Assembly (NCBI GenBank): GCA_003167365.1
Contig: PMTM01000006.1
Span: 454,391 to 518,390 of the forward strand
DNA length: 64,000 bases
Direction: 5' to 3'
Source: Spartobacteria bacterium
GTDB taxonomy: Bacteria > Verrucomicrobiota > Verrucomicrobiia > Chthoniobacterales > UBA10450
Part shown: piece by piece, positions 1 to 64,000 of the stretch
Layout of the letters: each line of letters begins with the position of its first letter
Position numbering within the stretch: position 1 is the stretch's first letter
Made by a program: the position numbers and the translations under genes
Notes under the pieces: generated by a model
What the model saw: the letters and a program-made list of their open reading frames with translations, nothing else
Told to the model about the DNA's origin: nothing
The model's database searches: none

Positions 1-1465
1 GGGCCCTTCGATAAATACGCTCTGCGGCAGCATACTCGCCGTGTTGGACATAAGTTTGACCAAGTAGAAGGGCGATGCGAATGCTCTCACCTCCTGCGGC
101 CATCGTATGCCGAGCAAATAATTCGTTCGATAGCCAATCTCCGCTTCGAACCGTGCTGCGAACTCCGAGAGCAATCACCGCGCACGAGGCAAACACGATA
201 CTGGCCCTGCGCCAAGACGACGGGAAAGCCAGTGCAATTCCAGCAAGGAAAATCAGCAGGCCGATGCTGGGCACGTAAAGCCAGTGTTCTGCAACAGTCG
301 CGTTAAGTTCGATCAAATTTGAAGTCGGGAGATATGCCAGGAGAAACCACGCGGCGCCAAAGATGCGAAGGCGCTGTCCACAGTCTGAACGAAGAGCACC
401 AAAAGCAAACATTGCGATCATGAGCGCGCCTGCGATGGAAAGGTACTCGAGCACGATCAAATCCCTTCGCATCTTTTCGCTGTGGAGCGCGCGAGGATCC
501 TCGACGGTGCGTTCCATGTGAAGATTGGCCGGGAAAAACATAAGCCGGCCGTAATCGCCAAGGGCCCTGCACATCAGAACCGCGCGTTCCGGAGCACTCC
601 GGCCAGAGAAGAGCGGGGTTTGAATCTGCCCGCCGGGTAAATGACGCAGCCCGGCGTAGAGTCCGAACATCGACAAGCAGGCAACGAGCACGATGCATTT
701 GCGACGAAGCGCGGTCGATTTTTCAAAAACAAAAAGATAAAAAAGAAAGAGGACTATGAGAACGCAAGCACTCTCGCGCGAGCAAAGGCTGAGCGCCCCA
801 ACGGACCAAGCCAACGTATAGACGGCACCGCGAACGAACGATCGAGAAATTTCCCTAGCCTTAAGAAACAACAGCCAGCCGCCGAAAGCGAAGAATAAGG
901 CGAGACTATCCGCACGACCAGAAACATAATCGACGGCTGCGCTATGAACCGGATGCACAACCCAAAGAAGCGCTACCAAGAATGCGATCAGTGAAAGGGC
1001 GAGGGCATCGCGGTTCGCGGAAATGGCGGGTTGTTGACCGCGCCAAGTCAACAAAGGCGGGAGCAGCTTGCGAAGAAGAAAGTACAAGAAAACTGCGCTG
1101 CCAACATGGAACAAAACGCTCGAGAGATGGAAGCCATAAAAATTGTTGTTCCATAGAAAATAGTCGGCCATGTAAGTGATGTTTTGAACTGGCCGGTAGT
1201 GAGAGGCGTACGATTCTGGGAAGAGCGAATGGCGAAATGTTTCAAGAATGAGCAGCGGACTTTTGACAAACGGATTCGTGTGAATGAGGAAATCATCGTC
1301 CCAGATTTGTTCGCCCTGGAGGGCGGGGAAATGAACGACGAATCCCCCGACAATTAGCACAACTACGTGCAGCCAGGTCTTACGAAAATATGCGGCCCAT
1401 TTGGGCAGTACCAACCACGCATGAATACTTTCGATTAACCGCTGAAAGTTGTTGACCTCCTTCAT
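1..1465 (-). CDS. TMTC-like membrane protein with C-terminal TPR (partial, runs off left edge)
   Basis: The reading frame opens at ATG 1465 (an in-frame TGA lies a few codons upstream) and stays open to base 1, so the C-terminus is missing. The product is a polytopic membrane protein. Motifs resemble the TMTC/DUF1736 type of O-mannosyltransferase-like proteins: an early acidic WDDD motif, HPVHSAAVDYVSGRADSL, GDYGRLMFFPANLHMER, and AEHWLYVPSIGL. The last visible residues (YVQHGEYAAAERIYRRA) look like the first TPR helix pair, which is usual after the membrane domain in this family. Expected role: transfer of a lipid-linked sugar to exported proteins at the cytoplasmic membrane; this is inferred from the family. 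AAGGAGG lies just after the ATG rather than before it, so start-site recognition is uncertain. Other GT-C enzymes and prepilins follow, which suggests a surface glycosylation locus. Confidence 0.75.
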   Translation of the reverse strand, partial: MKEVNNFQRLIESIHAWLVLPKWAAYFRKTWLHVVVLIVGGFVVHFPALQGEQIWDDDFLIHTNPFVKSPLLILETFRHSLFPESYASHYRPVQNITYMADYFLWNNNFYGFHLSSVLFHVGSAVFLYFLLRKLLPPLLTWRGQQPAISANRDALALSLIAFLVALLWVVHPVHSAAVDYVSGRADSLALFFAFGGWLLFLKAREISRSFVRGAVYTLAWSVGALSLCSRESACVLIVLFLFYLFVFEKSTALRRKCIVLVACLSMFGLYAGLRHLPGGQIQTPLFSGRSAPERAVLMCRALGDYGRLMFFPANLHMERTVEDPRALHSEKMRRDLIVLEYLSIAGALMIAMFAFGALRSDCGQRLRIFGAAWFLLAYLPTSNLIELNATVAEHWLYVPSIGLLIFLAGIALAFPSSWRRASIVFASCAVIALGVRSTVRSGDWLSNELFARHTMAAGGESIRIALLLGQTYVQHGEYAAAERIYRRA

Positions 1466-1640
1466 GTCGATCTTTGCATTGCAATGTGCATTGTTTCACG
1501 TCCCAAAAGGTAGCGGTCTTAAGGACCAAAAGGAGACCAAAAAGAGGCATCAGCGACGTCGGATAACCCAGCGAACGCAATTGGCGGGACATAGAGGAAA
1601 TTCACTTTGGCTCGAGAATCCGGGCTGGCCTGAGATTTTC

Positions 1641-1694
1641 ACGATTCATTTCCTGCCACTCCCGCTCGGCGGGAATGACAGGTAAATGAATCGT
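1641..1694. terminator. Long hairpin downstream of prepilin copy 1
   Basis: acgattcattt at the left pairs with aaatgaatcgt at the right. The inner arms cctgccactcccgc and gcgggaatgacagg also pair apart from a few mismatches, leaving a small loop. It lies about 8 bases past the pilin stop codon. There is no long T-run, so it could be a transcription terminator or an mRNA 3'-end stabiliser. Confidence 0.55.
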
Positions 1695-1701
1695 GCAGCC
1701 T

Positions 1702-2106
1702 TTAGTTATGGCCGTACGGCGACCAGAAGTTGGCATCCGCGACGTCCGACAGGGATGTCCAGGCAGTGTTAGAGGCCTTTGGCAGCGAATCGACGGCCTG
1801 GGCACCATAGCCCGCACCAAAGATATCCGCTCCGGTGTTGTAGAGGATCGAGCCCTTCTTCAGGTAGTTGGTCCAATCGGCTGTGTTCACTACCGCGGCG
1901 CTCGCTCGGTTCGTCTCGATCGCATATTGATCGACGGCGGCGTCGATCAAGCGCAGATCGTTCAGAATTCTGCTCGCTTGCGAGCGTTTGCGGGCACGGA
2001 GGAATCCGGGCACGGCAATTGCCGCCAGCAAGGCGATAATCGCGACCACGATCATGATTTCCACGAGGGTAAAGCCCCCGCGGCGTTTGTTGATTTTGTT
2101 TAACAT
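1702..2106 (-). CDS. Type IV pilin-like / pseudopilin protein, copy 1
   Basis: 134 residues. A short basic leader (MLNKINKRRGG) is followed by the prepilin peptidase site G|FTLVE and a hydrophobic helix (about residues 12-34), with Glu at +5 of the mature protein. It is expected to be processed by a PilD-type peptidase, N-methylated and assembled into a type IV pilus or type II secretion pseudopilus. The globular part (about 100 residues) has a DAAVDQYAIE segment typical of verrucomicrobial small pseudopilins. No Cys pair is visible for a C-terminal disulphide loop. It differs from the second copy at 2458-2862 by only two residues near the C-terminus (S/T and N/T). No assembly genes are in the window, so its apparatus must be encoded elsewhere. 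Confidence 0.85.
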   Translation of the reverse strand: MLNKINKRRGGFTLVEIMIVVAIIALLAAIAVPGFLRARKRSQASRILNDLRLIDAAVDQYAIETNRASAAVVNTADWTNYLKKGSILYNTGADIFGAGYGAQAVDSLPKASNTAWTSLSDVADANFWSPYGHN

Positions 2107-2258
2107 GTTATTGCTTTCTGTTCTCTCTTGTTTGTTTGATTGCGATCCGCGATACCGATCACGGATTTGGAGGCTTAAAACAGCAGTGTTAATGCCAAGC
2201 GGGTGGCTATTATGGTTTTTAGAGCATATCCGGCAATCAACCAGGGGAACGATCGATC

Positions 2259-2347
2259 GCGGCCCGCAAGGCGGTGATTCGCCGCCACAATCATGATTTC
2301 ATTTAGAGTGAACCCCGCGTTCTTCGCTACAAATCTCTTCGGATGCG
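2259..2347 (-). pseudogene. Truncated third prepilin N-terminus in the spacer of the duplication
   Basis: On the minus strand this segment reads K-N-A-G-F-T-L-N-E-I-M-I-V-A-A, a prepilin cleavage site plus the first half of the hydrophobic helix. It then runs into unrelated sequence near copy 1. The DNA around aatcatgattt is recognisably related to the intact copies but diverged (N in place of V before the Glu). It is therefore an older paralogue, not a fragment of the recent duplication. No full-length product is possible here. Confidence 0.6.
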
Positions 2348-2396
2348 TAGAGGAAATTCACTCTGGCTCGAGAATCCGAGCTGGCCTGAGATTTTC

Positions 2397-2450
2397 ACGA
2401 TTCATTTCCGGCCACTCCCGCTCGGCGGGAATGACAGGTAAATGAATCGT
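2397..2450. terminator. Long hairpin downstream of prepilin copy 2
   Basis: Same structure as at 1641-1694, carried in the second repeat unit. The outer arms acgattcattt and aaatgaatcgt are conserved. One change in the inner arm (ccggcc for cctgcc) slightly weakens pairing. Confidence 0.5.
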
Positions 2451-2457
2451 GCAGGCT

Positions 2458-2862
2458 TTAGTTATGGCCGTACGGCGACCAGAAGGTAGCGTCGGCGACG
2501 TCCGACAGCGTTGTCCAGGCAGTGTTAGAGGCCTTTGGCAGCGAATCGACGGCCTGGGCACCATAGCCCGCACCAAAGATATCCGCTCCGGTGTTGTAGA
2601 GGATCGAGCCCTTCTTCAGGTAGTTGGTCCAATCGGCTGTGTTCACTACCGCGGCGCTCGCTCGGTTCGTCTCGATCGCATATTGATCGACGGCGGCGTC
2701 GATCAAGCGCAGATCGTTCAGAATTCTGCTCGCTTGCGAGCGTTTGCGGGCACGGAGGAATCCGGGCACGGCAATTGCCGCCAGCAAGGCGATAATCGCG
2801 ACCACGATCATGATTTCCACGAGGGTAAAGCCCCCGCGGCGTTTGTTGATCTTGTTTAACAT
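2458..2862 (-). CDS. Type IV pilin-like / pseudopilin protein, copy 2
   Basis: 134 residues, with the same leader, cleavage site and hydrophobic helix as copy 1. The C-terminal end has TTLSDVADATFW where copy 1 has TSLSDVADANFW. The shared upstream DNA (2863-3013) should hold the promoter, and since it is duplicated both genes are probably expressed alike. It could be the original locus from which copy 1 was made. Read-through from this gene towards copy 1 must pass the spacer that holds the truncated third pilin start. Confidence 0.85.
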   Translation of the reverse strand: MLNKINKRRGGFTLVEIMIVVAIIALLAAIAVPGFLRARKRSQASRILNDLRLIDAAVDQYAIETNRASAAVVNTADWTNYLKKGSILYNTGADIFGAGYGAQAVDSLPKASNTAWTTLSDVADATFWSPYGHN

Positions 2863-3076
2863 GTTATTGCTTTCTGTTCTCTCTTGTTTGTTTGATTGCG
2901 ATCCGCGATACCGATCACGGATTTGGAGGCTTAAAACAGCAGTGTTAATGCCAAGCGGGTGCTATTATGGTTTTTAGAGCATATCCGGCAATCAACCAGG
3001 GGAACGATCGATCTAACCCCCGCACAGCCCTTGCTTTCTTCAGCCGACAAAACAAGACCTTTCTCGAATTTGTAGC

Positions 3077-4963
3077 GTGAAACCTCTCTCGAGTTTCAAA
3101 AGCTCCCGCGCGATTCGCTACTACGTCTTCGCGGGCGTTCTTCTCATTCACCTTCTCGCCATTGCCCGCCTCTCGTCGTCGCCATTTCTGCTGCCTTCGC
3201 GCGGCGACATGCACTTCTACAACGATTGGGCACAACGAATCCTCCGAGGGCAACTGACCGACCATTTGGCATTTTACGGGTTGCCGCTTTACCCATATTT
3301 GCTCGCGCTTCTCTATCGAGTTTTTACCTACAACCCCTTTGTCCCTGCTTTCTTGCAGGCATGTCTTGATGCTGGCACAGCGGTAGTCATCTACGTGCTT
3401 GCGCTGGATATTTTTCAGCGCAGCGCTCATAACGTAGTTACCGCGTCAGTCGGCAAGCAATGCGATCTCGCGAGCCCAAATCAAGCTAAGCTTCTGGGTG
3501 TCATTGCCGCATGCGCTTGGGCTTTCTTTGTTCCAGCGCAGACTTACACAGTCATCCTTATGCCAACGGCGTGGTTTGTCTTTGCCTTTTGGCTTGTGGT
3601 TTGGCGAATTGCGAAAAACAAGAACGCACCGGTAGCGAAGGAATGCTTATTTCTCGGTCTGCTCATCGGCATAACGGCCATGGGGATAGCGACGATTCTC
3701 GTTCTTCTTCCTCTTATCCTGGCGGCTTTGTTGATCAAACCGAAGATCGGCAGGCGCAAGCGGTGGCAAGTCTTCGGGCTAGGTGCGGCGCTTTGTTTCG
3801 CCGGAGTTGCCGCAGGCACATCGCCTTGCTGGATCCACAATTATTTCGTCGCCCGCGATCCAGTTATTCTTTCCGCGCATAGCGGCATCAATTTTTGGAT
3901 CGGTAACAATCCGATCGCCAATGGCTATCCAAGATTCCCGCCTGGTCTGCGCGCGGGACAAGCCGCGATGCTTGAGGACTCTATCGCTGCGGCCGAGACT
4001 GCGGCCGGCCACCCACTAAAGCGTTCAGAAGTCTCAAACTATTGGTCCGCCAAGGCGAGATCGTACATCAGCAATAACTTCGGTGCCTGGCTGAAGCTCA
4101 TCGCGCTCAAGCTGCGCAATTTTTGGAACGCGTTTCAATACGACGACCTCAGCATCATCACCAATTTGCGCGAGCAAGGCGTTGTTCTCCCCGGCATTTA
4201 TTTCGGAATCGTTGTGGCATTGGGTCTTCCTGGAATGTTGTTGGCGTGGCGATTCGCGCCGCAGTCGAGGTGGATCACGGCCGCAATTTTATTGCACATG
4301 TTTTCGTTGCTCGCCGTTTTCGTCACCGAACGTTACCGGCTCGCGGTCGTTCCGGGCCTCCTGCTCTTTGCTGTGTTTGGATTATCGATCTTATGGGAAA
4401 GTTGCGTGGCTGGCGATTATCGACGTCTCGTCATCTACCTTACACTGCTTGTTGGATCGACGATTTTTGTTTCTTGGCCGCAGCGTGATCCCTCACTCTG
4501 GGCCCTTGATGCCTATAATTCGGGTTGGCAGGCGCTTGAGTCGAACAACCTCGTGCTCGCGGAAAAGAAGCTCGTGCTCGCCTACGCCTACGTGCCAGAA
4601 AATTCCGAGACAAATTTTGCCTTGGGGAATCTGCGTTTGGCTCAACGCGACTCCGCCGAGGCAGAGCGATTCTATCAAAGCACGTTACAACTCGAGCCGG
4701 GACACAAAGGTGCTCTCAACAATCTTGGCGTCATCGCGTTCGACGAGCAAAGATTGGGCGCAGCAGAGACGTGGTTCCGGCGCGCGATAGACGTCGATCC
4801 GCGGAATGGCAAAACACATTTTCTGCTCGCGAAGACACTTCTGGCCGGCGGCAACCCCAGCGCCGCTCGGGTGGAAATTGATCGTGCTCTCCAGCTCATG
4901 CCGGCCCAGCCTGAGTTTGTTTCTCTTCGGAATGAGATACAGAGCTCAGAGCCGCAACCGTGA
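3077..4963 (+). CDS. GT-C type membrane glycosyltransferase with C-terminal TPR repeats
   Basis: 628 residues from GTG 3077. A first membrane helix at about residues 15-35 is followed by SRGDMHFYNDWAQRI; the acidic residue in the first periplasmic loop is the expected catalytic Asp of GT-C enzymes. About ten membrane helices run to roughly residue 470. The last ~150 residues contain three TPR units (AYNSGWQALE, ETNFALGNLRLAQ, GALNNLGVIAFDE, KTHFLLAKTLLAGG). Expected role: moving a sugar from a polyprenyl-phosphate donor to an extracytoplasmic acceptor. This is inferred from the fold; donor and acceptor are unknown. It is the first of three same-strand GT-C genes. Confidence 0.7.
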   Translation: MKPLSSFKSSRAIRYYVFAGVLLIHLLAIARLSSSPFLLPSRGDMHFYNDWAQRILRGQLTDHLAFYGLPLYPYLLALLYRVFTYNPFVPAFLQACLDAGTAVVIYVLALDIFQRSAHNVVTASVGKQCDLASPNQAKLLGVIAACAWAFFVPAQTYTVILMPTAWFVFAFWLVVWRIAKNKNAPVAKECLFLGLLIGITAMGIATILVLLPLILAALLIKPKIGRRKRWQVFGLGAALCFAGVAAGTSPCWIHNYFVARDPVILSAHSGINFWIGNNPIANGYPRFPPGLRAGQAAMLEDSIAAAETAAGHPLKRSEVSNYWSAKARSYISNNFGAWLKLIALKLRNFWNAFQYDDLSIITNLREQGVVLPGIYFGIVVALGLPGMLLAWRFAPQSRWITAAILLHMFSLLAVFVTERYRLAVVPGLLLFAVFGLSILWESCVAGDYRRLVIYLTLLVGSTIFVSWPQRDPSLWALDAYNSGWQALESNNLVLAEKKLVLAYAYVPENSETNFALGNLRLAQRDSAEAERFYQSTLQLEPGHKGALNNLGVIAFDEQRLGAAETWFRRAIDVDPRNGKTHFLLAKTLLAGGNPSAARVEIDRALQLMPAQPEFVSLRNEIQSSEPQP

Positions 4964-5009
4964 TTGAAGCACTGCGATTGTTGGTAGAGGCACCAAAGCT
5001 GCTGAATTC

Positions 5010-6362
5010 TTGGAAATGAAATCGCCGCCGCTGGACACCAGCGATTTTCACTTCACGAAGTTGATTTCCTCTCCAACGGTGGATGCTTTGACACCAAACA
5101 TGGACCCTGTTTCCGCGGCAACGTCTTCTCCAAAAAGTATCGTGCCGATTCTTTTGGTCACGGCGCTCGCTCTCCTGGCAATGCTGGTCAAGGTCATGAT
5201 CGCACTAAACACCTTCGGCACCAACGATGTCACTTTGTTTTATGAATTCGGCCGGATCCTGACTCAACACGGCCTGGAATGGACCTATCGCCACAGCATT
5301 TATTTCAATCATCCGCCGTTAACCGCATACTTCTTGCAGGCGATTTATTATCTCGATCACCAAGTCTGGTTTCGGGATCATGGTTTCCTCTTTCCGTTTC
5401 TCCTCCGGCTGCCCGGAATCATCGCCGACTTCATCAGCGTCCTGCTGGTAATGCGGATTTCAAGAAGTCCCGGGGTGCGTATTCCTACCTGGGCCATGGC
5501 GTTCTTCGCAATTAGTCCAGTTTCACTTATGGTGACTGGTTTTCACGGCAACACCGACCCGATAATGGTCGTGTTCATTCTAGCCGCGGCTTTGATGTGT
5601 TTGAAAGAGCGTCCAGTTCTGTGCGGCCTGTTTTTCGCATTGAGCTGCCAAGTCAAGGTCGTCCCCGTTTTGTTTTTCCCGATCTTTTTTTGCTTTTGGT
5701 TCGCTCACCGGAAAGCATTTCCGTTTCTGATTTCGAGCGGGATTTTCTCGATGATCCTTTGGGCGGAACCTTTTACAAGATTTCCGGGGCTATTCGTGAA
5801 AAGCGTTTTGTCCTACGGGAGTTATTGGGGAATTTGGGGTGTAACCTATTGGCTGCGGCTTACCGGTTTGCCGGAATTCAGCCGTGTCTCATTTTACGAT
5901 TTGAGCTTGCCGCAAAATCTAGTCGTAGGCGCACTGAAACTAATTATTATCGCCGCGGTGATTTTCATCGCGTGGCGACGGCGTAATCTGGGCGGAGCCG
6001 GGCTTATCGGCTCAATCGCCTACGCGTGGATGATTTTCTTCGTCTTTTCTCCAGGAATCTCGGCGCAGTACATGGTTTGGCTCGCGCCGTTTGTTCTAAT
6101 ATTGGCGCCCACGGTTTACGGCTGGTTGACGATTGCCAGCTCCGCTTTTCTCTTTTTCTTTTACAATGTGACCGCGCACGGTCTCCCCTGGTATTCGGCG
6201 GTCTCGACTAACAACCTGAACTTGCTCTGGACCCCGTGGTCGTTGTGGCCATGGGCCGTATTGATTGTCGCCCTGTTTTACTTTTGGAAAATTGCTGTCG
6301 CCGCTGACCCTTCGCTTCGATTTTTCAGCTTCCAAACGTTGCGTGCCGAAGCGCGCGGATGA
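5010..6362 (+). CDS. GT-C family membrane glycosyltransferase (mannosyltransferase-like)
   Basis: 450 residues if TTG 5010 is used; ATG 5016 or ATG 5100 (MDPVSAATSS) are alternatives, and the first ~40 residues look unstructured. About ten membrane helices. The first loop holds GTNDVTLFYEFGRIL, and IYFNHPPLTAYFLQ is reminiscent of the HPP-type motif after the first loop in several dolichyl-/polyprenyl-phosphate mannosyltransferase families. FHGNTDPIMVVF is a second conserved-looking loop. The substrate is unknown. It follows the previous GT-C gene by 46 bases and overlaps the next by ATGA, so 5010-7627 is probably one transcript. Confidence 0.65.
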   Translation: MEMKSPPLDTSDFHFTKLISSPTVDALTPNMDPVSAATSSPKSIVPILLVTALALLAMLVKVMIALNTFGTNDVTLFYEFGRILTQHGLEWTYRHSIYFNHPPLTAYFLQAIYYLDHQVWFRDHGFLFPFLLRLPGIIADFISVLLVMRISRSPGVRIPTWAMAFFAISPVSLMVTGFHGNTDPIMVVFILAAALMCLKERPVLCGLFFALSCQVKVVPVLFFPIFFCFWFAHRKAFPFLISSGIFSMILWAEPFTRFPGLFVKSVLSYGSYWGIWGVTYWLRLTGLPEFSRVSFYDLSLPQNLVVGALKLIIIAAVIFIAWRRRNLGGAGLIGSIAYAWMIFFVFSPGISAQYMVWLAPFVLILAPTVYGWLTIASSAFLFFFYNVTAHGLPWYSAVSTNNLNLLWTPWSLWPWAVLIVALFYFWKIAVAADPSLRFFSFQTLRAEARG

Positions 6363-7627
6363 TAACCGAAACTCATCTGCGCTCAGGCAGAATCGAAATC
6401 GTCATTCTGACGCTGCTCCTAGCGCTTGGGATATCTCTTCGCTTACCTCACTCCATCTTTCTTGGCGGCGACAATCCGATTCATTCGCTCGAATTTCTTC
6501 ATCCCAAGCCCAAGATGAATGGGATTGGGTTCGATGAAGGCCTGTATCGCGGTTATCTCAACGGAATCATCGACCATGGCCTCGGGGTGTATCCGGAGAT
6601 GGTTCAGGAATACGTTGAAGTGCAAGGCAAGATGGACCAGGCAATCCTGCCGCCAGTTCGCTTCCTTTACATCTTTGCCGGCTATATTTGGCATTTGTGC
6701 TTTGGATCGGATGCGCTCGCATCCCTCCGACAGGTGGCATCGTTCTTTAGCATTCTTACATTGATTTTGTCGGGGATTTTCGCATGGCGACTCCGCGGTC
6801 GTGCAACCGCGCTCGCTATCACCGCCTTAATGAGTTGCGCGCCGACTCAAATTCACATGTCGCAACACGCGCTCATCGATGGGTTCTTCGCCTTTTGGGC
6901 GCTGCTCTGTTTGTGGATGCTATGGGAAAACCTGCAGTCTGGGACAAATTGGCGATGGATTTTTGCTTATACAGTCGCGCTAGCGTTACTCGTAATTACC
7001 AAAGAGAATTCGTTCTTTGTCTGGTGCGGCCTCGTCGCCGTAATTGTCGCCAACCGTTGGTTGCAACTGGGAACCGTCCGGCGCGAACTTCTTCTGGCGA
7101 CAATCGCAGGTCCGCTTCTTGGCGTTGTCATCCTGGTTTTTCTTGCCGGCGGGTTGGACAATTTGATTGCTACCTATCGAGTGTTAGTCACCAAGGCGTC
7201 CATCACTCCCTACGCTATCATGACGGGTGACGGACCCTGGCATCGGTACCTTGTCGATCTTTTGCTCGTCAGCCCACTGGTACTGCTCCTAGCGCTCGGC
7301 GCTGTTTTTCGCTTGGATCGTACGAAAAAGCCGGAGTTGTTCATGGCGATCTTTATCGCCGCCACTTACCTCATCATGTGTAACGTCAAATACGGCATGA
7401 ATCTGCGCTACGCCAACATGTGGGACATGCCGCTGCGTTTCCTCGCCTTTGCCCAGATCGGTGTCCTGGCTGCGCTCGTGCCGCGTTATCGTACGTCGCT
7501 GACTGCGATCTTGGTCGGGCTCGTGGCCGTGTTTGAGCTGCGCCAGTACTACATTCTGGCGGTGCAATATCCGCTCTACGAATTGATCACCCACGACCTG
7601 CTTCGCGCGCTGCACATATTGAAGTAG
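6359..7627 (+). CDS. Membrane glycosyltransferase, ArnT/PMT-like
   Basis: 422 residues, starting at ATG 6359 inside the stop of the preceding gene. It has an N-terminal helix (residues 12-28) and then a long periplasmic loop (SIFLGGDNPIHSLEFLHPKPKMNGIGFDEGLYRGYL) with acidic residues at the position of the GT-C catalytic site. Roughly nine further helices follow, with MSQHALIDGFFAFWALL typical of the PMT_2 fold. Substrates unknown. Coupling with the gene before it implies the two act in one pathway. Confidence 0.65.
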   Translation: MITETHLRSGRIEIVILTLLLALGISLRLPHSIFLGGDNPIHSLEFLHPKPKMNGIGFDEGLYRGYLNGIIDHGLGVYPEMVQEYVEVQGKMDQAILPPVRFLYIFAGYIWHLCFGSDALASLRQVASFFSILTLILSGIFAWRLRGRATALAITALMSCAPTQIHMSQHALIDGFFAFWALLCLWMLWENLQSGTNWRWIFAYTVALALLVITKENSFFVWCGLVAVIVANRWLQLGTVRRELLLATIAGPLLGVVILVFLAGGLDNLIATYRVLVTKASITPYAIMTGDGPWHRYLVDLLLVSPLVLLLALGAVFRLDRTKKPELFMAIFIAATYLIMCNVKYGMNLRYANMWDMPLRFLAFAQIGVLAALVPRYRTSLTAILVGLVAVFELRQYYILAVQYPLYELITHDLLRALHILK

Positions 7628-7636
7628 GCCGCCGGA

Positions 7637-9169
7637 TCAAGCCGCGTGGCCGAGAATCTCGGCTTTCAACGCATCGCTGCCGGCGACGGTTTCGTGCAAC
7701 AGATTGTTTACGGTCGGCATCGCTTCGGCGCGCACGAAAATTTGATAGGAGAAAAGTCCTTTGCTCAATCGAATCAACGCCGAGTTGAGTCGAACCAACG
7801 CCCGGGCGATGAAATTTTTTCCGAGGGCCACCGGAAACGGCGCGGGAATTCCACGTACTTCGAGGATCTTATAGCCCGATTGTTTTAGCAGTTCTCGGAT
7901 CGATCGAAAGGTGAAAAGTCGCGTATGCGTCACATCGAGAATGCCTTTCTTGCCGTAATTGAACTGGCCGAGCAGCAGCATCAGGCGCGTCGCGAAAAAA
8001 CCGATGTTTGCGGTGGTAAGGACAATTTCCGGTCGCGAGCAAGCCGCGGCAAAACGCAATTCGTCCATGAAATGAGCTGGATCTTTCAGGTGTTCGATGA
8101 TGTCGAGAAGGAAAATTTGGTCGAACTGGGACACGTTTACTGGGAATTCGCTGCGGTCGAGGTCCCAACGGATAAAACTGACGTCGCCCGGCGCATTATT
8201 TGGAGAAGGAATATGGCGATCCATGCCCGTGACCTGGCAGCCTTTCTTGGTCAACTCGGCGGCTACCCGTCCCTGACCGCAACCGACGTCGAGAATTCGC
8301 CGACCGGGTTTCGCTGCTGCGATCGCCGCGGTATGCGACGATGAAAAGCCGAGTTTGAGATCGTAGGTTTCTTCGACCTGCTGGACGTCGAATTTGCTGT
8401 CGTAGAAAAGGTGCAGGCGGCAAAGACGCGCTTTGATTGTCGATCTAAATACATTCCACGCATACTTCATCCCGTTTACGTGGCAAATTTCCTCGCCGTA
8501 ATAAGTGGGAATTGGAAGCTCCGCGATACATAATCTTTTCAACACGAACTGAATGATGATCTCGGTGTCGAAATGGAAATCATTCGTGTTTTTCTCGAAT
8601 GGAACTTGGACGAGCGCATTCGTGGAATAAAGCCGGTAGCCCGAGTGGAATTCGGATAGCCGGGTGCCGAGCATCCAGTTTTGAAACGCGGTTAGAATCT
8701 GGTTGCCGATCCATTTGTACAAAGGCATTCCGCCTTTGCGGGCCGCACGCTTGTCGATCATGCGCGAGCCCATGACCATGTCTGTTTCGTTACGTAGTAG
8801 GGGCTCAAGCAAGCCGGGCAGTCTTTCCGGGGCGTATTGCCCGTCGCCGTGAACTAGTGCGACGAAATCGAAGCCATTGTCGATCGCGTAACGATAACCA
8901 AGTTTCTGGTTGCCGCCGTAACCTTGGTTTTCCGGCGTGCGCAGCACAGTGGTCTTGAAATCGGAGTTGCGTTGTTGATAGCGCAGACCCTCGGCGAACG
9001 TCCCGTCCTTTGATGAGTCATCGATGATCAGGACTTCAACGCCGTCGCAGTGCAGCGACGCCGGAATGCGGCTGAGCACTTTTTCAATCGTCGTCTCCGC
9101 GTTGTACGCGACGATGAAAATGAGGAGCCGTTTACCGCCAAGATCGACATGGCGCGCTGTGGGGCGCAT
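7637..9169 (-). CDS. Bifunctional protein: GT2 glycosyltransferase (DPM1-like) fused to SAM-dependent methyltransferase
   Basis: 510 residues. The N-terminal half (about 15-260) is a family 2 glycosyltransferase: LLIFIVAYNAETTIEKVL, EVLIIDDSSKDGT, HGDGQYAPERLPGLL (the DGQY metal-binding region) and MVMGSRMIDK, as in polyprenyl-phosphate sugar synthases. The C-terminal half (about 285-450) is a class I methyltransferase with motif I ILDVGCGQGRVAAEL and LLDIIEHLKDPAHFM. GT2 enzymes of this type make the lipid-linked sugars used by GT-C enzymes, so it may supply the neighbouring membrane transferases, although it is convergent with them. The methyl acceptor is unknown; capping or modifying the sugar is only a guess. 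Confidence 0.8.
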   Translation of the reverse strand: MRPTARHVDLGGKRLLIFIVAYNAETTIEKVLSRIPASLHCDGVEVLIIDDSSKDGTFAEGLRYQQRNSDFKTTVLRTPENQGYGGNQKLGYRYAIDNGFDFVALVHGDGQYAPERLPGLLEPLLRNETDMVMGSRMIDKRAARKGGMPLYKWIGNQILTAFQNWMLGTRLSEFHSGYRLYSTNALVQVPFEKNTNDFHFDTEIIIQFVLKRLCIAELPIPTYYGEEICHVNGMKYAWNVFRSTIKARLCRLHLFYDSKFDVQQVEETYDLKLGFSSSHTAAIAAAKPGRRILDVGCGQGRVAAELTKKGCQVTGMDRHIPSPNNAPGDVSFIRWDLDRSEFPVNVSQFDQIFLLDIIEHLKDPAHFMDELRFAAACSRPEIVLTTANIGFFATRLMLLLGQFNYGKKGILDVTHTRLFTFRSIRELLKQSGYKILEVRGIPAPFPVALGKNFIARALVRLNSALIRLSKGLFSYQIFVRAEAMPTVNNLLHETVAGSDALKAEILGHAA

Positions 9170-9220
9170 GCCTCTTTTTCCAGCTAGAACTGGGCCAGCC
9201 GGCGCAGTTGCGACGGCGAA

Positions 9221-11008
9221 TTAAGGGCTTTGTGAGCCTGGCTTTCCCAAAACCGAGTTCGCGGTCGCCAATATCGCCGTGTCTTCGTTATCGGTTAACC
9301 CGGCGAGGAAGCGGCGAATCTTCCGGAATGATCGGCGCAGAAAAAGGTCGGCCGCGTCGCTTTTCGGCGATGTGGAATCGCCGTTCCGCCCCGCGCTTTG
9401 AAGCTCTGAATCCCAACGACTGAGCACGCACGTCGATGCGAACAATTCCATGGCGGCTCCGGCGATTCGTTCCTGAATGAGCTGCATGTCGAGGATTGGT
9501 TCGCGGTAAGCGATGAGCGCGCGGTTAACTGCGAAATTGAATTTCCAGATTAACCGGCCGAGCTGACGGGCATGCTCGCGTGCCCGATCGCTTTGCACCG
9601 GCACGTCCGGCACGCGAATCGTCGCGCCCAGCCGGCTCATGCCCGCCGTCCACGCTTTACCCAAGCCGCGAGATGGTTTCATCATCGTGTCGTAAATTTC
9701 CTTGAACTCCATCCCTGGCCCACGCATGCCAACGAGCGCGACAAACGACGTGAGCACTTCGTTACTGCCTTCACCGATCTGGTTGATGCGCGCGTCGCGC
9801 AACATCCGCTCCAGCGGAAGATCGACAAAGTAAGCCGAACCTCCATGAATCTGGAATGCGTCATTGATTCCTTCCCAGAGTCGTTCGGTGGTGAAGATTT
9901 TCAGCATGGCTGTTTCCATCATGTAATCCTCGAGGCCGCGATCGATCAGCGACGCCGTGATTGTGGTCATCGCTTCCATGGCATAAGCATCCGCCGCCAT
10001 ACGCGCGATTTTCTTTTTCACGAGATCGAAATCGCCCAGCGTCTTATTGAATTGCTTGCGCGTATTCGCGTGGTCGATCGCGAGCTGTAACGCAGTTTTT
10101 GCTGCCCCGGTGCAGCAAGCGCCGAAAGTCGTCCGGCCAAAATCGAGAACAGTCAACGCAACGCGCAATCCTTTGCCGAGCGGCCCAAGAATATTTTCTT
10201 TCGGAACGCGCACATCACGCAAAGCGAAACGCCCGGTCGCCGTTCCGCGAATGCCGAGCTTGGGCATACGCGCTTCGAGGATTTCGAATCCGGGCATGTC
10301 GGGCGTTACCAAAAACGCCGTAATCGCTGTCTTGTCCGACCCGGGCACGGGAGTTCGCGCCATCACCGTAAGCACGTGCGCGATCGCTGCGTTTGTGATG
10401 TAGCGTTTCTCGCCGTTCAGAATGTAATGCGAGCCATCCTCACTCGGTTGCGCTTGCATTTGAACGTTCGCCGCGTCCGAACCAGCTTCGGGTTCGGTCA
10501 GGGCAAAGGCGCCCAGTTGTTCACCAATCACCAGCTTCGGGAGCCATTTCTGTTTTTGCTCGTGTGTTCCGAAAAGGAGCAGAGCGCGAATGCCGATGGA
10601 ATGGTGCGCGTTTACAAAAACCGATGTCGATGCGCAACGTCGTCCGATTTCTTCCAGGATCTGGCAGTTCGCCATCTGCGAAAAACCATGCCCGCCGAAT
10701 TCCATCGGCGCGGTCATGCCCAGAACGCCGACGCGTCCCAGCCCGTCGATCACGCTTTGCGGAATGTCGGCTTGCCGATCTATTTCGACGGCATCGAGTC
10801 CGGTATCGAGAAATTGCCGAAGTTCCGCCAACGATTTGTCGAGCTCGGTTTGTTGCGCCGCGGCCATGCGCGGATACGGCATCACCCAGTCGGCGACGAA
10901 GTTCCCAAGAAAAAGACCCTTCGCGAAACCAATCGCCTGGGGCCCTGCAAAAAGCAGCTCCTCGGCTTGCTGGATCTCCTTTTGCCGCTGCGCTTCGACG
11001 TCGTTCAT
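9221..11008 (-). CDS. Acyl-CoA dehydrogenase (long/very-long-chain type)
   Basis: 595 residues, longer than the ~380-residue short-chain enzymes and closer to VLCAD/ACAD9-type proteins. FAD-binding signatures are visible: FALTEPEAGSDAANVQMQA, YILNGEKRYITNA, and IHGGSAYFVDLPLERMLRDARINQIGEGSNEVL, followed by a ~180-residue C-terminal extension. The reaction is FAD-dependent alpha,beta-dehydrogenation of acyl-CoA, the first step of beta-oxidation, with electrons passed to ETF. It lies 31 bases downstream of nrdJ on the same strand and may be read from the same transcript, though no functional link is obvious. Confidence 0.9.
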   Translation of the reverse strand: MNDVEAQRQKEIQQAEELLFAGPQAIGFAKGLFLGNFVADWVMPYPRMAAAQQTELDKSLAELRQFLDTGLDAVEIDRQADIPQSVIDGLGRVGVLGMTAPMEFGGHGFSQMANCQILEEIGRRCASTSVFVNAHHSIGIRALLLFGTHEQKQKWLPKLVIGEQLGAFALTEPEAGSDAANVQMQAQPSEDGSHYILNGEKRYITNAAIAHVLTVMARTPVPGSDKTAITAFLVTPDMPGFEILEARMPKLGIRGTATGRFALRDVRVPKENILGPLGKGLRVALTVLDFGRTTFGACCTGAAKTALQLAIDHANTRKQFNKTLGDFDLVKKKIARMAADAYAMEAMTTITASLIDRGLEDYMMETAMLKIFTTERLWEGINDAFQIHGGSAYFVDLPLERMLRDARINQIGEGSNEVLTSFVALVGMRGPGMEFKEIYDTMMKPSRGLGKAWTAGMSRLGATIRVPDVPVQSDRAREHARQLGRLIWKFNFAVNRALIAYREPILDMQLIQERIAGAAMELFASTCVLSRWDSELQSAGRNGDSTSPKSDAADLFLRRSFRKIRRFLAGLTDNEDTAILATANSVLGKPGSQSP

Positions 11009-11039
11009 CGCTGCACTAAAGTCGAAATCGAGCGGAATG

Positions 11040-14000
11040 CTAGCTGCATCCCTGGCTCGTTCCGCATTCAGTGCATACGCCGCAGGCGCCGGCCCGGATC
11101 ACCTTGTCGCTACCGCAATGCGAGCAGACGATGTCCATGAACATGTTGCCAAGCGCTTCTTGCACGCGATCGGCGTGACTGCTGCCGTTCGTCGCCATCT
11201 GCGGCTGGCCTTCGTTGGGCGAATTGTTCGTGATCACATCGATCAGTTCCTTTTCGCCGGTTCGCGCCAGATCCTGAACCGGACGATTGAGCGCCTTTTT
11301 TTCCATTTCCGGAATTTCTTTCATCGGCAATTCCGTCTGCCCGCGCGTCGGCGAAGTCGCTTCCTTGTAGCCTTTGATGAATTGGCAGGCGAGCCAGCGA
11401 AAAACGTAATCGGTAATGCTGGTCGCGTTGCGAATGTCCGGATTCTTGGTAAACCCGCTCGGCTCGAATCGTTGATAAGCGAACTTTTTCGCGAGGCTTT
11501 CGAGCGGCACGCCGTATTGGAGCGCGATCGAAGTGAGCGTGCCGACGGTGTCCATTAAACCGCCGATGGTGCTTCCTTCTTTCGACATGGTGATGAACAA
11601 CTCGCCCGGTTGGCCGTCCTCGTAGAGGCCCACGGTGATGTAGCCTTCGTGTCCAGCGATCTCGAATCTGTGCGTGAGCGACATTCGGGTGTCCGGCATG
11701 CGATGACGAACCGGCCGATCAAGGCGGCTGCGCACCATGGTCAGTTCCTCTTCTAATTCGAGGATCCGTCTCTGGAAATCTTCGCGCTCAAGTGTGACAT
11801 CGAGTGCCAGATCGGCCTTCTCCATTGTTCCCATGTCTTTGGTCTTGCGCGTATTCAGCGGTGCGGAACGCTTCGAGCCTTCGCGATAAATGGCGATTGA
11901 TTTCAAACCGAGCCGCCATCCTTCCACGTAGGTGCTCATGATCTCCTCTACGGTCGCCGAATCCGGCATGTTCACCGTTTTTGAAATCGCGCCGCTCAGG
12001 AACGGTTGGGCCGCGGCCATCATTCGAAGATGCGCCATGTAATTCAGGCTGCGCTCGCCCTTGAACGGTTTGAACGCGCAATCAAAGATGGATATGTGCT
12101 CCGGTTTCAATCCGGAAGTGATGGCCGATCCGTCGGCATCGGGAACGTCTTCAATCGTATCAAACGCGTCGATGTGCGCGACGATCCGATCGATCTCTTC
12201 GGAATTGTAGCCGAGTTTTTCCAGCGCCGGCTTCACCGTTTGGTTGACGATTTTCAACATGCCGCCGCCAGCCAGCAGTTTGTATTTCACCAGCGCGATG
12301 TCCGGCTCGATGCCGGTAGTGTCGCAATCCATCAAAAAGCTGATCGTGCCAGTTGGCGCCAACACCGTGACCTGCGCGTTCCGATAACCATGACGTTTAC
12401 CGAGTGCGGCCGCGCTTTCCCAAACTTTCGCAGCTTCTTCTTTTAAATATGCAAACTCCTTGGCATCGGCGATCTCGCTGACCGCACCACGATGGAGCTC
12501 GATCACGTCGAGCATGGATGAGACATTGTCCTTCGCTACCGGTTTCGCCACGCCGCTCGCCCGCGAGTCGCGGTATCCAGGGAACGGTCCCATGGCTTTA
12601 GCCATACGCGCACTTTGCTCGTAGGCTTCGCCAGTCATGATCGAGGTGATGGCACCGCACAGCGCCCGGCCTTCCACGCTGTCATAGCCATGACCGTAGC
12701 TCATGATGAGCGAGCCCAGATTCGCGTAACCGAGCCCGAGCGTGCGGAAGATGTGCGAATTCTCCGCGATCTCCTTGATCGGATAACTGGCGTTATCGAC
12801 GATGATTTCCTGAGCGGTAATCAAGATACGCACGGCGGCCTTAAGTCGTTCCACATCGAACGCGCCGTCCGCCGTCTTGAACTTCATTAAGTTGAGCGAC
12901 GAAAGATTGCAGGCCGTGTTGTCGAGAAAGAGATATTCGCTGCACGGATTCGTGGAATTCTGGCGATCCGTGCCCTTACACGTGTGCCACTTGTGGATCG
13001 TCGTATCGAACTGCATTCCCGGATCGCCGCAGACATGCGTGCCTTCTGCGATCTTGCGCAAAAGGGTGTGCGCATCTTTGCATTCGCACGGTTCGCCATC
13101 ACGGACTCGGCGCGTCCACCACTCGCGGCCTTCGACCGCCGCGTCCATGAACTCGTCGCTCACGCGCACGCTCAAGTTTTCGTTCTGATACATGACTGAG
13201 CCGTAAGCATCGCCGTTGTAACTGCCGTCGAATCCCTGCTCGATCAACGCCCACGCTTTCTTCTCTTCCTTCTGCTTGGCGTCGATGAACTCTTCGATGT
13301 CAGGGTGCCAATCCTTGAGCGTGTTCATCTTCGCCGCGCGCCGCGTCTTGCCGCCGCTCTTCACCACGTTCGCGACCTGATCGTACACGCGCAGGAAGGA
13401 AAGGGGACCGCTCGGCTTGCCGCCGCCGCTCAGCTTTTCCCTGGTCGATCTTAACGAGGAGAGATCAGTGCCCGTCCCGCTGCCATACTTAAAGAGCATC
13501 GCTTCGCTCGTGGCCAGGCGCATGATGTCTTCCATCGTGTCGTCGACCGACTGGATGAAGCAGGCGCTGCCTTGAGGATATTCGTACTGCGACGCGGCGC
13601 GTTCGGCTCGGCCGGTAGCGCGATCGTAAAAATAATTGCCGGCCCCGGCATTTTTGCCGATTCCGTACTCATGATAGAGGCCGACGTTGAACCAAACCGG
13701 CGAATTAAACGCGGCATGCTGGTTCACGCAGAGCCACGTTAGCTCGTCATAAAAGACTTCCGCTGCTTCCGCGTCCGCGAAATATCCATCGGCCAATCCC
13801 CAATCGGCCATCGTGCGCGTCACGCGATGCACGAGTTGCCGCACCGAGCTCTCGCGTCCCCCTTTGCACGGATCGGTGCCATTCGCGATATCACCATAAA
13901 AGTATTTCGACACCGCAATCTTCGTCGCCAGCGCACTCCAATTCTTTGGGACCTCAATGTTCTCCTGGCGGAAAATTACTTTGCCACCGTCATCGGTGAT

Positions 14001-14180
14001 TTCCGCCGTCCGGCGTTCCCATTCGATTTGATCGAAGGGGGCAACCGCCGCGTCGCTGAACATGCGCTCGAACCGCAAGCCGGGATTTTTCTTTTTTGGA
14101 GATCGATTTTTGTGTCGATCCGAGGGCTTTTGTGGTTTGCGAAGCGAGGAGGGTGGAATCCCGGGTTTAAGTTGAATCAT
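11040..14180 (-). CDS. nrdJ: Vitamin B12-dependent (class II) ribonucleoside-diphosphate reductase
   Basis: 1046 residues. It reduces ribonucleotides to deoxyribonucleotides using adenosylcobalamin to make the thiyl radical, independent of oxygen. Features in order: FNSPVWFNVG near the start of the barrel, QGSACFIQSVDD, KYGSGTGTDLSSLRS, NPCSEYLFLDNTACNLSSLNL (active-site region), VTVLAPTGTISFLMDCDTTGIEPD, then the C-terminal TSCBD-type domain and a zinc-ribbon-like tail (CSHCGSDKVIRAGACGVCTECG). The basic N-terminal ~40 residues may be an over-extended start; a Met at MFSDAAVAPF is an alternative. No cobalamin riboswitch is visible upstream. A perfect DnaA box lies 23 bases upstream. Confidence 0.95.
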   Translation of the reverse strand: MIQLKPGIPPSSLRKPQKPSDRHKNRSPKKKNPGLRFERMFSDAAVAPFDQIEWERRTAEITDDGGKVIFRQENIEVPKNWSALATKIAVSKYFYGDIANGTDPCKGGRESSVRQLVHRVTRTMADWGLADGYFADAEAAEVFYDELTWLCVNQHAAFNSPVWFNVGLYHEYGIGKNAGAGNYFYDRATGRAERAASQYEYPQGSACFIQSVDDTMEDIMRLATSEAMLFKYGSGTGTDLSSLRSTREKLSGGGKPSGPLSFLRVYDQVANVVKSGGKTRRAAKMNTLKDWHPDIEEFIDAKQKEEKKAWALIEQGFDGSYNGDAYGSVMYQNENLSVRVSDEFMDAAVEGREWWTRRVRDGEPCECKDAHTLLRKIAEGTHVCGDPGMQFDTTIHKWHTCKGTDRQNSTNPCSEYLFLDNTACNLSSLNLMKFKTADGAFDVERLKAAVRILITAQEIIVDNASYPIKEIAENSHIFRTLGLGYANLGSLIMSYGHGYDSVEGRALCGAITSIMTGEAYEQSARMAKAMGPFPGYRDSRASGVAKPVAKDNVSSMLDVIELHRGAVSEIADAKEFAYLKEEAAKVWESAAALGKRHGYRNAQVTVLAPTGTISFLMDCDTTGIEPDIALVKYKLLAGGGMLKIVNQTVKPALEKLGYNSEEIDRIVAHIDAFDTIEDVPDADGSAITSGLKPEHISIFDCAFKPFKGERSLNYMAHLRMMAAAQPFLSGAISKTVNMPDSATVEEIMSTYVEGWRLGLKSIAIYREGSKRSAPLNTRKTKDMGTMEKADLALDVTLEREDFQRRILELEEELTMVRSRLDRPVRHRMPDTRMSLTHRFEIAGHEGYITVGLYEDGQPGELFITMSKEGSTIGGLMDTVGTLTSIALQYGVPLESLAKKFAYQRFEPSGFTKNPDIRNATSITDYVFRWLACQFIKGYKEATSPTRGQTELPMKEIPEMEKKALNRPVQDLARTGEKELIDVITNNSPNEGQPQMATNGSSHADRVQEALGNMFMDIVCSHCGSDKVIRAGACGVCTECGTSQGCS

Positions 14181-14519
14181 GGCGGCGAGGGCGGTTAAGA
14201 CTTGTGGATAACTTCAAATTACGGCGCAGCGGAACAGCCAATAACCTGTGAAAAGCTGCTAATTGCAGCTAATAACAAGATAATGGGGACACCGCCTTGC
14301 GGACACACAACATGCGGTGCAAACGCAAACCAAATCAAGACAAAATTTGTAACATTTTTTTTGAGTGTCTACCCGCTCGAAACAAAGCGTCTTAAGCCGG
14401 AATTAGATGGTTTTTTCATCCGGAAATCGGTTCGAAAATGGGAGCGCTAAGTTTGCAAACCTGATGCCACGTCTCATAATAGCGACGCTGCTGACCGATC
14501 GACTATCGGTCTCACAGAT
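14181..14519. promoter_or_regulatory. nrdJ upstream region: DnaA box, palindrome; no gene
   Basis: This 339-base stretch separates nrdJ (minus) from tRNA-Ser (plus). TGTGGATAA at 14203-14211 is a perfect 9-mer DnaA box on the complementary strand. A perfect inverted repeat AGCTGC-TAATT-GCAGCT lies at 14254-14270, and a small hairpin (CCGGA/TCCGG arms, T6 in the loop) at 14397-14423. DnaA boxes regulate ribonucleotide reductase genes in some bacteria, so the site could couple nrdJ to replication initiation. I saw no clear NrdR box pair and no open reading frame worth calling. Confidence 0.4.
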
Positions 14520-14612
14520 GGAAGGGTGGCTGAGTCCGGTTTAAGGCACTCGACTCGAAATCGAGCGTTGGCTAAAAACCAACCGTGGGTTCGAATCCCA
14601 CCCCTTCCGCCA
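14520..14612 (+). tRNA. tRNA-Ser(CGA)
   Basis: The acceptor stem GGAAGGG pairs with CCCTTCC before G-CCA (CCA encoded). The anticodon stem CTCGA/TCGAG encloses the loop CTCGAAA with anticodon CGA (reads UCG). A long variable arm (cgttggctaaaaaccaacc) identifies a class II serine tRNA. The T-loop TTCGAAT is canonical. The next gene begins 2 bases after the CCA. Confidence 0.97.
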
Positions 14613-14613
14613 C

Positions 14614-16581
14614 GTGAATAAAATTCCAAATCAATCGGCAGCCGAACCTGGAAAGATGTTCGTTGCCTCTGTCGCGATTATTTTTTTCGTGATTTGCACG
14701 TGGGCCTCATACGCCCGCTGGGCGAACTTTGAGTGCCGCACGTTCGACCTCGCTTATTACGCGCAAGGTATTTGGCAACTCCTCCACGGCCGCTTTGCCG
14801 TATCGGTTATCGGTGTTCCGCTGCTCGGCAATCATGTCGAACCAATTGTCTTTCTCTTCGCCCCGCTTTTCGCGGTGTTTCGTCATCCGATGCTTTTTGT
14901 TGTCGTCCAAAATGCTGCGCTCGCGACGATGGGGCCCGTCGGCTACAGCATTGCCAGGCGGCTTGGTCTAGACGGAAAGAGCTCGGCATTAGCGGCTAGT
15001 GCGCTTCTTCTTGCGCCGGCCGCGGGCTACGTTGCTTTACACGAATTTCATCCGGAAGCGCTGAGCGCGCCTTTTCTCTTGCTGATGCTGCATGCCCGGC
15101 TCGCGAAGAAACTTGGGAAGCATTGGTTTTGGTTTATTGCGGTGCTGGCCTGCAAAGAAAACATGGCGCTGCTTCTCGCCGCCTATTGTGCCGTTCACTG
15201 CGTAGCGGAGCGCAAACGCGGCCTGGCTGAGTTGCGGGCCTGGTGTCTTTGGCCCATGACGGTGGCGATTCTTTGGTTCGTCATTTGCGCAAAAATAATC
15301 ACGCCGGCGCTGAACTCTGGAAATGTAGATTACATCGCCTTGTACGATCGCCTCGGCGCCTCGCCCGCCAACATTTTGCGGAATGCAATTGCGCATCCGC
15401 AGTTAATAGCGAACGCGCTCGTCCAATCTCTCACTCACGGAAATCTGGTTTGGGCGCTGCTGCTTCCGTTTCTGTGTTTGCCGCTTTTGCGGCCTCGCTG
15501 GCTGATCATCGCCGCGCCAATTCTTTTGCAACACTTGCTATCGTGGCGGGCATCGGAGTGGACGATTTATTTTCATTATGCCGCGCCATTGTTGCCATTG
15601 TTTTGGATCGCTTTCACTGAAGCGGTCGCGAGTTCCAATCTGGGGAAGCGGGTTTCTGAATTGATTCCGCGTGCCCTGCCCGCAGCAGTTATTGTCGCCT
15701 GCGTCGTCGCCCAGATTTTTTGGGGACCTGCTGCCGCAATTGGTTCGACCACTGCGGATTGGTTTGCCAAAGCATCGGATCGCGCGCGCAAGAACGCTTT
15801 TATCGCGAACATTTCGCCGCAAGCGAGTGTCGTCGCGCCATTCCCGTATCTCTCCCACCTCGCGATGCGTGAGAAGCTCTATTCGCTCCATCATATTTTG
15901 AAGGGACTGAAAACTCTGAGTCATCAAGTTTACGAGCAACCGCCGCCAACGGACTTTGTCTTGATTGACTATCTTGATTCGGCAACTTTCGACGCCGCTT
16001 CTGGATATTATCACCCGACCATGAAGACGGCGGACGGCCGTATCGTCCAATCGAGCGATCGGCTTCTGCACGATTTCCTCAGGCGTACTTCTTGGGTCGT
16101 AAATTCCTCGGACGAACTAGTTCTCTTCCGAAAGGGTGAGCGAACTGAGGCGTCTCAAGCAGCCAGTCCCCCACCTGTCTTTGAAATAGCAACTGACACG
16201 CAACTGATCAGCATTACCAAGAGCGCCGGCGTTCTTTCGAATCATGATTCGATTGAGATTCGTTTGGATTGGAGGTTCCAAGGCGAACGCGAGGTTTTTC
16301 CATGGATGTTGTTACGCTTGACGCGCCGCGGCAGCGAAAGTGCCGCTTTTATGACAAAAGGATTATGTGCCCCCGAAGCGGGAGATGGACCTCGTGAAGA
16401 GACTTGGCTGATCACGTCGGTCGACGGACTGGCCGCGGGCGATTATTCTGCGGAAGCCATTTTTGTGGATAACAGCAAGCGCGCATGGTCTGAGGCCACT
16501 GGTCAGAACAATTCTACGTCGACGCTCCTTTCAAAGCCGATCCCGCTCGGCGATCTCAAAATTGTGCGCGACCAAAATTGA
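14614..16581 (+). CDS. DUF2079 family membrane protein
   Basis: 655 residues from GTG 14614; ATG 14653 is an alternative that would leave a gap to the tRNA. The N-terminal ~400 residues carry about nine membrane helices and the DUF2079 signature region FECRTFDLAYYAQGIWQLLHGR followed by LGNHVEPIVFLFAPLF, with HEFHPEALSAPFLL later. The C-terminal ~200 residues are soluble and probably extracytoplasmic. The family is related to GT-C-like membrane enzymes but has no assigned reaction; a role in extracytoplasmic sugar transfer is only an inference. If the GTG start is right, tRNA-Ser and this mRNA are practically contiguous, so RNA processing at the tRNA 3' end would create the mRNA 5' end. Confidence 0.75.
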   Translation: MNKIPNQSAAEPGKMFVASVAIIFFVICTWASYARWANFECRTFDLAYYAQGIWQLLHGRFAVSVIGVPLLGNHVEPIVFLFAPLFAVFRHPMLFVVVQNAALATMGPVGYSIARRLGLDGKSSALAASALLLAPAAGYVALHEFHPEALSAPFLLLMLHARLAKKLGKHWFWFIAVLACKENMALLLAAYCAVHCVAERKRGLAELRAWCLWPMTVAILWFVICAKIITPALNSGNVDYIALYDRLGASPANILRNAIAHPQLIANALVQSLTHGNLVWALLLPFLCLPLLRPRWLIIAAPILLQHLLSWRASEWTIYFHYAAPLLPLFWIAFTEAVASSNLGKRVSELIPRALPAAVIVACVVAQIFWGPAAAIGSTTADWFAKASDRARKNAFIANISPQASVVAPFPYLSHLAMREKLYSLHHILKGLKTLSHQVYEQPPPTDFVLIDYLDSATFDAASGYYHPTMKTADGRIVQSSDRLLHDFLRRTSWVVNSSDELVLFRKGERTEASQAASPPPVFEIATDTQLISITKSAGVLSNHDSIEIRLDWRFQGEREVFPWMLLRLTRRGSESAAFMTKGLCAPEAGDGPREETWLITSVDGLAAGDYSAEAIFVDNSKRAWSEATGQNNSTSTLLSKPIPLGDLKIVRDQN

Positions 16582-16750
16582 TGGTCGCTCTTATGGCGAG
16601 TAACGAATACGCATTTCTCACGTACTGGCGCGTGCCCCGGGACGCTCGAACAGGCCCGCGGCGAAGAAGGATTGCGCGCGGAAATTGCGTGTCGAAGATA
16701 ATGAACGCGCTTGCTTTTGGCATCTCCTTTGCTCATAAACAGAACTCGGG

Positions 16751-17443
16751 ATGATCCGGGCGAATTGTCGGGCGCGGTTTACCGCGGCGGACTTTGATTT
16801 TGTCGTGCGCACTCTGGCAAGATCGGCCACGGATCACGTTTCGCTTGTCGATCTTCTCTCCGATTCGGAAACACGCGACTCGGTTCTCGATAATCCACGG
16901 CTGGTCAACGCGATTCTCTCGAACGCGGGACATTTGCAGATCTCATCACAGTTTTATTTTTACGTGCTTGCCCGGCACGTTCTGCGGCAGGCTGGGATGG
17001 TCGATCGAAAGCTTTGCGATTACATCGCTTCCGTTCTCGAAACCTTTTCGAGGGCCAATCTTCTCCGGGCGCCGCATGCGCCTGGCGATTCGGTGAACCA
17101 ATATCTTTCCGATATGCTCATTGCGCTCACTCGTTGCACGCCCGAACAAGCGTTCCTATTGCGCGCGCACGTCGGCAATTATTCGCTCTTCATTAGCGGC
17201 ATTTTTCATGAAAACGCGCAGCGGCGCAGTTTACGCGGCGGTCCCGATCTGAAATTCTACGAGCAAGTCGGACGCACCAATTATCATCTTCTCGCCGAAC
17301 ACGTCACCGCGCGACGTTGCGAACTCGACGATATCTTTGAGGAATTGGCCGATCGTTTCCGCGATGTCCGCGTCGCCCTCAACCAACTTTCCGAGCAATT
17401 GATCAATCTCGATGACGACGGCGCCGGTTCTCTTCTCTTGTGA
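16751..17443 (+). CDS. Conserved-looking protein of unknown function (first of a coupled pair)
   Basis: 230 residues, mostly helical and soluble, with no signal peptide. I do not recognise a family. Notable stretches are VRTLARSATDHVSLVDLLSDSETRDSVLDNPRLVNAIL (asp/leu-rich N-terminal half), QFYFYVLARHVLRQAG, and a C-terminal coiled-coil-like segment ELADRFRDVRVALNQLSEQLINLDDD. It overlaps the next gene by GTGA (17440-17443), so the two are translationally coupled and probably interact. Codon use looks normal for the neighbourhood, so it is not obviously foreign. Confidence 0.7.
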   Translation: MIRANCRARFTAADFDFVVRTLARSATDHVSLVDLLSDSETRDSVLDNPRLVNAILSNAGHLQISSQFYFYVLARHVLRQAGMVDRKLCDYIASVLETFSRANLLRAPHAPGDSVNQYLSDMLIALTRCTPEQAFLLRAHVGNYSLFISGIFHENAQRRSLRGGPDLKFYEQVGRTNYHLLAEHVTARRCELDDIFEELADRFRDVRVALNQLSEQLINLDDDGAGSLLL

Positions 17444-18135
17444 ACGAAACGCTTTTTAGTCAAATCCAGAAGTTATTCGAGCGGACCTATGCGCAGGTTG
17501 GAATCAATCTGGAAGATTGTCTGATCGACCGGCGGCGCTGTGCGCAATTGTCGATCTTAGCCGGGAGATCGGCCCGTGAATTGAGCGAGCTCGCGCGAAC
17601 ATTTCTGCGTCGCGCCGACGATCGCCTTTACGTCGGCATTTATTATTCGCGTTGGTTAATCGACCAACTCGAACGTCATGATCCGCGCGTCGGCTTGAGC
17701 GATCAAAATATCCGGTCGCTCATTATGTTTGTCGAAGAAATCAATCACGCGCTCCACGCTGCGTTGCAGTTTAAGAACGGGAGGCGCGAAATAACTTCGG
17801 AAGATTTCGCGCGCAACCTCGAGCTTCAGGCCCAGGTCGATACTTATCTCGTGCTCATTTTGTTCGTCGCTTTCTTCCGGAAGACGCAACGCGTTTCCCG
17901 CACTGATCGGCGCTGGCTGCGCTTCCATCTTTTCTCACGGCAATGTCCGCAGGCATTTTGCGATTCCAATTTGCGCGGCCGTTATCTGGAAACGACTGAG
18001 CTAGCCTCGAGTTACACGCAATATCTCGACACGCTCAACGGTTTGCGACGCCTCGACGAGATCCGCCGATTTCGCTCGCTCGATTACGACGCGAAGAAGC
18101 AACGTGTTCTCGCTTTGGCTGATCGCGCGATTTAA
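17440..18135 (+). CDS. Protein of unknown function (second of a coupled pair)
   Basis: 231 residues from GTG 17440, almost entirely helical, with many Arg/Leu heptads and no membrane segments. MFVEEINHALHAALQF contains an E-E-x-x-H pattern that could bind a metal, and LVLILFVAFFRKTQR is a hydrophobic helix in the middle. No family recognised. The GTGA overlap with the preceding gene implies a two-protein unit. The next gene (MBL hydrolase) starts 57 bases later and may belong to the same transcript. Confidence 0.7.
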   Translation: MNETLFSQIQKLFERTYAQVGINLEDCLIDRRRCAQLSILAGRSARELSELARTFLRRADDRLYVGIYYSRWLIDQLERHDPRVGLSDQNIRSLIMFVEEINHALHAALQFKNGRREITSEDFARNLELQAQVDTYLVLILFVAFFRKTQRVSRTDRRWLRFHLFSRQCPQAFCDSNLRGRYLETTELASSYTQYLDTLNGLRRLDEIRRFRSLDYDAKKQRVLALADRAI

Positions 18136-18192
18136 TCGCGCTTTTGCGAATTCTATTTGCGCAAAATGGAACCTGGCCGCTAAATACGGAGC

Positions 18193-19038
18193 GTGTTCAG
18201 TCTTACCATGCTCGGCAGTGGCAGCGCCGGGAATAGCGCTCTCGTCGCAACCGATCACTGCAAAATCCTCGTCGATGGTGGGCTAAGTGCGCGTCAACTC
18301 GTCTTGCGGCTCGAGCAATGCGGTGTCACGCCAGAGCAGCTCGATGGCGTCCTGCTTACGCACGAACATGGCGATCATGTTTGCGGGCTCGAAGTTCTTT
18401 GTCGCAGGTTCGCCGTGCCGATTTATTGCAACGCGCTCACGGCCGAGGCGATTCGCGGCGGCGGTTCGTTAGATCGACATCGGAACTGGCGGGTCTTTCG
18501 CACTGGTTCGGATTTCTCGATCTGCGATATCGTCGTGCAAAGCTTTCCGGTGCCGCATGACGCGGTCGATCCGGTGGGGTTTGCGTTTCACGCCGGCGCG
18601 CGGGGGCTCGGATTCATCACCGATCTCGGTTACGCGACCAAGATGCTGGTGGAGCGACTGCGCGAAGTGCATACGCTCGTGATCGAGACCAATCACGATG
18701 AAAAACTTTTGCAGGACGATACGCACCGCCCTTGGCCGGTGAAGCAACGGATCCAATCGCGGCACGGTCATCTCTCCAATGCCGCGGCCGCGAACGTGAT
18801 CGAACAATTGTTGCCTGGAAGAATCGAGCGCGTCGTGCTCGGACATCTCAGCCGCGATTGCAACACACCCGCGCTTGCTACCGGCACAATCCGCGCGCTT
18901 CTCGAGAAATGCGGCAAGACCGAGATGGAGATTTATTGCGCAACGCAATCGGAGCTCAGTCCGCGTTTTCAAATCGGCGAGACGAAGAGTGGAGCGTTTC
19001 AACCGACGTTTGAGAACGCATTTTTCCAAACGACATGA
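18193..19038 (+). CDS. MBL-fold metallo-hydrolase, YycJ/WalJ-like
   Basis: 281 residues from GTG 18193. It begins with the family-typical LTMLGSGSAGNSALV, followed by LVDGGLSARQL and the metal-binding motif LLTHEHGDHVCGL (H-x-H-x-D-H). Later metal ligands fall in FPVPHDAVDPVGF and VLGHLSRDCNTPAL, and SRHGHLSNAAAANVIEQLL matches the 'HLSN' segment. Family members are DNA exonuclease-like or hydrolases of unknown substrate in the cytosol. Its stop overlaps the start of the GNAT gene by ATGA. Confidence 0.85.
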   Translation: MFSLTMLGSGSAGNSALVATDHCKILVDGGLSARQLVLRLEQCGVTPEQLDGVLLTHEHGDHVCGLEVLCRRFAVPIYCNALTAEAIRGGGSLDRHRNWRVFRTGSDFSICDIVVQSFPVPHDAVDPVGFAFHAGARGLGFITDLGYATKMLVERLREVHTLVIETNHDEKLLQDDTHRPWPVKQRIQSRHGHLSNAAAANVIEQLLPGRIERVVLGHLSRDCNTPALATGTIRALLEKCGKTEMEIYCATQSELSPRFQIGETKSGAFQPTFENAFFQTT

Positions 19039-19547
19039 GCGCTCTTGTTGCAGAAGAAATGAAAATTCGCGACGCGGTCGAAGCGGATCTATCGGCGATT
19101 ATCGACATCTATAACGTCGCTATCGCCACCCGCATGTCCACCGCGCAACTCGAGCCTGTCACAGTGGAAAGCCGTCGCCGTTGGCTGAGCGAACACTCAC
19201 CAGACCGACGTCCGTTTTGGGTGACGGAAATTGATGGGCAAATCGCCGGCTGGCTCACGATCAAGAGTTTTCTACCGCGCTGCGCTTACAGCGGGACGGT
19301 CGAACTGAGTGTTTATGTGAGCGAAAAATTCCGGCGCCGCGGTGTCGGCCGCGCATTATTAGAAGAAACAATCGCACGCGCAGCCCAACTCGAGATTATC
19401 GCGATGGTCGGCCTTATCTTTGCGCACAACGAACCGAGCTTGAAATTGTTCAAGCGTCTCGGTTTCGAACGTTGGGGCTTACTCCCGCGCGTAGCTCAAC
19501 TCGACGGTATCGAGCGCGACCTCACGATTGTCGGGCGACACCTGTAA
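19035..19547 (+). CDS. GNAT N-acetyltransferase, phosphinothricin/MnaT-like
   Basis: 170 residues. MKIRDAVEADLSAIIDIYNVAI is the typical beginning of this subfamily. The acetyl-CoA pyrophosphate-binding motif is RRRGVGRALLEETI (Q/RxxGxG/A) at about residues 99-112, and IFAHNEPSLKLFKRLGFERWG is motif B. It probably acetylates a small amine or amino-acid analogue in the cytosol; the substrate cannot be read from the sequence. It is coupled to the upstream hydrolase gene by a 4-base overlap. Confidence 0.85.
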   Translation: MSALVAEEMKIRDAVEADLSAIIDIYNVAIATRMSTAQLEPVTVESRRRWLSEHSPDRRPFWVTEIDGQIAGWLTIKSFLPRCAYSGTVELSVYVSEKFRRRGVGRALLEETIARAAQLEIIAMVGLIFAHNEPSLKLFKRLGFERWGLLPRVAQLDGIERDLTIVGRHL

Positions 19548-19936
19548 GGTCGGCAGTTAGCGCCTCAAGTCTCGGACGATATACAAGCTGTTCCTCCGGC
19601 GAAAGTTTATCGATACTATGCGCCAGCAGCGCCTGCGCTTGAGCCCGGCTAATGGTTGCTTCTCGATTTTTCCCCGCGGCCTGAGTTTAGGTCAGCGTCC
19701 TGCAAGAGCAATTCCGCCAGCAAAATCGCGCGGGCATGTTGCGTGCCTCCGCCGGTCTCAAGTAATTGCAGAATGATTTCTGGAGATGAGTGTTTGACAA
19801 AATCAAGCGGCAAGCCCGTTTCACGTAGAGCAAGTGCACTGATACGTGTTGGCCTTTCCGAAGCTTTCAAGCGGCTGAGCTCGGCCAGCATGAGCGCGAT
19901 CTGTTCGATCAAACGCAGAATGTAATCTTGTGCCAT
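19522..19936 (-). pseudogene. DUF6483-like small protein gene with a frameshift in an A-run
   Basis: From ATG 19936 the frame gives MAQDYILRLIEQIALMLAEL..., similar in form to the start of DUF6483/small helical proteins, and stops after 95 residues. In the next frame the coding pattern continues as EATISRAQAQALLAHSIDKLSPEEQLVYRPRLEALTADL and ends at 19522. Dropping one A from the GGGGAAAAATC run near 19660 joins the frames to ~130 residues. This could be an assembly error, a recent mutation or slippage. It starts 6 bases after the VOC gene stop, so it would be in that operon. The 3' end overlaps the convergent GNAT gene. Confidence 0.5.
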
Positions 19937-19942
19937 TAGTGA

Positions 19943-20320
19943 TCACGCTTCTTCGTGGCCGATGACAAGATGAATTACACCGTTTGGCGCGGAGACAAAG
20001 AAACCGTCGAAATCTTCGCGGAGTTGCTCGACTTCGTCGCAGCGCGTTACGCCGTTCACTTTTAGAAAAGATGCGGCCGCTTCGGTGTCGTTAGTTTCGA
20101 GCTCGAGCCAAATGTCGGGTTGACTCAAATTCGGCACCTTGTCGATCCAAAGACGGTTCGGGCCGAACTGAAAAATGCAACCGTCGTTTTCTTCCTCAAT
20201 CAACGGCAAGCCGAGCGTGTCGCGATAAAAGGCGATGGTCTGCTCGTAAGTGTGCGCGGGACATTTGATGGCGATGTTCGCGCCGCCGGAGAATTGCGGG
20301 CCGTTAACGTTGGCAACCAT
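19943..20320 (-). CDS. VOC superfamily (glyoxalase/bleomycin-resistance fold) protein
   Basis: 125 residues. Two beta-alpha-beta-beta-beta halves are visible: GGANIAIKCPAHTYEQTIAFYRDTLGLPLIEE and DIWLELETNDTEAAASFLKVNGVTRCDEVEQL, ending in GFFVSAPNGVIHLVIGHE. Short VOC proteins like this may be metal-dependent lyases/isomerases or binding proteins; the ligand is unknown. ATG 20320 is preceded by aagatcgacct, with no good Shine-Dalgarno. Confidence 0.8.
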   Translation of the reverse strand: MVANVNGPQFSGGANIAIKCPAHTYEQTIAFYRDTLGLPLIEEENDGCIFQFGPNRLWIDKVPNLSQPDIWLELETNDTEAAASFLKVNGVTRCDEVEQLREDFDGFFVSAPNGVIHLVIGHEEA

Positions 20321-20352
20321 AGGTCGATCTTAGCAGCGCGAAGCCGAATGCG

Positions 20353-20862
20353 CTAAAGATGTCCGAGGAGTTTTTGCGCGACAGTTTTTGCTTTGTCGAG
20401 CGCCGCCGCCTCGTCTTCCAGGCCGCTCAGGCCGACTGTGACCAAGGCGTTGCCCTTCACTACGTAAAGTATCATGACGCGCGCCGGGAGACCGCTGGCC
20501 GTGCCGCTGGTGGCCAAAGCCTTCTCACCAAGACCTGAAACCGGCTTCACTGAAGTCGTGTTTTTTGTCACCATTTCGAGTTCTTTTTGCGCATCGTATC
20601 CGGCAGCGGCCTGATACGTTCGAAGGAGCAGCGTTTTGCCGGGCGTGACGCTGTAATAGTTGCACTTCGAATAATAGCCGTCGCCCCCCTGGAAGTTGCC
20701 CGGCATCGGCTCTTTCACCTTTACCCCGAGAACAGATTCGGCATCGGCTTTATTAATAATGGCCGCAACGTCGATGTGATTTTCCGCCGCGAGCATTGCG
20801 GACGTCATGCGCGCAAGCACAACTGCGACAACGATGATTTTTTTTGGGATCGACAATGTCAT
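20353..20862 (-). CDS. Secreted protein of unknown function coupled to fumC
   Basis: 169 residues from ATG 20862, which overlaps the fumC stop codon by ATGA. The first ~25 residues (SIPKKIIVVAVVLARMTSAMLAAEN) form a signal peptide with an AxA-like cleavage site. The mature part has NKADAESVLGVKVKEPMPGNF, KCNYYSV, GLGEKALATSG and ends in an amphipathic helix. This resembles small DUF3558-like periplasmic proteins ('...vLG..v..P......CtY') but I cannot assign it firmly. Its single Cys fits that pattern weakly. Confidence 0.65.
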   Translation of the reverse strand: MTLSIPKKIIVVAVVLARMTSAMLAAENHIDVAAIINKADAESVLGVKVKEPMPGNFQGGDGYYSKCNYYSVTPGKTLLLRTYQAAAGYDAQKELEMVTKNTTSVKPVSGLGEKALATSGTASGLPARVMILYVVKGNALVTVGLSGLEDEAAALDKAKTVAQKLLGHL

Positions 20863-22277
20863 CCACCAACTGAGCCGGTGCCACCTGGCTCGGTCATCGC
20901 GACCGGATCGAGCGCGCGATTGAGTTCGGCTTCCGGCAGCACTTTTTTCGCGAGGCAAATTTCCCGCACTGTCTTGCCGGTTTTCGCGCTCTCTTTTGCG
21001 ATCTCGGCCGCGCGATCGTAGCCAATGATCGGCGCAAGACTGGTCACCATCGCCATGGAGAGCTCGACCAATTCCCGGCAACGTTCCTTGTTAGCGCCAA
21101 TGCCGCGCACGCATTTCTCGCAGAAAGCATCGACCACATTCGCTAGCAGCCGGATCGACTCGAGAAGATCGTGCGCCATCACCGGCATCATCACGTTGAG
21201 ATCGAAATTGCCGTTCGCGCCGGCCCAAGTGATACAGGTGTCGTTGCCGAAAACCTCCGCACAAACCATCATCATCGATTCGCACATGACTGGGTTTACT
21301 TTGCCTGGCATGATCGAGCTGCCGGGTTGCGTAGCGGGCAATTGAATCTCGCCGATGCCGCAGCGCGGACCGCTCCCTAGCCAGCGAATGTCGTTTGCGA
21401 TCTTGAACAAACTGGTCGCAATCGTCTTGAGCTGGCCACTGGTTTCCACGACAGCGTCCTTGCTGCCTTGCGCTTCGAAATGATTTTTCGCTTCGTAAAA
21501 CGCGATGCCGGTCCGTTGTTCGAGGTGAGGCATGATCTTTTTCGGAAGATTGACGTGCCGATTCAAACCGGTGCCCACGGCGGTGCCGCCCAGAGCAAGC
21601 TCGCGCAAAACTTCAATCGCTTTTTCCGCCCGCGTCTTCGCGTAAGCAACCTGTTGAGCGTAACCGGAAAATTCCTGGCCGAGCCGCACCGGCGTCGCAT
21701 CCATCAGATGCGTGCGGCCGATCTTGATGATGTCCCAAAATTCTTTTGCCTTCGTCTCGAACGCGCCGTGCAATTTTTCCAGCGCGGGCACGAGACGATT
21801 TTTCAATTCCTCGGCTGCGCTGATGTGAATAGCTGATGGGATCACATCGTTGCTCGATTGTCCCATGTTGACGTGATCGTTCGGATGAACGAGTTCGCGC
21901 GAACCGATTGGCTTGCCGGCCAGTTGCGCGCAACGATTCGCGATCACTTCGTTCGCGTTTGTATTTGTGCTGGTGCCGGAACCGGTTTGGAAAATGTCGA
22001 GCGGGAAATGTTCGTCCAGCTTTCCATCGACCACTTCTTCCGCGGCTTGAACAATGAGCGCAGCGCGGTGGTCATCCAGCAAACCGAGATCGTGATTAGC
22101 TTGCGCCGCTGCGCACTTGATCAAACCGAGCGCGCGGATAAACGGCCGCGAAAATCGGTAACCGCTAATAGGAAAATTGAGGACCGCACGTTGCGTCGAC
22201 GCTCCATAAAGTGCGGATTCGGGGATGGACATTTCGCCCATCGAATCCTTTTCCACGCGCGTCGCACCGCCGGTCAT
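20859..22277 (-). CDS. fumC: Class II fumarate hydratase
   Basis: 472 residues. It interconverts fumarate and L-malate in the TCA cycle in the cytosol; class II enzymes are iron-independent homotetramers. Signatures: ALYGASTQRAVLNFPISGYR, TGSGTSTNTNANEVIANR, HVNMGQSSNDVIPSA, LMDATPVRLGQEFSGYAQQ, and the lyase superfamily signature GSSIMPGKVNP. Length matches the usual ~460-470. It overlaps the upstream methyltransferase gene by 4 bases and the downstream secreted protein by 4 bases, giving a three-gene coupled operon 22909-20353. Confidence 0.95.
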   Translation of the reverse strand: MTGGATRVEKDSMGEMSIPESALYGASTQRAVLNFPISGYRFSRPFIRALGLIKCAAAQANHDLGLLDDHRAALIVQAAEEVVDGKLDEHFPLDIFQTGSGTSTNTNANEVIANRCAQLAGKPIGSRELVHPNDHVNMGQSSNDVIPSAIHISAAEELKNRLVPALEKLHGAFETKAKEFWDIIKIGRTHLMDATPVRLGQEFSGYAQQVAYAKTRAEKAIEVLRELALGGTAVGTGLNRHVNLPKKIMPHLEQRTGIAFYEAKNHFEAQGSKDAVVETSGQLKTIATSLFKIANDIRWLGSGPRCGIGEIQLPATQPGSSIMPGKVNPVMCESMMMVCAEVFGNDTCITWAGANGNFDLNVMMPVMAHDLLESIRLLANVVDAFCEKCVRGIGANKERCRELVELSMAMVTSLAPIIGYDRAAEIAKESAKTGKTVREICLAKKVLPEAELNRALDPVAMTEPGGTGSVGG

Positions 22278-22909
22278 TCAGAACGATTCGCTGAAACGCC
22301 GACGGTCGAACCGTTAACATGCCGGCCATTGCGCGAGCCCGTTTTTTCAAAAACGGTGATGAACATCGGCGGAATATTTTGCAAAACATATTCCGAATCG
22401 GCGCGCTCGAAAATGGTGGCGTGCTGCTTTAGCTCGTTGGTTACCTGGTAGATGATAAAATTGCCCCCCGGCGCCAGCGCGTCGTAGGTTTTTTGCAGAA
22501 GCGCTCGTTTCTTGTCGATTTGGAGAATGCTGAACGGAATGCCGGACAGGATGTAATCGCAATGCGGAATGCCGCGGCGCTTCAACTCTTGCGGAAGACG
22601 TGCCGCATCGAGATTGATGGTGTGCACGCGCGGATCGTCGGCAAACTGCCTCTCCAAATCCCGCGACAAGTGCGCGTCCAGTTCAAACAGAAGCAATTGC
22701 GCGTCCGGTCTCATCCGCCGCGCAATCTCGCGCGAATGCACTCCTACGCCTGGGCCGTACTCGGCGATGACCTGCGCCCGGTCGAAGTCGATCTTGTTCG
22801 CTACACGTTCCACTAGCGCTTTCGAGCTTGGGACGATTGAGGCGATTTGCCATGGTCGTTGCAAGAATCGCTTAAAAAACAGCACGCTCATCGAGGTTCG
22901 AATAGTCAA
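22274..22909 (-). CDS. Phospholipid N-methyltransferase-like SAM methyltransferase
   Basis: 211 residues. FFKRFLQRPWQIASIVPSSKALVERVA followed by VIAEYGPGVGVHSREIARR matches the PmtA/rRNA-dimethylase-like group that methylates phosphatidylethanolamine in some bacteria. LLLFELDAHLSRDLERQF is motif II and YILSGIPFSIL the NPPY-like region (SGIPF). Phosphatidylethanolamine methylation is therefore plausible but unproven. It is the first gene of the coupled operon with fumC, an unusual partner. Confidence 0.7.
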   Translation of the reverse strand: MTIRTSMSVLFFKRFLQRPWQIASIVPSSKALVERVANKIDFDRAQVIAEYGPGVGVHSREIARRMRPDAQLLLFELDAHLSRDLERQFADDPRVHTINLDAARLPQELKRRGIPHCDYILSGIPFSILQIDKKRALLQKTYDALAPGGNFIIYQVTNELKQHATIFERADSEYVLQNIPPMFITVFEKTGSRNGRHVNGSTVGVSANRSE

Positions 22910-22981
22910 CTGCGCCCCCCGTGTTGTCCAGTCACGATCTGTCCCGGGGCTGAGACGAAGGCTATGGCAAATAAGAAAGCA

Positions 22982-23007
22982 TTGACAGCGATTCTAAAAT
23001 TTATAAT
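22982..23007 (+). promoter_or_regulatory. Candidate promoter for the HTH-receiver gene
   Basis: Perfect TTGACA at 22982-22987 and perfect TATAAT at 23002-23007, but the spacer is only 14 bases, shorter than the usual 16-18. It is followed by the HTH-receiver gene at 23063. Either the two boxes do not work together or the promoter needs an activator that adjusts geometry. Confidence 0.35.
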
Positions 23008-23062
23008 GCTCTGCCTAGCGAAATGTCTTGCTCTGTCTCACCCCAGTTGATGATTTTCCTTC

Positions 23063-23614
23063 ATGCATAACCTGTTAACGGTCAAAGAAACGGCCAAATA
23101 CCTCCGCATCCCCTTGCCGACCGTTTACTATCTGGTCCAGCGCGGGCAATTGCCCGCCATCCAGATCGGCGGCCGTTGGCGAATCAAAAAATCTTCGCTC
23201 GATAAAGATATTCTCAAGGAGGACAAGTCTGGCCAGCCCACCGTGCTGGTGGTGGATGACGACGAGAGCCTGCAAAATCTTTTTAAGCTTTTCCTTAAAA
23301 AAATTGGATTTAGCCGCGTTGTGGTCGGCACGGTGAAAGAGGCGCTGGTCGCGCTCGAGAAGCAAAAATTCGATCTCATTTTTCTCGATCTGAAATTGCC
23401 GGATGGCCCGGCCGACGATGTGTATGACGCGGCGAAAGAAGGCCAGCCCGAATGCCCGATCGTCATTATTACCGGCTATCCCGACAGCGAAATGCTCGAC
23501 CGGATTTTGGCCAAAGGCCCAATCACTGTTCTGAAGAAGCCGCTCAAGGTCGATCAACTCAAGCAGACCGTCCGCATTCTCGGTCACAAAGACGCGGTCA
23601 AATTGGCGGCGTAA
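23063..23614 (+). CDS. Excisionase-type HTH domain fused to a response-regulator receiver domain
   Basis: 183 residues. Residues 1-50 are a MerR/excisionase-type helix-turn-helix (LLTVKETAKYLRIPLPTVYYLVQRGQLPAIQIGGRWRIKK), as in DNA-binding 'excise' domains. Residues 60-175 are a CheY-like receiver: VLVVDDDES (acidic pocket), phospho-acceptor Asp in LIFLDLKLPDG (about residue 109), IITGYPDSE and the conserved Lys in VLKKPL. The order is inverted relative to normal response regulators. Phosphorylation probably controls DNA binding; the partner kinase is not in the window. It ends 110 bases before the left element boundary and is probably host, not element. Confidence 0.8.
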   Translation: MHNLLTVKETAKYLRIPLPTVYYLVQRGQLPAIQIGGRWRIKKSSLDKDILKEDKSGQPTVLVVDDDESLQNLFKLFLKKIGFSRVVVGTVKEALVALEKQKFDLIFLDLKLPDGPADDVYDAAKEGQPECPIVIITGYPDSEMLDRILAKGPITVLKKPLKVDQLKQTVRILGHKDAVKLAA

Positions 23615-23677
23615 AGCGGGGGTCGTTCCGGAAGCTTAACATCCGCGGCCGAGACGGCGTCGCTGCACGCCTGCAAC

Positions 23678-23706
23678 TTGCCAACGCATCGAGCGCGTCG
23701 CATAAT
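23678..23706 (+). promoter_or_regulatory. Original tRNA-Val promoter, now separated from its gene
   Basis: TTGCCA (23678-23683), 17-base spacer, CATAAT (23701-23706), then the 5' half of tRNA-Val 18 bases further on. The geometry fits a strong sigma-70-type stable-RNA promoter. Since the element inserted, transcription from here enters the left end of the element instead of the tRNA 3' half. Confidence 0.5.
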
Positions 23707-23724
23707 TGCCTTCCAATTTTTCGG

Positions 23725-23764
23725 GCGCGGTTAGCTCAGTGGTAGAGCACTACCTTGACACGGT
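23725..23764 (+). repeat. attL core: 40-bp copy of the 5' half of tRNA-Val
   Basis: Exactly repeats 40592-40631, the acceptor 5' strand, D-arm and anticodon stem-loop of tRNA-Val(GAC), ending within the 3' strand of the anticodon stem (...cttgacacggt). After it the sequence departs from the tRNA (tgatgc... instead of agggg...). Together with the intact tRNA at the other end it marks the direct repeats made by site-specific integration. Confidence 0.93.
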
Positions 23765-23803
23765 TGATGCATCGCCGGTTTCCACGAGGAGAAATCTCAG
23801 CAC

Positions 23804-23827
23804 TGTAGCAAACGCAGTGTAGTAAAC
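23804..23827 (+). promoter_or_regulatory. Integrase arm-type sites, left end
   Basis: Two direct 10-mers, TGTAGCAAAC (23804-23813) and TGTAGTAAAC (23818-23827), start-to-start distance 14. A matching pair lies near the right end (40517-40539, distance 13). Both pairs are in the same orientation and 40-75 bases inside the core, as expected for arm-type binding sites of a tyrosine recombinase. Confidence 0.65.
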
Positions 23828-23876
23828 GGCACCGACCCAGCACACTAGACGTTGCCTGGCATGCGACATAACTTTG

Positions 23877-23985
23877 TGGTGCGTAACTGGCTTCGACTTG
23901 TTGTTGGAAGCGCAGGCGACATGTCGAGGATGGTTCGTTGGCCTCGTTAAAAACCGAGCCAAAACAAATAAACGCAGATCACCAA
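23877..23985 (+). ncRNA. ssrA: 5' fragment of a tmRNA (ssrA) gene
   Basis: The sequence matches the order of elements in the 5' part of tmRNA: a tRNA-like start (ggtgcgtaactggcttcgac, compare the usual ctggnTTCGAC), then gcaggcgacatgtcgagg, then gttggcctcgttaaaaacc, then an A-rich stretch and a GCA at the expected resume-codon position. From that GCA the frame reads A-D-H-Q-D-L-G-S-L-P-I-F-stop and lacks the usual ALAA-type end. No pseudoknots 2-4 or tRNA-like 3' end follow. It is therefore a fragment and cannot rescue ribosomes by itself. Boundaries are approximate. Confidence 0.7.
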
Positions 23986-24028
23986 GATCTAGGTTCGCTT
24001 CCTATCTTTTGAAAAGCATGCACTAAGG

Positions 24029-24691
24029 TTGGGGAACTCAGTGAGCCCTGAATCAATACTGCCTTCAAAGTTCGTAGTCCGGTTTCAAGATGATGAAACC
24101 TTCCAACAGGGTAGAGATGTACTCGCTGGCCTGACCTTCGTCGCTACCTTACAGCTGCGTACACCGTTGGCGGTTTTGGAACGTCACGGCGAGTTTCACC
24201 CGGGGCCCCCATCTGCAGCGCCGAAATATTCGTCATTAGCTGATGGTTTTTGGTCCTATAAGACAAAGTCATGGAGCGAGCTTGCTAAGCGGCCTTTGTC
24301 CTTACCGAAAGAGCCGGAGTCATTCCATGCGTCCGACATTGGACCGATAGCCCCAAGCCAATATTTGCCATTTCTAAGAGAGTTCCGACGGATCGTGGAG
24401 ACTAATAAGTTGGTAGAGGATAAGTTGTCACAACTGGATCAACTTCGACATCAAGCTCCACAATTTGAGGAGATCTGGTCTCGCCTTGAGAGCAGGTACT
24501 CTGATTTTCCAGACTCCTTTTTCTATATGCAACTCACGGCGATACCCGGAATCGGTCGAGCTCTAGCGCGTCGACTTTTCCAGCAAGGGTTTGTAAACCT
24601 TACTACTCTTCAAGCAGCATCCGACACGCAGCTTAAGGAGGTGCCTGGGCTGGGTCCCAAACTCGCGAAAAAAATCCGAGAGTTTCAATAA
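24029..24691 (+). CDS. Protein with C-terminal helix-hairpin-helix DNA-binding domain (element)
   Basis: 220 residues from TTG 24029; GTG 24041 is an alternative, and the ggttgggg run could serve as ribosome-binding site for it. The N-terminal ~150 residues are not recognised. Residues ~170-220 form tandem HhH motifs (IPGIGRALARRLFQQGFVNLTTLQAASDTQLKEVPGLGPKLAKKI), as in RuvA/Rad51/UvrC-type non-sequence-specific DNA binding. It is the first gene of the plus-strand block, 56 bases before the helicase. A DNA-end or junction sensor for the system is a plausible guess, not shown. Confidence 0.65.
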   Translation: MGNSVSPESILPSKFVVRFQDDETFQQGRDVLAGLTFVATLQLRTPLAVLERHGEFHPGPPSAAPKYSSLADGFWSYKTKSWSELAKRPLSLPKEPESFHASDIGPIAPSQYLPFLREFRRIVETNKLVEDKLSQLDQLRHQAPQFEEIWSRLESRYSDFPDSFFYMQLTAIPGIGRALARRLFQQGFVNLTTLQAASDTQLKEVPGLGPKLAKKIREFQ

Positions 24692-24747
24692 TAAGAGTGA
24701 TCGACTTGCGCGGAGCAGCAGCTTCTTACTACAGTGCTTGACCCCCA

Positions 24748-27597
24748 ATGGATCTTACCGACTACCACGCGAAGTACTTTGCCCACGAGCTAACGAAGCG
24801 GAGTCCGTCAGACAGCATGGAGAAGCTGGCCGGCGCTGTTGCCAGTGCGCAGGTGGACCTCAATCCACATCAAGTCGATGCGGCGCTCTTCGCGTTCCGT
24901 TCCCCACTGTCTAAGGGTGCGCTTCTCGCGGACGAAGTTGGATTAGGCAAGACGATCGAGGCCGGTCTAGTCCTATCGCAGAAATGGGCCGAGCGGAAGC
25001 GACGCATCCTGATCATAGTCCCGTCTAACCTGCGCAAGCAGTGGCATCAGGAACTCAGCGAGAAGTTCTTCCTGCCTTGCAGCATCTTGGAGACGAAGTC
25101 GTACAATTCCGCCGTCAAAGTCGGCAACTTCCGGCCGTTCGAAGCCGATAGCATCGTGATCTGCTCCTATCAGTTCGCACGCAATAAAGCCGCGGACGTT
25201 AGCAACACGCCGTGGGATCTGGTGGTGATCGACGAGGCGCACCGTCTTCGCAATGTTTATAAGCCCTCGAATATCATCGCGAATGCACTCAAGCTGGCGC
25301 TCGCCGGCAAAGATAAGCTCCTGCTCACAGCGACTCCTCTCCAAAATTCCCTCCTCGAACTGTTCGGACTAATCAGCTTCGTCGATGAGCACGTCTTCGG
25401 CGATTTGAAGAGCTTCCGGGAACAATTTGCCAACCTAAACCAGGAGCAGGTGTTCGACACGCTCAAGGCGCGTCTGAAGCCGCTCTGCCATCGCACGCTC
25501 CGCCGACAGGTCACTTCTTACATCCCGTTTACCAAGCGCCTACCTATGCTTGAGGAGTTCACGCCGGAGGAAGGCGAGGACCGGCTCTACAATCTCGTGT
25601 CCGATTATCTCCGGCGCGACAATCTCCAGGCTTTGCCCGCCAGCCAGCGCTCGCTCATGACACTCGTCCTGCGCAAGCTCCTTGCGTCTTCCACGTTCGC
25701 CATTGCTGGCGCGCTCGAATCCATCTCCAACCGCCTTAAGACGAAGCTCCAAAAAAAGGAGCCCACTGAGTCGCTCGAAGAAGAACTCGATCAGGATTAC
25801 GAAGCCCTCGATGAGACTGCCGAGGAATGGGAGGACGAAGCGCCGGACGAACCTCTCTCCCAAGCTGACCGCGCCGCGATTGAAGCCGAAGTTGCCGATC
25901 TCGATCAATTCGCCACGCTCGCGACCTCCATCACTCACAACTCCAAGGGCAAGTCGCTTCTGAAAGCACTGGCCGTCGCCTTCGCCAAGGCCCGCGAACT
26001 CGGAGCCGCTGAAAAGGCCATTATTTTTACCGAATCCCGCAAGACCCAGAGCTACCTCCTGCGGCTGTTGGCTGACAGCAAGTTCGCTGAGGGGATCGTC
26101 CTTTTCAACGGCTCCAATACCGACGACCGCTCCAAGCTCATCTACTCCGCATGGCTTGAGAAACACCAAGGCACCGACCGCGTCTCCGGTTCGAAAACAG
26201 CCGACATGCGCTCGGCGCTAGTTGATTACTTCCGCGAAGAAGGTCGCATCATGATCGCGACAGAGGCTGGAGCGGAGGGCATCAACCTCCAGTTTTGTTC
26301 GCTTGTTGTGAACTACGACCTGCCATGGAACCCACAGCGCATCGAACAACGGATTGGCCGTTGCCATCGCTATGGACAGAAACACGACGTCGTTGTCGTG
26401 AACTTCCTCAATCGGAAAAACGCGGCGGATCAGCGCGTCTACCAACTTCTCTCTGAAAAGTTCAAGTTATTCGAAGGTGTCTTTGGCGCGAGTGACGAAG
26501 TGCTCGGTGCCATCGAAAGCGGCGTGGACTTCGAGAAACGCATCAACGACATCTACCAGCGCTGCCGCAAGCACGTGGAAATCAAGGTCGCCTTCGACCA
26601 GCTCCAGCTCGAACTAAGTTTGGAAATCAACGAGTCAATGACCGCCACGCGGCGCAAGCTGCTGGAGAATTTCGATGATGAGGTGCGCGAGAAACTCAAG
26701 GTCAGCGACGAAGCATCAAAATCATATCTCAACCGTTACGAGCGCCTGCTCATCCAGCTTTCCCGCCACGAGCTGAATGGCCATGCGGAGTTTTGCGATG
26801 ATTCCTCCTTTCGCCTGAATGCCTGCCCGTTCGCCGGCGACATCCCTCTCGGTCTCTATGAACTTCCGCGCCGCTCGGGAGACGCACACCTTTACCGTCT
26901 GAACCATCCCTTGGCGGAGGCCATAATCGCGCAGGCAAAGGCACACAATCTCCCGGTGCAAGAAGTCCGCTTCGACTATGGCGATCACGATGGAAAGATC
27001 AGCAGCCTCGAACCTCTCGTCGGCGAATCGGGTTGGCTGTCACTCTCAAGCTTTTCCGTCGAGTCACTCGATCAGGCTGAGGACCATTTGATCTTTGCCG
27101 CAGTCACCGATGACGGCACTCCGCTGGATAACGAAGCGATACCGCGCATGTTCACACTTCCAGGAGAGGTAACCGGCGGTCCGTGTTCGAGCACCGTTCC
27201 GACTTCGTTGGCAAACGCCTCTCAGCAAGACCAGGCAGTCATCCAACGCACGATCGCCGAACGCAACGCTTGGTTTTTCGAGGCCGAAGCTGAAAAACTT
27301 GAAGGCTGGGCAGACGACCTGAAGTTGGGCCTCGAACGCGAGATCAAGGAGATTGACCGGCACATCAAGGAAGCACGCCGCGCCGCTACGACCGCGCCCA
27401 CGTTGGAGGAAAAGCTCGTTGGCCAGAAACAGATCAAGGCGCTGGAATCGCAGCGCAACGCGAAGCGGCGCTCGCTTTTCGAGTCACAAGACGAAGTGGA
27501 CAAACAGCGCGAAGGATTAATCGCGAAAATCGAAGGCAAACTGACCCAACGTGCCGAGATCAAACAGCTCTTCACCATGCGATGGCAGCTCGGTTGA
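24748..27597 (+). CDS. SNF2/RapA-like superfamily 2 helicase (defence operon)
   Basis: 949 residues. Walker A DEVGLGKT at 62-69, DEAH box VVIDEAH near 162-165, motif III LLLTATPLQNSLLELFGL, and the second RecA domain with EAGAEGINLQFCSLVVNYDLPWNPQRIEQRIGRCHRYGQ (motifs V-VI). An acidic insertion (about 330-370, EEELDQDYEALDETAEEWEDEAPDE) interrupts the helicase core. The last ~300 residues include a coiled coil rich in Glu/Lys/Arg. Proteins of this type translocate on double-stranded DNA. They are frequent next to restriction-modification genes in defence islands (DISARM, Hma-like groupings). No PLD or nuclease motif seen in this protein. Confidence 0.85.
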   Translation: MDLTDYHAKYFAHELTKRSPSDSMEKLAGAVASAQVDLNPHQVDAALFAFRSPLSKGALLADEVGLGKTIEAGLVLSQKWAERKRRILIIVPSNLRKQWHQELSEKFFLPCSILETKSYNSAVKVGNFRPFEADSIVICSYQFARNKAADVSNTPWDLVVIDEAHRLRNVYKPSNIIANALKLALAGKDKLLLTATPLQNSLLELFGLISFVDEHVFGDLKSFREQFANLNQEQVFDTLKARLKPLCHRTLRRQVTSYIPFTKRLPMLEEFTPEEGEDRLYNLVSDYLRRDNLQALPASQRSLMTLVLRKLLASSTFAIAGALESISNRLKTKLQKKEPTESLEEELDQDYEALDETAEEWEDEAPDEPLSQADRAAIEAEVADLDQFATLATSITHNSKGKSLLKALAVAFAKARELGAAEKAIIFTESRKTQSYLLRLLADSKFAEGIVLFNGSNTDDRSKLIYSAWLEKHQGTDRVSGSKTADMRSALVDYFREEGRIMIATEAGAEGINLQFCSLVVNYDLPWNPQRIEQRIGRCHRYGQKHDVVVVNFLNRKNAADQRVYQLLSEKFKLFEGVFGASDEVLGAIESGVDFEKRINDIYQRCRKHVEIKVAFDQLQLELSLEINESMTATRRKLLENFDDEVREKLKVSDEASKSYLNRYERLLIQLSRHELNGHAEFCDDSSFRLNACPFAGDIPLGLYELPRRSGDAHLYRLNHPLAEAIIAQAKAHNLPVQEVRFDYGDHDGKISSLEPLVGESGWLSLSSFSVESLDQAEDHLIFAAVTDDGTPLDNEAIPRMFTLPGEVTGGPCSSTVPTSLANASQQDQAVIQRTIAERNAWFFEAEAEKLEGWADDLKLGLEREIKEIDRHIKEARRAATTAPTLEEKLVGQKQIKALESQRNAKRRSLFESQDEVDKQREGLIAKIEGKLTQRAEIKQLFTMRWQLG

Positions 27598-27630
27598 GTC
27601 GACACTACCGAAGACGCTGAAAGGAAACCC

Positions 27631-28899
27631 ATGACAGAACCAATAATCATTTGCCCGAAGTGCAAAAACGAAATCAAACTCACTGAGTCACTGGCAGCAC
27701 CGCTCATTGAGACGACCCGCCGCGAATACGAAGAGCGTTTAAGTCAAAAAGACCTCGACCTGGCGAGCCGCGAAAGGGCAGTTGGCGAACAGCAGGACGC
27801 TTTGGCGAAAGCCAAAGAGACGCTTGACGCACAGGTCGCGGAAAAGCTGCAGCAGGAACGGGCGAAGATTGTCGCCGAAGAAGCAAAGAAGGCAAAACTT
27901 GCTGTCACCAACGATCTAAATCAAAAGACAAAAGAGGTTGCCGACTTACAGGAAATTCTAAAACAGCGCGAAGGAAAGCTTGCTGAAGCGCAAAGAGCTC
28001 AAGCGGATTTACTCAAGAAACAACGCGAGCTTGACGATGCCAAGCGTGAGTTAGACCTCACGATTGAAAAGCGTGTTCAGGAAAACCTGGCCGACGCACG
28101 GCAGAAAGCGCGCAAAGAAGTAGAAGACGAACTAACGCTGAAGGTTTCCGAAAAAGAGCAAACCATTGTTTCGATGCAGAAACAAATCGAGGAGTTAAGG
28201 CGAAAAGCTGAACAAGGCTCACAACAATTGCAAGGAGAAGTGCTGGAGCTACAACTTGAAGCAATGCTGCAGGCGAAATTTCCACATGATCTTATCGAGC
28301 CCGTGCCAAAAGGAGAACACGGCGGCGACATCTTGCATCGCGTCGTGCTGCCAAGCGGCGTTGTCTGCGGGACTATTCTTTGGGAATCCAAGCGAACGAA
28401 AAACTGGAGCGATGGCTGGCTTGCAAAACTTCGAGAAGACCAACGCACGGCGAAGGCTGAAATTGCCGTGGTGGTAAGCGGCGCGTTGCCTAAAGGCGTG
28501 GACACCTTTGACCATATTGACGGAGTTTGGATTACGCATCCACGCGCGATTTTGCCGGTGGCTCTTTCATTGCGTCAGACCCTCATAGAAGTCAATTCCG
28601 CCCGTCGGGCGAGTGAAGGCCAGCAAACCAAAACGGAATTGGTTTACCAGTATTTGACCGGCCCACGATTCCGTCAACGAGTTCAAGCCATCGTTGAAGC
28701 ATTTAGTGCAATGAAAGAAGACTTGGACAAAGAGAAAAAAGTCATGACGAAGCAATGGGCCAAACGCGAAGGAGAAATCGAGCGAGTCATGCAATCTACC
28801 GTTGGCATGTATGGCGACCTCCAAGGAATTGCCGGTAAGACAATTCAGGAGATTGATGGATTGGAAATGAAGGCGCTAGGGGAAGGCGAGGTCCAATGA
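27631..28899 (+). CDS. DUF2130 protein: coiled coil plus probable PD-(D/E)XK nuclease-like domain
   Basis: 422 residues, with a good ribosome-binding site (aaaggaaaccc) before ATG 27631. N-terminal CPKCKNEI is a half zinc-knuckle. Residues ~30-205 form a long Glu/Lys/Gln-rich coiled coil. Residues ~215-330 match DUF2130: LEAMLQAKFPHDLIEPVPKGEHGGDILHRV, then GTILWESKRTKNWSDGWLAKLREDQ. The order D...(15-20)...E-x-K is the pattern of a restriction-endonuclease-like fold, which I infer. Its stop overlaps the start of the OLD-like gene by ATGA. The usual DUF2130 context is unclear; here it is inside a defence operon. Confidence 0.8.
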   Translation: MTEPIIICPKCKNEIKLTESLAAPLIETTRREYEERLSQKDLDLASRERAVGEQQDALAKAKETLDAQVAEKLQQERAKIVAEEAKKAKLAVTNDLNQKTKEVADLQEILKQREGKLAEAQRAQADLLKKQRELDDAKRELDLTIEKRVQENLADARQKARKEVEDELTLKVSEKEQTIVSMQKQIEELRRKAEQGSQQLQGEVLELQLEAMLQAKFPHDLIEPVPKGEHGGDILHRVVLPSGVVCGTILWESKRTKNWSDGWLAKLREDQRTAKAEIAVVVSGALPKGVDTFDHIDGVWITHPRAILPVALSLRQTLIEVNSARRASEGQQTKTELVYQYLTGPRFRQRVQAIVEAFSAMKEDLDKEKKVMTKQWAKREGEIERVMQSTVGMYGDLQGIAGKTIQEIDGLEMKALGEGEVQ

Positions 28900-30755
28900 A
28901 ACTCACCGAATTAAAACTCCAGAACTTCCGCAGCTACAGGAACGAGACACTCGTCATCTTCGACAATCTTACGGTTCTGATCGGCCGCAACGATTCAGGG
29001 AAATCAACAATCCTCGACGCGTTGAATATCTTCTTCAACGACGCTTCAATAGAACAAGATGACGCATCCGCCCAAGGGGATGCAACGGATGTTCGCATTT
29101 CCTGCGTCTTTTCAGAGCTTCCTGATTCAATCGTGCTGGATGATCAGCATCCCACCACACTTCAAGCGGAGCACCTGGTCCGACAGGATGGGAGGTTGGA
29201 TGTCTGTCGCGTGTTCAACTGCAGCTTGGCAAAACCAAAGCAAACAAGAATTTTCGCCAGGGCGCTTCATCCAACAGCGGCGGGATGCGGTGACCTCATG
29301 GGACTCAAGATCAATGATCTGAAGGCCCGCGCAGTCCAACAAGGGGCTGAGCTCGGCGGAATAAATCAGACCGTTAAAACCGAATTGAGAGAGGCTATTT
29401 GGAATCATGCGGGGAACCTTGCGCTTGCAGCCACGGAAATCGACCTTGGTGCGGAGACTGGCAAAGCTGTCTGGGATCAAATCCAAACCCATCTGCCGGT
29501 CTTCGCCGTATTCAAGTCGGACCGCACGAGCACGGATCAAGACGAGGAGGCTCAAAATCCGATGAAAGCAGCGATCAAGGAAGCCGTGAGAGAACATGAG
29601 GCTCAACTCAATGGGCTGATCGCGCAGGTCAAAACAGAGTTGGAAAGGGTTGCGCTTAAGACGGTCGAGAAGATTCAAGAAATGAGCCCAGACCTTGCCA
29701 GCACTCTGAGCCCGCAGGTCAAAAATAAGAATTGGGAATCACTCTTTTCCGTGTCTCTCACAGGCGCCGATGGAATTTCGATCAACAAGCGCGGAAGCGG
29801 AACGCGGCGGCTCGTTCTGCTCAACTTCTTTCGAGCAAGGGCGGAAGATGCGGCTTCCGACAAGGGGACGGGAACCATTTACGCAATCGAGGAGCCAGAA
29901 ACAAGTCAGCATCCTAACCATCAGTTGATGCTCCTGGATGCCTTTCAGGAGTTAACCAGCCATGGAACGTGCCAGGTCATTCTCACCACACACACTCCGA
30001 CACTTGCCAGAAGGGTTGACCGCAATCTCCTTCGACTTGTCAGCCAAGTCGACAGGCACCCAGTTATTCAATACGGGAGCGACGATGGAACGCTCGCAGC
30101 AATCAAGAGCACACTTGGCGTTCTGGCGGATCACGATGTGAGAGTCTTCCTCGGCGTCGAGGGGAAATGGGATATTGAGTTCCTGAAACGTCTCTCCAAA
30201 ATACTTCATGCCAATGACGAAACCGTACCAGACCTGACGGCGGCTGAGGCAAGCGGCGCATTGGTCTTCATTCCACTCGGAGGCGGCAGCATGGATCTCT
30301 GGTCAGCTCGGCTCGCCGGGATCGATCGTCCCGAATACTACATTACCGATCGTGATAATCCGCCTCCGGAACCGGCGAAATATCAAGCCCAACACGCTAT
30401 TTGGAATGCGCGTCCTAATTGCACCGCATATTGCACCTCAAAGCGCGAACTGGAGAACTATCTGCATCCTGACGCAATACGAGTCATCGCGCCGACGTTT
30501 GCCGCCGCAATTCAAGACTTTGACGACGTCCCGATGATGCTTGCAGAAACTCTACATACTGCTGATCCAGCCGCTCCGAACTGGCTAACGGTGACGCCCG
30601 AGAAAAGGAAGGAGAAGGCATCCCGCGCAAAGCGGCGGCTGAATCAAGCGTGTGTGGATAACATGACAACAGCACTCCTAAATCAGTCTGACGCCGTTGG
30701 GGAAATCATAGGTTGGTTGAGAAATCTCGGGATTGCATTGGCCCAACAACCGTGA
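28896..30755 (+). CDS. OLD-like ABC ATPase with TOPRIM nuclease domain
   Basis: 619 residues. The ATPase half: Walker A LIGRNDSGKST (30-38), an inserted coiled region, signature-like GSGTRRLVLLNFF, Walker B TIYAIEEPETSQHP, and H-loop ILTTHTPTLARR. From about residue 400 a TOPRIM domain: VFLGVEGKWDIEFLKRL (catalytic Glu), LGGGSMDLWSA, and YYITDRDNPP (the D-x-D metal site). This is the architecture of OLD family nucleases and GajA, which cut DNA in anti-phage systems such as Gabija. No UvrD-type GajB follows; a Type III Mod gene does, with a GTGA overlap. Confidence 0.88.
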   Translation: MKLTELKLQNFRSYRNETLVIFDNLTVLIGRNDSGKSTILDALNIFFNDASIEQDDASAQGDATDVRISCVFSELPDSIVLDDQHPTTLQAEHLVRQDGRLDVCRVFNCSLAKPKQTRIFARALHPTAAGCGDLMGLKINDLKARAVQQGAELGGINQTVKTELREAIWNHAGNLALAATEIDLGAETGKAVWDQIQTHLPVFAVFKSDRTSTDQDEEAQNPMKAAIKEAVREHEAQLNGLIAQVKTELERVALKTVEKIQEMSPDLASTLSPQVKNKNWESLFSVSLTGADGISINKRGSGTRRLVLLNFFRARAEDAASDKGTGTIYAIEEPETSQHPNHQLMLLDAFQELTSHGTCQVILTTHTPTLARRVDRNLLRLVSQVDRHPVIQYGSDDGTLAAIKSTLGVLADHDVRVFLGVEGKWDIEFLKRLSKILHANDETVPDLTAAEASGALVFIPLGGGSMDLWSARLAGIDRPEYYITDRDNPPPEPAKYQAQHAIWNARPNCTAYCTSKRELENYLHPDAIRVIAPTFAAAIQDFDDVPMMLAETLHTADPAAPNWLTVTPEKRKEKASRAKRRLNQACVDNMTTALLNQSDAVGEIIGWLRNLGIALAQQP

Positions 30756-32395
30756 CCAAGAAGCAAAAACTCGAACTGACGTGGATTGGAAAGGAGAACC
30801 GGCCTCGGCTGGAGCCGCGCATCTTGCTGGAAGACCCGGAGAAGTCGCATCACGCGACGCACCGGGTGACGGATCACGACCTATTCGATAACCGCCTCAT
30901 CTTTGGCGACAATCTCCTCGCTCTCAAAGCGCTCGAACAGGAGTTTACCGGCAAGATCAAGTGCATCTATATTGATCCACCTTACAACACCGGCAGCGCA
31001 TTCGAGCACTACGATGATGGAATTGAACACTCGCTTTGGCTTTCTCTGATACGCGATCGATTGGAAATACTGAGGAACCTTCTCAGTGAGGACGGCAGTA
31101 TTTGGATTAGCGTCGACGACAATGAAGCTGCGTATCTAAAGGTTTTGCTCGATGAAATCTTTGGAAGGATAAACTTCCTTAACACTTTTGTATGGAAGAA
31201 AGCTTATGGCGGGGGCGCGAAGTCTCGGTGGTTTGTGGGGATGCATGAATACATTCATTGCTTCGTCAAAAACCGCGAAGTATTCCCGGATATGTTCTTG
31301 TCACCGGATCCGAATGCAGAGTCCCGGTATTACAAATTGCAAGATAGTAAGTTGGAAACACGCGGACCATTTCGAGTTAAGCCGCTTGAAGCGACCAAAA
31401 GCATGGATCGGCGAGAGAACTTGGTCTATTCAATTCCCGCTCCTGACGGCACCGAAGTTTGGCCCAAGAGACAGTGGTGGTGGGCAAAAGAGCGAGCCTA
31501 CGCTGCGCTTCGAAACGATGACTTGTATTTCAGCAAAGCAAAGGACGGATCGTGGTCGATCCAATACAAGCAATACCTGAAGGATCCTGAAGGTAATGAA
31601 CGCCTCCGAAAACCAACATCGATCATTGATGGACCTTACACACAAGACGGAACAAAAGAGAGTATCGCTCTCTTTGGCGAAGCAAACAAATTCGCCTTTC
31701 CGAAACCTGAAGGTCTAATAAACACAATCATTGAAGCATGCACAAAGCCTGGAGATATCATCATCGACTCGTTCGCCGGTTCAGGCACCACAGGCGCGGT
31801 GGCGCACAAAATGCGACGGCGCTGGATCATGGTGGAGTTGGGGGAGCATTGTCACACGCACATCATTCCCCGGCTCAAGAAGGTGATTGATGGGGCAGAC
31901 TCGGGCGGCATCACGGAAGCCGTGGGTTGGAAAGGCGGCGGCGGTTTCCGCTATTACCGGCTCGCACCTTCACTACTAGAAAAGGACAAATGGAACAATT
32001 GGGTGATCAGCAAGGAATTCAACGCTGCGATGTTGGCCGAGGCGGTCTGCAAGCTGGAAGGTTTTAATTATGCACCGAGCGACGCGGTTTACTGGCAGCA
32101 TGGCCTTTCCACCGAACGCGATTTCATCTACGTAACGACGGCCAATTTGAATCATAACCAGCTTCAGGCGTTAAGCGATGAAGTAGGTGCAGGACGCAGC
32201 CTCTTAATAGTGTGCTCTGCCTTTCGGGGTCGCAAAGACGGTTATCCGAACCTGACAGTAAAGAAGATTCCAAAAGCCGTGCTGTCCCGATGTGAATGGG
32301 GCCACGACGATTACTCCTTGCAGGTGGAGAACCTGCCCAAAGCGCCGCCTAAGCCGGGGCAGCAATCGCTCTTTGGAGAAGAGGTAGCGCAGTGA
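30752..32395 (+). CDS. Type III-like site-specific DNA adenine methyltransferase (Mod)
   Basis: 547 residues from GTG 30752, which overlaps the stop of the OLD-like gene. The frame is open further upstream but the overlap start fits best. Beta-class order: catalytic motif IV CIYIDPPYN at about residues 71-79 comes first, and the SAM-binding motif I DSFAGSGTTG is in the C-terminal half. Between them is the ~180-residue target recognition domain. DPPY indicates N6-adenine methylation. The tail (from about 440) is a Mod-specific domain. The partner Res gene follows with a GTGA overlap. Expected to protect host DNA and give sequence specificity to the complex. Confidence 0.9.
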   Translation: MTKKQKLELTWIGKENRPRLEPRILLEDPEKSHHATHRVTDHDLFDNRLIFGDNLLALKALEQEFTGKIKCIYIDPPYNTGSAFEHYDDGIEHSLWLSLIRDRLEILRNLLSEDGSIWISVDDNEAAYLKVLLDEIFGRINFLNTFVWKKAYGGGAKSRWFVGMHEYIHCFVKNREVFPDMFLSPDPNAESRYYKLQDSKLETRGPFRVKPLEATKSMDRRENLVYSIPAPDGTEVWPKRQWWWAKERAYAALRNDDLYFSKAKDGSWSIQYKQYLKDPEGNERLRKPTSIIDGPYTQDGTKESIALFGEANKFAFPKPEGLINTIIEACTKPGDIIIDSFAGSGTTGAVAHKMRRRWIMVELGEHCHTHIIPRLKKVIDGADSGGITEAVGWKGGGGFRYYRLAPSLLEKDKWNNWVISKEFNAAMLAEAVCKLEGFNYAPSDAVYWQHGLSTERDFIYVTTANLNHNQLQALSDEVGAGRSLLIVCSAFRGRKDGYPNLTVKKIPKAVLSRCEWGHDDYSLQVENLPKAPPKPGQQSLFGEEVAQ

Positions 32396-35076
32396 ACCGT
32401 CACGTCAACGCTATTTCCGGACGTCTGAGCCTACGCCCGCCACAGCGTCATTCATTGGAAATCCTTGACCGCGTCACGGAGATCGTGCCGCCATGCAAGG
32501 GAGCAGATTTGGCTGCAGCACTGGAAGTCATCCGCGGTGAGTATCCCACGGTTACGGACTTCGAACGCGAGTTCCCTTCGCTCTGCTTCGCGCTGGCCAC
32601 TGGCGTGGGAAAAACACGGCTGATGGGCGCATTTATCAGCTATCTGCATCTCGCTCACGGCATCAATAACTTCTTCGTCATGGCGCCAAACCTGACGATA
32701 TACAATAAGCTCATCACAGATTTCACGCCGAACACGCCGAAGTATGTCTTCAAAGGCGTTGCGGAATTTGCGACGAACGCTCCAGAGATCATTACCGGCG
32801 ATGATTACGAAGCAAAGGCGGGCACACTGTTCGATCAGATGCTTCGCTGCAAGGTGAACATATTTAACATCTCCAAGATCAACTCTGAAGTACGCGGCGG
32901 TCGATCGCCGAAAATCAAACGTCTTTCCGAATACATCGGGGAAAGCTATTTCGAGTATCTAGCGGCTTTGCCCGACCTTGTGCTGATCATGGATGAATCG
33001 CACCGCTATCGGGCGAGCGCAGGCGTGCGCGCAATTAACGAATTGAAGCCCGTTCTGGGATTAGAACTGACGGCAACGCCATTCGTCGAAACAAGCAAAG
33101 GACCAGTGGCATTCAAGAATGTCATTTACGATTACCCACTCGCCAAAGCGATGGCGGACGGTTTCGTCAAGGAGCCGGCCGTCGTCACACAGAAAAATTT
33201 CGATCCGAGTCGCTTTTCCACAGCCGAGATCGAGAAGATCAAACTCGAGGACGGCATTCGTCTTCACGAAAACATAAAGGTAGAGCTTGAGACGTTCGCG
33301 CGACAGACCAGTCAACCGATCGTGAAGCCATTCGTTCTCGTTATCGCGCGCGATACTACACATGCCGGCAATCTCCTGAAGCTGATCCAGTCAGACAAAT
33401 TTTTCGAAGGCCGTTACAAGGACAAAGTTATTCAGGTCGACTCGAGCAAGACTGGCGCGGAAGAGGAAGAAATGATCGAGCGCTTGCTGAAGGTGGAACA
33501 CACCGATGAACCAACCGAGATCGTGATTCACGTGAACATGCTCAAAGAAGGATGGGACGTGACCAATCTTTACACGATCGTTCCGCTTCGCGCGGCCAAC
33601 GCTCGCACGCTTATTGAGCAGTCGATCGGACGAGGTCTGCGTCTTCCGTACGGAAAGCGAACAGGCGTGACCGCAGTCGACCGCCTGAACATTGTCGCGC
33701 ACGACAAGTTTCAGGAGATCGTAGACGAAGCGAACAAGCCCGACTCCGTGATTCGTATGCAGCAGGTGATCCTCGATCCTTCAGCCGGATTCGAAAAGAT
33801 GGCCACAGTCGTTTCACAGGCAGGTGTGCTTGGGCGACTTGGGGTCCAGCCTTTGGAGTCTAGTTCCAGTGCTATCACACAATCGATGTCCCCTGCCGGA
33901 GAGCCTCTTTTCAAGACTGAGGCGGAGCAGGCGGTCGCCAAGATCACTTACGATGTAGTCGCCGACTTTGAAAAACTGCCAAACTCTAGTTCGATTCTCA
34001 AGAAGGGCGTGCAGGCGGAAATTGTCGCCAGAGTACAAGAAGTTCTGACGCCGACGCAGGCGGAGTTTGCGGGAGTCGTCGATAAGCCAGACATCGCAGC
34101 CGTCGTAGCTAAGACTTCTGAGTTAATCGTCCAGCAGACGATCGACATTCCGAGAATACTTGTGGTGCCGCGAGGTGAAGTCACCAGCGGCTTCGACGCA
34201 TTCAAAATAGATGCAACATCAATCCACTATCAGCCGGTCGAACGCGATATACTCATCCAGCATTTGCGAACGCATCAGGTTGAAACGTTGACAGCGGTGG
34301 GGAATGCACAAAAGGAACTCCGGTTAGAGGATTACATCGTCCGCGCGTTAATCGACTTCGACGATATCTCCTACGACCAGGATGCGGATCTCCTCTACAA
34401 CCTTGCTGGCCAGATGCTCACGCACCTTCGAAGCTACTTGGGAGATGAAAACGACCTCGTGAACGTGCTGCAATACTACCCGCGCCAGCTTGCCGAATTT
34501 ATTCACGCCCAGATGGAGGGTCATCATTGGGAGAAAGCGAGTGGATATGACGTCGTGGTGAACAAAGGCTTCACATCACTGAAGCCTTCTGCCTTCACGG
34601 CGCGGGCGGAAGATCCAATTCACGACTTTCGCCATCCGGTGAAAGACAAATCGAAAATTACGCAGATGATATTCGGCGGCTTCAAGCGCTGCCTTTATCC
34701 GGTTCAGAAGTTTGACTCCGACTCGGAGCGCGTTCTTTCGGTGATTCTTGATCGCGAAGCCGAGAAATGGTTCAAGCCGGCGCGCGGCCAGTTCCAAATC
34801 TTTTATAAGTGGGGTACCGATCAGCGCGAATACCAGCCGGATTTTGTCGCTGAAACGAGCAAGTGCATCTACATGCTCGAACCAAAGATGCGAAAAGACA
34901 TGGAAGATCCCGAAGTAATTGCAAAAAAGGATTCAGCTGTTCGTTGGTGCCAGCACGCGTCTGAGCATTCGGTGAAGAACAGCGGCAAGCCGTGGAAGTA
35001 TCTTTTGATCCCGCATGATGCCATCGCAGAGAATATGACTCTGGCTGGGATCGAGGCTCAATTCTCAGCAAGCTAG
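32392..35076 (+). CDS. Type III-like restriction enzyme (Res): SF2 helicase with C-terminal PD-(D/E)XK domain
   Basis: 894 residues from GTG 32392. Walker A ATGVGKTRL at about 69-77, DEAD-box variant IMDESHRYRA, motif III LELTATP, and motifs V-VI around NMLKEGWDVTNLYTIVPLRAANARTLIEQSIGRGLRLP. The C-terminal region holds YQPDFVAETSKCIYMLEPKMR: Asp, then E-x-K after a short strand, the expected endonuclease core of Type III Res proteins. Together with Mod it forms a complete-looking Type III-like system. It is the last gene of the coupled block. Confidence 0.88.
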   Translation: MNRHVNAISGRLSLRPPQRHSLEILDRVTEIVPPCKGADLAAALEVIRGEYPTVTDFEREFPSLCFALATGVGKTRLMGAFISYLHLAHGINNFFVMAPNLTIYNKLITDFTPNTPKYVFKGVAEFATNAPEIITGDDYEAKAGTLFDQMLRCKVNIFNISKINSEVRGGRSPKIKRLSEYIGESYFEYLAALPDLVLIMDESHRYRASAGVRAINELKPVLGLELTATPFVETSKGPVAFKNVIYDYPLAKAMADGFVKEPAVVTQKNFDPSRFSTAEIEKIKLEDGIRLHENIKVELETFARQTSQPIVKPFVLVIARDTTHAGNLLKLIQSDKFFEGRYKDKVIQVDSSKTGAEEEEMIERLLKVEHTDEPTEIVIHVNMLKEGWDVTNLYTIVPLRAANARTLIEQSIGRGLRLPYGKRTGVTAVDRLNIVAHDKFQEIVDEANKPDSVIRMQQVILDPSAGFEKMATVVSQAGVLGRLGVQPLESSSSAITQSMSPAGEPLFKTEAEQAVAKITYDVVADFEKLPNSSSILKKGVQAEIVARVQEVLTPTQAEFAGVVDKPDIAAVVAKTSELIVQQTIDIPRILVVPRGEVTSGFDAFKIDATSIHYQPVERDILIQHLRTHQVETLTAVGNAQKELRLEDYIVRALIDFDDISYDQDADLLYNLAGQMLTHLRSYLGDENDLVNVLQYYPRQLAEFIHAQMEGHHWEKASGYDVVVNKGFTSLKPSAFTARAEDPIHDFRHPVKDKSKITQMIFGGFKRCLYPVQKFDSDSERVLSVILDREAEKWFKPARGQFQIFYKWGTDQREYQPDFVAETSKCIYMLEPKMRKDMEDPEVIAKKDSAVRWCQHASEHSVKNSGKPWKYLLIPHDAIAENMTLAGIEAQFSAS

Positions 35077-35408
35077 CAGCGGGTGCAAACGGCGGCGCGT
35101 TGCTTTGATTCAGCGTCGCATGGCCGCGAGGTAATCGAAGCAGATTTTTTCAAATTCACACAGCCGCGTCCTTAATCATCTTCTCTATCGTTTTCGATTC
35201 CTGGCCGCCACGGTCCTCGTGACCTGAACCCAGAAGCCTTCCCGTCATACTTTTCCACTAATTCCTAAGCCTCCGTGCGGACCCCCGCCGGGGGCTTTTG
35301 CCGTTTTTGGGCCACGAGAAGCGGCCCATCACGGACTCGTGGCCACGCGAACGCAAGGACGTGTTCAACTCAATCGGACTCGCGTGAAAGAAATAGAAGG
35401 CAACACGA
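35077..35408. other. Gene-free stretch after the Res gene with terminator-like hairpin and inverted repeat
   Basis: No convincing gene. CCCCCGCCGGGGG at 35282-35294 followed by cttttgccgttttt looks like a Rho-independent terminator for the defence operon. Just after it, GGCCACGAG (35310-35318) and CTCGTGGCC (35336-35344) form a perfect 9-bp inverted repeat, which could be an operator or a second hairpin ahead of the small genes at 35409-35827. Confidence 0.5.
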
Positions 35409-35594
35409 ATGACAAAAGGCAAAAAACGACAGGGCTGTAAAATATTGCCGATAATAAAGGCAATTGAAACGGCCATCTTGATCCTAATGGCGGTCTATAA
35501 GGCCGTTAAGTTTGTGATCGAGGAAATCCGGACACAACGTGTGTCACAACACACGGCTGATTCGGATGGAGCAGACCAGTGGCACTTAAAATGA
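35409..35594 (+). CDS. Small single-pass membrane peptide (element)
   Basis: 61 residues from ATG 35409. A basic start (MTKGKKRQG) is followed by a hydrophobic segment of about 27 residues (ILPIIKAIETAILILMAVYKAVKFVI) and a hydrophilic tail. Its end overlaps the start of the next small gene by 16 bases. Short, basic-plus-hydrophobic peptides on mobile elements are often toxins or membrane anchors, but nothing specific is recognised. There is a chance it is not a gene. Confidence 0.4.
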   Translation: MTKGKKRQGCKILPIIKAIETAILILMAVYKAVKFVIEEIRTQRVSQHTADSDGADQWHLK

Positions 35595-35827
35595 GCGCCA
35601 AATGGTACACTCCGCAGCTGTCGCGTGAGATTGTGCGCCGGCTCTACCACAGAGCCAAGTTTGAGCAGATACCCATGACCGTCCTCGCAAATCGGATCAT
35701 GGAAAAGGCGCTCGCCACAGAACACACGGTCGAATGTCGGCGAGATACGAACAGTGACACACGCGCAGTGCCGCCTCCGGGCAAACGCTCAAAACGGGTT
35801 GAATCGGCAGTAGTCGCATCACGCTAA
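35579..35827 (+). CDS. Small protein, possibly ribbon-helix-helix (element)
   Basis: 82 residues from GTG 35579, or 78 from ATG 35591. The core WYTPQLSREIVRRLYHRAKFEQIPMTVLANRIMEKAL has the strand-helix-helix look of RHH regulators (a beta segment, then helix 1 with RRLYHRA, a turn IPMT, helix 2). The tail is basic and disordered. It overlaps the membrane-peptide gene, so the two may be a pair such as toxin and regulator; this is speculative. A strong terminator follows. Confidence 0.45.
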   Translation: MALKMSAKWYTPQLSREIVRRLYHRAKFEQIPMTVLANRIMEKALATEHTVECRRDTNSDTRAVPPPGKRSKRVESAVVASR

Positions 35828-35873
35828 AGCCTGTTCAGAGACTCAGCACTCCGCGGCAAAATGCAGCAAGGGG

Positions 35874-35919
35874 GAGCCCAGTTGTGATCCGGCTGGGCTC
35901 TCTCTTTATTTATTTTTTA
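35874..35919 (+). terminator. Rho-independent terminator
   Basis: GAGCCCAG (35874-35881) pairs with CTGGGCTC (35893-35900) over an 11-base loop, followed by a T-rich run to 35919. It closes the plus-strand gene block of the element. Confidence 0.85.
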
Positions 35920-36395
35920 CTATGCATGATACGTTGAGCACACGTCTATGCACCCAACCCGCGCCTGCCCTGCGCTGGTTTTTTCGTTTCTGAGTTCTGG
36001 AGTACAGCGCCTTTGGCTGATGTGTTATTTGAAATGTGGCATTGTGACCCCAATTTTCGGAATTCAAACTCTGACCCGAGTCAGAAGGGCCGACCCGAAG
36101 GGGATTTTTGCCATTAAAAGATTCCTTTAACCACGGCGGTCGCAGAGAAAATCTTTCGCGACGGAAGGGTCGAACGTCCATTTTCTGTGTGGACGTTGGG
36201 GACATTTTCCGGTTTAGACTACGGGTTGTCTCAGTCTCACTCCCTATAGGAAAATATTTGAGACTGAGACTTGAGACAGAGTAGAGACTGCGGGGCTCAG
36301 TCGCCGCCCGCGCGGGCGCGGTTGGACTGAGACCTAAGGCACCTTGTCTCATGGCAGTCTCACTGAGACTCGCGTGAGACAACTTTGAGACAATA
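35920..36395. other. Candidate replication origin: GAGAC/GTCTC repeat array with GC palindrome and hairpins
   Basis: Between 36228 and 36391 the pentamer GAGAC occurs 8 times and its complement GTCTC 4 times on the plus strand, mostly as tGAGAC. The array surrounds a GC palindrome with core CCCGCGCGGG near 36307-36318 and AT-rich patches (gaaaatatttg, caatattaagg). Left of it are a hairpin TCTGAC-CCGA-GTCAGA (36070-36085) and an inverted repeat AACGTCCA/TGGACGTT (36173-36197). It lies directly downstream of the element's ATPase and primase genes. Iteron-like arrays beside replication genes are typical of origins; function here is inferred. No gene is called in this stretch. Confidence 0.55.
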
Positions 36396-37511
36396 TTAAG
36401 GTTTGGTTCCATTTTTTGCCGTCTGCGGGTAGCACAATTCATCAATCTTGCTGAGGTGCAGCAGCCCCTTCGTGAGCGTCTTTTCGACAAGCCTGAATGC
36501 GCTTGCTCTTGGAACTCCTCTGTTCTGGGCAAACTTCGCTAGCGTTGCCCGCGTAGCTCCGTCAGCAGGACACTTGGCAGCAATTTCTTCGATTGAGCAG
36601 AGTGGTTCTTTTTCTTTCCCATTGGTCATCTCCTCTTTCCACTCCTCAAGGTCGAAGCCAGGTATTAACTCGTAAATCATGTAGCCCGCCGTTCCTGGTA
36701 AGGTATTCAGCTCGACCGCGAACGGCTTGAACTCGCGCCCGTTGTTATTTTTCCCGCACCCGATAATCAGTCGGTCGTTATTCTCCCCGTCGATTGGCGC
36801 GACGTTGATCTGTGCGCGCATCGTCGCCAGCAACACCTTGCTGTTGCGACCGAACGAAGCGCGGTCGTGTCCAACCGCCCTTAGTGCTCCCATTTTGCCC
36901 GTAATGGCATGATGCAGAAAAAACGGGACGCGTTTGGGGTCGCCTGCTTTTGCCAGCCGCTTTAACTCTTGCACGACCGCGAGCATGTCGCGGTCTTGAT
37001 TCAAGTCGCCAAAGGTGAAGTCCTTTAACGGGTCGAAAACCGCCGCATCCGGTTTGTGGTCCGCAATGCCCGCAGCGATGAGGGGCGCGGCGACCTCGAC
37101 CTGTAACAGCTCATCCTCGTCTTTTTCCAAAGTGTGCTGAATCATGTGCTGTTCGACCAATTCCCATTTGCCGGGGTCGCCGGGGTAAAGGTGTTCGACC
37201 CATTTTTTCAGGTGCCGCAAATCCCATTGCTGCCGTCTCATGGAATTCTCAGTCTGAAAAAACATCCACTTTCGCGGTCGCCCGTGAGTCGCCAGTGTGT
37301 CGCAGAATGGGCGATTGAGAATCTGACAGACCGCGATTTGCTGAATCAACCGCGACTTACCGACCCCGCCAACGCCGCAGAGTGCTGCCGATTGAGTTTC
37401 GGCCACGATACGGTCGCCCAGGATCATGTCGGAGTCATCGAACTCCATTCCTAATATTTCGTTAGGGGAACGAAAACTGAGACCACCAGGAGCAGAAGTT
37501 TTTATGCTCAT
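36396..37511 (-). CDS. RecA-like AAA ATPase, RepA/helicase-like (element replication)
   Basis: 371 residues. Walker A LCGVGGVGKSRLIQQIA near residues 43-58, Walker B PDAAVFDPLKDF, and a later FFLHHAITGK sensor-like segment. This is the AAA_25/RepA-type fold used by plasmid and satellite replication helicases. The C-terminal ~80 residues (CSIEEIAAKCPADGATRATLAKFAQNRGVPRASAFRLV) look like a winged-helix/HTH that could bind the adjacent repeat array. It overlaps the primase gene by ATGA, so primase and ATPase are co-translated. Confidence 0.75.
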   Translation of the reverse strand: MSIKTSAPGGLSFRSPNEILGMEFDDSDMILGDRIVAETQSAALCGVGGVGKSRLIQQIAVCQILNRPFCDTLATHGRPRKWMFFQTENSMRRQQWDLRHLKKWVEHLYPGDPGKWELVEQHMIQHTLEKDEDELLQVEVAAPLIAAGIADHKPDAAVFDPLKDFTFGDLNQDRDMLAVVQELKRLAKAGDPKRVPFFLHHAITGKMGALRAVGHDRASFGRNSKVLLATMRAQINVAPIDGENNDRLIIGCGKNNNGREFKPFAVELNTLPGTAGYMIYELIPGFDLEEWKEEMTNGKEKEPLCSIEEIAAKCPADGATRATLAKFAQNRGVPRASAFRLVEKTLTKGLLHLSKIDELCYPQTAKNGTKP

Positions 37512-38539
37512 GATGGCAACACCTCCCAGAGCACGCGCTTTGACTCGAAATCGTCGTAGGAAATCGAAGTCAGATCGTTAAAATCTTTTACCGGATCGCC
37601 GTTTTCCTGAGTCAGTGAACTGAAGTCGAACCAGGATAAGTTTGCGCCCACAGTTTCTAATTGTTCCCACCATCGCAATGCAGCTTGCAGTCCGGCATCA
37701 TCCGCGTGCGCAAAAATGCGAACCTGTTTTCCGGCAAAGAGCGGCAGCGCGGCAGCGGAAATGCGGCAAGACGCGCCGAGCATTGCGGTGATCACAACGC
37801 TCACTTCTTTTTTTTCGGCGAACGCATACCCGAAAGCTGCCAGCATGTCCGGTGCGCCTTCCACGAGCGCGGCCTTGTCGCATCGTCTTAGCGACTCGCA
37901 ATTGAGCGGCCAACTTTGATCGCTGCCGCGCCATGTGTGCGCCTTGCGCTCTTCCTGTTCGCCAGCGGCCGGAAACTCCTGTCCGTCCAGGCGACGACTT
38001 TGAGCGAGCCGGAAACTCTGGTCCAGGAGTGTCCAGCTCGGATAACCGCAACAATCACCGAATCTGAGCAGACCGGCGTCGGATGCCAACTTCAGGCCTT
38101 CGACGCTGATGCTGCGCAACCGGCTGAGCACCGCGAATTCCGCTTTCGTGCCGATCCGGAAATTCTCAGGATGAATTTTCCGGTGTTTTTTGGTCTCTGC
38201 TTTTCGAAAGGTCGCGCCATTGTAGCCGCCGCCCTCAACCGTTGCGCCTCTGGCAAGCGCGCAAAATTCGGCAATCGCTTGGGAATTCGTTAGGCTGCGT
38301 GCCTTGGCGAGAAAATCAATCGCGTCGCCGTGTTCGCCCGTGCTCCAATCCTTCCACTTTTCAAATCCGTCCGAGGGGTCAACCGATACTTCAAAACTCG
38401 GCTTCCGGTCTTCTCGGAAAGGACTCCTGCACTTTTTGGACGGTTCGCCTGGAAGACTGAGCCTTTGCCAAAGCGCCGTGATAGAAAGACGCGCTCTCGC
38501 GTCCACGATTGACATCGCTGGATCAAGTAGAGTTGTCAT
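37508..38539 (-). CDS. CHC2/TOPRIM-type primase (element replication)
   Basis: 343 residues from ATG 38539 (a TTG at 38566 is also in frame). The N-terminal part has CRSPFREDRKPSFEVSV...WKDWSTGEHGDAIDFLAK, the conserved core of DnaG-type zinc-binding domains, although only one Cys remains here so zinc may be lost. The C-terminal half is TOPRIM-like: LVEGAPDMLAAFGYA (catalytic Glu), VVITAMLGAS, and RIFAHADDAG (D-D site). It would prime DNA synthesis at the element origin with the coupled ATPase. Confidence 0.7.
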   Translation of the reverse strand: MTTLLDPAMSIVDARARLSITALWQRLSLPGEPSKKCRSPFREDRKPSFEVSVDPSDGFEKWKDWSTGEHGDAIDFLAKARSLTNSQAIAEFCALARGATVEGGGYNGATFRKAETKKHRKIHPENFRIGTKAEFAVLSRLRSISVEGLKLASDAGLLRFGDCCGYPSWTLLDQSFRLAQSRRLDGQEFPAAGEQEERKAHTWRGSDQSWPLNCESLRRCDKAALVEGAPDMLAAFGYAFAEKKEVSVVITAMLGASCRISAAALPLFAGKQVRIFAHADDAGLQAALRWWEQLETVGANLSWFDFSSLTQENGDPVKDFNDLTSISYDDFESKRVLWEVLPS

Positions 38540-38584
38540 GAATGAGAGGCCGCGCACCTTTGCCAAGTAGCGCGGCTTTTCTTT

Positions 38585-39019
38585 TCAGCCCACTGCGACA
38601 ACTGCTGTGTTGTTGTTGGCGCGCTGAACACCGCCCGCCGGTTTGTCCGGCGAGACAGGAAACGGCTCTTCGCCATTCAGAATCCGTTGCCAGCAACGGG
38701 CCAGATCGCCCTTGTCGAACAGTTTCAGTTTATGCCTGTGAAGGCGCGGTTTTATCCAACCCGCGCGTTCAAATTCTTGTAGCAATTTTTCGCTACCTAA
38801 ACTGTGCGCGGCTTCGTCCGGCCGAAACCCGAATTTTACAACCTCGAAGGAATTTTTTCTCATTTCCTTCGTGCGCCGTGTCAACCAAGGAACCCTTAAA
38901 AAGGGATGCTTCCCCTCGTAAGCGGTCGCGAAAATACTTTGCAGCGCGCTGCAAAGAGCGTTTCGGGCATTAACCTGGTCAGTGTTTATCTGGCGAATAG
39001 GCGGCGAAAAAGCGCCCAT
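38585..39019 (-). CDS. Small element protein, possibly excisionase/AlpA-like
   Basis: 144 residues. Not firmly recognised. The segment SEKLLQEFERAGWIKPRLHRHKLKLFDKGDLARCWQRI resembles a MerR/excisionase winged helix (hydrophobic helix, a turn with GWIKP, beta-wing with KLKLF, then a helix), which would suit a recombination directionality factor next to the integrase. It overlaps the preceding gene by 34 bases and precedes the primase by a short gap. The first ~50 residues may be an over-extended start. Confidence 0.5.
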   Translation of the reverse strand: MGAFSPPIRQINTDQVNARNALCSALQSIFATAYEGKHPFLRVPWLTRRTKEMRKNSFEVVKFGFRPDEAAHSLGSEKLLQEFERAGWIKPRLHRHKLKLFDKGDLARCWQRILNGEEPFPVSPDKPAGGVQRANNNTAVVAVG

Positions 39020-39405
39020 TCGCTTCCTGGTCGCCTTTTAACAGGTCTAGGCACAATGCTGCGCCCTGCGCGCAGAATGGTGCGCGTGGTCTTGCTTTCA
39101 CTCGCTAACGCCCGCCAGAGCGTATCCACGTCCGGCTCGCGCAAGAGACCTGCATCGTAAAGCTGCTGAGCAGCCACGTCAGTCAGTTCCCCACCTGATT
39201 TGCAGTAAATTTTGTTGTGCGTTGGATGCGAGAGCACATTTGATGATCCATCCCACAAATCCGAATTTTTCTTGTAGAGTTTTTTGGCTTTTGCCGTCGT
39301 CTTCGACATCAGTCCGCCGATGTCATTGATGACGGCAAAAGCTACTGGCGTAACTTCAGTTCCAAACTGGTCGCCGCTGACAGTTTTGACGGTGGCTTTT
39401 CGCAT
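38986..39405 (-). CDS. Small element protein of unknown function
   Basis: 139 residues starting 15 bases after the integrase stop. Basic, with no membrane segment or signal. Visible features: FAVINDIGGLMSKTTAKAKKLYKKNSDLW and a C-terminal helical half with KTTRTILRAGR. No family recognised. Its position inside the integrase-primase operon suggests a role in element maintenance. Confidence 0.5.
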   Translation of the reverse strand: MRKATVKTVSGDQFGTEVTPVAFAVINDIGGLMSKTTAKAKKLYKKNSDLWDGSSNVLSHPTHNKIYCKSGGELTDVAAQQLYDAGLLREPDVDTLWRALASESKTTRTILRAGRSIVPRPVKRRPGSEWALFRRLFAR

Positions 39406-39420
39406 CGGATAAACACGTTT

Positions 39421-40485
39421 TCAGCCGATAGAGGCGAACGCCTTTTCGATGTCATCGTCTTTTGGACTGAGTTTCGCGTAGTGTTTCTGCACGACCCGCA
39501 CATCATCACCCATCCAGACCGCGACTTTGTAGATCGACACGCCTTTGCTCACGAGCAGAGACGCAAACGTGTGGCGCATCACGTGCGGCGTTACCCATTC
39601 GCAACCGAGGCTCTTCATGTATTGGCGAAACGGTCGCCGAAAATCATATCGATAAAGTGCAGCCCCTTTCACAACGTCAGGTCGCAGCATGAACGGCGAG
39701 CGCATTCCGTAGCGCCGCAGAAACTTTTGAAACTCGGCCGTGAGCGGAACCGTCCGCGCTTCCCGATCTTTCGGCCGGAATGATTGAGTGGCGCGGACGT
39801 GCAGCGCACCGCGCTCCAGGTCGAACCAATCAGGACGCGCTTCGATGATTTCATTCTTGCGAAGTCCCGCATGGAAGCCGCAATAAAGAATGAATTTCAT
39901 TTCGTCGTTCGGCGCGTCGGCAATCAGTTTGTCGCGCTCTTCCGGTGAACAAAACAGCAATCGGCTTTTTTGATCGAGCCGCGCCAGCTTCACGTCTTTG
40001 ACCGGATTGGACCGGATGCGTTTCAGTTCCACCTGACGATTGAAGAAACTGCGAACGGTTGTGATGTAACCTTGCGCCGTTGATTCACTCACCCGCTCTT
40101 GCAAGTGCCGATAGTAGCGTTCGATGTCCGCCGCTGTGATCGCCGCCACGTCGCGTTTGTTTACGAACTCAGCGAACTCGGAGAGCGCATACTGTTTCGA
40201 TTCGCGGCTCGCGGGCGAGTATTCATTCTGCCGTTCCTTGTAGTCGAGGAACGCGTCGACTTCCAAATCCAGAGGCGCGGACTCGTTGAGGAACGGGTTC
40301 TGTAAAACTTCGGTCGCCTTAAAGACTGCATCGCCGTAATCCGATGTGCCGAGACTTACTTGCGTCCGGCGTCCGCTCTCCATGCGCGCATACCAAAAGA
40401 TGTTGCCGCGCTGATAAATGCCCTTTATTTTCGCCGCTCGTGAAGAAGTCCGGTTTACGTTTTTTTCGCTCAGTGTTTTGCTCAT
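39421..40485 (-). CDS. int: Tyrosine recombinase / phage-type integrase
   Basis: 354 residues. N-terminal arm-binding-like region (KIKGIYQRGNIFWYARMESGRRTQVSLGT), SAM-like core-binding domain (~75-170), and catalytic domain with Arg in CGFHAGLRKNEI, the HxxR box in THVMRHTFASLLVSKG, and the Tyr in VVQKHYAKLSP. It integrates and excises the element at the anticodon region of tRNA-Val. Its start lies 106 bases from the tRNA, and the arm-type sites fall in its probable promoter, so Int binding may repress its own gene. It is the first gene of the minus-strand operon reaching to 36396. Confidence 0.92.
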   Translation of the reverse strand: MSKTLSEKNVNRTSSRAAKIKGIYQRGNIFWYARMESGRRTQVSLGTSDYGDAVFKATEVLQNPFLNESAPLDLEVDAFLDYKERQNEYSPASRESKQYALSEFAEFVNKRDVAAITAADIERYYRHLQERVSESTAQGYITTVRSFFNRQVELKRIRSNPVKDVKLARLDQKSRLLFCSPEERDKLIADAPNDEMKFILYCGFHAGLRKNEIIEARPDWFDLERGALHVRATQSFRPKDREARTVPLTAEFQKFLRRYGMRSPFMLRPDVVKGAALYRYDFRRPFRQYMKSLGCEWVTPHVMRHTFASLLVSKGVSIYKVAVWMGDDVRVVQKHYAKLSPKDDDIEKAFASIG

Positions 40486-40516
40486 GTGGATTGGAAGCAG
40501 GTGTTACTTCCTCCAC

Positions 40517-40539
40517 TGTAGTAAACGACTGTAGTAAAT
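40517..40539 (+). promoter_or_regulatory. Integrase arm-type sites, right end
   Basis: TGTAGTAAAC (40517-40526) and TGTAGTAAAT (40530-40539), direct repeats that match the left-end pair at 23804-23827 in sequence, order and orientation. They lie 53-75 bases inside the core and upstream of the integrase start. Confidence 0.65.
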
Positions 40540-40591
40540 CAAGCGAAAATCGAGACTTTAGCGGACTATACAGATCAATCCTCCATAGGAA

Positions 40592-41800
<1,209 letters not shown>

Positions 41801-41920
41801 GATGAAAGCGCCTATTACGCACACACTCGGCATGAAATGTCAATTGCCATTGCGCTGCCGGCTTGGTTTCACGCTCATTCATTTTGCGCTTCATAGCGAA
41901 AAGCTGTATCACGCATCTCG

Positions 41921-42502
41921 ATGGGGGACGTTTCCGAGTTTTTGCCGCGAGCCATCAAGGCCGCGACCGAGTCGCTGCAATCCATTGCCAATCTCGAGGA
42001 CGAAGTCGCGCATACCGCCGATATGATCGAGCAATGCCTGTGCGCCGGAAACAAGCTGCTCGTTTGCGGCAACGGCGGCAGCGCCGCGGATGCCGCGCAT
42101 TTCGCCACCGAATTCGTCGTGCGTTTCGCCAAAGATCGCCGCGCTTATCCGGTGATCGCGCTTGCGGGCGACGCCGGATTGCTCACCGCCGCCGGCAACG
42201 ATTACGGTTTCGACGAGATTTTCGCGCGCCAGGTTGCCGCCTTCGGTATTGAAAACGATCTGCTCATTTGCCTCACAACGTCCGGCAAATCAAAGAATGT
42301 GAAGCGAGCGCTGGAAGAAGCGAAGGCGCGCAAACTAAAGACGATCGCGTTTCTCGGACGCGACGGCGGATCGACCGCCGGAATGGCCGATGTCGATCTT
42401 GTCGTGCCCGGCGAATCCACCGCTCGCATCCAGGAAGCGCACAAGTTTCTCCTGCACGTTCTTTGCGAGATCGTGGAAGAACGTTTGTCGAAATCGCAAT
42501 AA
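41921..42502 (+). CDS. gmhA: Phosphoheptose isomerase (D-sedoheptulose 7-phosphate isomerase)
   Basis: 193 residues. It converts sedoheptulose 7-phosphate to D-glycero-D-manno-heptose 7-phosphate, the first step towards heptose for lipopolysaccharide core or S-layer glycans. SIS domain: LLVCGNGGSAADAAHFATEFVVRF with the conserved GNGGSA loop, LTAAGNDYGFDEIFARQV, and LTTSGKSKNVKRALEEA. A zinc-ligand-like His follows in EAHKFLLHVLCEIVE. Length matches the family (~190). It stands alone on the plus strand, convergent with ccsA. Confidence 0.92.
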   Translation: MGDVSEFLPRAIKAATESLQSIANLEDEVAHTADMIEQCLCAGNKLLVCGNGGSAADAAHFATEFVVRFAKDRRAYPVIALAGDAGLLTAAGNDYGFDEIFARQVAAFGIENDLLICLTTSGKSKNVKRALEEAKARKLKTIAFLGRDGGSTAGMADVDLVVPGESTARIQEAHKFLLHVLCEIVEERLSKSQ

Positions 42503-42528
42503 CGGCGGCGTGTTGCCCGCAGAAAGTT

Positions 42529-42554
42529 GCAGCCGCCACGGCTGCCTCTACACC
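42529..42554. repeat. Small hairpin repeat, probable relative of the element at 62367
   Basis: GCAGCC-gccac-GGCTGC (42529-42545) followed by ctctacacc. Read on the minus strand it starts ggtgtagaggc, like the left arm of the palindromic repeat at 62367-62426. It sits between the convergent gmhA and ccsA genes and may act as a bidirectional terminator. Confidence 0.35.
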
Positions 42555-42555
42555 G

Positions 42556-44289
42556 CTACGCGTTCACCGGAATAGCTGGCGGCGGTCCTGGCGGTCTTGC
42601 TGCGCGATATCGCCAAATCGCAAACACCACGAACAAAAGATCCAAAATCACAAACGTCGCCACATAGGTCTCGCCGCCGATCCCGAACCCGTAACTGTGC
42701 AATCCTTTGCCGAGCACAAAGTTCACTCCGTACCACGCCATCAGCACCGCCAAAAAACAAACCACGCTTGCCACCACCAGCCCGAATTGCGTCCACCAAC
42801 CGGCAAGCCGTCCGTGGAGTGTGGTGATGTAACAGAGCAACGCGATCAGCGCCCACGTTTCTTTCGGGTCCCAACCCCAGAACCGTCCCCAGGAATAATT
42901 CGCCCATACACCGCCGAGAATGGTGCCGGCGGCGAGCAAGAGCACGCCGAGTTGGATAATTCGGTAAAGCCAGAAATGCATTGTCGAATCCGTCCGTGTC
43001 GCTGCAGGTCTGAGGACATACAGTAAAAGCAAAACGTGACCGAAGGCACACGCGAGCAAGAACGCGGCGTAGCTCAAAGTGATAGTGAGCACGTGAATCG
43101 TCAGCCAGAAATTATCGCGCAAAACCGGCACGAGCGGATCGATACTCGCTGGCATCGCGATCGGCATTTGGTGCACTAAAATCAAAACAAGAAAAGAAGC
43201 CGGCAGAGCCGCAAGCAAATACACCAGCGTACGGTATCGCGCGAAAAAGATCATTCCGAAGAACGAGACCGCGAAAGAGACCCAAATGATCGACTCGTAC
43301 ATGTTCGTCACCGGGGGCCGGCCCGCAATCATGCAACGCAGCACAATTCCGGTCGCGTGAAAGGCGAGACCGGCGATCGCGATCGCCACACCGATGCTTC
43401 GCAATGCGCCGCCGCTCTTGCGCAGGTGCGCGATGAGCAAAACGAAAAAGGCCGCGCCGTAAAACCAGATGGCGCGATAAAAACCTTCGAAATGATTACA
43501 GAAATATTCGAGACGCAGTTGCCGGTCTTGCGGATAAATCTGCGGACTAAGCGCGCGCAAATTTTCCCGGAGCTGATTCGACGCACGGCTGAAATTGAAA
43601 CTGTCGCCGTTCGTGTAAGCGGTTGCGAGCGTTTGCAGTTGGATCTGGAGCGGCGCGAACTGTTCCTCGCTGTAATATTGCGAGAACGCCGGCGGCACCA
43701 CCCATGGATCGGTCTCGTTCTTCGACGCCGGCACAATTAGCAATGCGCTTCCATCCATCACGTTCGCAAACAGCGTCAGTCGCTCGCTCACGCTCATCAC
43801 TTCCTGTTGTAAGCGATCGAGTGGCTTCTCCGCTTTACGCAAGGCATGCGCCTCGCCGGCCAGCCGATTTAACTCTGGCAACGCGGTCAATTGCGCGAAC
43901 GTAAAACGTCGCTCCGTCCGGACCAGCCCGAGTTGTTCTTTTAATTTGCCGAACGAGACCAGCACCATCGGTTCATTCTTCCAGTCGTGTGTCTCAAGCA
44001 ACGCCGACAAAACAAAATCGTTTGGCGTCCAGTTCCGTCCCGCTTTGTCGGTATACGTCGATCGTCCCGTGACCCGAATCAATGTTTCACGCGCAAAAGT
44101 ATCAATCGGCTTCCGTCGTCCGTTATCCTGAATTGCGAGCAACCCAAACTGCTTATAATCAAGTGCAGTAGTGTCGGCGGCGACCGGCGCTTGGGCCCGG
44201 CAAAGTTCGCCCGCGAAAAGTAGAATGAAGAAGAGAGGAAGGAATTTTTTCAAGACAGCAACTCTATCGCGCTGCCGCCGTTTCCACAA
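42556..44289 (-). CDS. ccsA: Cytochrome c biogenesis protein CcsA/ResC type
   Basis: 577 residues; the likely start is GTG 44262, giving a signal peptide VAVLKKFLPLFFILLFAGELCRAQ. The N-terminal ~250 residues are periplasmic (DNGRRKPIDTFARETLIRVTG). The C-terminal ~300 form the CcsA membrane domain with the haem-handling WWD motif WGRFWGWDPKETWALIALLCY and flanking membrane His residues. With ResB it delivers haem to apocytochromes c in system II. The long periplasmic N-terminal domain is typical of verrucomicrobial and Bacteroidota-like forms. The ResB partner is 12 kb away at 56799-58817. Confidence 0.88.
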   Translation of the reverse strand: MWKRRQRDRVAVLKKFLPLFFILLFAGELCRAQAPVAADTTALDYKQFGLLAIQDNGRRKPIDTFARETLIRVTGRSTYTDKAGRNWTPNDFVLSALLETHDWKNEPMVLVSFGKLKEQLGLVRTERRFTFAQLTALPELNRLAGEAHALRKAEKPLDRLQQEVMSVSERLTLFANVMDGSALLIVPASKNETDPWVVPPAFSQYYSEEQFAPLQIQLQTLATAYTNGDSFNFSRASNQLRENLRALSPQIYPQDRQLRLEYFCNHFEGFYRAIWFYGAAFFVLLIAHLRKSGGALRSIGVAIAIAGLAFHATGIVLRCMIAGRPPVTNMYESIIWVSFAVSFFGMIFFARYRTLVYLLAALPASFLVLILVHQMPIAMPASIDPLVPVLRDNFWLTIHVLTITLSYAAFLLACAFGHVLLLLYVLRPAATRTDSTMHFWLYRIIQLGVLLLAAGTILGGVWANYSWGRFWGWDPKETWALIALLCYITTLHGRLAGWWTQFGLVVASVVCFLAVLMAWYGVNFVLGKGLHSYGFGIGGETYVATFVILDLLFVVFAIWRYRAARPPGPPPAIPVNA

Positions 44290-44337
44290 TTCTCGATTGT
44301 CTTTCGGCGGAAAACAGTGGACGAAGGTGATAACCTT

Positions 44338-44793
44338 ATGGTCATGAAAAGTATTTTTGTAGTCATCCTCAGTTTCTTCGTCGCAAGTCAGGCTCTGGCC
44401 GGACAGCGTTTCGAGGCCAAGGCGTGGAAAACGGTCCAGGAATTTGATCTTCCTGCTCTAAGCAAGGATTTGGCAACCCACGTGCGGCAACTCGTCAGTG
44501 TGCGGTTTCAGTTTCGTGGGAAAGACATTCATCATCTGAAGCCGAACTGGTACGAAAGCTCGATCTGGAGTCCTGATCCGACCAAAAGCGGAAAGTTCGT
44601 CAATGTGCGAGTGATGATTTCGAAAAAAGATTTACCCGCCTTTAAATCGATCACGACCGACTCCACTTCGACCGCGCCTCTGGTCGGTTACGGGAAAGCG
44701 TTGCGCGATTCCGAAGCAAATTTTCTCTTCGTTCAGTTGATGGGCCTCAAGGCGACTCTCGATTCCGCCGGCGACGCCACGGTCGACTGGTGA
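44338..44793 (+). CDS. Secreted protein of unknown function
   Basis: 151 residues from ATG 44338, supported by gaaggtgataacc upstream. A signal peptide MVMKSIFVVILSFFVASQALAG is cleaved at an ALA-G site. The mature part is ~130 residues, with LATHVRQLVSVRFQFRGKDIHHLKPNWYESSIW and a C-terminal LFVQLMGLKATLDSAG. No family recognised. Convergent with the desaturase gene; stops are 5 bases apart. Confidence 0.65.
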   Translation: MVMKSIFVVILSFFVASQALAGQRFEAKAWKTVQEFDLPALSKDLATHVRQLVSVRFQFRGKDIHHLKPNWYESSIWSPDPTKSGKFVNVRVMISKKDLPAFKSITTDSTSTAPLVGYGKALRDSEANFLFVQLMGLKATLDSAGDATVDW

Positions 44794-44797
44794 CGCC

Positions 44798-45850
44798 TTA
44801 TCGATCGGCGTTCTGTTTCTGTTCGTTCCGGATATCCCGAAGACGGCCATAGCCGACAAGTTGCCTCAGTGGTTCGTCCCAGAGGCGGAAGGTAAGGGCT
44901 TTGAGACTGCTCAGTAGCGTCACCGACGGCACATTTTGAAAGAGTGGATCGGCCTTGTGACAGCGTTCGAGATTGTAATTAGGAATTCGCGGACTGAGAT
45001 GGTGAATGTGGTGGAAGCCGATATTGCCGGAAAACCATTGCAGGATTTTCGGTAATTTATAGAACGAGCTGCCTTGCAGCGCCGCGGCGGTATAATCCCA
45101 ATCCTCGCCCCGTTCCCAGTAAACTCCTTCGAATTGGTGCTGCACGTAAAACATCCAGATCCCGATCGCGCCGCCCACGCCGGTAATGGTCAACTGGATC
45201 AACAGATACGATTTAAAGCCGAAGATCCAGATAAGCCCGGTCACCATTCCCAGGATGGCCAGATTCATCCATTGCACCGACTCACGTTCGCGCTTGCTCG
45301 CTCCCGGAGATGGAAACCGTTGGCGGATAAGAAACAAGAAGATCGGTGCGATCACGAACAGGACAATTGGATTGCGCGCCAGCCGGTAAGCGAACCTTTT
45401 CCAGCGCGAGGACTCCAGATATTCCTGCACGGTCATCGTCCAGATATCGCCAGTGCCGCGTTTATCCAAGTCGCCGGAACCGGCATGGTGAACAGCGTGT
45501 TCCCAGCGCCAATGATAATAAGGGGTAAAGGTTATAACGCCGGCAATAAATCCCACGGTGTCGTTGGCCAGTTGGGACTTAAAAAATGAACCGTGCCCGC
45601 AGTCGTGGAAAATGATGAAGATCCTAATGAGAAATCCACTCGCCAAGACCGCCAACGGCAACGTAATCCACCATGAGACCGAGAGGCTGCGATACATCAG
45701 ATACCACAGCAACACGTACGGAACGATGGAGTCGATAATCTGCCAGAGAGCGCGCCACGGTGAAGGCTTCTGATAATGGGCGACGATCGCCTTCCAAGAC
45801 ACAATCTGAGCCCGTCTCTTCTGGTCACGCGAAAGAAAATCGTCTGTCAT
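44798..45850 (-). CDS. Membrane fatty acid desaturase
   Basis: 350 residues with a clear ribosome-binding site (gggaggtgat). The three His boxes of di-iron membrane desaturases are present: HDCGHGSF, WEHAVHHAGSGD and GFHHIHHLSPRIPNY. Four to five membrane helices. It introduces a double bond into acyl chains of membrane lipids or acyl carriers, with electrons from ferredoxin or cytochrome; the regiospecificity cannot be read. Upstream is a ~290-base gap before the RRM gene in the other direction, so the two are divergently transcribed, which would fit joint cold response. Confidence 0.92.
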   Translation of the reverse strand: MTDDFLSRDQKRRAQIVSWKAIVAHYQKPSPWRALWQIIDSIVPYVLLWYLMYRSLSVSWWITLPLAVLASGFLIRIFIIFHDCGHGSFFKSQLANDTVGFIAGVITFTPYYHWRWEHAVHHAGSGDLDKRGTGDIWTMTVQEYLESSRWKRFAYRLARNPIVLFVIAPIFLFLIRQRFPSPGASKRERESVQWMNLAILGMVTGLIWIFGFKSYLLIQLTITGVGGAIGIWMFYVQHQFEGVYWERGEDWDYTAAALQGSSFYKLPKILQWFSGNIGFHHIHHLSPRIPNYNLERCHKADPLFQNVPSVTLLSSLKALTFRLWDEPLRQLVGYGRLRDIRNEQKQNADR

Positions 45851-46144
45851 ATATCACCTCCCGCTCTCGCGCGATTGGCGCCACCATAAACGAATCGGCG
45901 ATCTTAGTCGAGGAAAGTTGTGATTGGCGCCACCCGGTGAAACAATCTGGGATGCAAGTCAGCCCTCGACAAACACCAGTTGTGTTTCGCCGAAAAGCAG
46001 GTGATACTATCGGCCTATTATTGGATTGTTCTGTTCTGTTCGTTGCTTGGTAGATCGTCGGCTGAGATTTCCTCAGTGGTGATTTGAAACCCGATTCCCG
46101 GGAACGGCTTTGTGGCTGGCAGTTTTTTTCCAAAATCAAATCAC

Positions 46145-46453
46145 ATGAAACTATACGTTGGTAATCTCTCCTTTGAGACCACCGAGAACGATCTTCAGGA
46201 TCTTTTCGAGCAACACGGCAAAGTCGGCGAAGTGGCGCTGATGATGGATCGCATGACTGGCAAGTCGCGCGGTTTCGCCTTCGTCACCATGAACGATAAC
46301 GCAGAAGCCGGTGCGGCCATGACCGCGCTTAACGGCAAAGAAGTCGGCGGGCGCGCGCTCACCGTCAACGAAGCCCGCGCTCGCGAAGAGCGGCCGCGCC
46401 CATCGGGCGGCGGCGGCGGCGGCGGCAAGCGTTTCGCGGAGAAGCGCTGGTAA
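46145..46453 (+). CDS. RNA-binding protein with a single RRM (cold-inducible Rbp type)
   Basis: 102 residues from ATG 46145. RNP2 is KLYVGNL at the start and RNP1 is KSRGFAFV near residue 42. The tail is Arg-rich and then a run of glycines (GGGGGGGK). This matches the small bacterial glycine-rich RRM proteins found in cyanobacteria and verrucomicrobia, thought to act as RNA chaperones. An earlier in-frame start at 46112 would add residues that do not belong to the RRM. It is followed by a strong hairpin and then infA. Confidence 0.92.
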   Translation: MKLYVGNLSFETTENDLQDLFEQHGKVGEVALMMDRMTGKSRGFAFVTMNDNAEAGAAMTALNGKEVGGRALTVNEARAREERPRPSGGGGGGGKRFAEKRW

Positions 46454-46471
46454 ATAATTTGATCGCGCACA

Positions 46472-46500
46472 GCCGGCTCCGGGAAATTTTCGGAGCCGGC
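46472..46500 (+). terminator. Hairpin between the RRM gene and infA
   Basis: GCCGGCTCCG (46472-46481) pairs perfectly with CGGAGCCGGC (46491-46500) over a 9-base loop, followed by only a short T stretch. Either a terminator or an attenuator before infA. Confidence 0.7.
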
Positions 46501-46514
46501 TTGCCCGGTCGATC

Positions 46515-46736
46515 ATGATGAATTCAGAAAAAGCCATCGAAGTCGAAGGGACCATCACCTCCGTTCTCCCCGGCACCATGTTTCGGGTCGCGCTCGCGAA
46601 CGAACACATGGTTCTCGCCCATATTTCTGGAAAGATGCGCAAACGCTTTATCCGGCTTACCATTGGTGACCGCGTCAAAATGGAGATGTCGCCCTACGAT
46701 GTCGCCAAAGCGCGCATCGTTTACCGCCTAGGATGA
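46515..46736 (+). CDS. infA: Translation initiation factor IF-1
   Basis: 73 residues, a single S1/OB fold: [57 protein letters not shown]. The usual IF-1 pattern is easily recognised. It binds the ribosomal A-site during initiation. The gene is not in a ribosomal-protein cluster here but between an RRM protein gene and a small Cys-containing protein gene, with an ATGA overlap to the latter. A second infA copy elsewhere in the genome would not be surprising. Confidence 0.92.
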
Positions 46737-46954
46737 ATAAATTTATGTTAACACGAGCGCTGAAAGAACCGAAAGGTCCGATCATCAAACGGATCCTGGT
46801 CAGATGTCCCTCCACCGGCAAACTGACGCCGACCGGTGATACGGTCGAAGAAGCATTGTGGGCCGACATGAAAATCAAGAAGCCGAAGTTGCGCTGCCCG
46901 CATTGTTCGCAAGTCCATCTCTGGACAAAGAAAGACGTTGTTCTCGCCCGTTAG
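46733..46954 (+). CDS. Small zinc-ribbon-like protein coupled to infA
   Basis: 73 residues. [12 protein letters not shown] is followed ~25 residues later by [16 protein letters not shown]. Two CP motifs and a C-x-x-C-x-x-x-H suggest a small zinc-binding site. It overlaps the infA stop by ATGA, so it is translationally coupled. The function is unknown; its place beside IF-1 and an RRM protein hints at translation or RNA, by context only. Confidence 0.7.
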
Positions 46955-47003
46955 ACAACGTTCGCGATAGCGGGGTCTCAGTTAGATGTTGGATTCTGCC
47001 GGG

Positions 47004-47789
47004 TCACCCCGCGTACAGTTTGCCTTCCACATAAGTCATCGCATTTCCGCCGATGCCGACGCGTTCGACTCGATCTTCGCAAAACAATTCGCCGCCGCGT
47101 TTCGAAATCTGCCGCGCATATAGTTCGCGTTTCCCTAATCGCTTCGACCAATACGGAACGAGCGCGCAATGGGTCGATCCCGTCACCGGATCTTCTGGAA
47201 TCCCGGCGCCCGGCACGAAGTAACGCGAAACAAAATCGCAATCGTTGCCCGGCGCGGTCACGATTACACCCTGCGCATCAAGCTCGGCAATGACTTGAAA
47301 GTCCGGATTAATCGCTCTGACATCTTCTTCGCGCTCGAATACCGCGAAATAATCCCGCCCCTTTAAGACTTCGCGTGGCTTGGTCCGCAATCCCTCCATC
47401 AGTTTCGCAGGCGGCTCACACTTGCTCAGCGGTTGCGTCGGAAAATCGAGCACCAATCGGGCGTCGATCTTGTTGACGCGCAGTTCTCCGCTCCGCGATT
47501 GAAACCTGACCAAGTCGCCTTTCCGTCCGAGATGGTGGAAAAGGACGTGGGTGGACGCGAGCGTCGCATGTCCGCACAGATCGACTTCTACCGTCGGCGT
47601 AAACCAACGAAGATCGAAATGATCTTGGCGCTCAATCACGAACGCGGTCTCCGCCAAATTATTTTCCGCCGCAATCTGTTGCATGAGCGCCTCCGGCAAC
47701 CATTCGTCCGTCAATAGACAAACTCCCGCCGGATTCCCAGCGAATTGCCGATTGGTAAAGGCGAGCACTTCAAAGTAAGGAATGAGCAT
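47004..47789 (-). CDS. PhzF family isomerase
   Basis: 261 residues. The fold consists of two similar halves: VLAFTNRQFAGNPAGVCLL with NNLAETAFVI (catalytic Glu), then EVDLCGHATLASTHVLF, and in the second half VSRYFVPGAGIPEDPVTGSTHCALVPYW. Members act as isomerases or racemases in diverse small-molecule pathways. No phenazine genes are nearby, so phenazine synthesis is not implied. Confidence 0.9.
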   Translation of the reverse strand: MLIPYFEVLAFTNRQFAGNPAGVCLLTDEWLPEALMQQIAAENNLAETAFVIERQDHFDLRWFTPTVEVDLCGHATLASTHVLFHHLGRKGDLVRFQSRSGELRVNKIDARLVLDFPTQPLSKCEPPAKLMEGLRTKPREVLKGRDYFAVFEREEDVRAINPDFQVIAELDAQGVIVTAPGNDCDFVSRYFVPGAGIPEDPVTGSTHCALVPYWSKRLGKRELYARQISKRGGELFCEDRVERVGIGGNAMTYVEGKLYAG

Positions 47790-47884
47790 CCATCACTCTG
47801 GCAGCACTCGAAATGAAAGCGAAGCGATCAAGTAACTGGAATTGGACTTGTCTCAGTTGCCGCTTTCATTTGATATAGGCGGTC

Positions 47885-49144
47885 ATGAACGCCCCCCGGC
47901 TCGCACACTTTTTCGCTTTTCTCTTCCTCGCTGGCTGCACCTCGTTGTCGCCGCTGCACCAAAACACCGACGTGAATCCGCAGAACTCGGTCCGGCCAGG
48001 ATCGGGTTACCAATTGGCGTTTATCGAGTTTGGCGAACAGGGATCGTATCAGGACACTTCACAGCTGCAGAACGCGCTCGATCTGATCAAGCGAACTTCA
48101 AATCCGCTCGTGATTACGTATGTGCACGGGTGGCAAAACGACGCCGGGTCGGCTGATGTCGATCGCTTTTCCAGTTTGCTGACACGACTGGGTGGCGCAC
48201 CGCTGATTCGCGATCACGATATAAATATAATCGGAGTTTATCTCGGATGGCGCGGCCGAATGAGCACGGTGCCAGTCATCAAGGATCTTAGTTTTTATAA
48301 TCGCAAGGCAGCGGCCGAACGGATCGCGAGCAATCTCGATTGTTTCGATGCCATCGCGGCGATTTCGGAAACGGCGCGCAAGTATCATGAAGCCGGCAGT
48401 CAATACACGATCTTGTTAGGCCATTCCTTTGGCGGATTGATTGTCGAACGAGCCGTTGCCCACGCCATCAACGCCGAGATGCACGGACAGGCCGATCCAA
48501 GTCGCAGTTTGCCCGCCGATTTAATTTTGACGGTGAATCCCGCGTCCGACTCGATTCTCACCCGGCAAATGATCGCCGCTTTGTACAGCCGCCGAACCGA
48601 AAACAGCCGGCCATTTCTTGTCTCGATCACCTCCAGCAGCGATGAGGCGACCGGGCTGGCCTTTGAAGTAGGAACATCGTTGGCCGCGACTACCAAAGTG
48701 TTCAACAACGTAACCGCGCCGGGTCCGAGCAACCGGGTGGAGAGCGAGCGGCGCTTTTACACTTCGACACCCGGTCACAACGAACTGCTGATCAATCATG
48801 CGACGGAAAAGCTTCCTCAAACGATTGCCTCAAAGGGATTGCCCGCGCTGGAGATGAATTTGTCGCACAACCTGAGCGCTGATGTGTTCACCTTGGACGG
48901 TCCGAATCACACACTCGAGCTTTGGAAAATTAAACAGGTGGGCGACGTGGACGTTCCATATTGGGACGTAAAAGTTGATCCCAGTATCATCAAAAATCAC
49001 GGCGATCTCTGGAACGAACGCGCTGAGGCGATGATGGCCGCGATTTTTCGAATGACGAATCCGATGTTGAATCGTGCCGCTAAACCAAGAGCCAATCTGC
49101 AAAAGCCGCCAGATTTGAAGCGTCTGAAATATCGTCAGCACTAA
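47885..49144 (+). CDS. Lipoprotein with alpha/beta-hydrolase domain
   Basis: 419 residues. The signal peptide ends in a lipobox LFLAGC, so it is probably a lipoprotein. The hydrolase core has VITYVHGWQNDAG (oxyanion-loop region) and the nucleophile elbow ILLGHSFGGLIVERA. The His of the triad is possibly in SLPADLILTVNP... or DVFTLDGPNHTLEL; it cannot be fixed by eye. It resembles DUF900/esterase-like secreted hydrolases. Substrate unknown. Confidence 0.75.
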   Translation: MNAPRLAHFFAFLFLAGCTSLSPLHQNTDVNPQNSVRPGSGYQLAFIEFGEQGSYQDTSQLQNALDLIKRTSNPLVITYVHGWQNDAGSADVDRFSSLLTRLGGAPLIRDHDINIIGVYLGWRGRMSTVPVIKDLSFYNRKAAAERIASNLDCFDAIAAISETARKYHEAGSQYTILLGHSFGGLIVERAVAHAINAEMHGQADPSRSLPADLILTVNPASDSILTRQMIAALYSRRTENSRPFLVSITSSSDEATGLAFEVGTSLAATTKVFNNVTAPGPSNRVESERRFYTSTPGHNELLINHATEKLPQTIASKGLPALEMNLSHNLSADVFTLDGPNHTLELWKIKQVGDVDVPYWDVKVDPSIIKNHGDLWNERAEAMMAAIFRMTNPMLNRAAKPRANLQKPPDLKRLKYRQH

Positions 49145-49157
49145 ATCGGGGACGTTC

Positions 49158-50261
49158 TTACTTTCGCTGATCGAATTGAATCCCGCGCTGGGTGACAAGA
49201 TAAACGGCGAAACTACCGAGCCAATGGCCGCCTTCGTAATGTTCGCCCGTCACCGCGGCCAATCCGGCGCGACGATGCGCTTCAGCGGCGGCGGCGAGCG
49301 CTGGCCGGCGCGGGTCCTTCGGTGGGAGCGCGGAAAGAATTCCTTCAAGCATCCACGCGCGGCTCAGATTCAATCCATCGAGGTGCGCGAGCTTGGGGTC
49401 GCTCGGATCGGGTGAGACCACAATTGGGAGCCAATCCGCCGTCGCTTTTGTCGGCAATTGCGGCATGAACTTTTTCAACCAGTCAGCAAACTCGTTTGAA
49501 GACAATACCCGGCGCATCACGTCTGCTTCCCCGAGGCAGGGCGAGAGAAAATCTTCGCCGGAAGGTTCGTAGGCGAGCGGGCCATTCTTGTCCGCGAGAT
49601 AAAACTTCCGTGCGCTGTCGGTCAGCAGCTTTACTAAATCTTTGTCGTCAATAATCCGCGCGTAATCCAGCATCAGTCCGAGGGAGAAGGCGGTTTGTGC
49701 GTGTTCGCCGATTCGCACCGGATGCGAGAGTTTCGGCAACCACGTTTTCAAGCGTTCGAGCGCAGTCTCTTCCAGCGGATGTAGATTTGCCAACATCTCG
49801 CGCGCTTGCGGATCATCCCACTCGCGCAGTTCGGCACTGAGTTGCAGCAGCCAGGCCAATCCATATGGACGCTCGAAACTGGCGCGACCTTCTCCGCGCA
49901 GATACACTGCCTCCTGTTTCAGGTTTTCTGCGGTCAGACTTTTGCGTAAAGCGGCGCGGGCCGGACCGACAAACGAGGCGTCGGGAAATTTTCGAACCAG
50001 ACGGACGAGTAGCCAATGCCCGTGCACCGACGAATGCCAATCGTAGCAACCGCAAAACGCCGGGGTCAATTGACGAGGCGGGGCTACGTCCGCATCACTG
50101 TTCAAAACGTGGTTGATGTGATTGGGAAATTCCTTGTCCACGCACGCGAGCGCCAATCGCGCGAATCGTTCTGCCGCGGCCGCATCAAAGCTGGGCGTGG
50201 TGTTCTCGGCGCTGACCGCGAGGGTGGTAAGAAAGAAAAGAGGCGCGAGAAGAATCTTCAT
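49158..50261 (-). CDS. DUF2891 family secreted protein
   Basis: 367 residues from ATG 50261, which begins a signal peptide (MKILLAPLFFLTTLAVSAEN). The rest is all-helical: FARLALACVDKEFPNHINHVLNSD, FCGCYDWHSSVHGHWLLVRL, RPYGLAWLLQLSAELREW and HYEGGHWLGSFAVYLVTQRG. The CYDWHSSVHGHW motif with several His/Trp is characteristic of DUF2891, an alpha/alpha toroid-like fold reminiscent of sugar-active enzymes. The reaction is unknown. It is divergent from the next gene with a 36-base gap. Confidence 0.8.
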   Translation of the reverse strand: MKILLAPLFFLTTLAVSAENTTPSFDAAAAERFARLALACVDKEFPNHINHVLNSDADVAPPRQLTPAFCGCYDWHSSVHGHWLLVRLVRKFPDASFVGPARAALRKSLTAENLKQEAVYLRGEGRASFERPYGLAWLLQLSAELREWDDPQAREMLANLHPLEETALERLKTWLPKLSHPVRIGEHAQTAFSLGLMLDYARIIDDKDLVKLLTDSARKFYLADKNGPLAYEPSGEDFLSPCLGEADVMRRVLSSNEFADWLKKFMPQLPTKATADWLPIVVSPDPSDPKLAHLDGLNLSRAWMLEGILSALPPKDPRRPALAAAAEAHRRAGLAAVTGEHYEGGHWLGSFAVYLVTQRGIQFDQRK

Positions 50262-50297
50262 TTTGGTTTCGAAAGTAAGCGAGCATATCATTCGGTC

Positions 50298-51377
50298 ATG
50301 AAATGCGTCATTCAAGGAATCGTCGCCGGCTTGCTGTTTTCCATCCTTCCGCTTCGCGGTGCTGATTATCCAGCGCCGACCGAGGGCGATTACGTTCTCA
50401 AGAATTTCAAATTCGCCTCCGGCGAAACGCTACCCGAGCTAAAGATTCATTACCGGACGCTCGGAAAACCGGAGAAGGACGCGCAGGGCAGAACAACTAA
50501 CGCGGTTCTCATTACCCATGGGACGACCGGCAGCGGCGCGCAATTTACACGACCGGAATTCGCCGGCGAACTTTTCGGGAAAGATCAGCCGCTCGACGCC
50601 GCGAAGTTTTTCATCGTGCTGCCGGATGGGATCGGTCACGGCAAATCGAGCAAGCCGAGCGACGGCTTGCACGCGAAGTTTCCACGTTACGGCTACCTCG
50701 ACATGGTGGAAGCGCAATATCGATTGCTGACTGATGGGCTGGGCGTGAATCACGCGCGATTGATCATGGGCACGTCGATGGGCGGTATGCACACGTGGTT
50801 GTGGGGCGAATTACATCCCGATTTTATGGACGCGCTCATGCCATTGGCGAGTTTGCCCACGCAGATTTCCGGACGCAACCGGGCCTGGCGCCGCATGGTG
50901 ATCGACGCCATTCGCAATGATCCAGCCTGGAGCGGCGGCGAATACAAAACCCAACCACCGAGTCTGCGTACCGCCGCGGAAATGCTCTGGTTCATGAGCA
51001 GTAACCCGGTCCTGCGACAAAAAGAAGCACCGTCCTTGGCCAAGACGGATGAGGTGCTGGACAAATTCGTCGACCAAATCGCGAAAGCGGATGACGCGAA
51101 CGATGTCCTCTACGCGTTGGAAGCATCGCGTGATTACGATCCTGGTCCGAACCTCGAAAAAATTCGCGCACCGTTACTCGCGATCAATTCCGCTGACGAC
51201 CTGATCAATCCGCCTGAGCTCGGCCTTCTCGAACGAGAGATCAAACGCGTTCCGCACGGTCGCGCGTTGGTAATTCCATTCAGCGACAAAACGCGCGGTC
51301 ACGGCAGTCATACCATCGCCGCGCTGTGGAAAGATGAATTGGTAAAACTTCTCAAGGACTCGAAAAATGACCGATAA
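50298..51377 (+). CDS. Secreted alpha/beta hydrolase, MetX/homoserine acetyltransferase-like fold
   Basis: 359 residues from ATG 50298, which starts a signal peptide (MKCVIQGIVAGLLFSILPLRGAD). GETLPELKIHYRTLGKP is typical of the MetX-like hydrolase family, LITHGTTGSGAQF is the oxyanion segment, IMGTSMGGMHTW holds the nucleophile Ser, SADDLINPPE the Asp and RGHGSHTIAALW the His. Signal peptide and context argue against a methionine biosynthesis role; an esterase or hydrolase in the periplasm is more likely. Confidence 0.82.
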   Translation: MKCVIQGIVAGLLFSILPLRGADYPAPTEGDYVLKNFKFASGETLPELKIHYRTLGKPEKDAQGRTTNAVLITHGTTGSGAQFTRPEFAGELFGKDQPLDAAKFFIVLPDGIGHGKSSKPSDGLHAKFPRYGYLDMVEAQYRLLTDGLGVNHARLIMGTSMGGMHTWLWGELHPDFMDALMPLASLPTQISGRNRAWRRMVIDAIRNDPAWSGGEYKTQPPSLRTAAEMLWFMSSNPVLRQKEAPSLAKTDEVLDKFVDQIAKADDANDVLYALEASRDYDPGPNLEKIRAPLLAINSADDLINPPELGLLEREIKRVPHGRALVIPFSDKTRGHGSHTIAALWKDELVKLLKDSKNDR

Positions 51378-51519
51378 ATCAATCCGATTAATCTGCGTGA
51401 CCGCAGCCGAAATAGACGGAATAATTCCGTCTATTTCTCGTTAGGTTATGAATCCGTGGTTCCGTCAATTGATTCTGGTTTCTTTCTCGCTTGAGGCGAA
51501 ACAGACCTGACAAGGGCGC

Positions 51520-53115
51520 ATGCATTTTCTTCTCGCGGCGAAGCCATGGCAGAAATTTCTCCTGCTGGCGCTGGCATTTTTCCTTGTTAGCCGCGGCCTT
51601 ACCCTGCGGGCATTTCCCATCTTCAACGACGAAGCGATTTATCTTCAGTATTCCCAGCGGATCCATGACGACTGGGCGAAGAATAAATACATCTCGATGG
51701 CCAAACCGGAAGGGGAGGAATGGAAACCGCCCCTTCAGTATTGGCTGGCCGCGCCTTTCGTCCGGTTGGGTCATGATCCCCTGATCGCCGGGCGGCTCGT
51801 GGCGTTTTTCGTTTCGCTGCTCGGTTTTTGCGGTTTTTATTTTTTCGCGAAGGAACTCTTTGGCGTGGCCGAAGGGGTGATCTGCGCGTGGCTCTACGTT
51901 TTATGCCCGCCGGTACTTTTTCATAACAACCAGTTCATCACCGAGACATTTCTTTTTTCGACCGCGCCTTTCGTTTATTGGGCGCTCCTAGCGGCGATGC
52001 GGCCCGGGCGTCAGCGCTGGTTCTGGATGATCCTGGCCGCGCTCATCGCGACGGTCCTGCTTCTCTTCAAGCAATCGGGGTTTCCCATGCTCGCGGTTTC
52101 GCTTTTTCTGCCCTTCACTCGATTGCGGCGTTCGCCTAACGAAACGAATGGCTGGTCGGTGAGCGGGTGGAAGGAGTTTGCCGGGAATCTCGTGATGGTC
52201 GTGGTGGTGATCATCGCCGCGCAACTCTCCGTTCGCGCGCTCTTGCCCACGACATTTGACGCTACCAGGGAGAGTTTCAAAAGGGTTTGGGTCCTGTCGC
52301 CGCAAGAGCTGCTTCAACTTCCGATCCACGTGTGGCGCGAGAACCTGTCGGTGGTGAGCGATTATATCGGTTCGTATTACTCGTGGTTCGTGCCCGTTTT
52401 TTTCGGTGCGTTTCTGTTGTGCGCGTTTCGCCGGAAGAACCTGGCCGAGCTGGCTCTCCCTTTCATGAGCCTCGCGGGCGCGGCGGCGCTCATCTTTCTT
52501 TTGCGCCGTTTCAACGAATATCTTTTCAACACGGCGGTAATCGTCCCTCTGCTTCCACTTCTGGCGCGCACATTTACTCTGATCTGGAGCCTAACGGCAA
52601 CGCGGCCGGCCCTGATGGTGCGGTGCGGCCTGCTCGCGTTCGCCGCGCTCATGCTCGGGTATTGGAGTTATCAAATCGCTCTGATGGGAATTTCCCCGGG
52701 GAAATATTTCGAGCAAAGCACACCGTGGGCGGTGACCAATTATCTCCAGGGTTGGCCGACCGGTTTTGGGGTAAAGGAAGTCGTCGCCATGCTCGAGCAG
52801 GAAAAGCGACCGGGGATTATTTTAACCGACGCCGCGTGGGGCAATCCGTGCATCGCACTCGAGATTTACCGGCACGATCGTTTTCCGAATCTGCGGATCG
52901 TTCCGGTTTTGCCGACTTTTTCGGATCCAGCCGCCGCACATCAAATCAGCGAACAGGCGCGAACGATGGGTCCGGCGCGTTTCGCGATTTTTTCGGCCGA
53001 CCCGTCCCGGGGCCGTAATCGCTGGCAGGCGGAAGTCGAACGCGAGCTGTGCGCGGATCGGATCGAGGTGAAGGCGTATCTCTCGCAGATGCCGATCATC
53101 GTTTGCCACTTTTGA
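51520..53115 (+). CDS. GT-C glycosyltransferase, ArnT/PMT_2-like
   Basis: 531 residues. Start at ATG 51520 with a membrane helix straight after. The first periplasmic loop has RAFPIFNDEAIYLQYSQRI, with a D-E pair at the ArnT catalytic position, and EEWKPPLQYWLAAPF (P-P motif). About eleven helices, then a soluble C-terminal ~100 residues. Expected to use a polyprenyl-phosphate sugar donor. It is separate from the GT-C cluster at 3-7.6 kb. Confidence 0.75.
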   Translation: MHFLLAAKPWQKFLLLALAFFLVSRGLTLRAFPIFNDEAIYLQYSQRIHDDWAKNKYISMAKPEGEEWKPPLQYWLAAPFVRLGHDPLIAGRLVAFFVSLLGFCGFYFFAKELFGVAEGVICAWLYVLCPPVLFHNNQFITETFLFSTAPFVYWALLAAMRPGRQRWFWMILAALIATVLLLFKQSGFPMLAVSLFLPFTRLRRSPNETNGWSVSGWKEFAGNLVMVVVVIIAAQLSVRALLPTTFDATRESFKRVWVLSPQELLQLPIHVWRENLSVVSDYIGSYYSWFVPVFFGAFLLCAFRRKNLAELALPFMSLAGAAALIFLLRRFNEYLFNTAVIVPLLPLLARTFTLIWSLTATRPALMVRCGLLAFAALMLGYWSYQIALMGISPGKYFEQSTPWAVTNYLQGWPTGFGVKEVVAMLEQEKRPGIILTDAAWGNPCIALEIYRHDRFPNLRIVPVLPTFSDPAAAHQISEQARTMGPARFAIFSADPSRGRNRWQAEVERELCADRIEVKAYLSQMPIIVCHF

Positions 53116-53307
53116 ACGCGCGCTTTCCTTTTCGCGTTATGATTGACGTGCATCTGCTGCCGCTGTAATCAACGGCGTTTGCACCTGGCGCCTTCGTTTC
53201 GCGTTTTTCTGCACCGCTGTCTCTGGATAATCTTGTGCGGTCTTTTTCTCGTCGCCGGGGCTATCGAGCGGGTCGGTCTGAATACTTTAAAGGGGCGGGC
53301 CGGGATC

Positions 53308-53528
53308 ACACCGTCTCCGTTTCTGCACCGAGGCACGTTCGCATTTTCACCGAGCTGTGCGACGGTCGCGAAATCTCCTGGTAACGCGTGGGGAAACATT
53401 GGGAACCCCCATTTGAGAGGGAGACCTTACCCGAAGCACAGCGTCGCGAGATTTTCAAGAAGCTGTGCCATTACTACGATTTGATCGGACGGAAGTATCG
53501 TGTCATTCCAGACAACCCGCAGACCTAA
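53308..53528 (+). pseudogene. Possible gene remnant with an internal stop
   Basis: One frame reads ...PRHVRIFTELCDGREISW, then TAA at 53382-53384, then RVGKHWEPPFERETLPEAQRREIFKKLCHYYDLIGRKYRVIPDNPQT and stop at 53526-53528. Both parts look protein-like. GTG 53388 could restart a 46-residue peptide. The upstream beginning is not identifiable. The remaining 53116-53640 holds only a long inverted repeat. Confidence 0.3.
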
Positions 53529-53538
53529 CCAAGCGCTG

Positions 53539-53609
53539 CAGCCAACCCAGCACTTTGTTGCAACTTTCTCGAGAATGCACAGCTTCTCTTTCAAAGTGCT
53601 GGGTGGCTG
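53539..53609. repeat. Long inverted repeat upstream of the permease pseudogene
   Basis: The left arm (53539-53557, CAGCCaACCCAGCACTTTG) pairs with the right arm (53592-53609, CAAAGTGCTGGGTGGCTG) with one bulged A and 34 bases between. It lies about 35 bases upstream of ATG 53644, so it would form a strong hairpin in the leader of that gene. Confidence 0.75.
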
Positions 53610-53643
53610 AGCTTTGTCTCGTTAGGCCTACAACCCGCGCATC

Positions 53644-56053
53644 ATGAACGACCTGCTGCTGGATATTCGTTATGCGCTGCGCGTACTTTGGAAATCGCCC
53701 GCGTTCACGCTCGTGGCCTTAGTCACTCTGATGCTGGGAATTGGGGCGAACGTCCTCGTCTTCGGAGTAGTGAATGCGGTGCTGTTGCGCCCGCTGGACG
53801 TGAGCGAGCCACAGAACCTCTACGAGCTTCGCCTCAAACCGTGGACAAGCTTTAAACTACTGACTACGTCTTATCCCGCCGTTTGAAGACTACCGACAGC
53901 GAAACACCACCTTCAGCGGCCTGACCGGCTTTAATGGATATTCTGGGGGGAGACTGAGCTGGGGTAATGCGGTGAGGACTGTTTCCGGCCATGCAGTCAC
54001 AGGCAATTATTTCGAGCTGCTCGGGGTGCAACCGGAAGTGGGACGGTTCTTCCAGGCGACGGACGAACATGGTCCGAATTCAGCGCCCTATATGGTTTTA
54101 AGTAATGATCTATGGCGAAGCGCATTTAACGCCGACCCGGGCGTAGTCGGGACTACCGTGCGGCTCGACAAGGATTCCTTTACGGTGGTGGGCGTGGCAC
54201 CGGCGCGGTTCCACGGCACGGAGCAATTTGAGTGGTTTGACTACTGGATACCCATTGTGAACTTCCTTGATCCCGATTCCCTGCAGAATCGGACGCGCAC
54301 ACCTTTGACGGTGCTGGGCCGGCTCAAGCCAGGCGTGACGCCCGAGCAGGCTGCGGAAAACCTGAGTGCAATCGCGGCCCAGTTGGCGAAGGAGTATCCA
54401 AAGACAGACGCCGGAGTGCCGCTGCGGCTGGTCCGTCCGGGACTCTACGCGGACGACGGTGACGTCATTCGCGGATTTCTTTACAGCGTGACCGGGCTGG
54501 CTCTACTCGTGCTGGTCGCGGCGTGCGCCAATCTGGCTAGCCTCTTTGCCGCGCGCGCCGCCGATCACAGCCGGGAACTGGCGCTCCGGGTTGCCCTCGG
54601 AGCGAGCCGGTGGCGGCTGGTGCGGCAATTGATGACCGAGGCGATGGTGTTGTCGATAGTGGGCGGAGTCGCGGGGCTGGTGACCGCGAGCCTGCTGCTG
54701 GGTGCGCTGAACCGATGGCAGTCGCCCTATGGCCACGTGGCAGTCAGTGTCGATGCGCGCGTTTATCTGGCAGCTCTAACCTTCACCCTGGTGAGCGCGC
54801 TGCTCTTTGGGATGATTCCGACGCGGCAGGTATGGCAGAGCAGTCCGTTGCAGGCGATGAAAGGCGGAGCGGCGGAGCCAATTCCCCTGCACCGGTTTGC
54901 CCTGCGGGACCTTTTGTTAGGCGCACAGATTGCCATCTGCATGCTGATGGTCACGGCTTCGCTCGTCGCAGTGCGCGGCATGGTACGCATGCTGCACGCC
55001 CCGCTGGGCTTCCAGCCGCAGGGCGCAGTGTTGGCCGAGATGGACCTGAGCAAGCTGAAACCGGAAGACGACGTTGCGCGAGAGAAAGCGATGATCGAGG
55101 CGGTGCGGAGCATCCCCGGTGTGACGGCGGCAGGTGCGGTGAACCGCATTCCCTTTAACGGCGGGCTGCGGGGTATTCCGGTTTTCCCGCCAGGAACGAC
55201 AGAGTTTACGCTGAACAATTCTGTGCTGGCGCCGTACCGATTTACGATATCGCCCGGCTACCTCGAGACTGCCGGCACCCGGCTCCTGCGTGGCCGGGAT
55301 GTCTCATGGCGTGACAACACTGAGACGCCATATGTCGCGATCGTGAACGAGACTTTTTCTCGAAAGATGTGGGGCGACACCCCGGCGATTGGACAACGCT
55401 TTATTTTCCTGGACCACTTGAGGGAAGTGGTGGGCGTGGCGGAGGACGGCAAGTACCACCAGATGCAAGAGCCGCCCCAGCCTGTGGTGTTTCTGCCATT
55501 CGCCCAAAGCGAGCAGGGCGCACCGGTTTTCGTGGCGCGGTCGTCCCTGGCGCAGAACGAGATGGCGGCGGCGCTCGAACGCACCCTGAGCCGCCTCGAT
55601 CCGGATGCGCCCATCAGGGTGCAGAGCTGGCCCGATGCGATGGGAGGTGCGCTCCTTCCGGCCCGTGCGGCGACTGTATCACTGGGCTTCATGGGCCTGC
55701 TCGCGGCGATGCTGGCGGTGACGGGCATCTTCGGCATGGCGGCCTACAACGTGAGCCGCCGGATGAAGGAGCTAGGCATCCGCGTGGCCTTGGGCGCGCG
55801 CACGAAGCACGTGATGAGCGCCGCAGTGGGGCGGCCAATCGTGCTGCTCGGGATCGGATCGTTGGCGGGGCTGCTGTTGGGCGTCTTCGCCAGCCGGTTA
55901 CTGGGGCAGATTGTGTATCAGGCGAATCCGCGGGATCCCGTGGTCGTGGTCGGCGCGGTGCTAACGATGGTGCTGCTGGGCATTGCAGCGTCCGCCATTC
56001 CAGCCCTGCGAGCGCTCGCCGTCGATCCATCCAAACTCATGCGGGAAGAGTGA
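53644..56053 (+). pseudogene. ADOP/MacB-type ABC transporter permease, frameshifted
   Basis: The first frame (53644-53886) gives [51 protein letters not shown] and ends at ...TSYPAV-stop. The second frame resumes at once with [17 protein letters not shown] and runs to 56053 (about 720 residues). The family pattern is 'YP.FEDYR', so one extra base near 53881 disrupts a protein of ~800 residues. Domains: MacB periplasmic core, FtsX permease (ARAADHSRELALRVALGASRWRLVRQ), a second FtsX unit near the C-terminus (RRMKELGIRVALGARTKHVMSA). This is the duplicated layout common in Acidobacteria. It could be a pseudogene, an assembly error or a transferred gene in decay. No ATPase partner is adjacent. 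Confidence 0.8.
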
Positions 56054-56142
56054 GGCAGGTGGTACGCTTCAGGATGGTTCGTCGGTTCATGTTGGTGAGA
56101 GCCAACTCACGTCCGAGGATTCTTACGCTAACGTTTCTTCCC

Positions 56143-56769
56143 TCAGCGCGCATTCGCTCGTTGCTCGATTTCTTCCAAGCTCGGATCGGCGTTGCGGATC
56201 CAATCGCGCGCGGTGTTTACCTCGTTGGTGTCGACCGGAATCGCGCGTGGAAGTTCTCCTTCGGCCAGTAGCTCGGAAGGGGTGAGCGGTTTTGCTCGTT
56301 TGATGGGGAATTTCCAATGCCGCCCAAATTTGTAGAGCGCGTAGTACATCGTTTTTGCCTCGGCCGCGCTGACGCCGCTGCAGCGCATGGCGTTGTAAAA
56401 CATGCGGTCGCAATCCTGCCATGGCCGATTGTGCTGATCGTACGAGACATCATGAAGCACGGATCCGTTTCGGTATTTTCCTTCGAACGGTCCGCCCATT
56501 AAAGACCAGAGATAGCGAGGAATAGACGCGCCATCTACTTTCGCTCCGACGGGCGCGATCCAGGTCTCGCCTTTGGGATCGGTGTAACGCAGCTCGCTCA
56601 ACAGCGTCATGGTGCGGCCATCGCTGTCCCAACGCGCTACTGGTTCGCCGCTGTAATAACCCCACTGGTGCGACTGCTCTGCGCCCACAATCCAGTTTGG
56701 CCCTTGAGACGAGCATCCAGCGAGGAGAACAACGGATAGTGCGATAACGCTTTTGAGTCTTACTTTCAT
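56143..56769 (-). CDS. DUF1353 lipoprotein
   Basis: 208 residues from ATG 56769; an upstream ATG at 56802 is in frame but would bury the signal sequence. MKVRLKSVIALSVVLLAGCSSQ ends in a lipobox. The mature part has the DUF1353 pattern WIAPVGAKVDGASIPRYLWSLMGGPFEGKYRNGSVLHDVSYDQ with conserved D-G-A-S-I-P and H-D-x-x-Y. The family is common in phages and bacteria with unknown activity. It lies 29 bases downstream of resB. Confidence 0.8.
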   Translation of the reverse strand: MKVRLKSVIALSVVLLAGCSSQGPNWIVGAEQSHQWGYYSGEPVARWDSDGRTMTLLSELRYTDPKGETWIAPVGAKVDGASIPRYLWSLMGGPFEGKYRNGSVLHDVSYDQHNRPWQDCDRMFYNAMRCSGVSAAEAKTMYYALYKFGRHWKFPIKRAKPLTPSELLAEGELPRAIPVDTNEVNTARDWIRNADPSLEEIEQRANAR

Positions 56770-56798
56770 TGTCGATCTTGAAGACCAAGTGCCGGTCT

Positions 56799-58817
56799 TC
56801 AATGTTCAATTGTCGCCGCGGTTAACGATGTTTCGCGCTTTTGTTTTTTGGGTGCAGGAGGTGAAGGCAAAATCGGCTGACCAACGGTTTGTTTTCGATA
56901 TGGCCGCAGATAAAACATCATGAACACGCCGGTCACGACGAGCAGCGAGCCGATCCATTTTAGTAGCCAGCCGGGATCGCGCAAAATTTGCACAGTGCTT
57001 TCATTCAAGTTTTCCGGATTCCAGGAAGCCTGCGAAATCTTGTAGGTCAGTCCTGTCCAGGTGCGCCACCATGCGCCCGGGAAACTGAATGGATTATTCA
57101 TCCAGCATTGACCGATTGCGCTGTCGCCTTCCGCGGTCGAGGCGCGCAATGTGCTTTTGAATCCGGCCGGGCTGTCGTTGCCTTCGTTGCGTTGCACTTC
57201 GAACCCGGTCAATTCCAGTCCGATCGGAAGCGGAATCGTTTTCCAGCCGTACGCGATCATCGTTTCATTCGGTGAAGTTGGAACGGTGATTTGCCAGCCG
57301 GCTGGCACCCATTGCTCGAATTTCTCTCCCATTTGTTCGACCCGAACCTGAACGCCGTCCGGCAAATCGTTAGTTGTCGTTGTCGATGTTGCCGCGGATT
57401 TCACCGGCAAGAAATCCGTCCACTGCTCGGCGTGCGGCATCGCTTTGTCGACGACCAATTGCCAATCGGCCCAGCCGGTCGTCAGCGGTTTGTCGATCTC
57501 GATCTTGCCAGAGGAATTTCCGGCTTTGCGCGAAACGAGTTCGTAAGTGATCGCGCCGTTATCCGCGATAAAAAAGGTGAGATGATTCGGCGCTTCCGCG
57601 CCGGCCGGCGGCATCGTCGGCGGACCCCCGTTCGTGCTCAATTCGGTGCCACCGTGCGGATTGTTGCTCGCGGGCGCGGCGGTGGGAACACCTTTTCCGC
57701 GAATCGTGACGAGTACCGCTGGATTGTTTGGCTCGTCGCCGAGCGAAGCGGGTTTGCCATCCTGAATCCGAAAGTCCGGCCAGTAATTGTCGATCTTGAG
57801 CGAGAATGGCGTGCCCTCCATTTTCACTTCACGGGCAAAATTTTCCGCGACATCGAAGGTCGAATCTTTTCCACCGATTGAGACAGTCACGCGCCCTTTG
57901 TTTCCGCCTTGCGGTTGTTCCAGCCGGACTTTCGCGCCCGTGCTCCCGCCTTTCGCTACGCGACCGATTTGTTCGTCCGGCGCTTTGCTAAACGCAAAAA
58001 TCGATTCCTCAAGATCGACATTCTGATTTTCGCTCTCGCTCTTACTCTTGCTCGACTCCGGGCGATTTGGTGAATCGCCCTTACCTCCAGCCGCCGAGCC
58101 GCGCTTCAACTCGATGTTCGCCAATCCCATTCCGAAAGTCCCGTGTTGTGGATCGTCGGCTAGCAACCAGCTTTCCAAATTCTGACCCATCAACGCCGTC
58201 TTGATCGTGAAATGAAGCGCGGGTGCGCCGCCCGTGTTGAGCGGCTTCGGATTCAATTTTCCTTCGATCGCTGGCGCGTAATCGATGATGCTTAGCCGCG
58301 CGCCGCTCGCGAGCCTGCCGAGAATTGTCGGGCGCTCCGGCGTCGGCGGATGATGCAGAAATTCCGCGGGATAACCTTTGATGATCCCATCGGTGTCGTG
58401 CACGCGCAGTTGATGTTCATCGACTAGCAATCGGTTCGTCGCGGGCTCGCCTTTGAAAAGTGTGATTGTGCCTTCAGTTCCCCAAATGCGTCCGATGAGC
58501 GATCCGGTCAGCAACGTAATGATGCCGAGATGCGTGATGAGAAACGCGACGTGATGTTTGCGCCACGGCCAGCGCGACAACGCCGAGATGGCGAGATTCG
58601 TGCCGAGCAGAATCAACCAAAGGTTAAACCACGGCGCGCCATAAACGTAAGCACGCGCCACTTTCGCGTCGAAACTCGACTCGTAAATCGTGCCGAAGAT
58701 CGCGCCGATGATAAGCACGGCGAGCAGCACGACCGCGAGCTTGACCGACGCAAAAAACTTGAAGACAGGATTGCGCAGCCAGGCGGGTCGGGATGTTGTT
58801 GTCGTCGTGTCGGCCAT
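56799..58817 (-). CDS. resB: ResB-like cytochrome c biogenesis protein
   Basis: 672 residues from ATG 58817; the frame is open further upstream. N-terminal helices VFKFFASVKLAVVLLAVLIIGAIFGTIYES (the typical ResB 'S.k.a..ll...' start), then two further helices before a ~480-residue periplasmic domain, and a last helix GWLLKWIGSLLVVTGVFMMFYLRPYRK. With CcsA it forms the system II haem transporter/cytochrome c synthase. The periplasmic part contains a low-complexity Ser/Lys/Glu stretch near residues 225-250. A cytochrome gene lies just upstream on the same strand. Confidence 0.85.
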   Translation of the reverse strand: MADTTTTTSRPAWLRNPVFKFFASVKLAVVLLAVLIIGAIFGTIYESSFDAKVARAYVYGAPWFNLWLILLGTNLAISALSRWPWRKHHVAFLITHLGIITLLTGSLIGRIWGTEGTITLFKGEPATNRLLVDEHQLRVHDTDGIIKGYPAEFLHHPPTPERPTILGRLASGARLSIIDYAPAIEGKLNPKPLNTGGAPALHFTIKTALMGQNLESWLLADDPQHGTFGMGLANIELKRGSAAGGKGDSPNRPESSKSKSESENQNVDLEESIFAFSKAPDEQIGRVAKGGSTGAKVRLEQPQGGNKGRVTVSIGGKDSTFDVAENFAREVKMEGTPFSLKIDNYWPDFRIQDGKPASLGDEPNNPAVLVTIRGKGVPTAAPASNNPHGGTELSTNGGPPTMPPAGAEAPNHLTFFIADNGAITYELVSRKAGNSSGKIEIDKPLTTGWADWQLVVDKAMPHAEQWTDFLPVKSAATSTTTTNDLPDGVQVRVEQMGEKFEQWVPAGWQITVPTSPNETMIAYGWKTIPLPIGLELTGFEVQRNEGNDSPAGFKSTLRASTAEGDSAIGQCWMNNPFSFPGAWWRTWTGLTYKISQASWNPENLNESTVQILRDPGWLLKWIGSLLVVTGVFMMFYLRPYRKQTVGQPILPSPPAPKKQKRETSLTAATIEH

Positions 58818-58953
58818 TCGAAGATCGACATCTTCCGCGAGAGTGGGCGCGGGTTCAAACGTGAAGGTGAATCGGCCGCTCTGCGGGCGATGCCAGGAAA
58901 GACGCGGCTTCGCCGCCAAATTTTAGCGGCGAGCAAGGGATTGCTCGATCCAC

Positions 58954-60105
58954 CTACATCTTGCTTCTAACCGCGCGCAGATGCTCCGCGAAGCGCGCCG
59001 CGTCGAAGTGGTCGTGGGTCCGCACGTCTTCGCGCAAAGCATTTAGTTCATTGTCGATCTTCAGTGGCACGCCGTGATTTGTGTTTAACGCTTTCACTAG
59101 CGAATCGAGCGCGAGCCCAAGCCGTTTTGCACGATAAAAAAACTGCACTGACGTTTGTTTACCTACAAATTCCGAATCCGTTTCAGCGAGCGCGCGGAGG
59201 ATGGACATCGCGGAATAGATATTCGGATTCCATGCGGAACGCGCCAAGGTATCGGCCTGTTGTTGGATCGGCTCGAGATCGGATGAAGTAGGTTCGACAA
59301 CTTTGGGCAAGGCCGGCTCCGCCAAAGTTGCCCGCGCCAAAAGCCACGCGAGTGCGAGTGAAGTTTCCTGCATGTCAGGCGCCGGCTCGTTATCGGTGCG
59401 CGATCGCCACGACGCTTCCCGTAACGCGACCGCCTGACCGGTTAACCACGCGCGTGCGCCGCTCCACGAATCATCGTCCTGCCAATGTTTCGGTTCGTTG
59501 AACGATTGGCTGTCGAGTTCGAAGACGAGCGCGGGATGGCCGGCTTTCAAAAGATCGGCATCGATATTTTGATGGCAGGCCACGCAGGTATTGGCGCGCA
59601 CGTAAAGATTTCGCAGGTCGCGCATCCCGGCGCTGACTCGCGTTGCATAGGTCCAATCCGGCCGGGTGTGTCCACGCAACCACGGGCCGGCTGCGGCGTG
59701 ACAAGTTTCGCAGGAAACGCCTTCATCGGGATGCGCCGTGGAAGCGAGCCGCGTTTGCGCAACCGATTGAAATGGCGAATGACAAACCGTACAGCGCGCG
59801 TTTGAACCGGCATCGGCGATACCGACCGCTTCTGCGATTCGGGCCGAGCGCGCATCGGTCAAGATCGCGAACGCTTTGTTATGAAAATCCTGCCGCGACC
59901 AGGTGATGTATTGACTGCGCTTCTCGCCCGCGCCGCCGTGACAACTGGAAGACTTGCACCCGGTCGCGCCGACAAATTTGTCGGCGTTCTCGCGCGTTTG
60001 TATTATTTCCTTGGCGATTGCCAGCGAAGAGAGCGCAATTGATCCACCAATTATCAAGATAAACGACCGCGACACGCCGCCGAGTCTAGCATTCGGTAAA
60101 GTCAA
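58954..60105 (-). CDS. Multihaem c-type cytochrome
   Basis: 383 residues. An N-terminal membrane/signal segment (SFILIIGGSIALSSLAIAKE) is followed by four haem sites in order: GCKSSSCHGG (C-x4-C-H), RCTVCHSPF, SCETCHAAAG and TCVACHQNID. The remaining ~200 residues are helical and lack haem motifs. The first site has two extra residues relative to CxxCH, and the embedded SSCH may be an alternative. Similar to cytochrome c554/NapC-like electron carriers of Planctomycetes and Verrucomicrobia. It precedes resB by ~130 bases, consistent with a shared role in haem protein maturation and use. Confidence 0.85.
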   Translation of the reverse strand: MTLPNARLGGVSRSFILIIGGSIALSSLAIAKEIIQTRENADKFVGATGCKSSSCHGGAGEKRSQYITWSRQDFHNKAFAILTDARSARIAEAVGIADAGSNARCTVCHSPFQSVAQTRLASTAHPDEGVSCETCHAAAGPWLRGHTRPDWTYATRVSAGMRDLRNLYVRANTCVACHQNIDADLLKAGHPALVFELDSQSFNEPKHWQDDDSWSGARAWLTGQAVALREASWRSRTDNEPAPDMQETSLALAWLLARATLAEPALPKVVEPTSSDLEPIQQQADTLARSAWNPNIYSAMSILRALAETDSEFVGKQTSVQFFYRAKRLGLALDSLVKALNTNHGVPLKIDNELNALREDVRTHDHFDAARFAEHLRAVRSKM

Positions 60106-60147
60106 AACGCCATTCCAAACGCGCGGCAGCGTCCGGCACGCTCTGGC

Positions 60148-60750
60148 TCAAGGCCGACGAAGCAGAGGGACGACAGCCGGCACTTTACGCACGTAATCTT
60201 CGAACGCGGCTCCGAATTGCTCGCGCAGCAATTTTTCTTCGATGCGCACGCGAATCGCGGTCCCGATGGTGAACAGCGTGGCGGCGATGACGAATCCGAT
60301 CCAATGGCTGTAAGCCAGGCCGGCGGCCAGAAGCATTCCGAACATGCCGGCATATATCGGGTGCCGCACAATCCGATACGGGCCGTTGCGGATGAGCGCA
60401 TGACTCTCGAGCACGCGCGCCTGGACGCTCCACTGTTTCCCGAGAACGTGCACAGCGGCTGACATCATTCCCGTTGATCCAACCACCAGAACGATAACAA
60501 GGAGAGCGGTCAGGCAATGAAACCAATAGCCGAGCGGCAAGATTGGCGTGTCGGGTCGCCGACCAATGAACCATGCGGCCGCGAAGGCGATAAATTGAAT
60601 GGCAATTCCCCAAATCGATGCGCGAACAATGTTTTTGGCCTGATCCTCGGAGCGCTTGCGCTGTAGAAAAAAGATCGCACCAAAGCCGAGCCAGCCGAAC
60701 ACCACCGTCCAAAGCGACAGGAGATAAAGAACGTGGGCGTCCAATAGCAT
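60148..60750 (-). CDS. ICMT-like membrane methyltransferase
   Basis: 200 residues with four to five membrane helices. The C-terminal half has RNGPYRIVRHPIYAGMFGMLLAAGLAY and IRVRIEEKLLREQFGAAFEDYVRKVPAVVP, the conserved core of the isoprenylcysteine carboxyl methyltransferase/PEMT superfamily. Substrate in bacteria unknown (lipids, quinones or small thiols are possible). Located between the cytochrome cluster and the metal locus. Confidence 0.82.
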   Translation of the reverse strand: MLLDAHVLYLLSLWTVVFGWLGFGAIFFLQRKRSEDQAKNIVRASIWGIAIQFIAFAAAWFIGRRPDTPILPLGYWFHCLTALLVIVLVVGSTGMMSAAVHVLGKQWSVQARVLESHALIRNGPYRIVRHPIYAGMFGMLLAAGLAYSHWIGFVIAATLFTIGTAIRVRIEEKLLREQFGAAFEDYVRKVPAVVPLLRRP

Positions 60751-60786
60751 TGCTACCAGTTATTACATTTTTTTACCGAATGCATC

Positions 60787-62013
60787 TCATAATGACGGTC
60801 GGATGCGCAGAAAAAATTCGAATCCGTAACCGAGATTGCCTCCGTAAAATGGATCGAGCGAATCTGGATAGTCGTAGAGGGTGAATTGGCCGCCGAGACC
60901 GACATCGAGGCCTTGGCCGTGAGTAAGATCGCGGATATAACCAATAGTATAACCGGACACCGGAAAGATTTGCGATTCATCGGCCAGATCTATCACCAAT
61001 TCGTGCGCGGATTTTTCCACGCGTTCCCAGCGCGCATAAACCGTGTCGCGTTCGCGCTGGTAATTGGTTTCGATCAGGAATGATTGCGTTTTACCTTCTT
61101 GCGTCGCGTTGTTTTGTCCCCAGACAAATGACGTTGACCAATTCGTGTCGCGCCCAAGCGGTTGATTGTAAATCGCCGAGGCAGTGGTGCGGTGCACTTT
61201 AGTGTCGGGATCGAGCGCTTCCGGGCTTTTGATATAACCGTGTGAAATTTGCAGCGCGAGATTCGCGATCGGATTCCAGGAAACGCGGCCGCTGAACGAA
61301 TCGAAGCGTGGACGATCAAAATCGTAGCGCGTTTCGTCTGGTTCTCGACCGGTGAAAACGCTGCCTTCCACTTTGACATTGCGCCATTGCAAGCCGGCCG
61401 TGGCGACGCCGAAGGTGATGTGCGTTGAATCCTGCCAGTGATGTCCGATGGGCGCGTCCGGATTGTCCATCGCCGATAAGCGATGCATGAAGGTCGGCGG
61501 ACCGAGCGCCGGCTCGCCGGGATAACCAAAGTAGAGAAACGCGCTAAGATCGACGTCGAACTTTTGCGAGTAACTGAGCGACAGTTCGCTAAACAAATCG
61601 TGCGGATGTTGCCGATCGTGCAGCGATTGACCGTTCCACGACTCGCCGGTTTGAAAGAGAAGCGGATAACCGCGCCCGCCTTCGGTGAGCAGATCGAGAC
61701 TCATCATCGCCCGCAAACCGAGCTGTGCGGAATCGCCGAGCGGATGCGAATACATGCCCATGATCCAGTTGGGCGCGTCGATGCGATCGTCGCCGCGTCG
61801 CGTGCTCACGTTGGTGTAACGCGGAAAAATCGCGCCGTGCAACATGAGCATGTCATCGCCAAACATCATCATGTGCCCGTACATCGGCGTTGAATCTGGG
61901 ACCCAGGCTGTGCCAGAGCTCTCGCGGCTCATCGGATCGGCAATGTTGATCGACGATGGCATCGACATGTGCATCTCAGGCTCATTCTCGTGATTGGCGC
62001 GCGGCATTGCCAT
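60787..62013 (-). CDS. Outer-membrane barrel-like protein with Met/His-rich N-terminus (metal locus); lacks its own signal peptide
   Basis: 408 residues if ATG 62013 is used (MAMPRANHENEPEMHMSMPSS). The frame extends upstream through the heptamer repeat. PDSTPMYGHMMMFGDDMLMLHGAIFPRYTNV, then GYPLLFQTGESWNGQSLHDRQHPHDLFSELSLSYS, matches a family of beta-barrel-like proteins frequent in heavy-metal resistance clusters. The many amphipathic strands and the final aromatic residues suggest an outer-membrane barrel. No signal peptide is present, although one would be expected. The upstream gene (62042-62362) has a signal peptide and metal-binding domain, and the two frames may be halves of one gene (see findings). 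Confidence 0.65.
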   Translation of the reverse strand: MAMPRANHENEPEMHMSMPSSINIADPMSRESSGTAWVPDSTPMYGHMMMFGDDMLMLHGAIFPRYTNVSTRRGDDRIDAPNWIMGMYSHPLGDSAQLGLRAMMSLDLLTEGGRGYPLLFQTGESWNGQSLHDRQHPHDLFSELSLSYSQKFDVDLSAFLYFGYPGEPALGPPTFMHRLSAMDNPDAPIGHHWQDSTHITFGVATAGLQWRNVKVEGSVFTGREPDETRYDFDRPRFDSFSGRVSWNPIANLALQISHGYIKSPEALDPDTKVHRTTASAIYNQPLGRDTNWSTSFVWGQNNATQEGKTQSFLIETNYQRERDTVYARWERVEKSAHELVIDLADESQIFPVSGYTIGYIRDLTHGQGLDVGLGGQFTLYDYPDSLDPFYGGNLGYGFEFFLRIRPSL

Positions 62014-62041
62014 TCCGTTTGCGTCATGAGTCACAGGTTCT

Positions 62042-62362
62042 TCATTGGATGTTGAGCGTTGAGCGTTGAGCGTTGGGCGTTGAACGTTTCCTTTCTTCTT
62101 TCTTGGGGACAAGCGTCATCCCGCATTTCGGACATTTACCGGGATGATCCGTCACCACTTCGGGGTGCATCGGGCAGGTGTATTTTTGTTTCGCAGCCGT
62201 GGCCGACGGCGAAACAGTTGATGACTGCGCGGTTTGCGCGCGAACTGCGTTAGTTACGCAGAGCATTGCTAAGATCGACAACGTTAAAATTTTGGTTATC
62301 AAGTTGAAATTGGGTTGAATTGAAAGGTCGGGAGAAAGCGACCGGAGTGGTCGCTTGGACAT
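62042..62362 (-). CDS. Exported heavy-metal-binding domain protein
   Basis: 106 residues from ATG 62362; a TTG at 62302 gives a neater signal peptide ([22 protein letters not shown]). The mature part contains [26 protein letters not shown], the heavy-metal-binding domain found at the start of many CopA and CusB proteins (Cys/His/Met ligands). The last ~15 residues ([14 protein letters not shown]) are translated from the heptanucleotide repeat and are probably not native. Might work alone as a periplasmic metal binder, or be the amino end of the protein encoded just downstream. Confidence 0.7.
62051..62088. repeat. Heptanucleotide tandem repeat (GTTGAGC)n between two reading frames
   Basis: Units GTTGAGC (x3), GTTGGGC and GTTGAAC run from 62051 to 62085, with a partial unit after and a degenerate one (attggat) before. 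Seven is not a multiple of three, so any change in copy number shifts the frame of a ribosome crossing it. Confidence 0.9.
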
Positions 62363-62366
62363 GTGG

Positions 62367-62426
62367 GTGTAGAGGCGACTGTCTCAGTCGCGGTTCTTCT
62401 TTGCGCGTGAGGGCGCGCCCCTACAC
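62367..62426. repeat. 60-bp palindromic intergenic repeat (REP-like)
   Basis: Outer arms GTGTAGaGGCG (62367-62377) and CGCCcCTACAC (62416-62426) pair with one mismatch. An inner hairpin GCGACTG-tct-CAGTCGC sits in the left half. It fills the gap between the 142-residue protein gene and the metal-binding protein gene. A shorter relative is at 42529-42554. Confidence 0.6.
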
Positions 62427-62855
62427 CTAAACGCGAGAAGGCGGAGCGTTCGCGAGAATGCTCCCAATCAATTCAACGAATAAAGTTTTCCCGGGGGGAC
62501 CGGTATCGAGCAACAACGGCGCAGCATTATGCGACTCCGTCAGAACAATTCGCAATACGACGCTAAGATCGACATCGGAAAAATTAGCATCATCGCGCGC
62601 CCAATCTTTCGCGACGGCGGCAAAGACGGCGCGCAAAATTTTGCAGCACAGCAGATTCGAAGAATTCCCTGGTTGCTTTGCTGGCTTGGAATGAAACGGG
62701 CATTCGCTCTCGCTTGTATCCGTTTTGGTGGCGACAGCGCCGAGCGCGCAGTGATTGGAAATTGCGATCCAGGAACTGATCGCAATTGCGACGGTCACGC
62801 ATCTCGTGATTGCCTTCACGCTGGCTTCAATCGTCGACCTGCCGCCAAGTCTCAA
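62427..62855 (-). CDS. Small exported protein of unknown function
   Basis: 142 residues. Residues ~10-40 are a signal-like hydrophobic segment (VTVAIAISSWIAISNHCALGAVA). The mature region has ECPFHSKPAKQPGNSSNLLCCKILRA, four Cys and a His that could bind metal, and FSDVDLSVVLRIVL later. It overlaps the MFS gene stop by ATGA, so it is the second gene of that operon. Its place in front of metal-binding genes suggests a role in metal handling, from context only. Confidence 0.65.
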   Translation of the reverse strand: MRLGGRSTIEASVKAITRCVTVAIAISSWIAISNHCALGAVATKTDTSESECPFHSKPAKQPGNSSNLLCCKILRAVFAAVAKDWARDDANFSDVDLSVVLRIVLTESHNAAPLLLDTGPPGKTLFVELIGSILANAPPSRV

Positions 62856-64000
62856 ACGTTTTCTTCCGGCTCGACGATCGGCACCACATCCGGCGCGATT
62901 CCTGACGGCGGAATCATATTCCCGGAAACTGCCGGCGCCGGGGACGTGGATTCGGCGTCGGCGCTCACGCGCGGGATACGTGTAGACATGATCATCGCGA
63001 AAAACAGAAGCAGCGCGGCCAAATACCAGGGCGCGCCTGGAACGTTCCAGCCATGTTTCGCATCGATGAAATAGGCAAACGTGAAAGTAAATAGTGCGGG
63101 ACCGATGATGACCGCGATCGCGCGCAGGCTGCTGATCGCACCCTGCAATTCGCCTTGCTCACGTTCGCTCACGCGCCGCGTCATCATTCCCTGGGCGGCC
63201 GGGCCGGAAATGGACCAGATCATCATGACCGGAATGGAAATGAAATAACCCAATCCAGTGCGGGCGAGACCGGCGATGGCCATGCCGAGGCCGCCGAAAA
63301 ATTGGCCGACATAAAGTGTCCGGCGTTCGCCCAGACGCGCCACGATCGGTCGGACGAGCGCAGCGGAGATTACCACCGAACAGGCGCCAACGACGGCGAG
63401 CGACAAACCAATTGTTCCTTCTTTCCAGGCGTAACGAAAAATCGCATAGAGCGCCCAAACGTTAAAAACTTCGTGTGCGACGTAGCCGATGAATTGGATG
63501 GTCGCGAGCTGGAACAATTCCGGGTGCGAGCGAAGCAGGACGAGCGAGCCGACCGGATTAGCGCGGCGCAAGGTAAAGTCTTGGCGACGATCTTTCGGCA
63601 GCGATTCCGGCAGGACAAAGAAACCGTAGAGCGCGTTCGCGAGACTCAGGCCACCCGCGACCCAGAATGGGAGTCGGGGATCGGAATTGCCGAGCAATCC
63701 GCCGAGCGCGGGACCAAGAATAAATCCCACTCCGAAGGCTGCGCCAATGAGACCGAAGGCGCCCGCTCGTTTTTCCGGTTCTACGACGTCGGAGATGTAA
63801 GCCATGCCCGTGGAGATGCTCGCGGCAGTAATTCCAGAAATGACGCGGCCGAGAAAAAGCCAGCCGATGGTCGGCGCCATCGCCATGACGAGATAATCAA
63901 GACCGAGTCCGAGATTCGAGAGGAGCACGACCGGTCGTCGCCCAAATCGATCGGAGAGTACGCCGAGCACCGGCGAGAAAAAAAACTGCATCAATGCGAA
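62852..64000 (-). CDS. MFS drug exporter, TetA-type (partial, runs off right edge)
   Basis: The frame is open at base 64000, so the first helix or so is missing; about 382 residues are visible. FFFSPVLGVLSDRFGRRPVVLLSNLG is the canonical loop 2-3 motif A (G-x-L-S-D-R-F-G-R-R) of TetA-like 12-TM proton antiporters, GFILGPALGGLLG is motif C of drug-proton exporters, and helices 7-12 follow (TTQ-like QGMMTRRVSEREQGELQGAISSLR is typical of TetA). The last ~45 residues are a Pro/Ser-rich tail. Substrate unknown; similarity does not prove tetracycline export. Confidence 0.85.
   Translation of the reverse strand, partial: FALMQFFFSPVLGVLSDRFGRRPVVLLSNLGLGLDYLVMAMAPTIGWLFLGRVISGITAASISTGMAYISDVVEPEKRAGAFGLIGAAFGVGFILGPALGGLLGNSDPRLPFWVAGGLSLANALYGFFVLPESLPKDRRQDFTLRRANPVGSLVLLRSHPELFQLATIQFIGYVAHEVFNVWALYAIFRYAWKEGTIGLSLAVVGACSVVISAALVRPIVARLGERRTLYVGQFFGGLGMAIAGLARTGLGYFISIPVMMIWSISGPAAQGMMTRRVSEREQGELQGAISSLRAIAVIIGPALFTFTFAYFIDAKHGWNVPGAPWYLAALLLFFAMIMSTRIPRVSADAESTSPAPAVSGNMIPPSGIAPDVVPIVEPEENV

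Follow-up and report, generated by a model that had tools for sequence, protein, structure and literature searches.

The question raised by this locus is what a dense cluster of short repeats does directly behind the gene of a RecA-like ATPase, and whether it could be a replication origin. In the window (the whole stretch of 64,000 nucleotides that we analysed) the GAGAC/TGAGAC iteron array, a putative origin with no strand assigned, occupies 164 bp at 36228–36391. GAGAC occurs eight times on the forward strand (starts at 36260, 36266, 36273, 36284, 36329, 36365, 36376 and 36387) and four times on the reverse strand, read as GTCTC (starts at 36228, 36234, 36346 and 36357). Eleven of the 12 pentamer copies extend to TGAGAC, and the iteron spacings are 6, 7, 8, 11, 17, 26 and 45 nt. 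The sequence-only reading had described 12 copies, eight direct and four inverted, in 164 bp next to the ATPase gene, and the coordinates confirmed all of these details. The rest of the window (63.8 kb) holds 96 pentamer copies, with a maximum of 4 per 160 nt. It is practically negligible that the array is a chance or low-complexity cluster without function: 0.24 pentamers are expected per 160 nt, the probability of at least 12 is ∼6e-17 per position in the window, and in 100 dinucleotide shuffles the commonest 6-mer reached 11, the array's count, in 0/100. The occurrence of the same layout in many relatives (see below) excludes this explanation.

The array begins 5 bp past the stop codon of the ATPase gene, that is, 3' of this gene and not in its promoter, and it contains two inverted arrangements of iterons. 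The first (36228–36270, no strand assigned) is a perfect 12-bp inverted pair, GTCTCAGTCTCA / TGAGACTGAGAC, with two iterons in each arm (36228–36239 and 36259–36270); between the arms lie CCCTATAGG (36242–36250) and the AT-rich AAAATATT. This pair is the counterpart of the core seen in relatives. The second pair has 19-nt arms (36344–36362 and 36364–36382, no strand assigned) that are 84% complementary. Both pairs, together with CCCTATAGG, had been missed in the first reading, which placed the palindrome CCCGCGCGGG at the centre of the array. That palindrome is present at 36307–36316 (no strand assigned), where it separates two iteron clusters, but the palindrome common to relatives is CCC-TATA-GG at 36242–36250; no counterpart of CCCGCGCGGG was seen in the relatives that we read by eye rather than systematically.

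Folding of single strands gave z = −3.75 for 36228–36270 and z = −3.79 for 36344–36382, and a long stem-loop 3' of the replication gene was likewise present by folding in relatives, with z down to −7.78. The folds of L035, L019 and L040 were disregarded, as the coordinates used cut their palindrome. The z-scores support a stem-loop potential, yet an inverted protein-binding site would look alike. Strong stem-loops predicted right after a stop codon could also act at the RNA level, as a transcription terminator or an mRNA-stabilising stem-loop after the ATPase operon. We consider this highly unlikely: the stem-loops that we read have no U-tract after them, the many extra direct iterons outside the stem would be superfluous for a terminator, and the repeat varies along with the DNA-binding domain (see below). 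In the plasmid pRN1, moreover, the terminator is separate and dispensable, and it is the larger stem-loop that is needed for replication (PMC4234260).

The ATPase gene (36396–37511, reverse strand), present in one copy in the genome, encodes a putative initiator-helicase of 371 aa. Its only Pfam match above the cut-off is AAA_25 (5.9e-14), and a PDB search with a profile built from 29 relatives found RepA of RSF1010, a hexameric helicase (1g8y, E = 3.5e-10). The AlphaFold2 model, computed from 22 sequences (pLDDT 88.6), has a RecA-type core, and its best fold match is again 1g8y (Z = 23.3, 228 aligned residues, rmsd 2.8). Helicase activity in the 5'-3' direction has been demonstrated for an AAA_25/RepA-like protein, GP46 of Lactococcus phage F13 (PMC8965321). 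At the C-terminus (about residues 300–366, 36414–36614, reverse strand) the model shows a helix-helix-helix-hairpin unit, a predicted winged helix that would provide the helicase with a DNA-binding domain; the predicted recognition helix comprises residues 335–347, RASAFRLVEKTLT, at 36471–36509. Modelled separately, the domain was again predicted as a winged helix (pLDDT 80) and resembled many winged-helix proteins (Z = 6–7.4). Since none of these matches stood out, we claim only the fold class.

The primase gene (37508–38539, reverse strand) overlaps the ATPase gene by 4 bp. Its product is of the DnaG type, with a CHC2 zinc finger and a Toprim domain (weak Pfam matches, 7.7e-5 and 0.006) and a match to the PHROG DNA primase (2.5e-5). 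Partition loci are built in this way too, with an array of short repeats next to an ATPase gene, and the array here might instead be a centromere, or a packaging or transfer site, bound by the ATPase. The match of this ATPase to RepA/DnaB-type helicases (best 1g8y, Z = 23.3) and its place in an operon with a primase argue against such a role, no gene for a ParB-like partner was noticed, and we regard it as extremely unlikely.

Both genes belong to an element whose bounds are given by an exact 40-bp repeat of tRNA-Val at its two ends. attL (23725–23764, forward strand) reproduces the 5' part of tRNA-Val exactly, and attR (40592–40631, forward strand) is the first 40 bp, counted from the 5' end, of the intact gene (40592–40666), so that the element extends over 16.9 kb, from 23725 to 40591. 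Two relatives, G014 and G011, have a left flank that continues unbroken into the tRNA. Insertions into tRNA genes usually replace the 3' part. This one occupies the 5' half, and because of that the rebuilt tRNA-Val has the element, not the native promoter region, upstream of it. The element carries a tyrosine recombinase (integrase) gene (39421–40485, reverse strand; Pfam Phage_integrase, 1.8e-12), two small overlapping genes of 144 and 139 aa upstream of the primase gene (38585–39405, reverse strand) without a convincing family match, the primase and ATPase genes, the array and defence-like cargo. Between 23725 and 40591 we saw no genes for phage structural proteins. The element shares with PICI-like satellites an integrase, att sites and replication genes without structural genes, and judged by its sequence it appears to be an integrative, satellite-like element.

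The cargo (24029–35076, forward strand) is tightly packed and consists of a 220-aa ORF, a DrmD-like SNF2 helicase (PADLOC, 3e-207), a 422-aa gene without a PADLOC match, an AriA/OLD-like ATPase, and type III mod and res. The last four of these genes overlap, and the whole looks like a single composite defence locus. Adjoining the array is an 82-aa gene (35579–35827, forward strand) whose sequence is reminiscent of ribbon-helix-helix proteins and which has no Pfam match. Elsewhere in the window, two tandem pilin-like genes of 134 aa each (1702–2106 and 2458–2862, reverse strand) are near identical, differing at few positions.

We compared the array with the corresponding region of related elements. 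Single-protein scans of genome contigs, viral contigs, plasmids and phages with the ATPase of the window returned no relative; the relatives came from whole-genome and alignment-based searches. The closest ATPase relatives (28–45% identity) are found in the same family and order, in other Verrucomicrobiota and in IMG/VR viral contigs. The other genes of the element had no tblastn match in the eight loci compared, and for this reason the comparison followed the ATPase alone and not the primase-ATPase pair. The relatives have a common plan, in which repeats lie 3' of the ATPase gene and the repeat word differs among elements: GTGGAA in L013, L015, L016 and L103, TGTGAAA in L014, TGAGAAT in L019, L023 and L029, GAGAC in L017, L035 and L036, CGGAAA in L020 and L083, CGACAC or TATGACAC in L037–L041, and GCTGCAA in L006 and L009. 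Usually one or two copies of the repeat stand on either side of a palindrome (for example CCCCTATAGGGG, CCCCTTTAGGGG or CCCCGTAGGGG), with more copies nearer the stop codon. L063 and L058 have, within 330 nt past the ATPase gene, two consecutive units of palindrome and inverted repeat (GTCCCGTCCGTCCC...CCCTAGGGG) instead of one. The strict palindrome is missing from about a third of the closer homologues, and no clear array was found in L021, L022, L075, L086 and L109; in L012/L034, with an ATPase about 40% identical, the contig stops 36 nt past the stop codon. The ATPase gene of L015 (about 9400–10540, reverse strand) is split into overlapping frames, and its repeat array appears intact. Repeat clusters at the same spot were also recognised by eye in the Firmicutes phages EFC-1, Javan173, Castelnaud, FP_Lugh and Vegas and in Dulem virus 35, which have primase and RepA-type helicase genes. 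In these genomes (L113–L118) the dense short repeats lie about 20–300 nt past the primase-helicase gene (for example ACGAAAA in Javan173 and AGCTATT in EFC-1).

To put numbers on this layout, the 320 nt 3' of the ATPase gene were scored in 63 distinct loci for a repeat cluster (one 6-mer present at least 5 times) and for a palindrome of the form CCC-N(2-6, with TA)-GGG. Behind the ATPase gene a repeat cluster was found in 52% and the palindrome in 54% of the loci, compared with 7% and 1.7% 3' of 296 further ORFs from these loci (for the palindrome, ATPase versus other ORFs, Fisher p = 5.5e-25); a variant with random windows as the control gave 35/64 versus 2.2%. Conservation of the repeats in related elements had been proposed earlier as a check on the array. 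By sequence comparison the GAGAC repeat itself is not conserved in the relatives, but the architecture is. The same counts bear on whether the array could be an operator, with the repeats serving as binding sites for the ATPase's winged helix, or for some other regulator, in the control of transcription rather than replication. Iteron-binding initiators often autoregulate, and in many relatives (e.g. L013) a co-directional gene follows the array. However, the arrays lie behind the ATPase gene and not before it (5' of the ATPase ORF, a repeat cluster in 2% and the palindrome in 0%), and in the window the array is flanked by two convergent genes, which end at 35827 (forward strand) and 36396 (reverse strand), and precedes no gene, which makes an operator unlikely.

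The repeats change together with the C-terminus of the ATPase. In a Mantel test of 44 distinct loci, loci with similar C-termini also tended to have similar called 6-mers (p = 0.0005), also when core similarity was given (p = 0.0035); core similarity added nothing once the C-terminus was given (p = 0.22). The correlation was confined to the called repeat, a comparison of whole 5-mer spectra with the C-terminus showing none (p = 0.22). In the 38 pairs whose cores are ≥65% identical, C-terminal identity predicted shared repeats (rho 0.66; 0.43 when near-identical pairs are left out) and core identity had no predictive value; the pairwise p-values are rough because the pairs are related sequences and not independent. 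Two comparisons come near to natural swaps of the C-terminal domain, as far as sequences can tell, and are near-clean. L035 and L040 have cores 88% and C-termini 25% identical, with GAGAC in one and TATGACAC in the other and the same C/TA/G palindrome. L037 and L040 have cores 94% and C-termini 61% identical, and again the repeats differ (CCGACAC versus TATGACAC) and the C/TA/G palindrome is kept. Restricting the Mantel test to the recognition helix gave a partial p = 0.019 for all 44 loci, weaker than the whole C-terminus, and p = 0.07 in two subsets, where the repeat is correlated with the ATPase core as well. Pairings like that of ..ATAYR.. with TGAGAAT, or of ..SRAYE.. with GTGGAA, do no more than hint at a residue-level code; we do not claim one, since the test on the recognition helix gave a weaker result than that on the complete C-terminus.

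The conserved layout and position, the predicted winged helix and the joint change of iterons and C-terminus give strong comparative support to a replication origin. Together with the structural models they make it very likely that the array is the origin of an integrative satellite-like element, putatively bound by the winged helix of the element's own RepA-like helicase. The proposal of the sequence-only reading, that the array is the origin and that the ATPase C-terminus may bind it, is thus the best reading and is largely supported by the comparison. At such an origin the C-terminal winged helix of the RepA-like helicase would bind the TGAGAC iterons, and with inverted iteron pairs flanking the C-rich/TATA/G-rich palindrome a pair of helicase rings could form in head-to-head orientation. 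Opening would then take place at the AT-rich core or at an extruded hairpin, with melting at the palindrome, the primase from the overlapping gene would prime synthesis, and the element would replicate after excision. That two rings face each other is suggested by the inverted pairs, and we likewise infer the role of the palindrome.

An iteron/stem-loop origin behind its own helicase gene is, as a design, already known. SaPI Rep and SCCmec Cch2 use their C-terminal domains to recognise short iterons that follow immediately after the respective gene, at the origin of SaPI and the putative origin of SCCmec, and for Cch2 sequence-specific binding to 5-nt iterons has been shown biochemically (PMC7581432). 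Our locus resembles these systems in a helicase with a C-terminal DNA-binding domain (here predicted), in short iterons directly downstream and in a primase alongside. However, the SaPI/SCC helicases are of the DUF927 or D5/Primase_Cterm types (PMC7581432), whereas here the helicase is of the RepA/RecA type, with iterons placed around a C-rich/TA/G-rich palindrome that recurs. The ATPase is not homologous to SaPI Rep (Pfam AAA_25 only; best fold RSF1010 RepA), and because the helicase family differs we do not file the element as SaPI-type, though it would work like one. A P4-like replicon (alpha/ori/crr, with a fused Toprim primase-SF3 helicase-ori-binding protein), which had served as a model in the first reading, was rejected because the helicase is of the RepA/RecA type and not SF3; moreover, primase and helicase are here encoded by separate genes.

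The stem-loop has its parallel in the Sulfolobus plasmid pRN1 and the similar phage BIP-1, where a long stem-loop follows the replication gene and the encoded protein has a winged helix at its end (PMC4234260), as is predicted here. In pRN1 deletion and relocation showed that the stem-loop origin is needed for replication and is sufficient when relocated, and its structure is conserved while its sequence is not (PMC4234260). pRN1 differs in having an AEP primase plus SF3 helicase and an origin described as lacking iterons (PMC4234260). The present arrays thus unite SaPI/SCC-like iterons and a pRN1-like stem-loop on a RepA-type helicase. RSF1010 (IncQ), with RepA/RepB/RepC, supplies the closest solved relative of the helicase (1g8y) and combines iterons with the priming hairpins ssiA/ssiB (PMC4234260). 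There RepB' serves as primase and a separate RepC binds the iterons, whereas here the RepA-like helicase carries a predicted winged helix of its own; no RepC-like match was found among the element genes with the libraries used, in which the two small genes had no match.

Joint change of initiator and origin is known from PLE satellites, in which the DNA-binding domain of RepA co-varies with the origin and the remainder is conserved, and the nuclease Odn of phage ICP1 mimics PLE RepA to cut the iterons (PMC8263062). PLE is alike in being a satellite whose initiator has a DNA-binding domain that changes with the origin by modular swapping (PMC8263062), and it differs in its RepA_N initiator, which is not a RepA/RecA-type helicase, and in iterons of about 30 bp. 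In proteins that join a PrimQH-type primase, a RepA/DnaB-type helicase and a winged helix, the last was suggested to read the origin; the authors named no target sequence and did not mention iterons (PMC5862659). Like ours, these proteins have a winged helix at the C-terminus, after a RepA-type ATPase; they differ in that the primase of the window is a separate Toprim protein.

Within this design, we found no description in the literature searched of the helicase family, of the C/TA/G palindrome that recurs, or of such breadth among phages and satellites. It is possible, though we would not yet call it probable, that they represent a widespread undescribed class of origin in phages and satellites. 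Such origins would combine a hairpin of nearly constant C-rich/TA/G-rich form, at which the helicase is loaded or synthesis is primed, with freely changing iterons of 5–8 nt that are read by the exchangeable winged helix of a RepA-like helicase. By analogy, incompatibility or an attack on the iterons like that of Odn on PLE could drive the variation and fast turnover of the repeats. The natural pairs of helicase tail and repeat, L035/L040 and L037/L040 among them, form a data set for how initiators change their DNA specificity. If the array is indeed an origin of this kind, the origins of many uncultured phages and satellites could be read from sequence, behind the gene of the RepA-like helicase, and the winged helices proposed as origin readers (PMC5862659) would gain their missing DNA partner. 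It would also define a 2.3-kb candidate replicon for Verrucomicrobiota.
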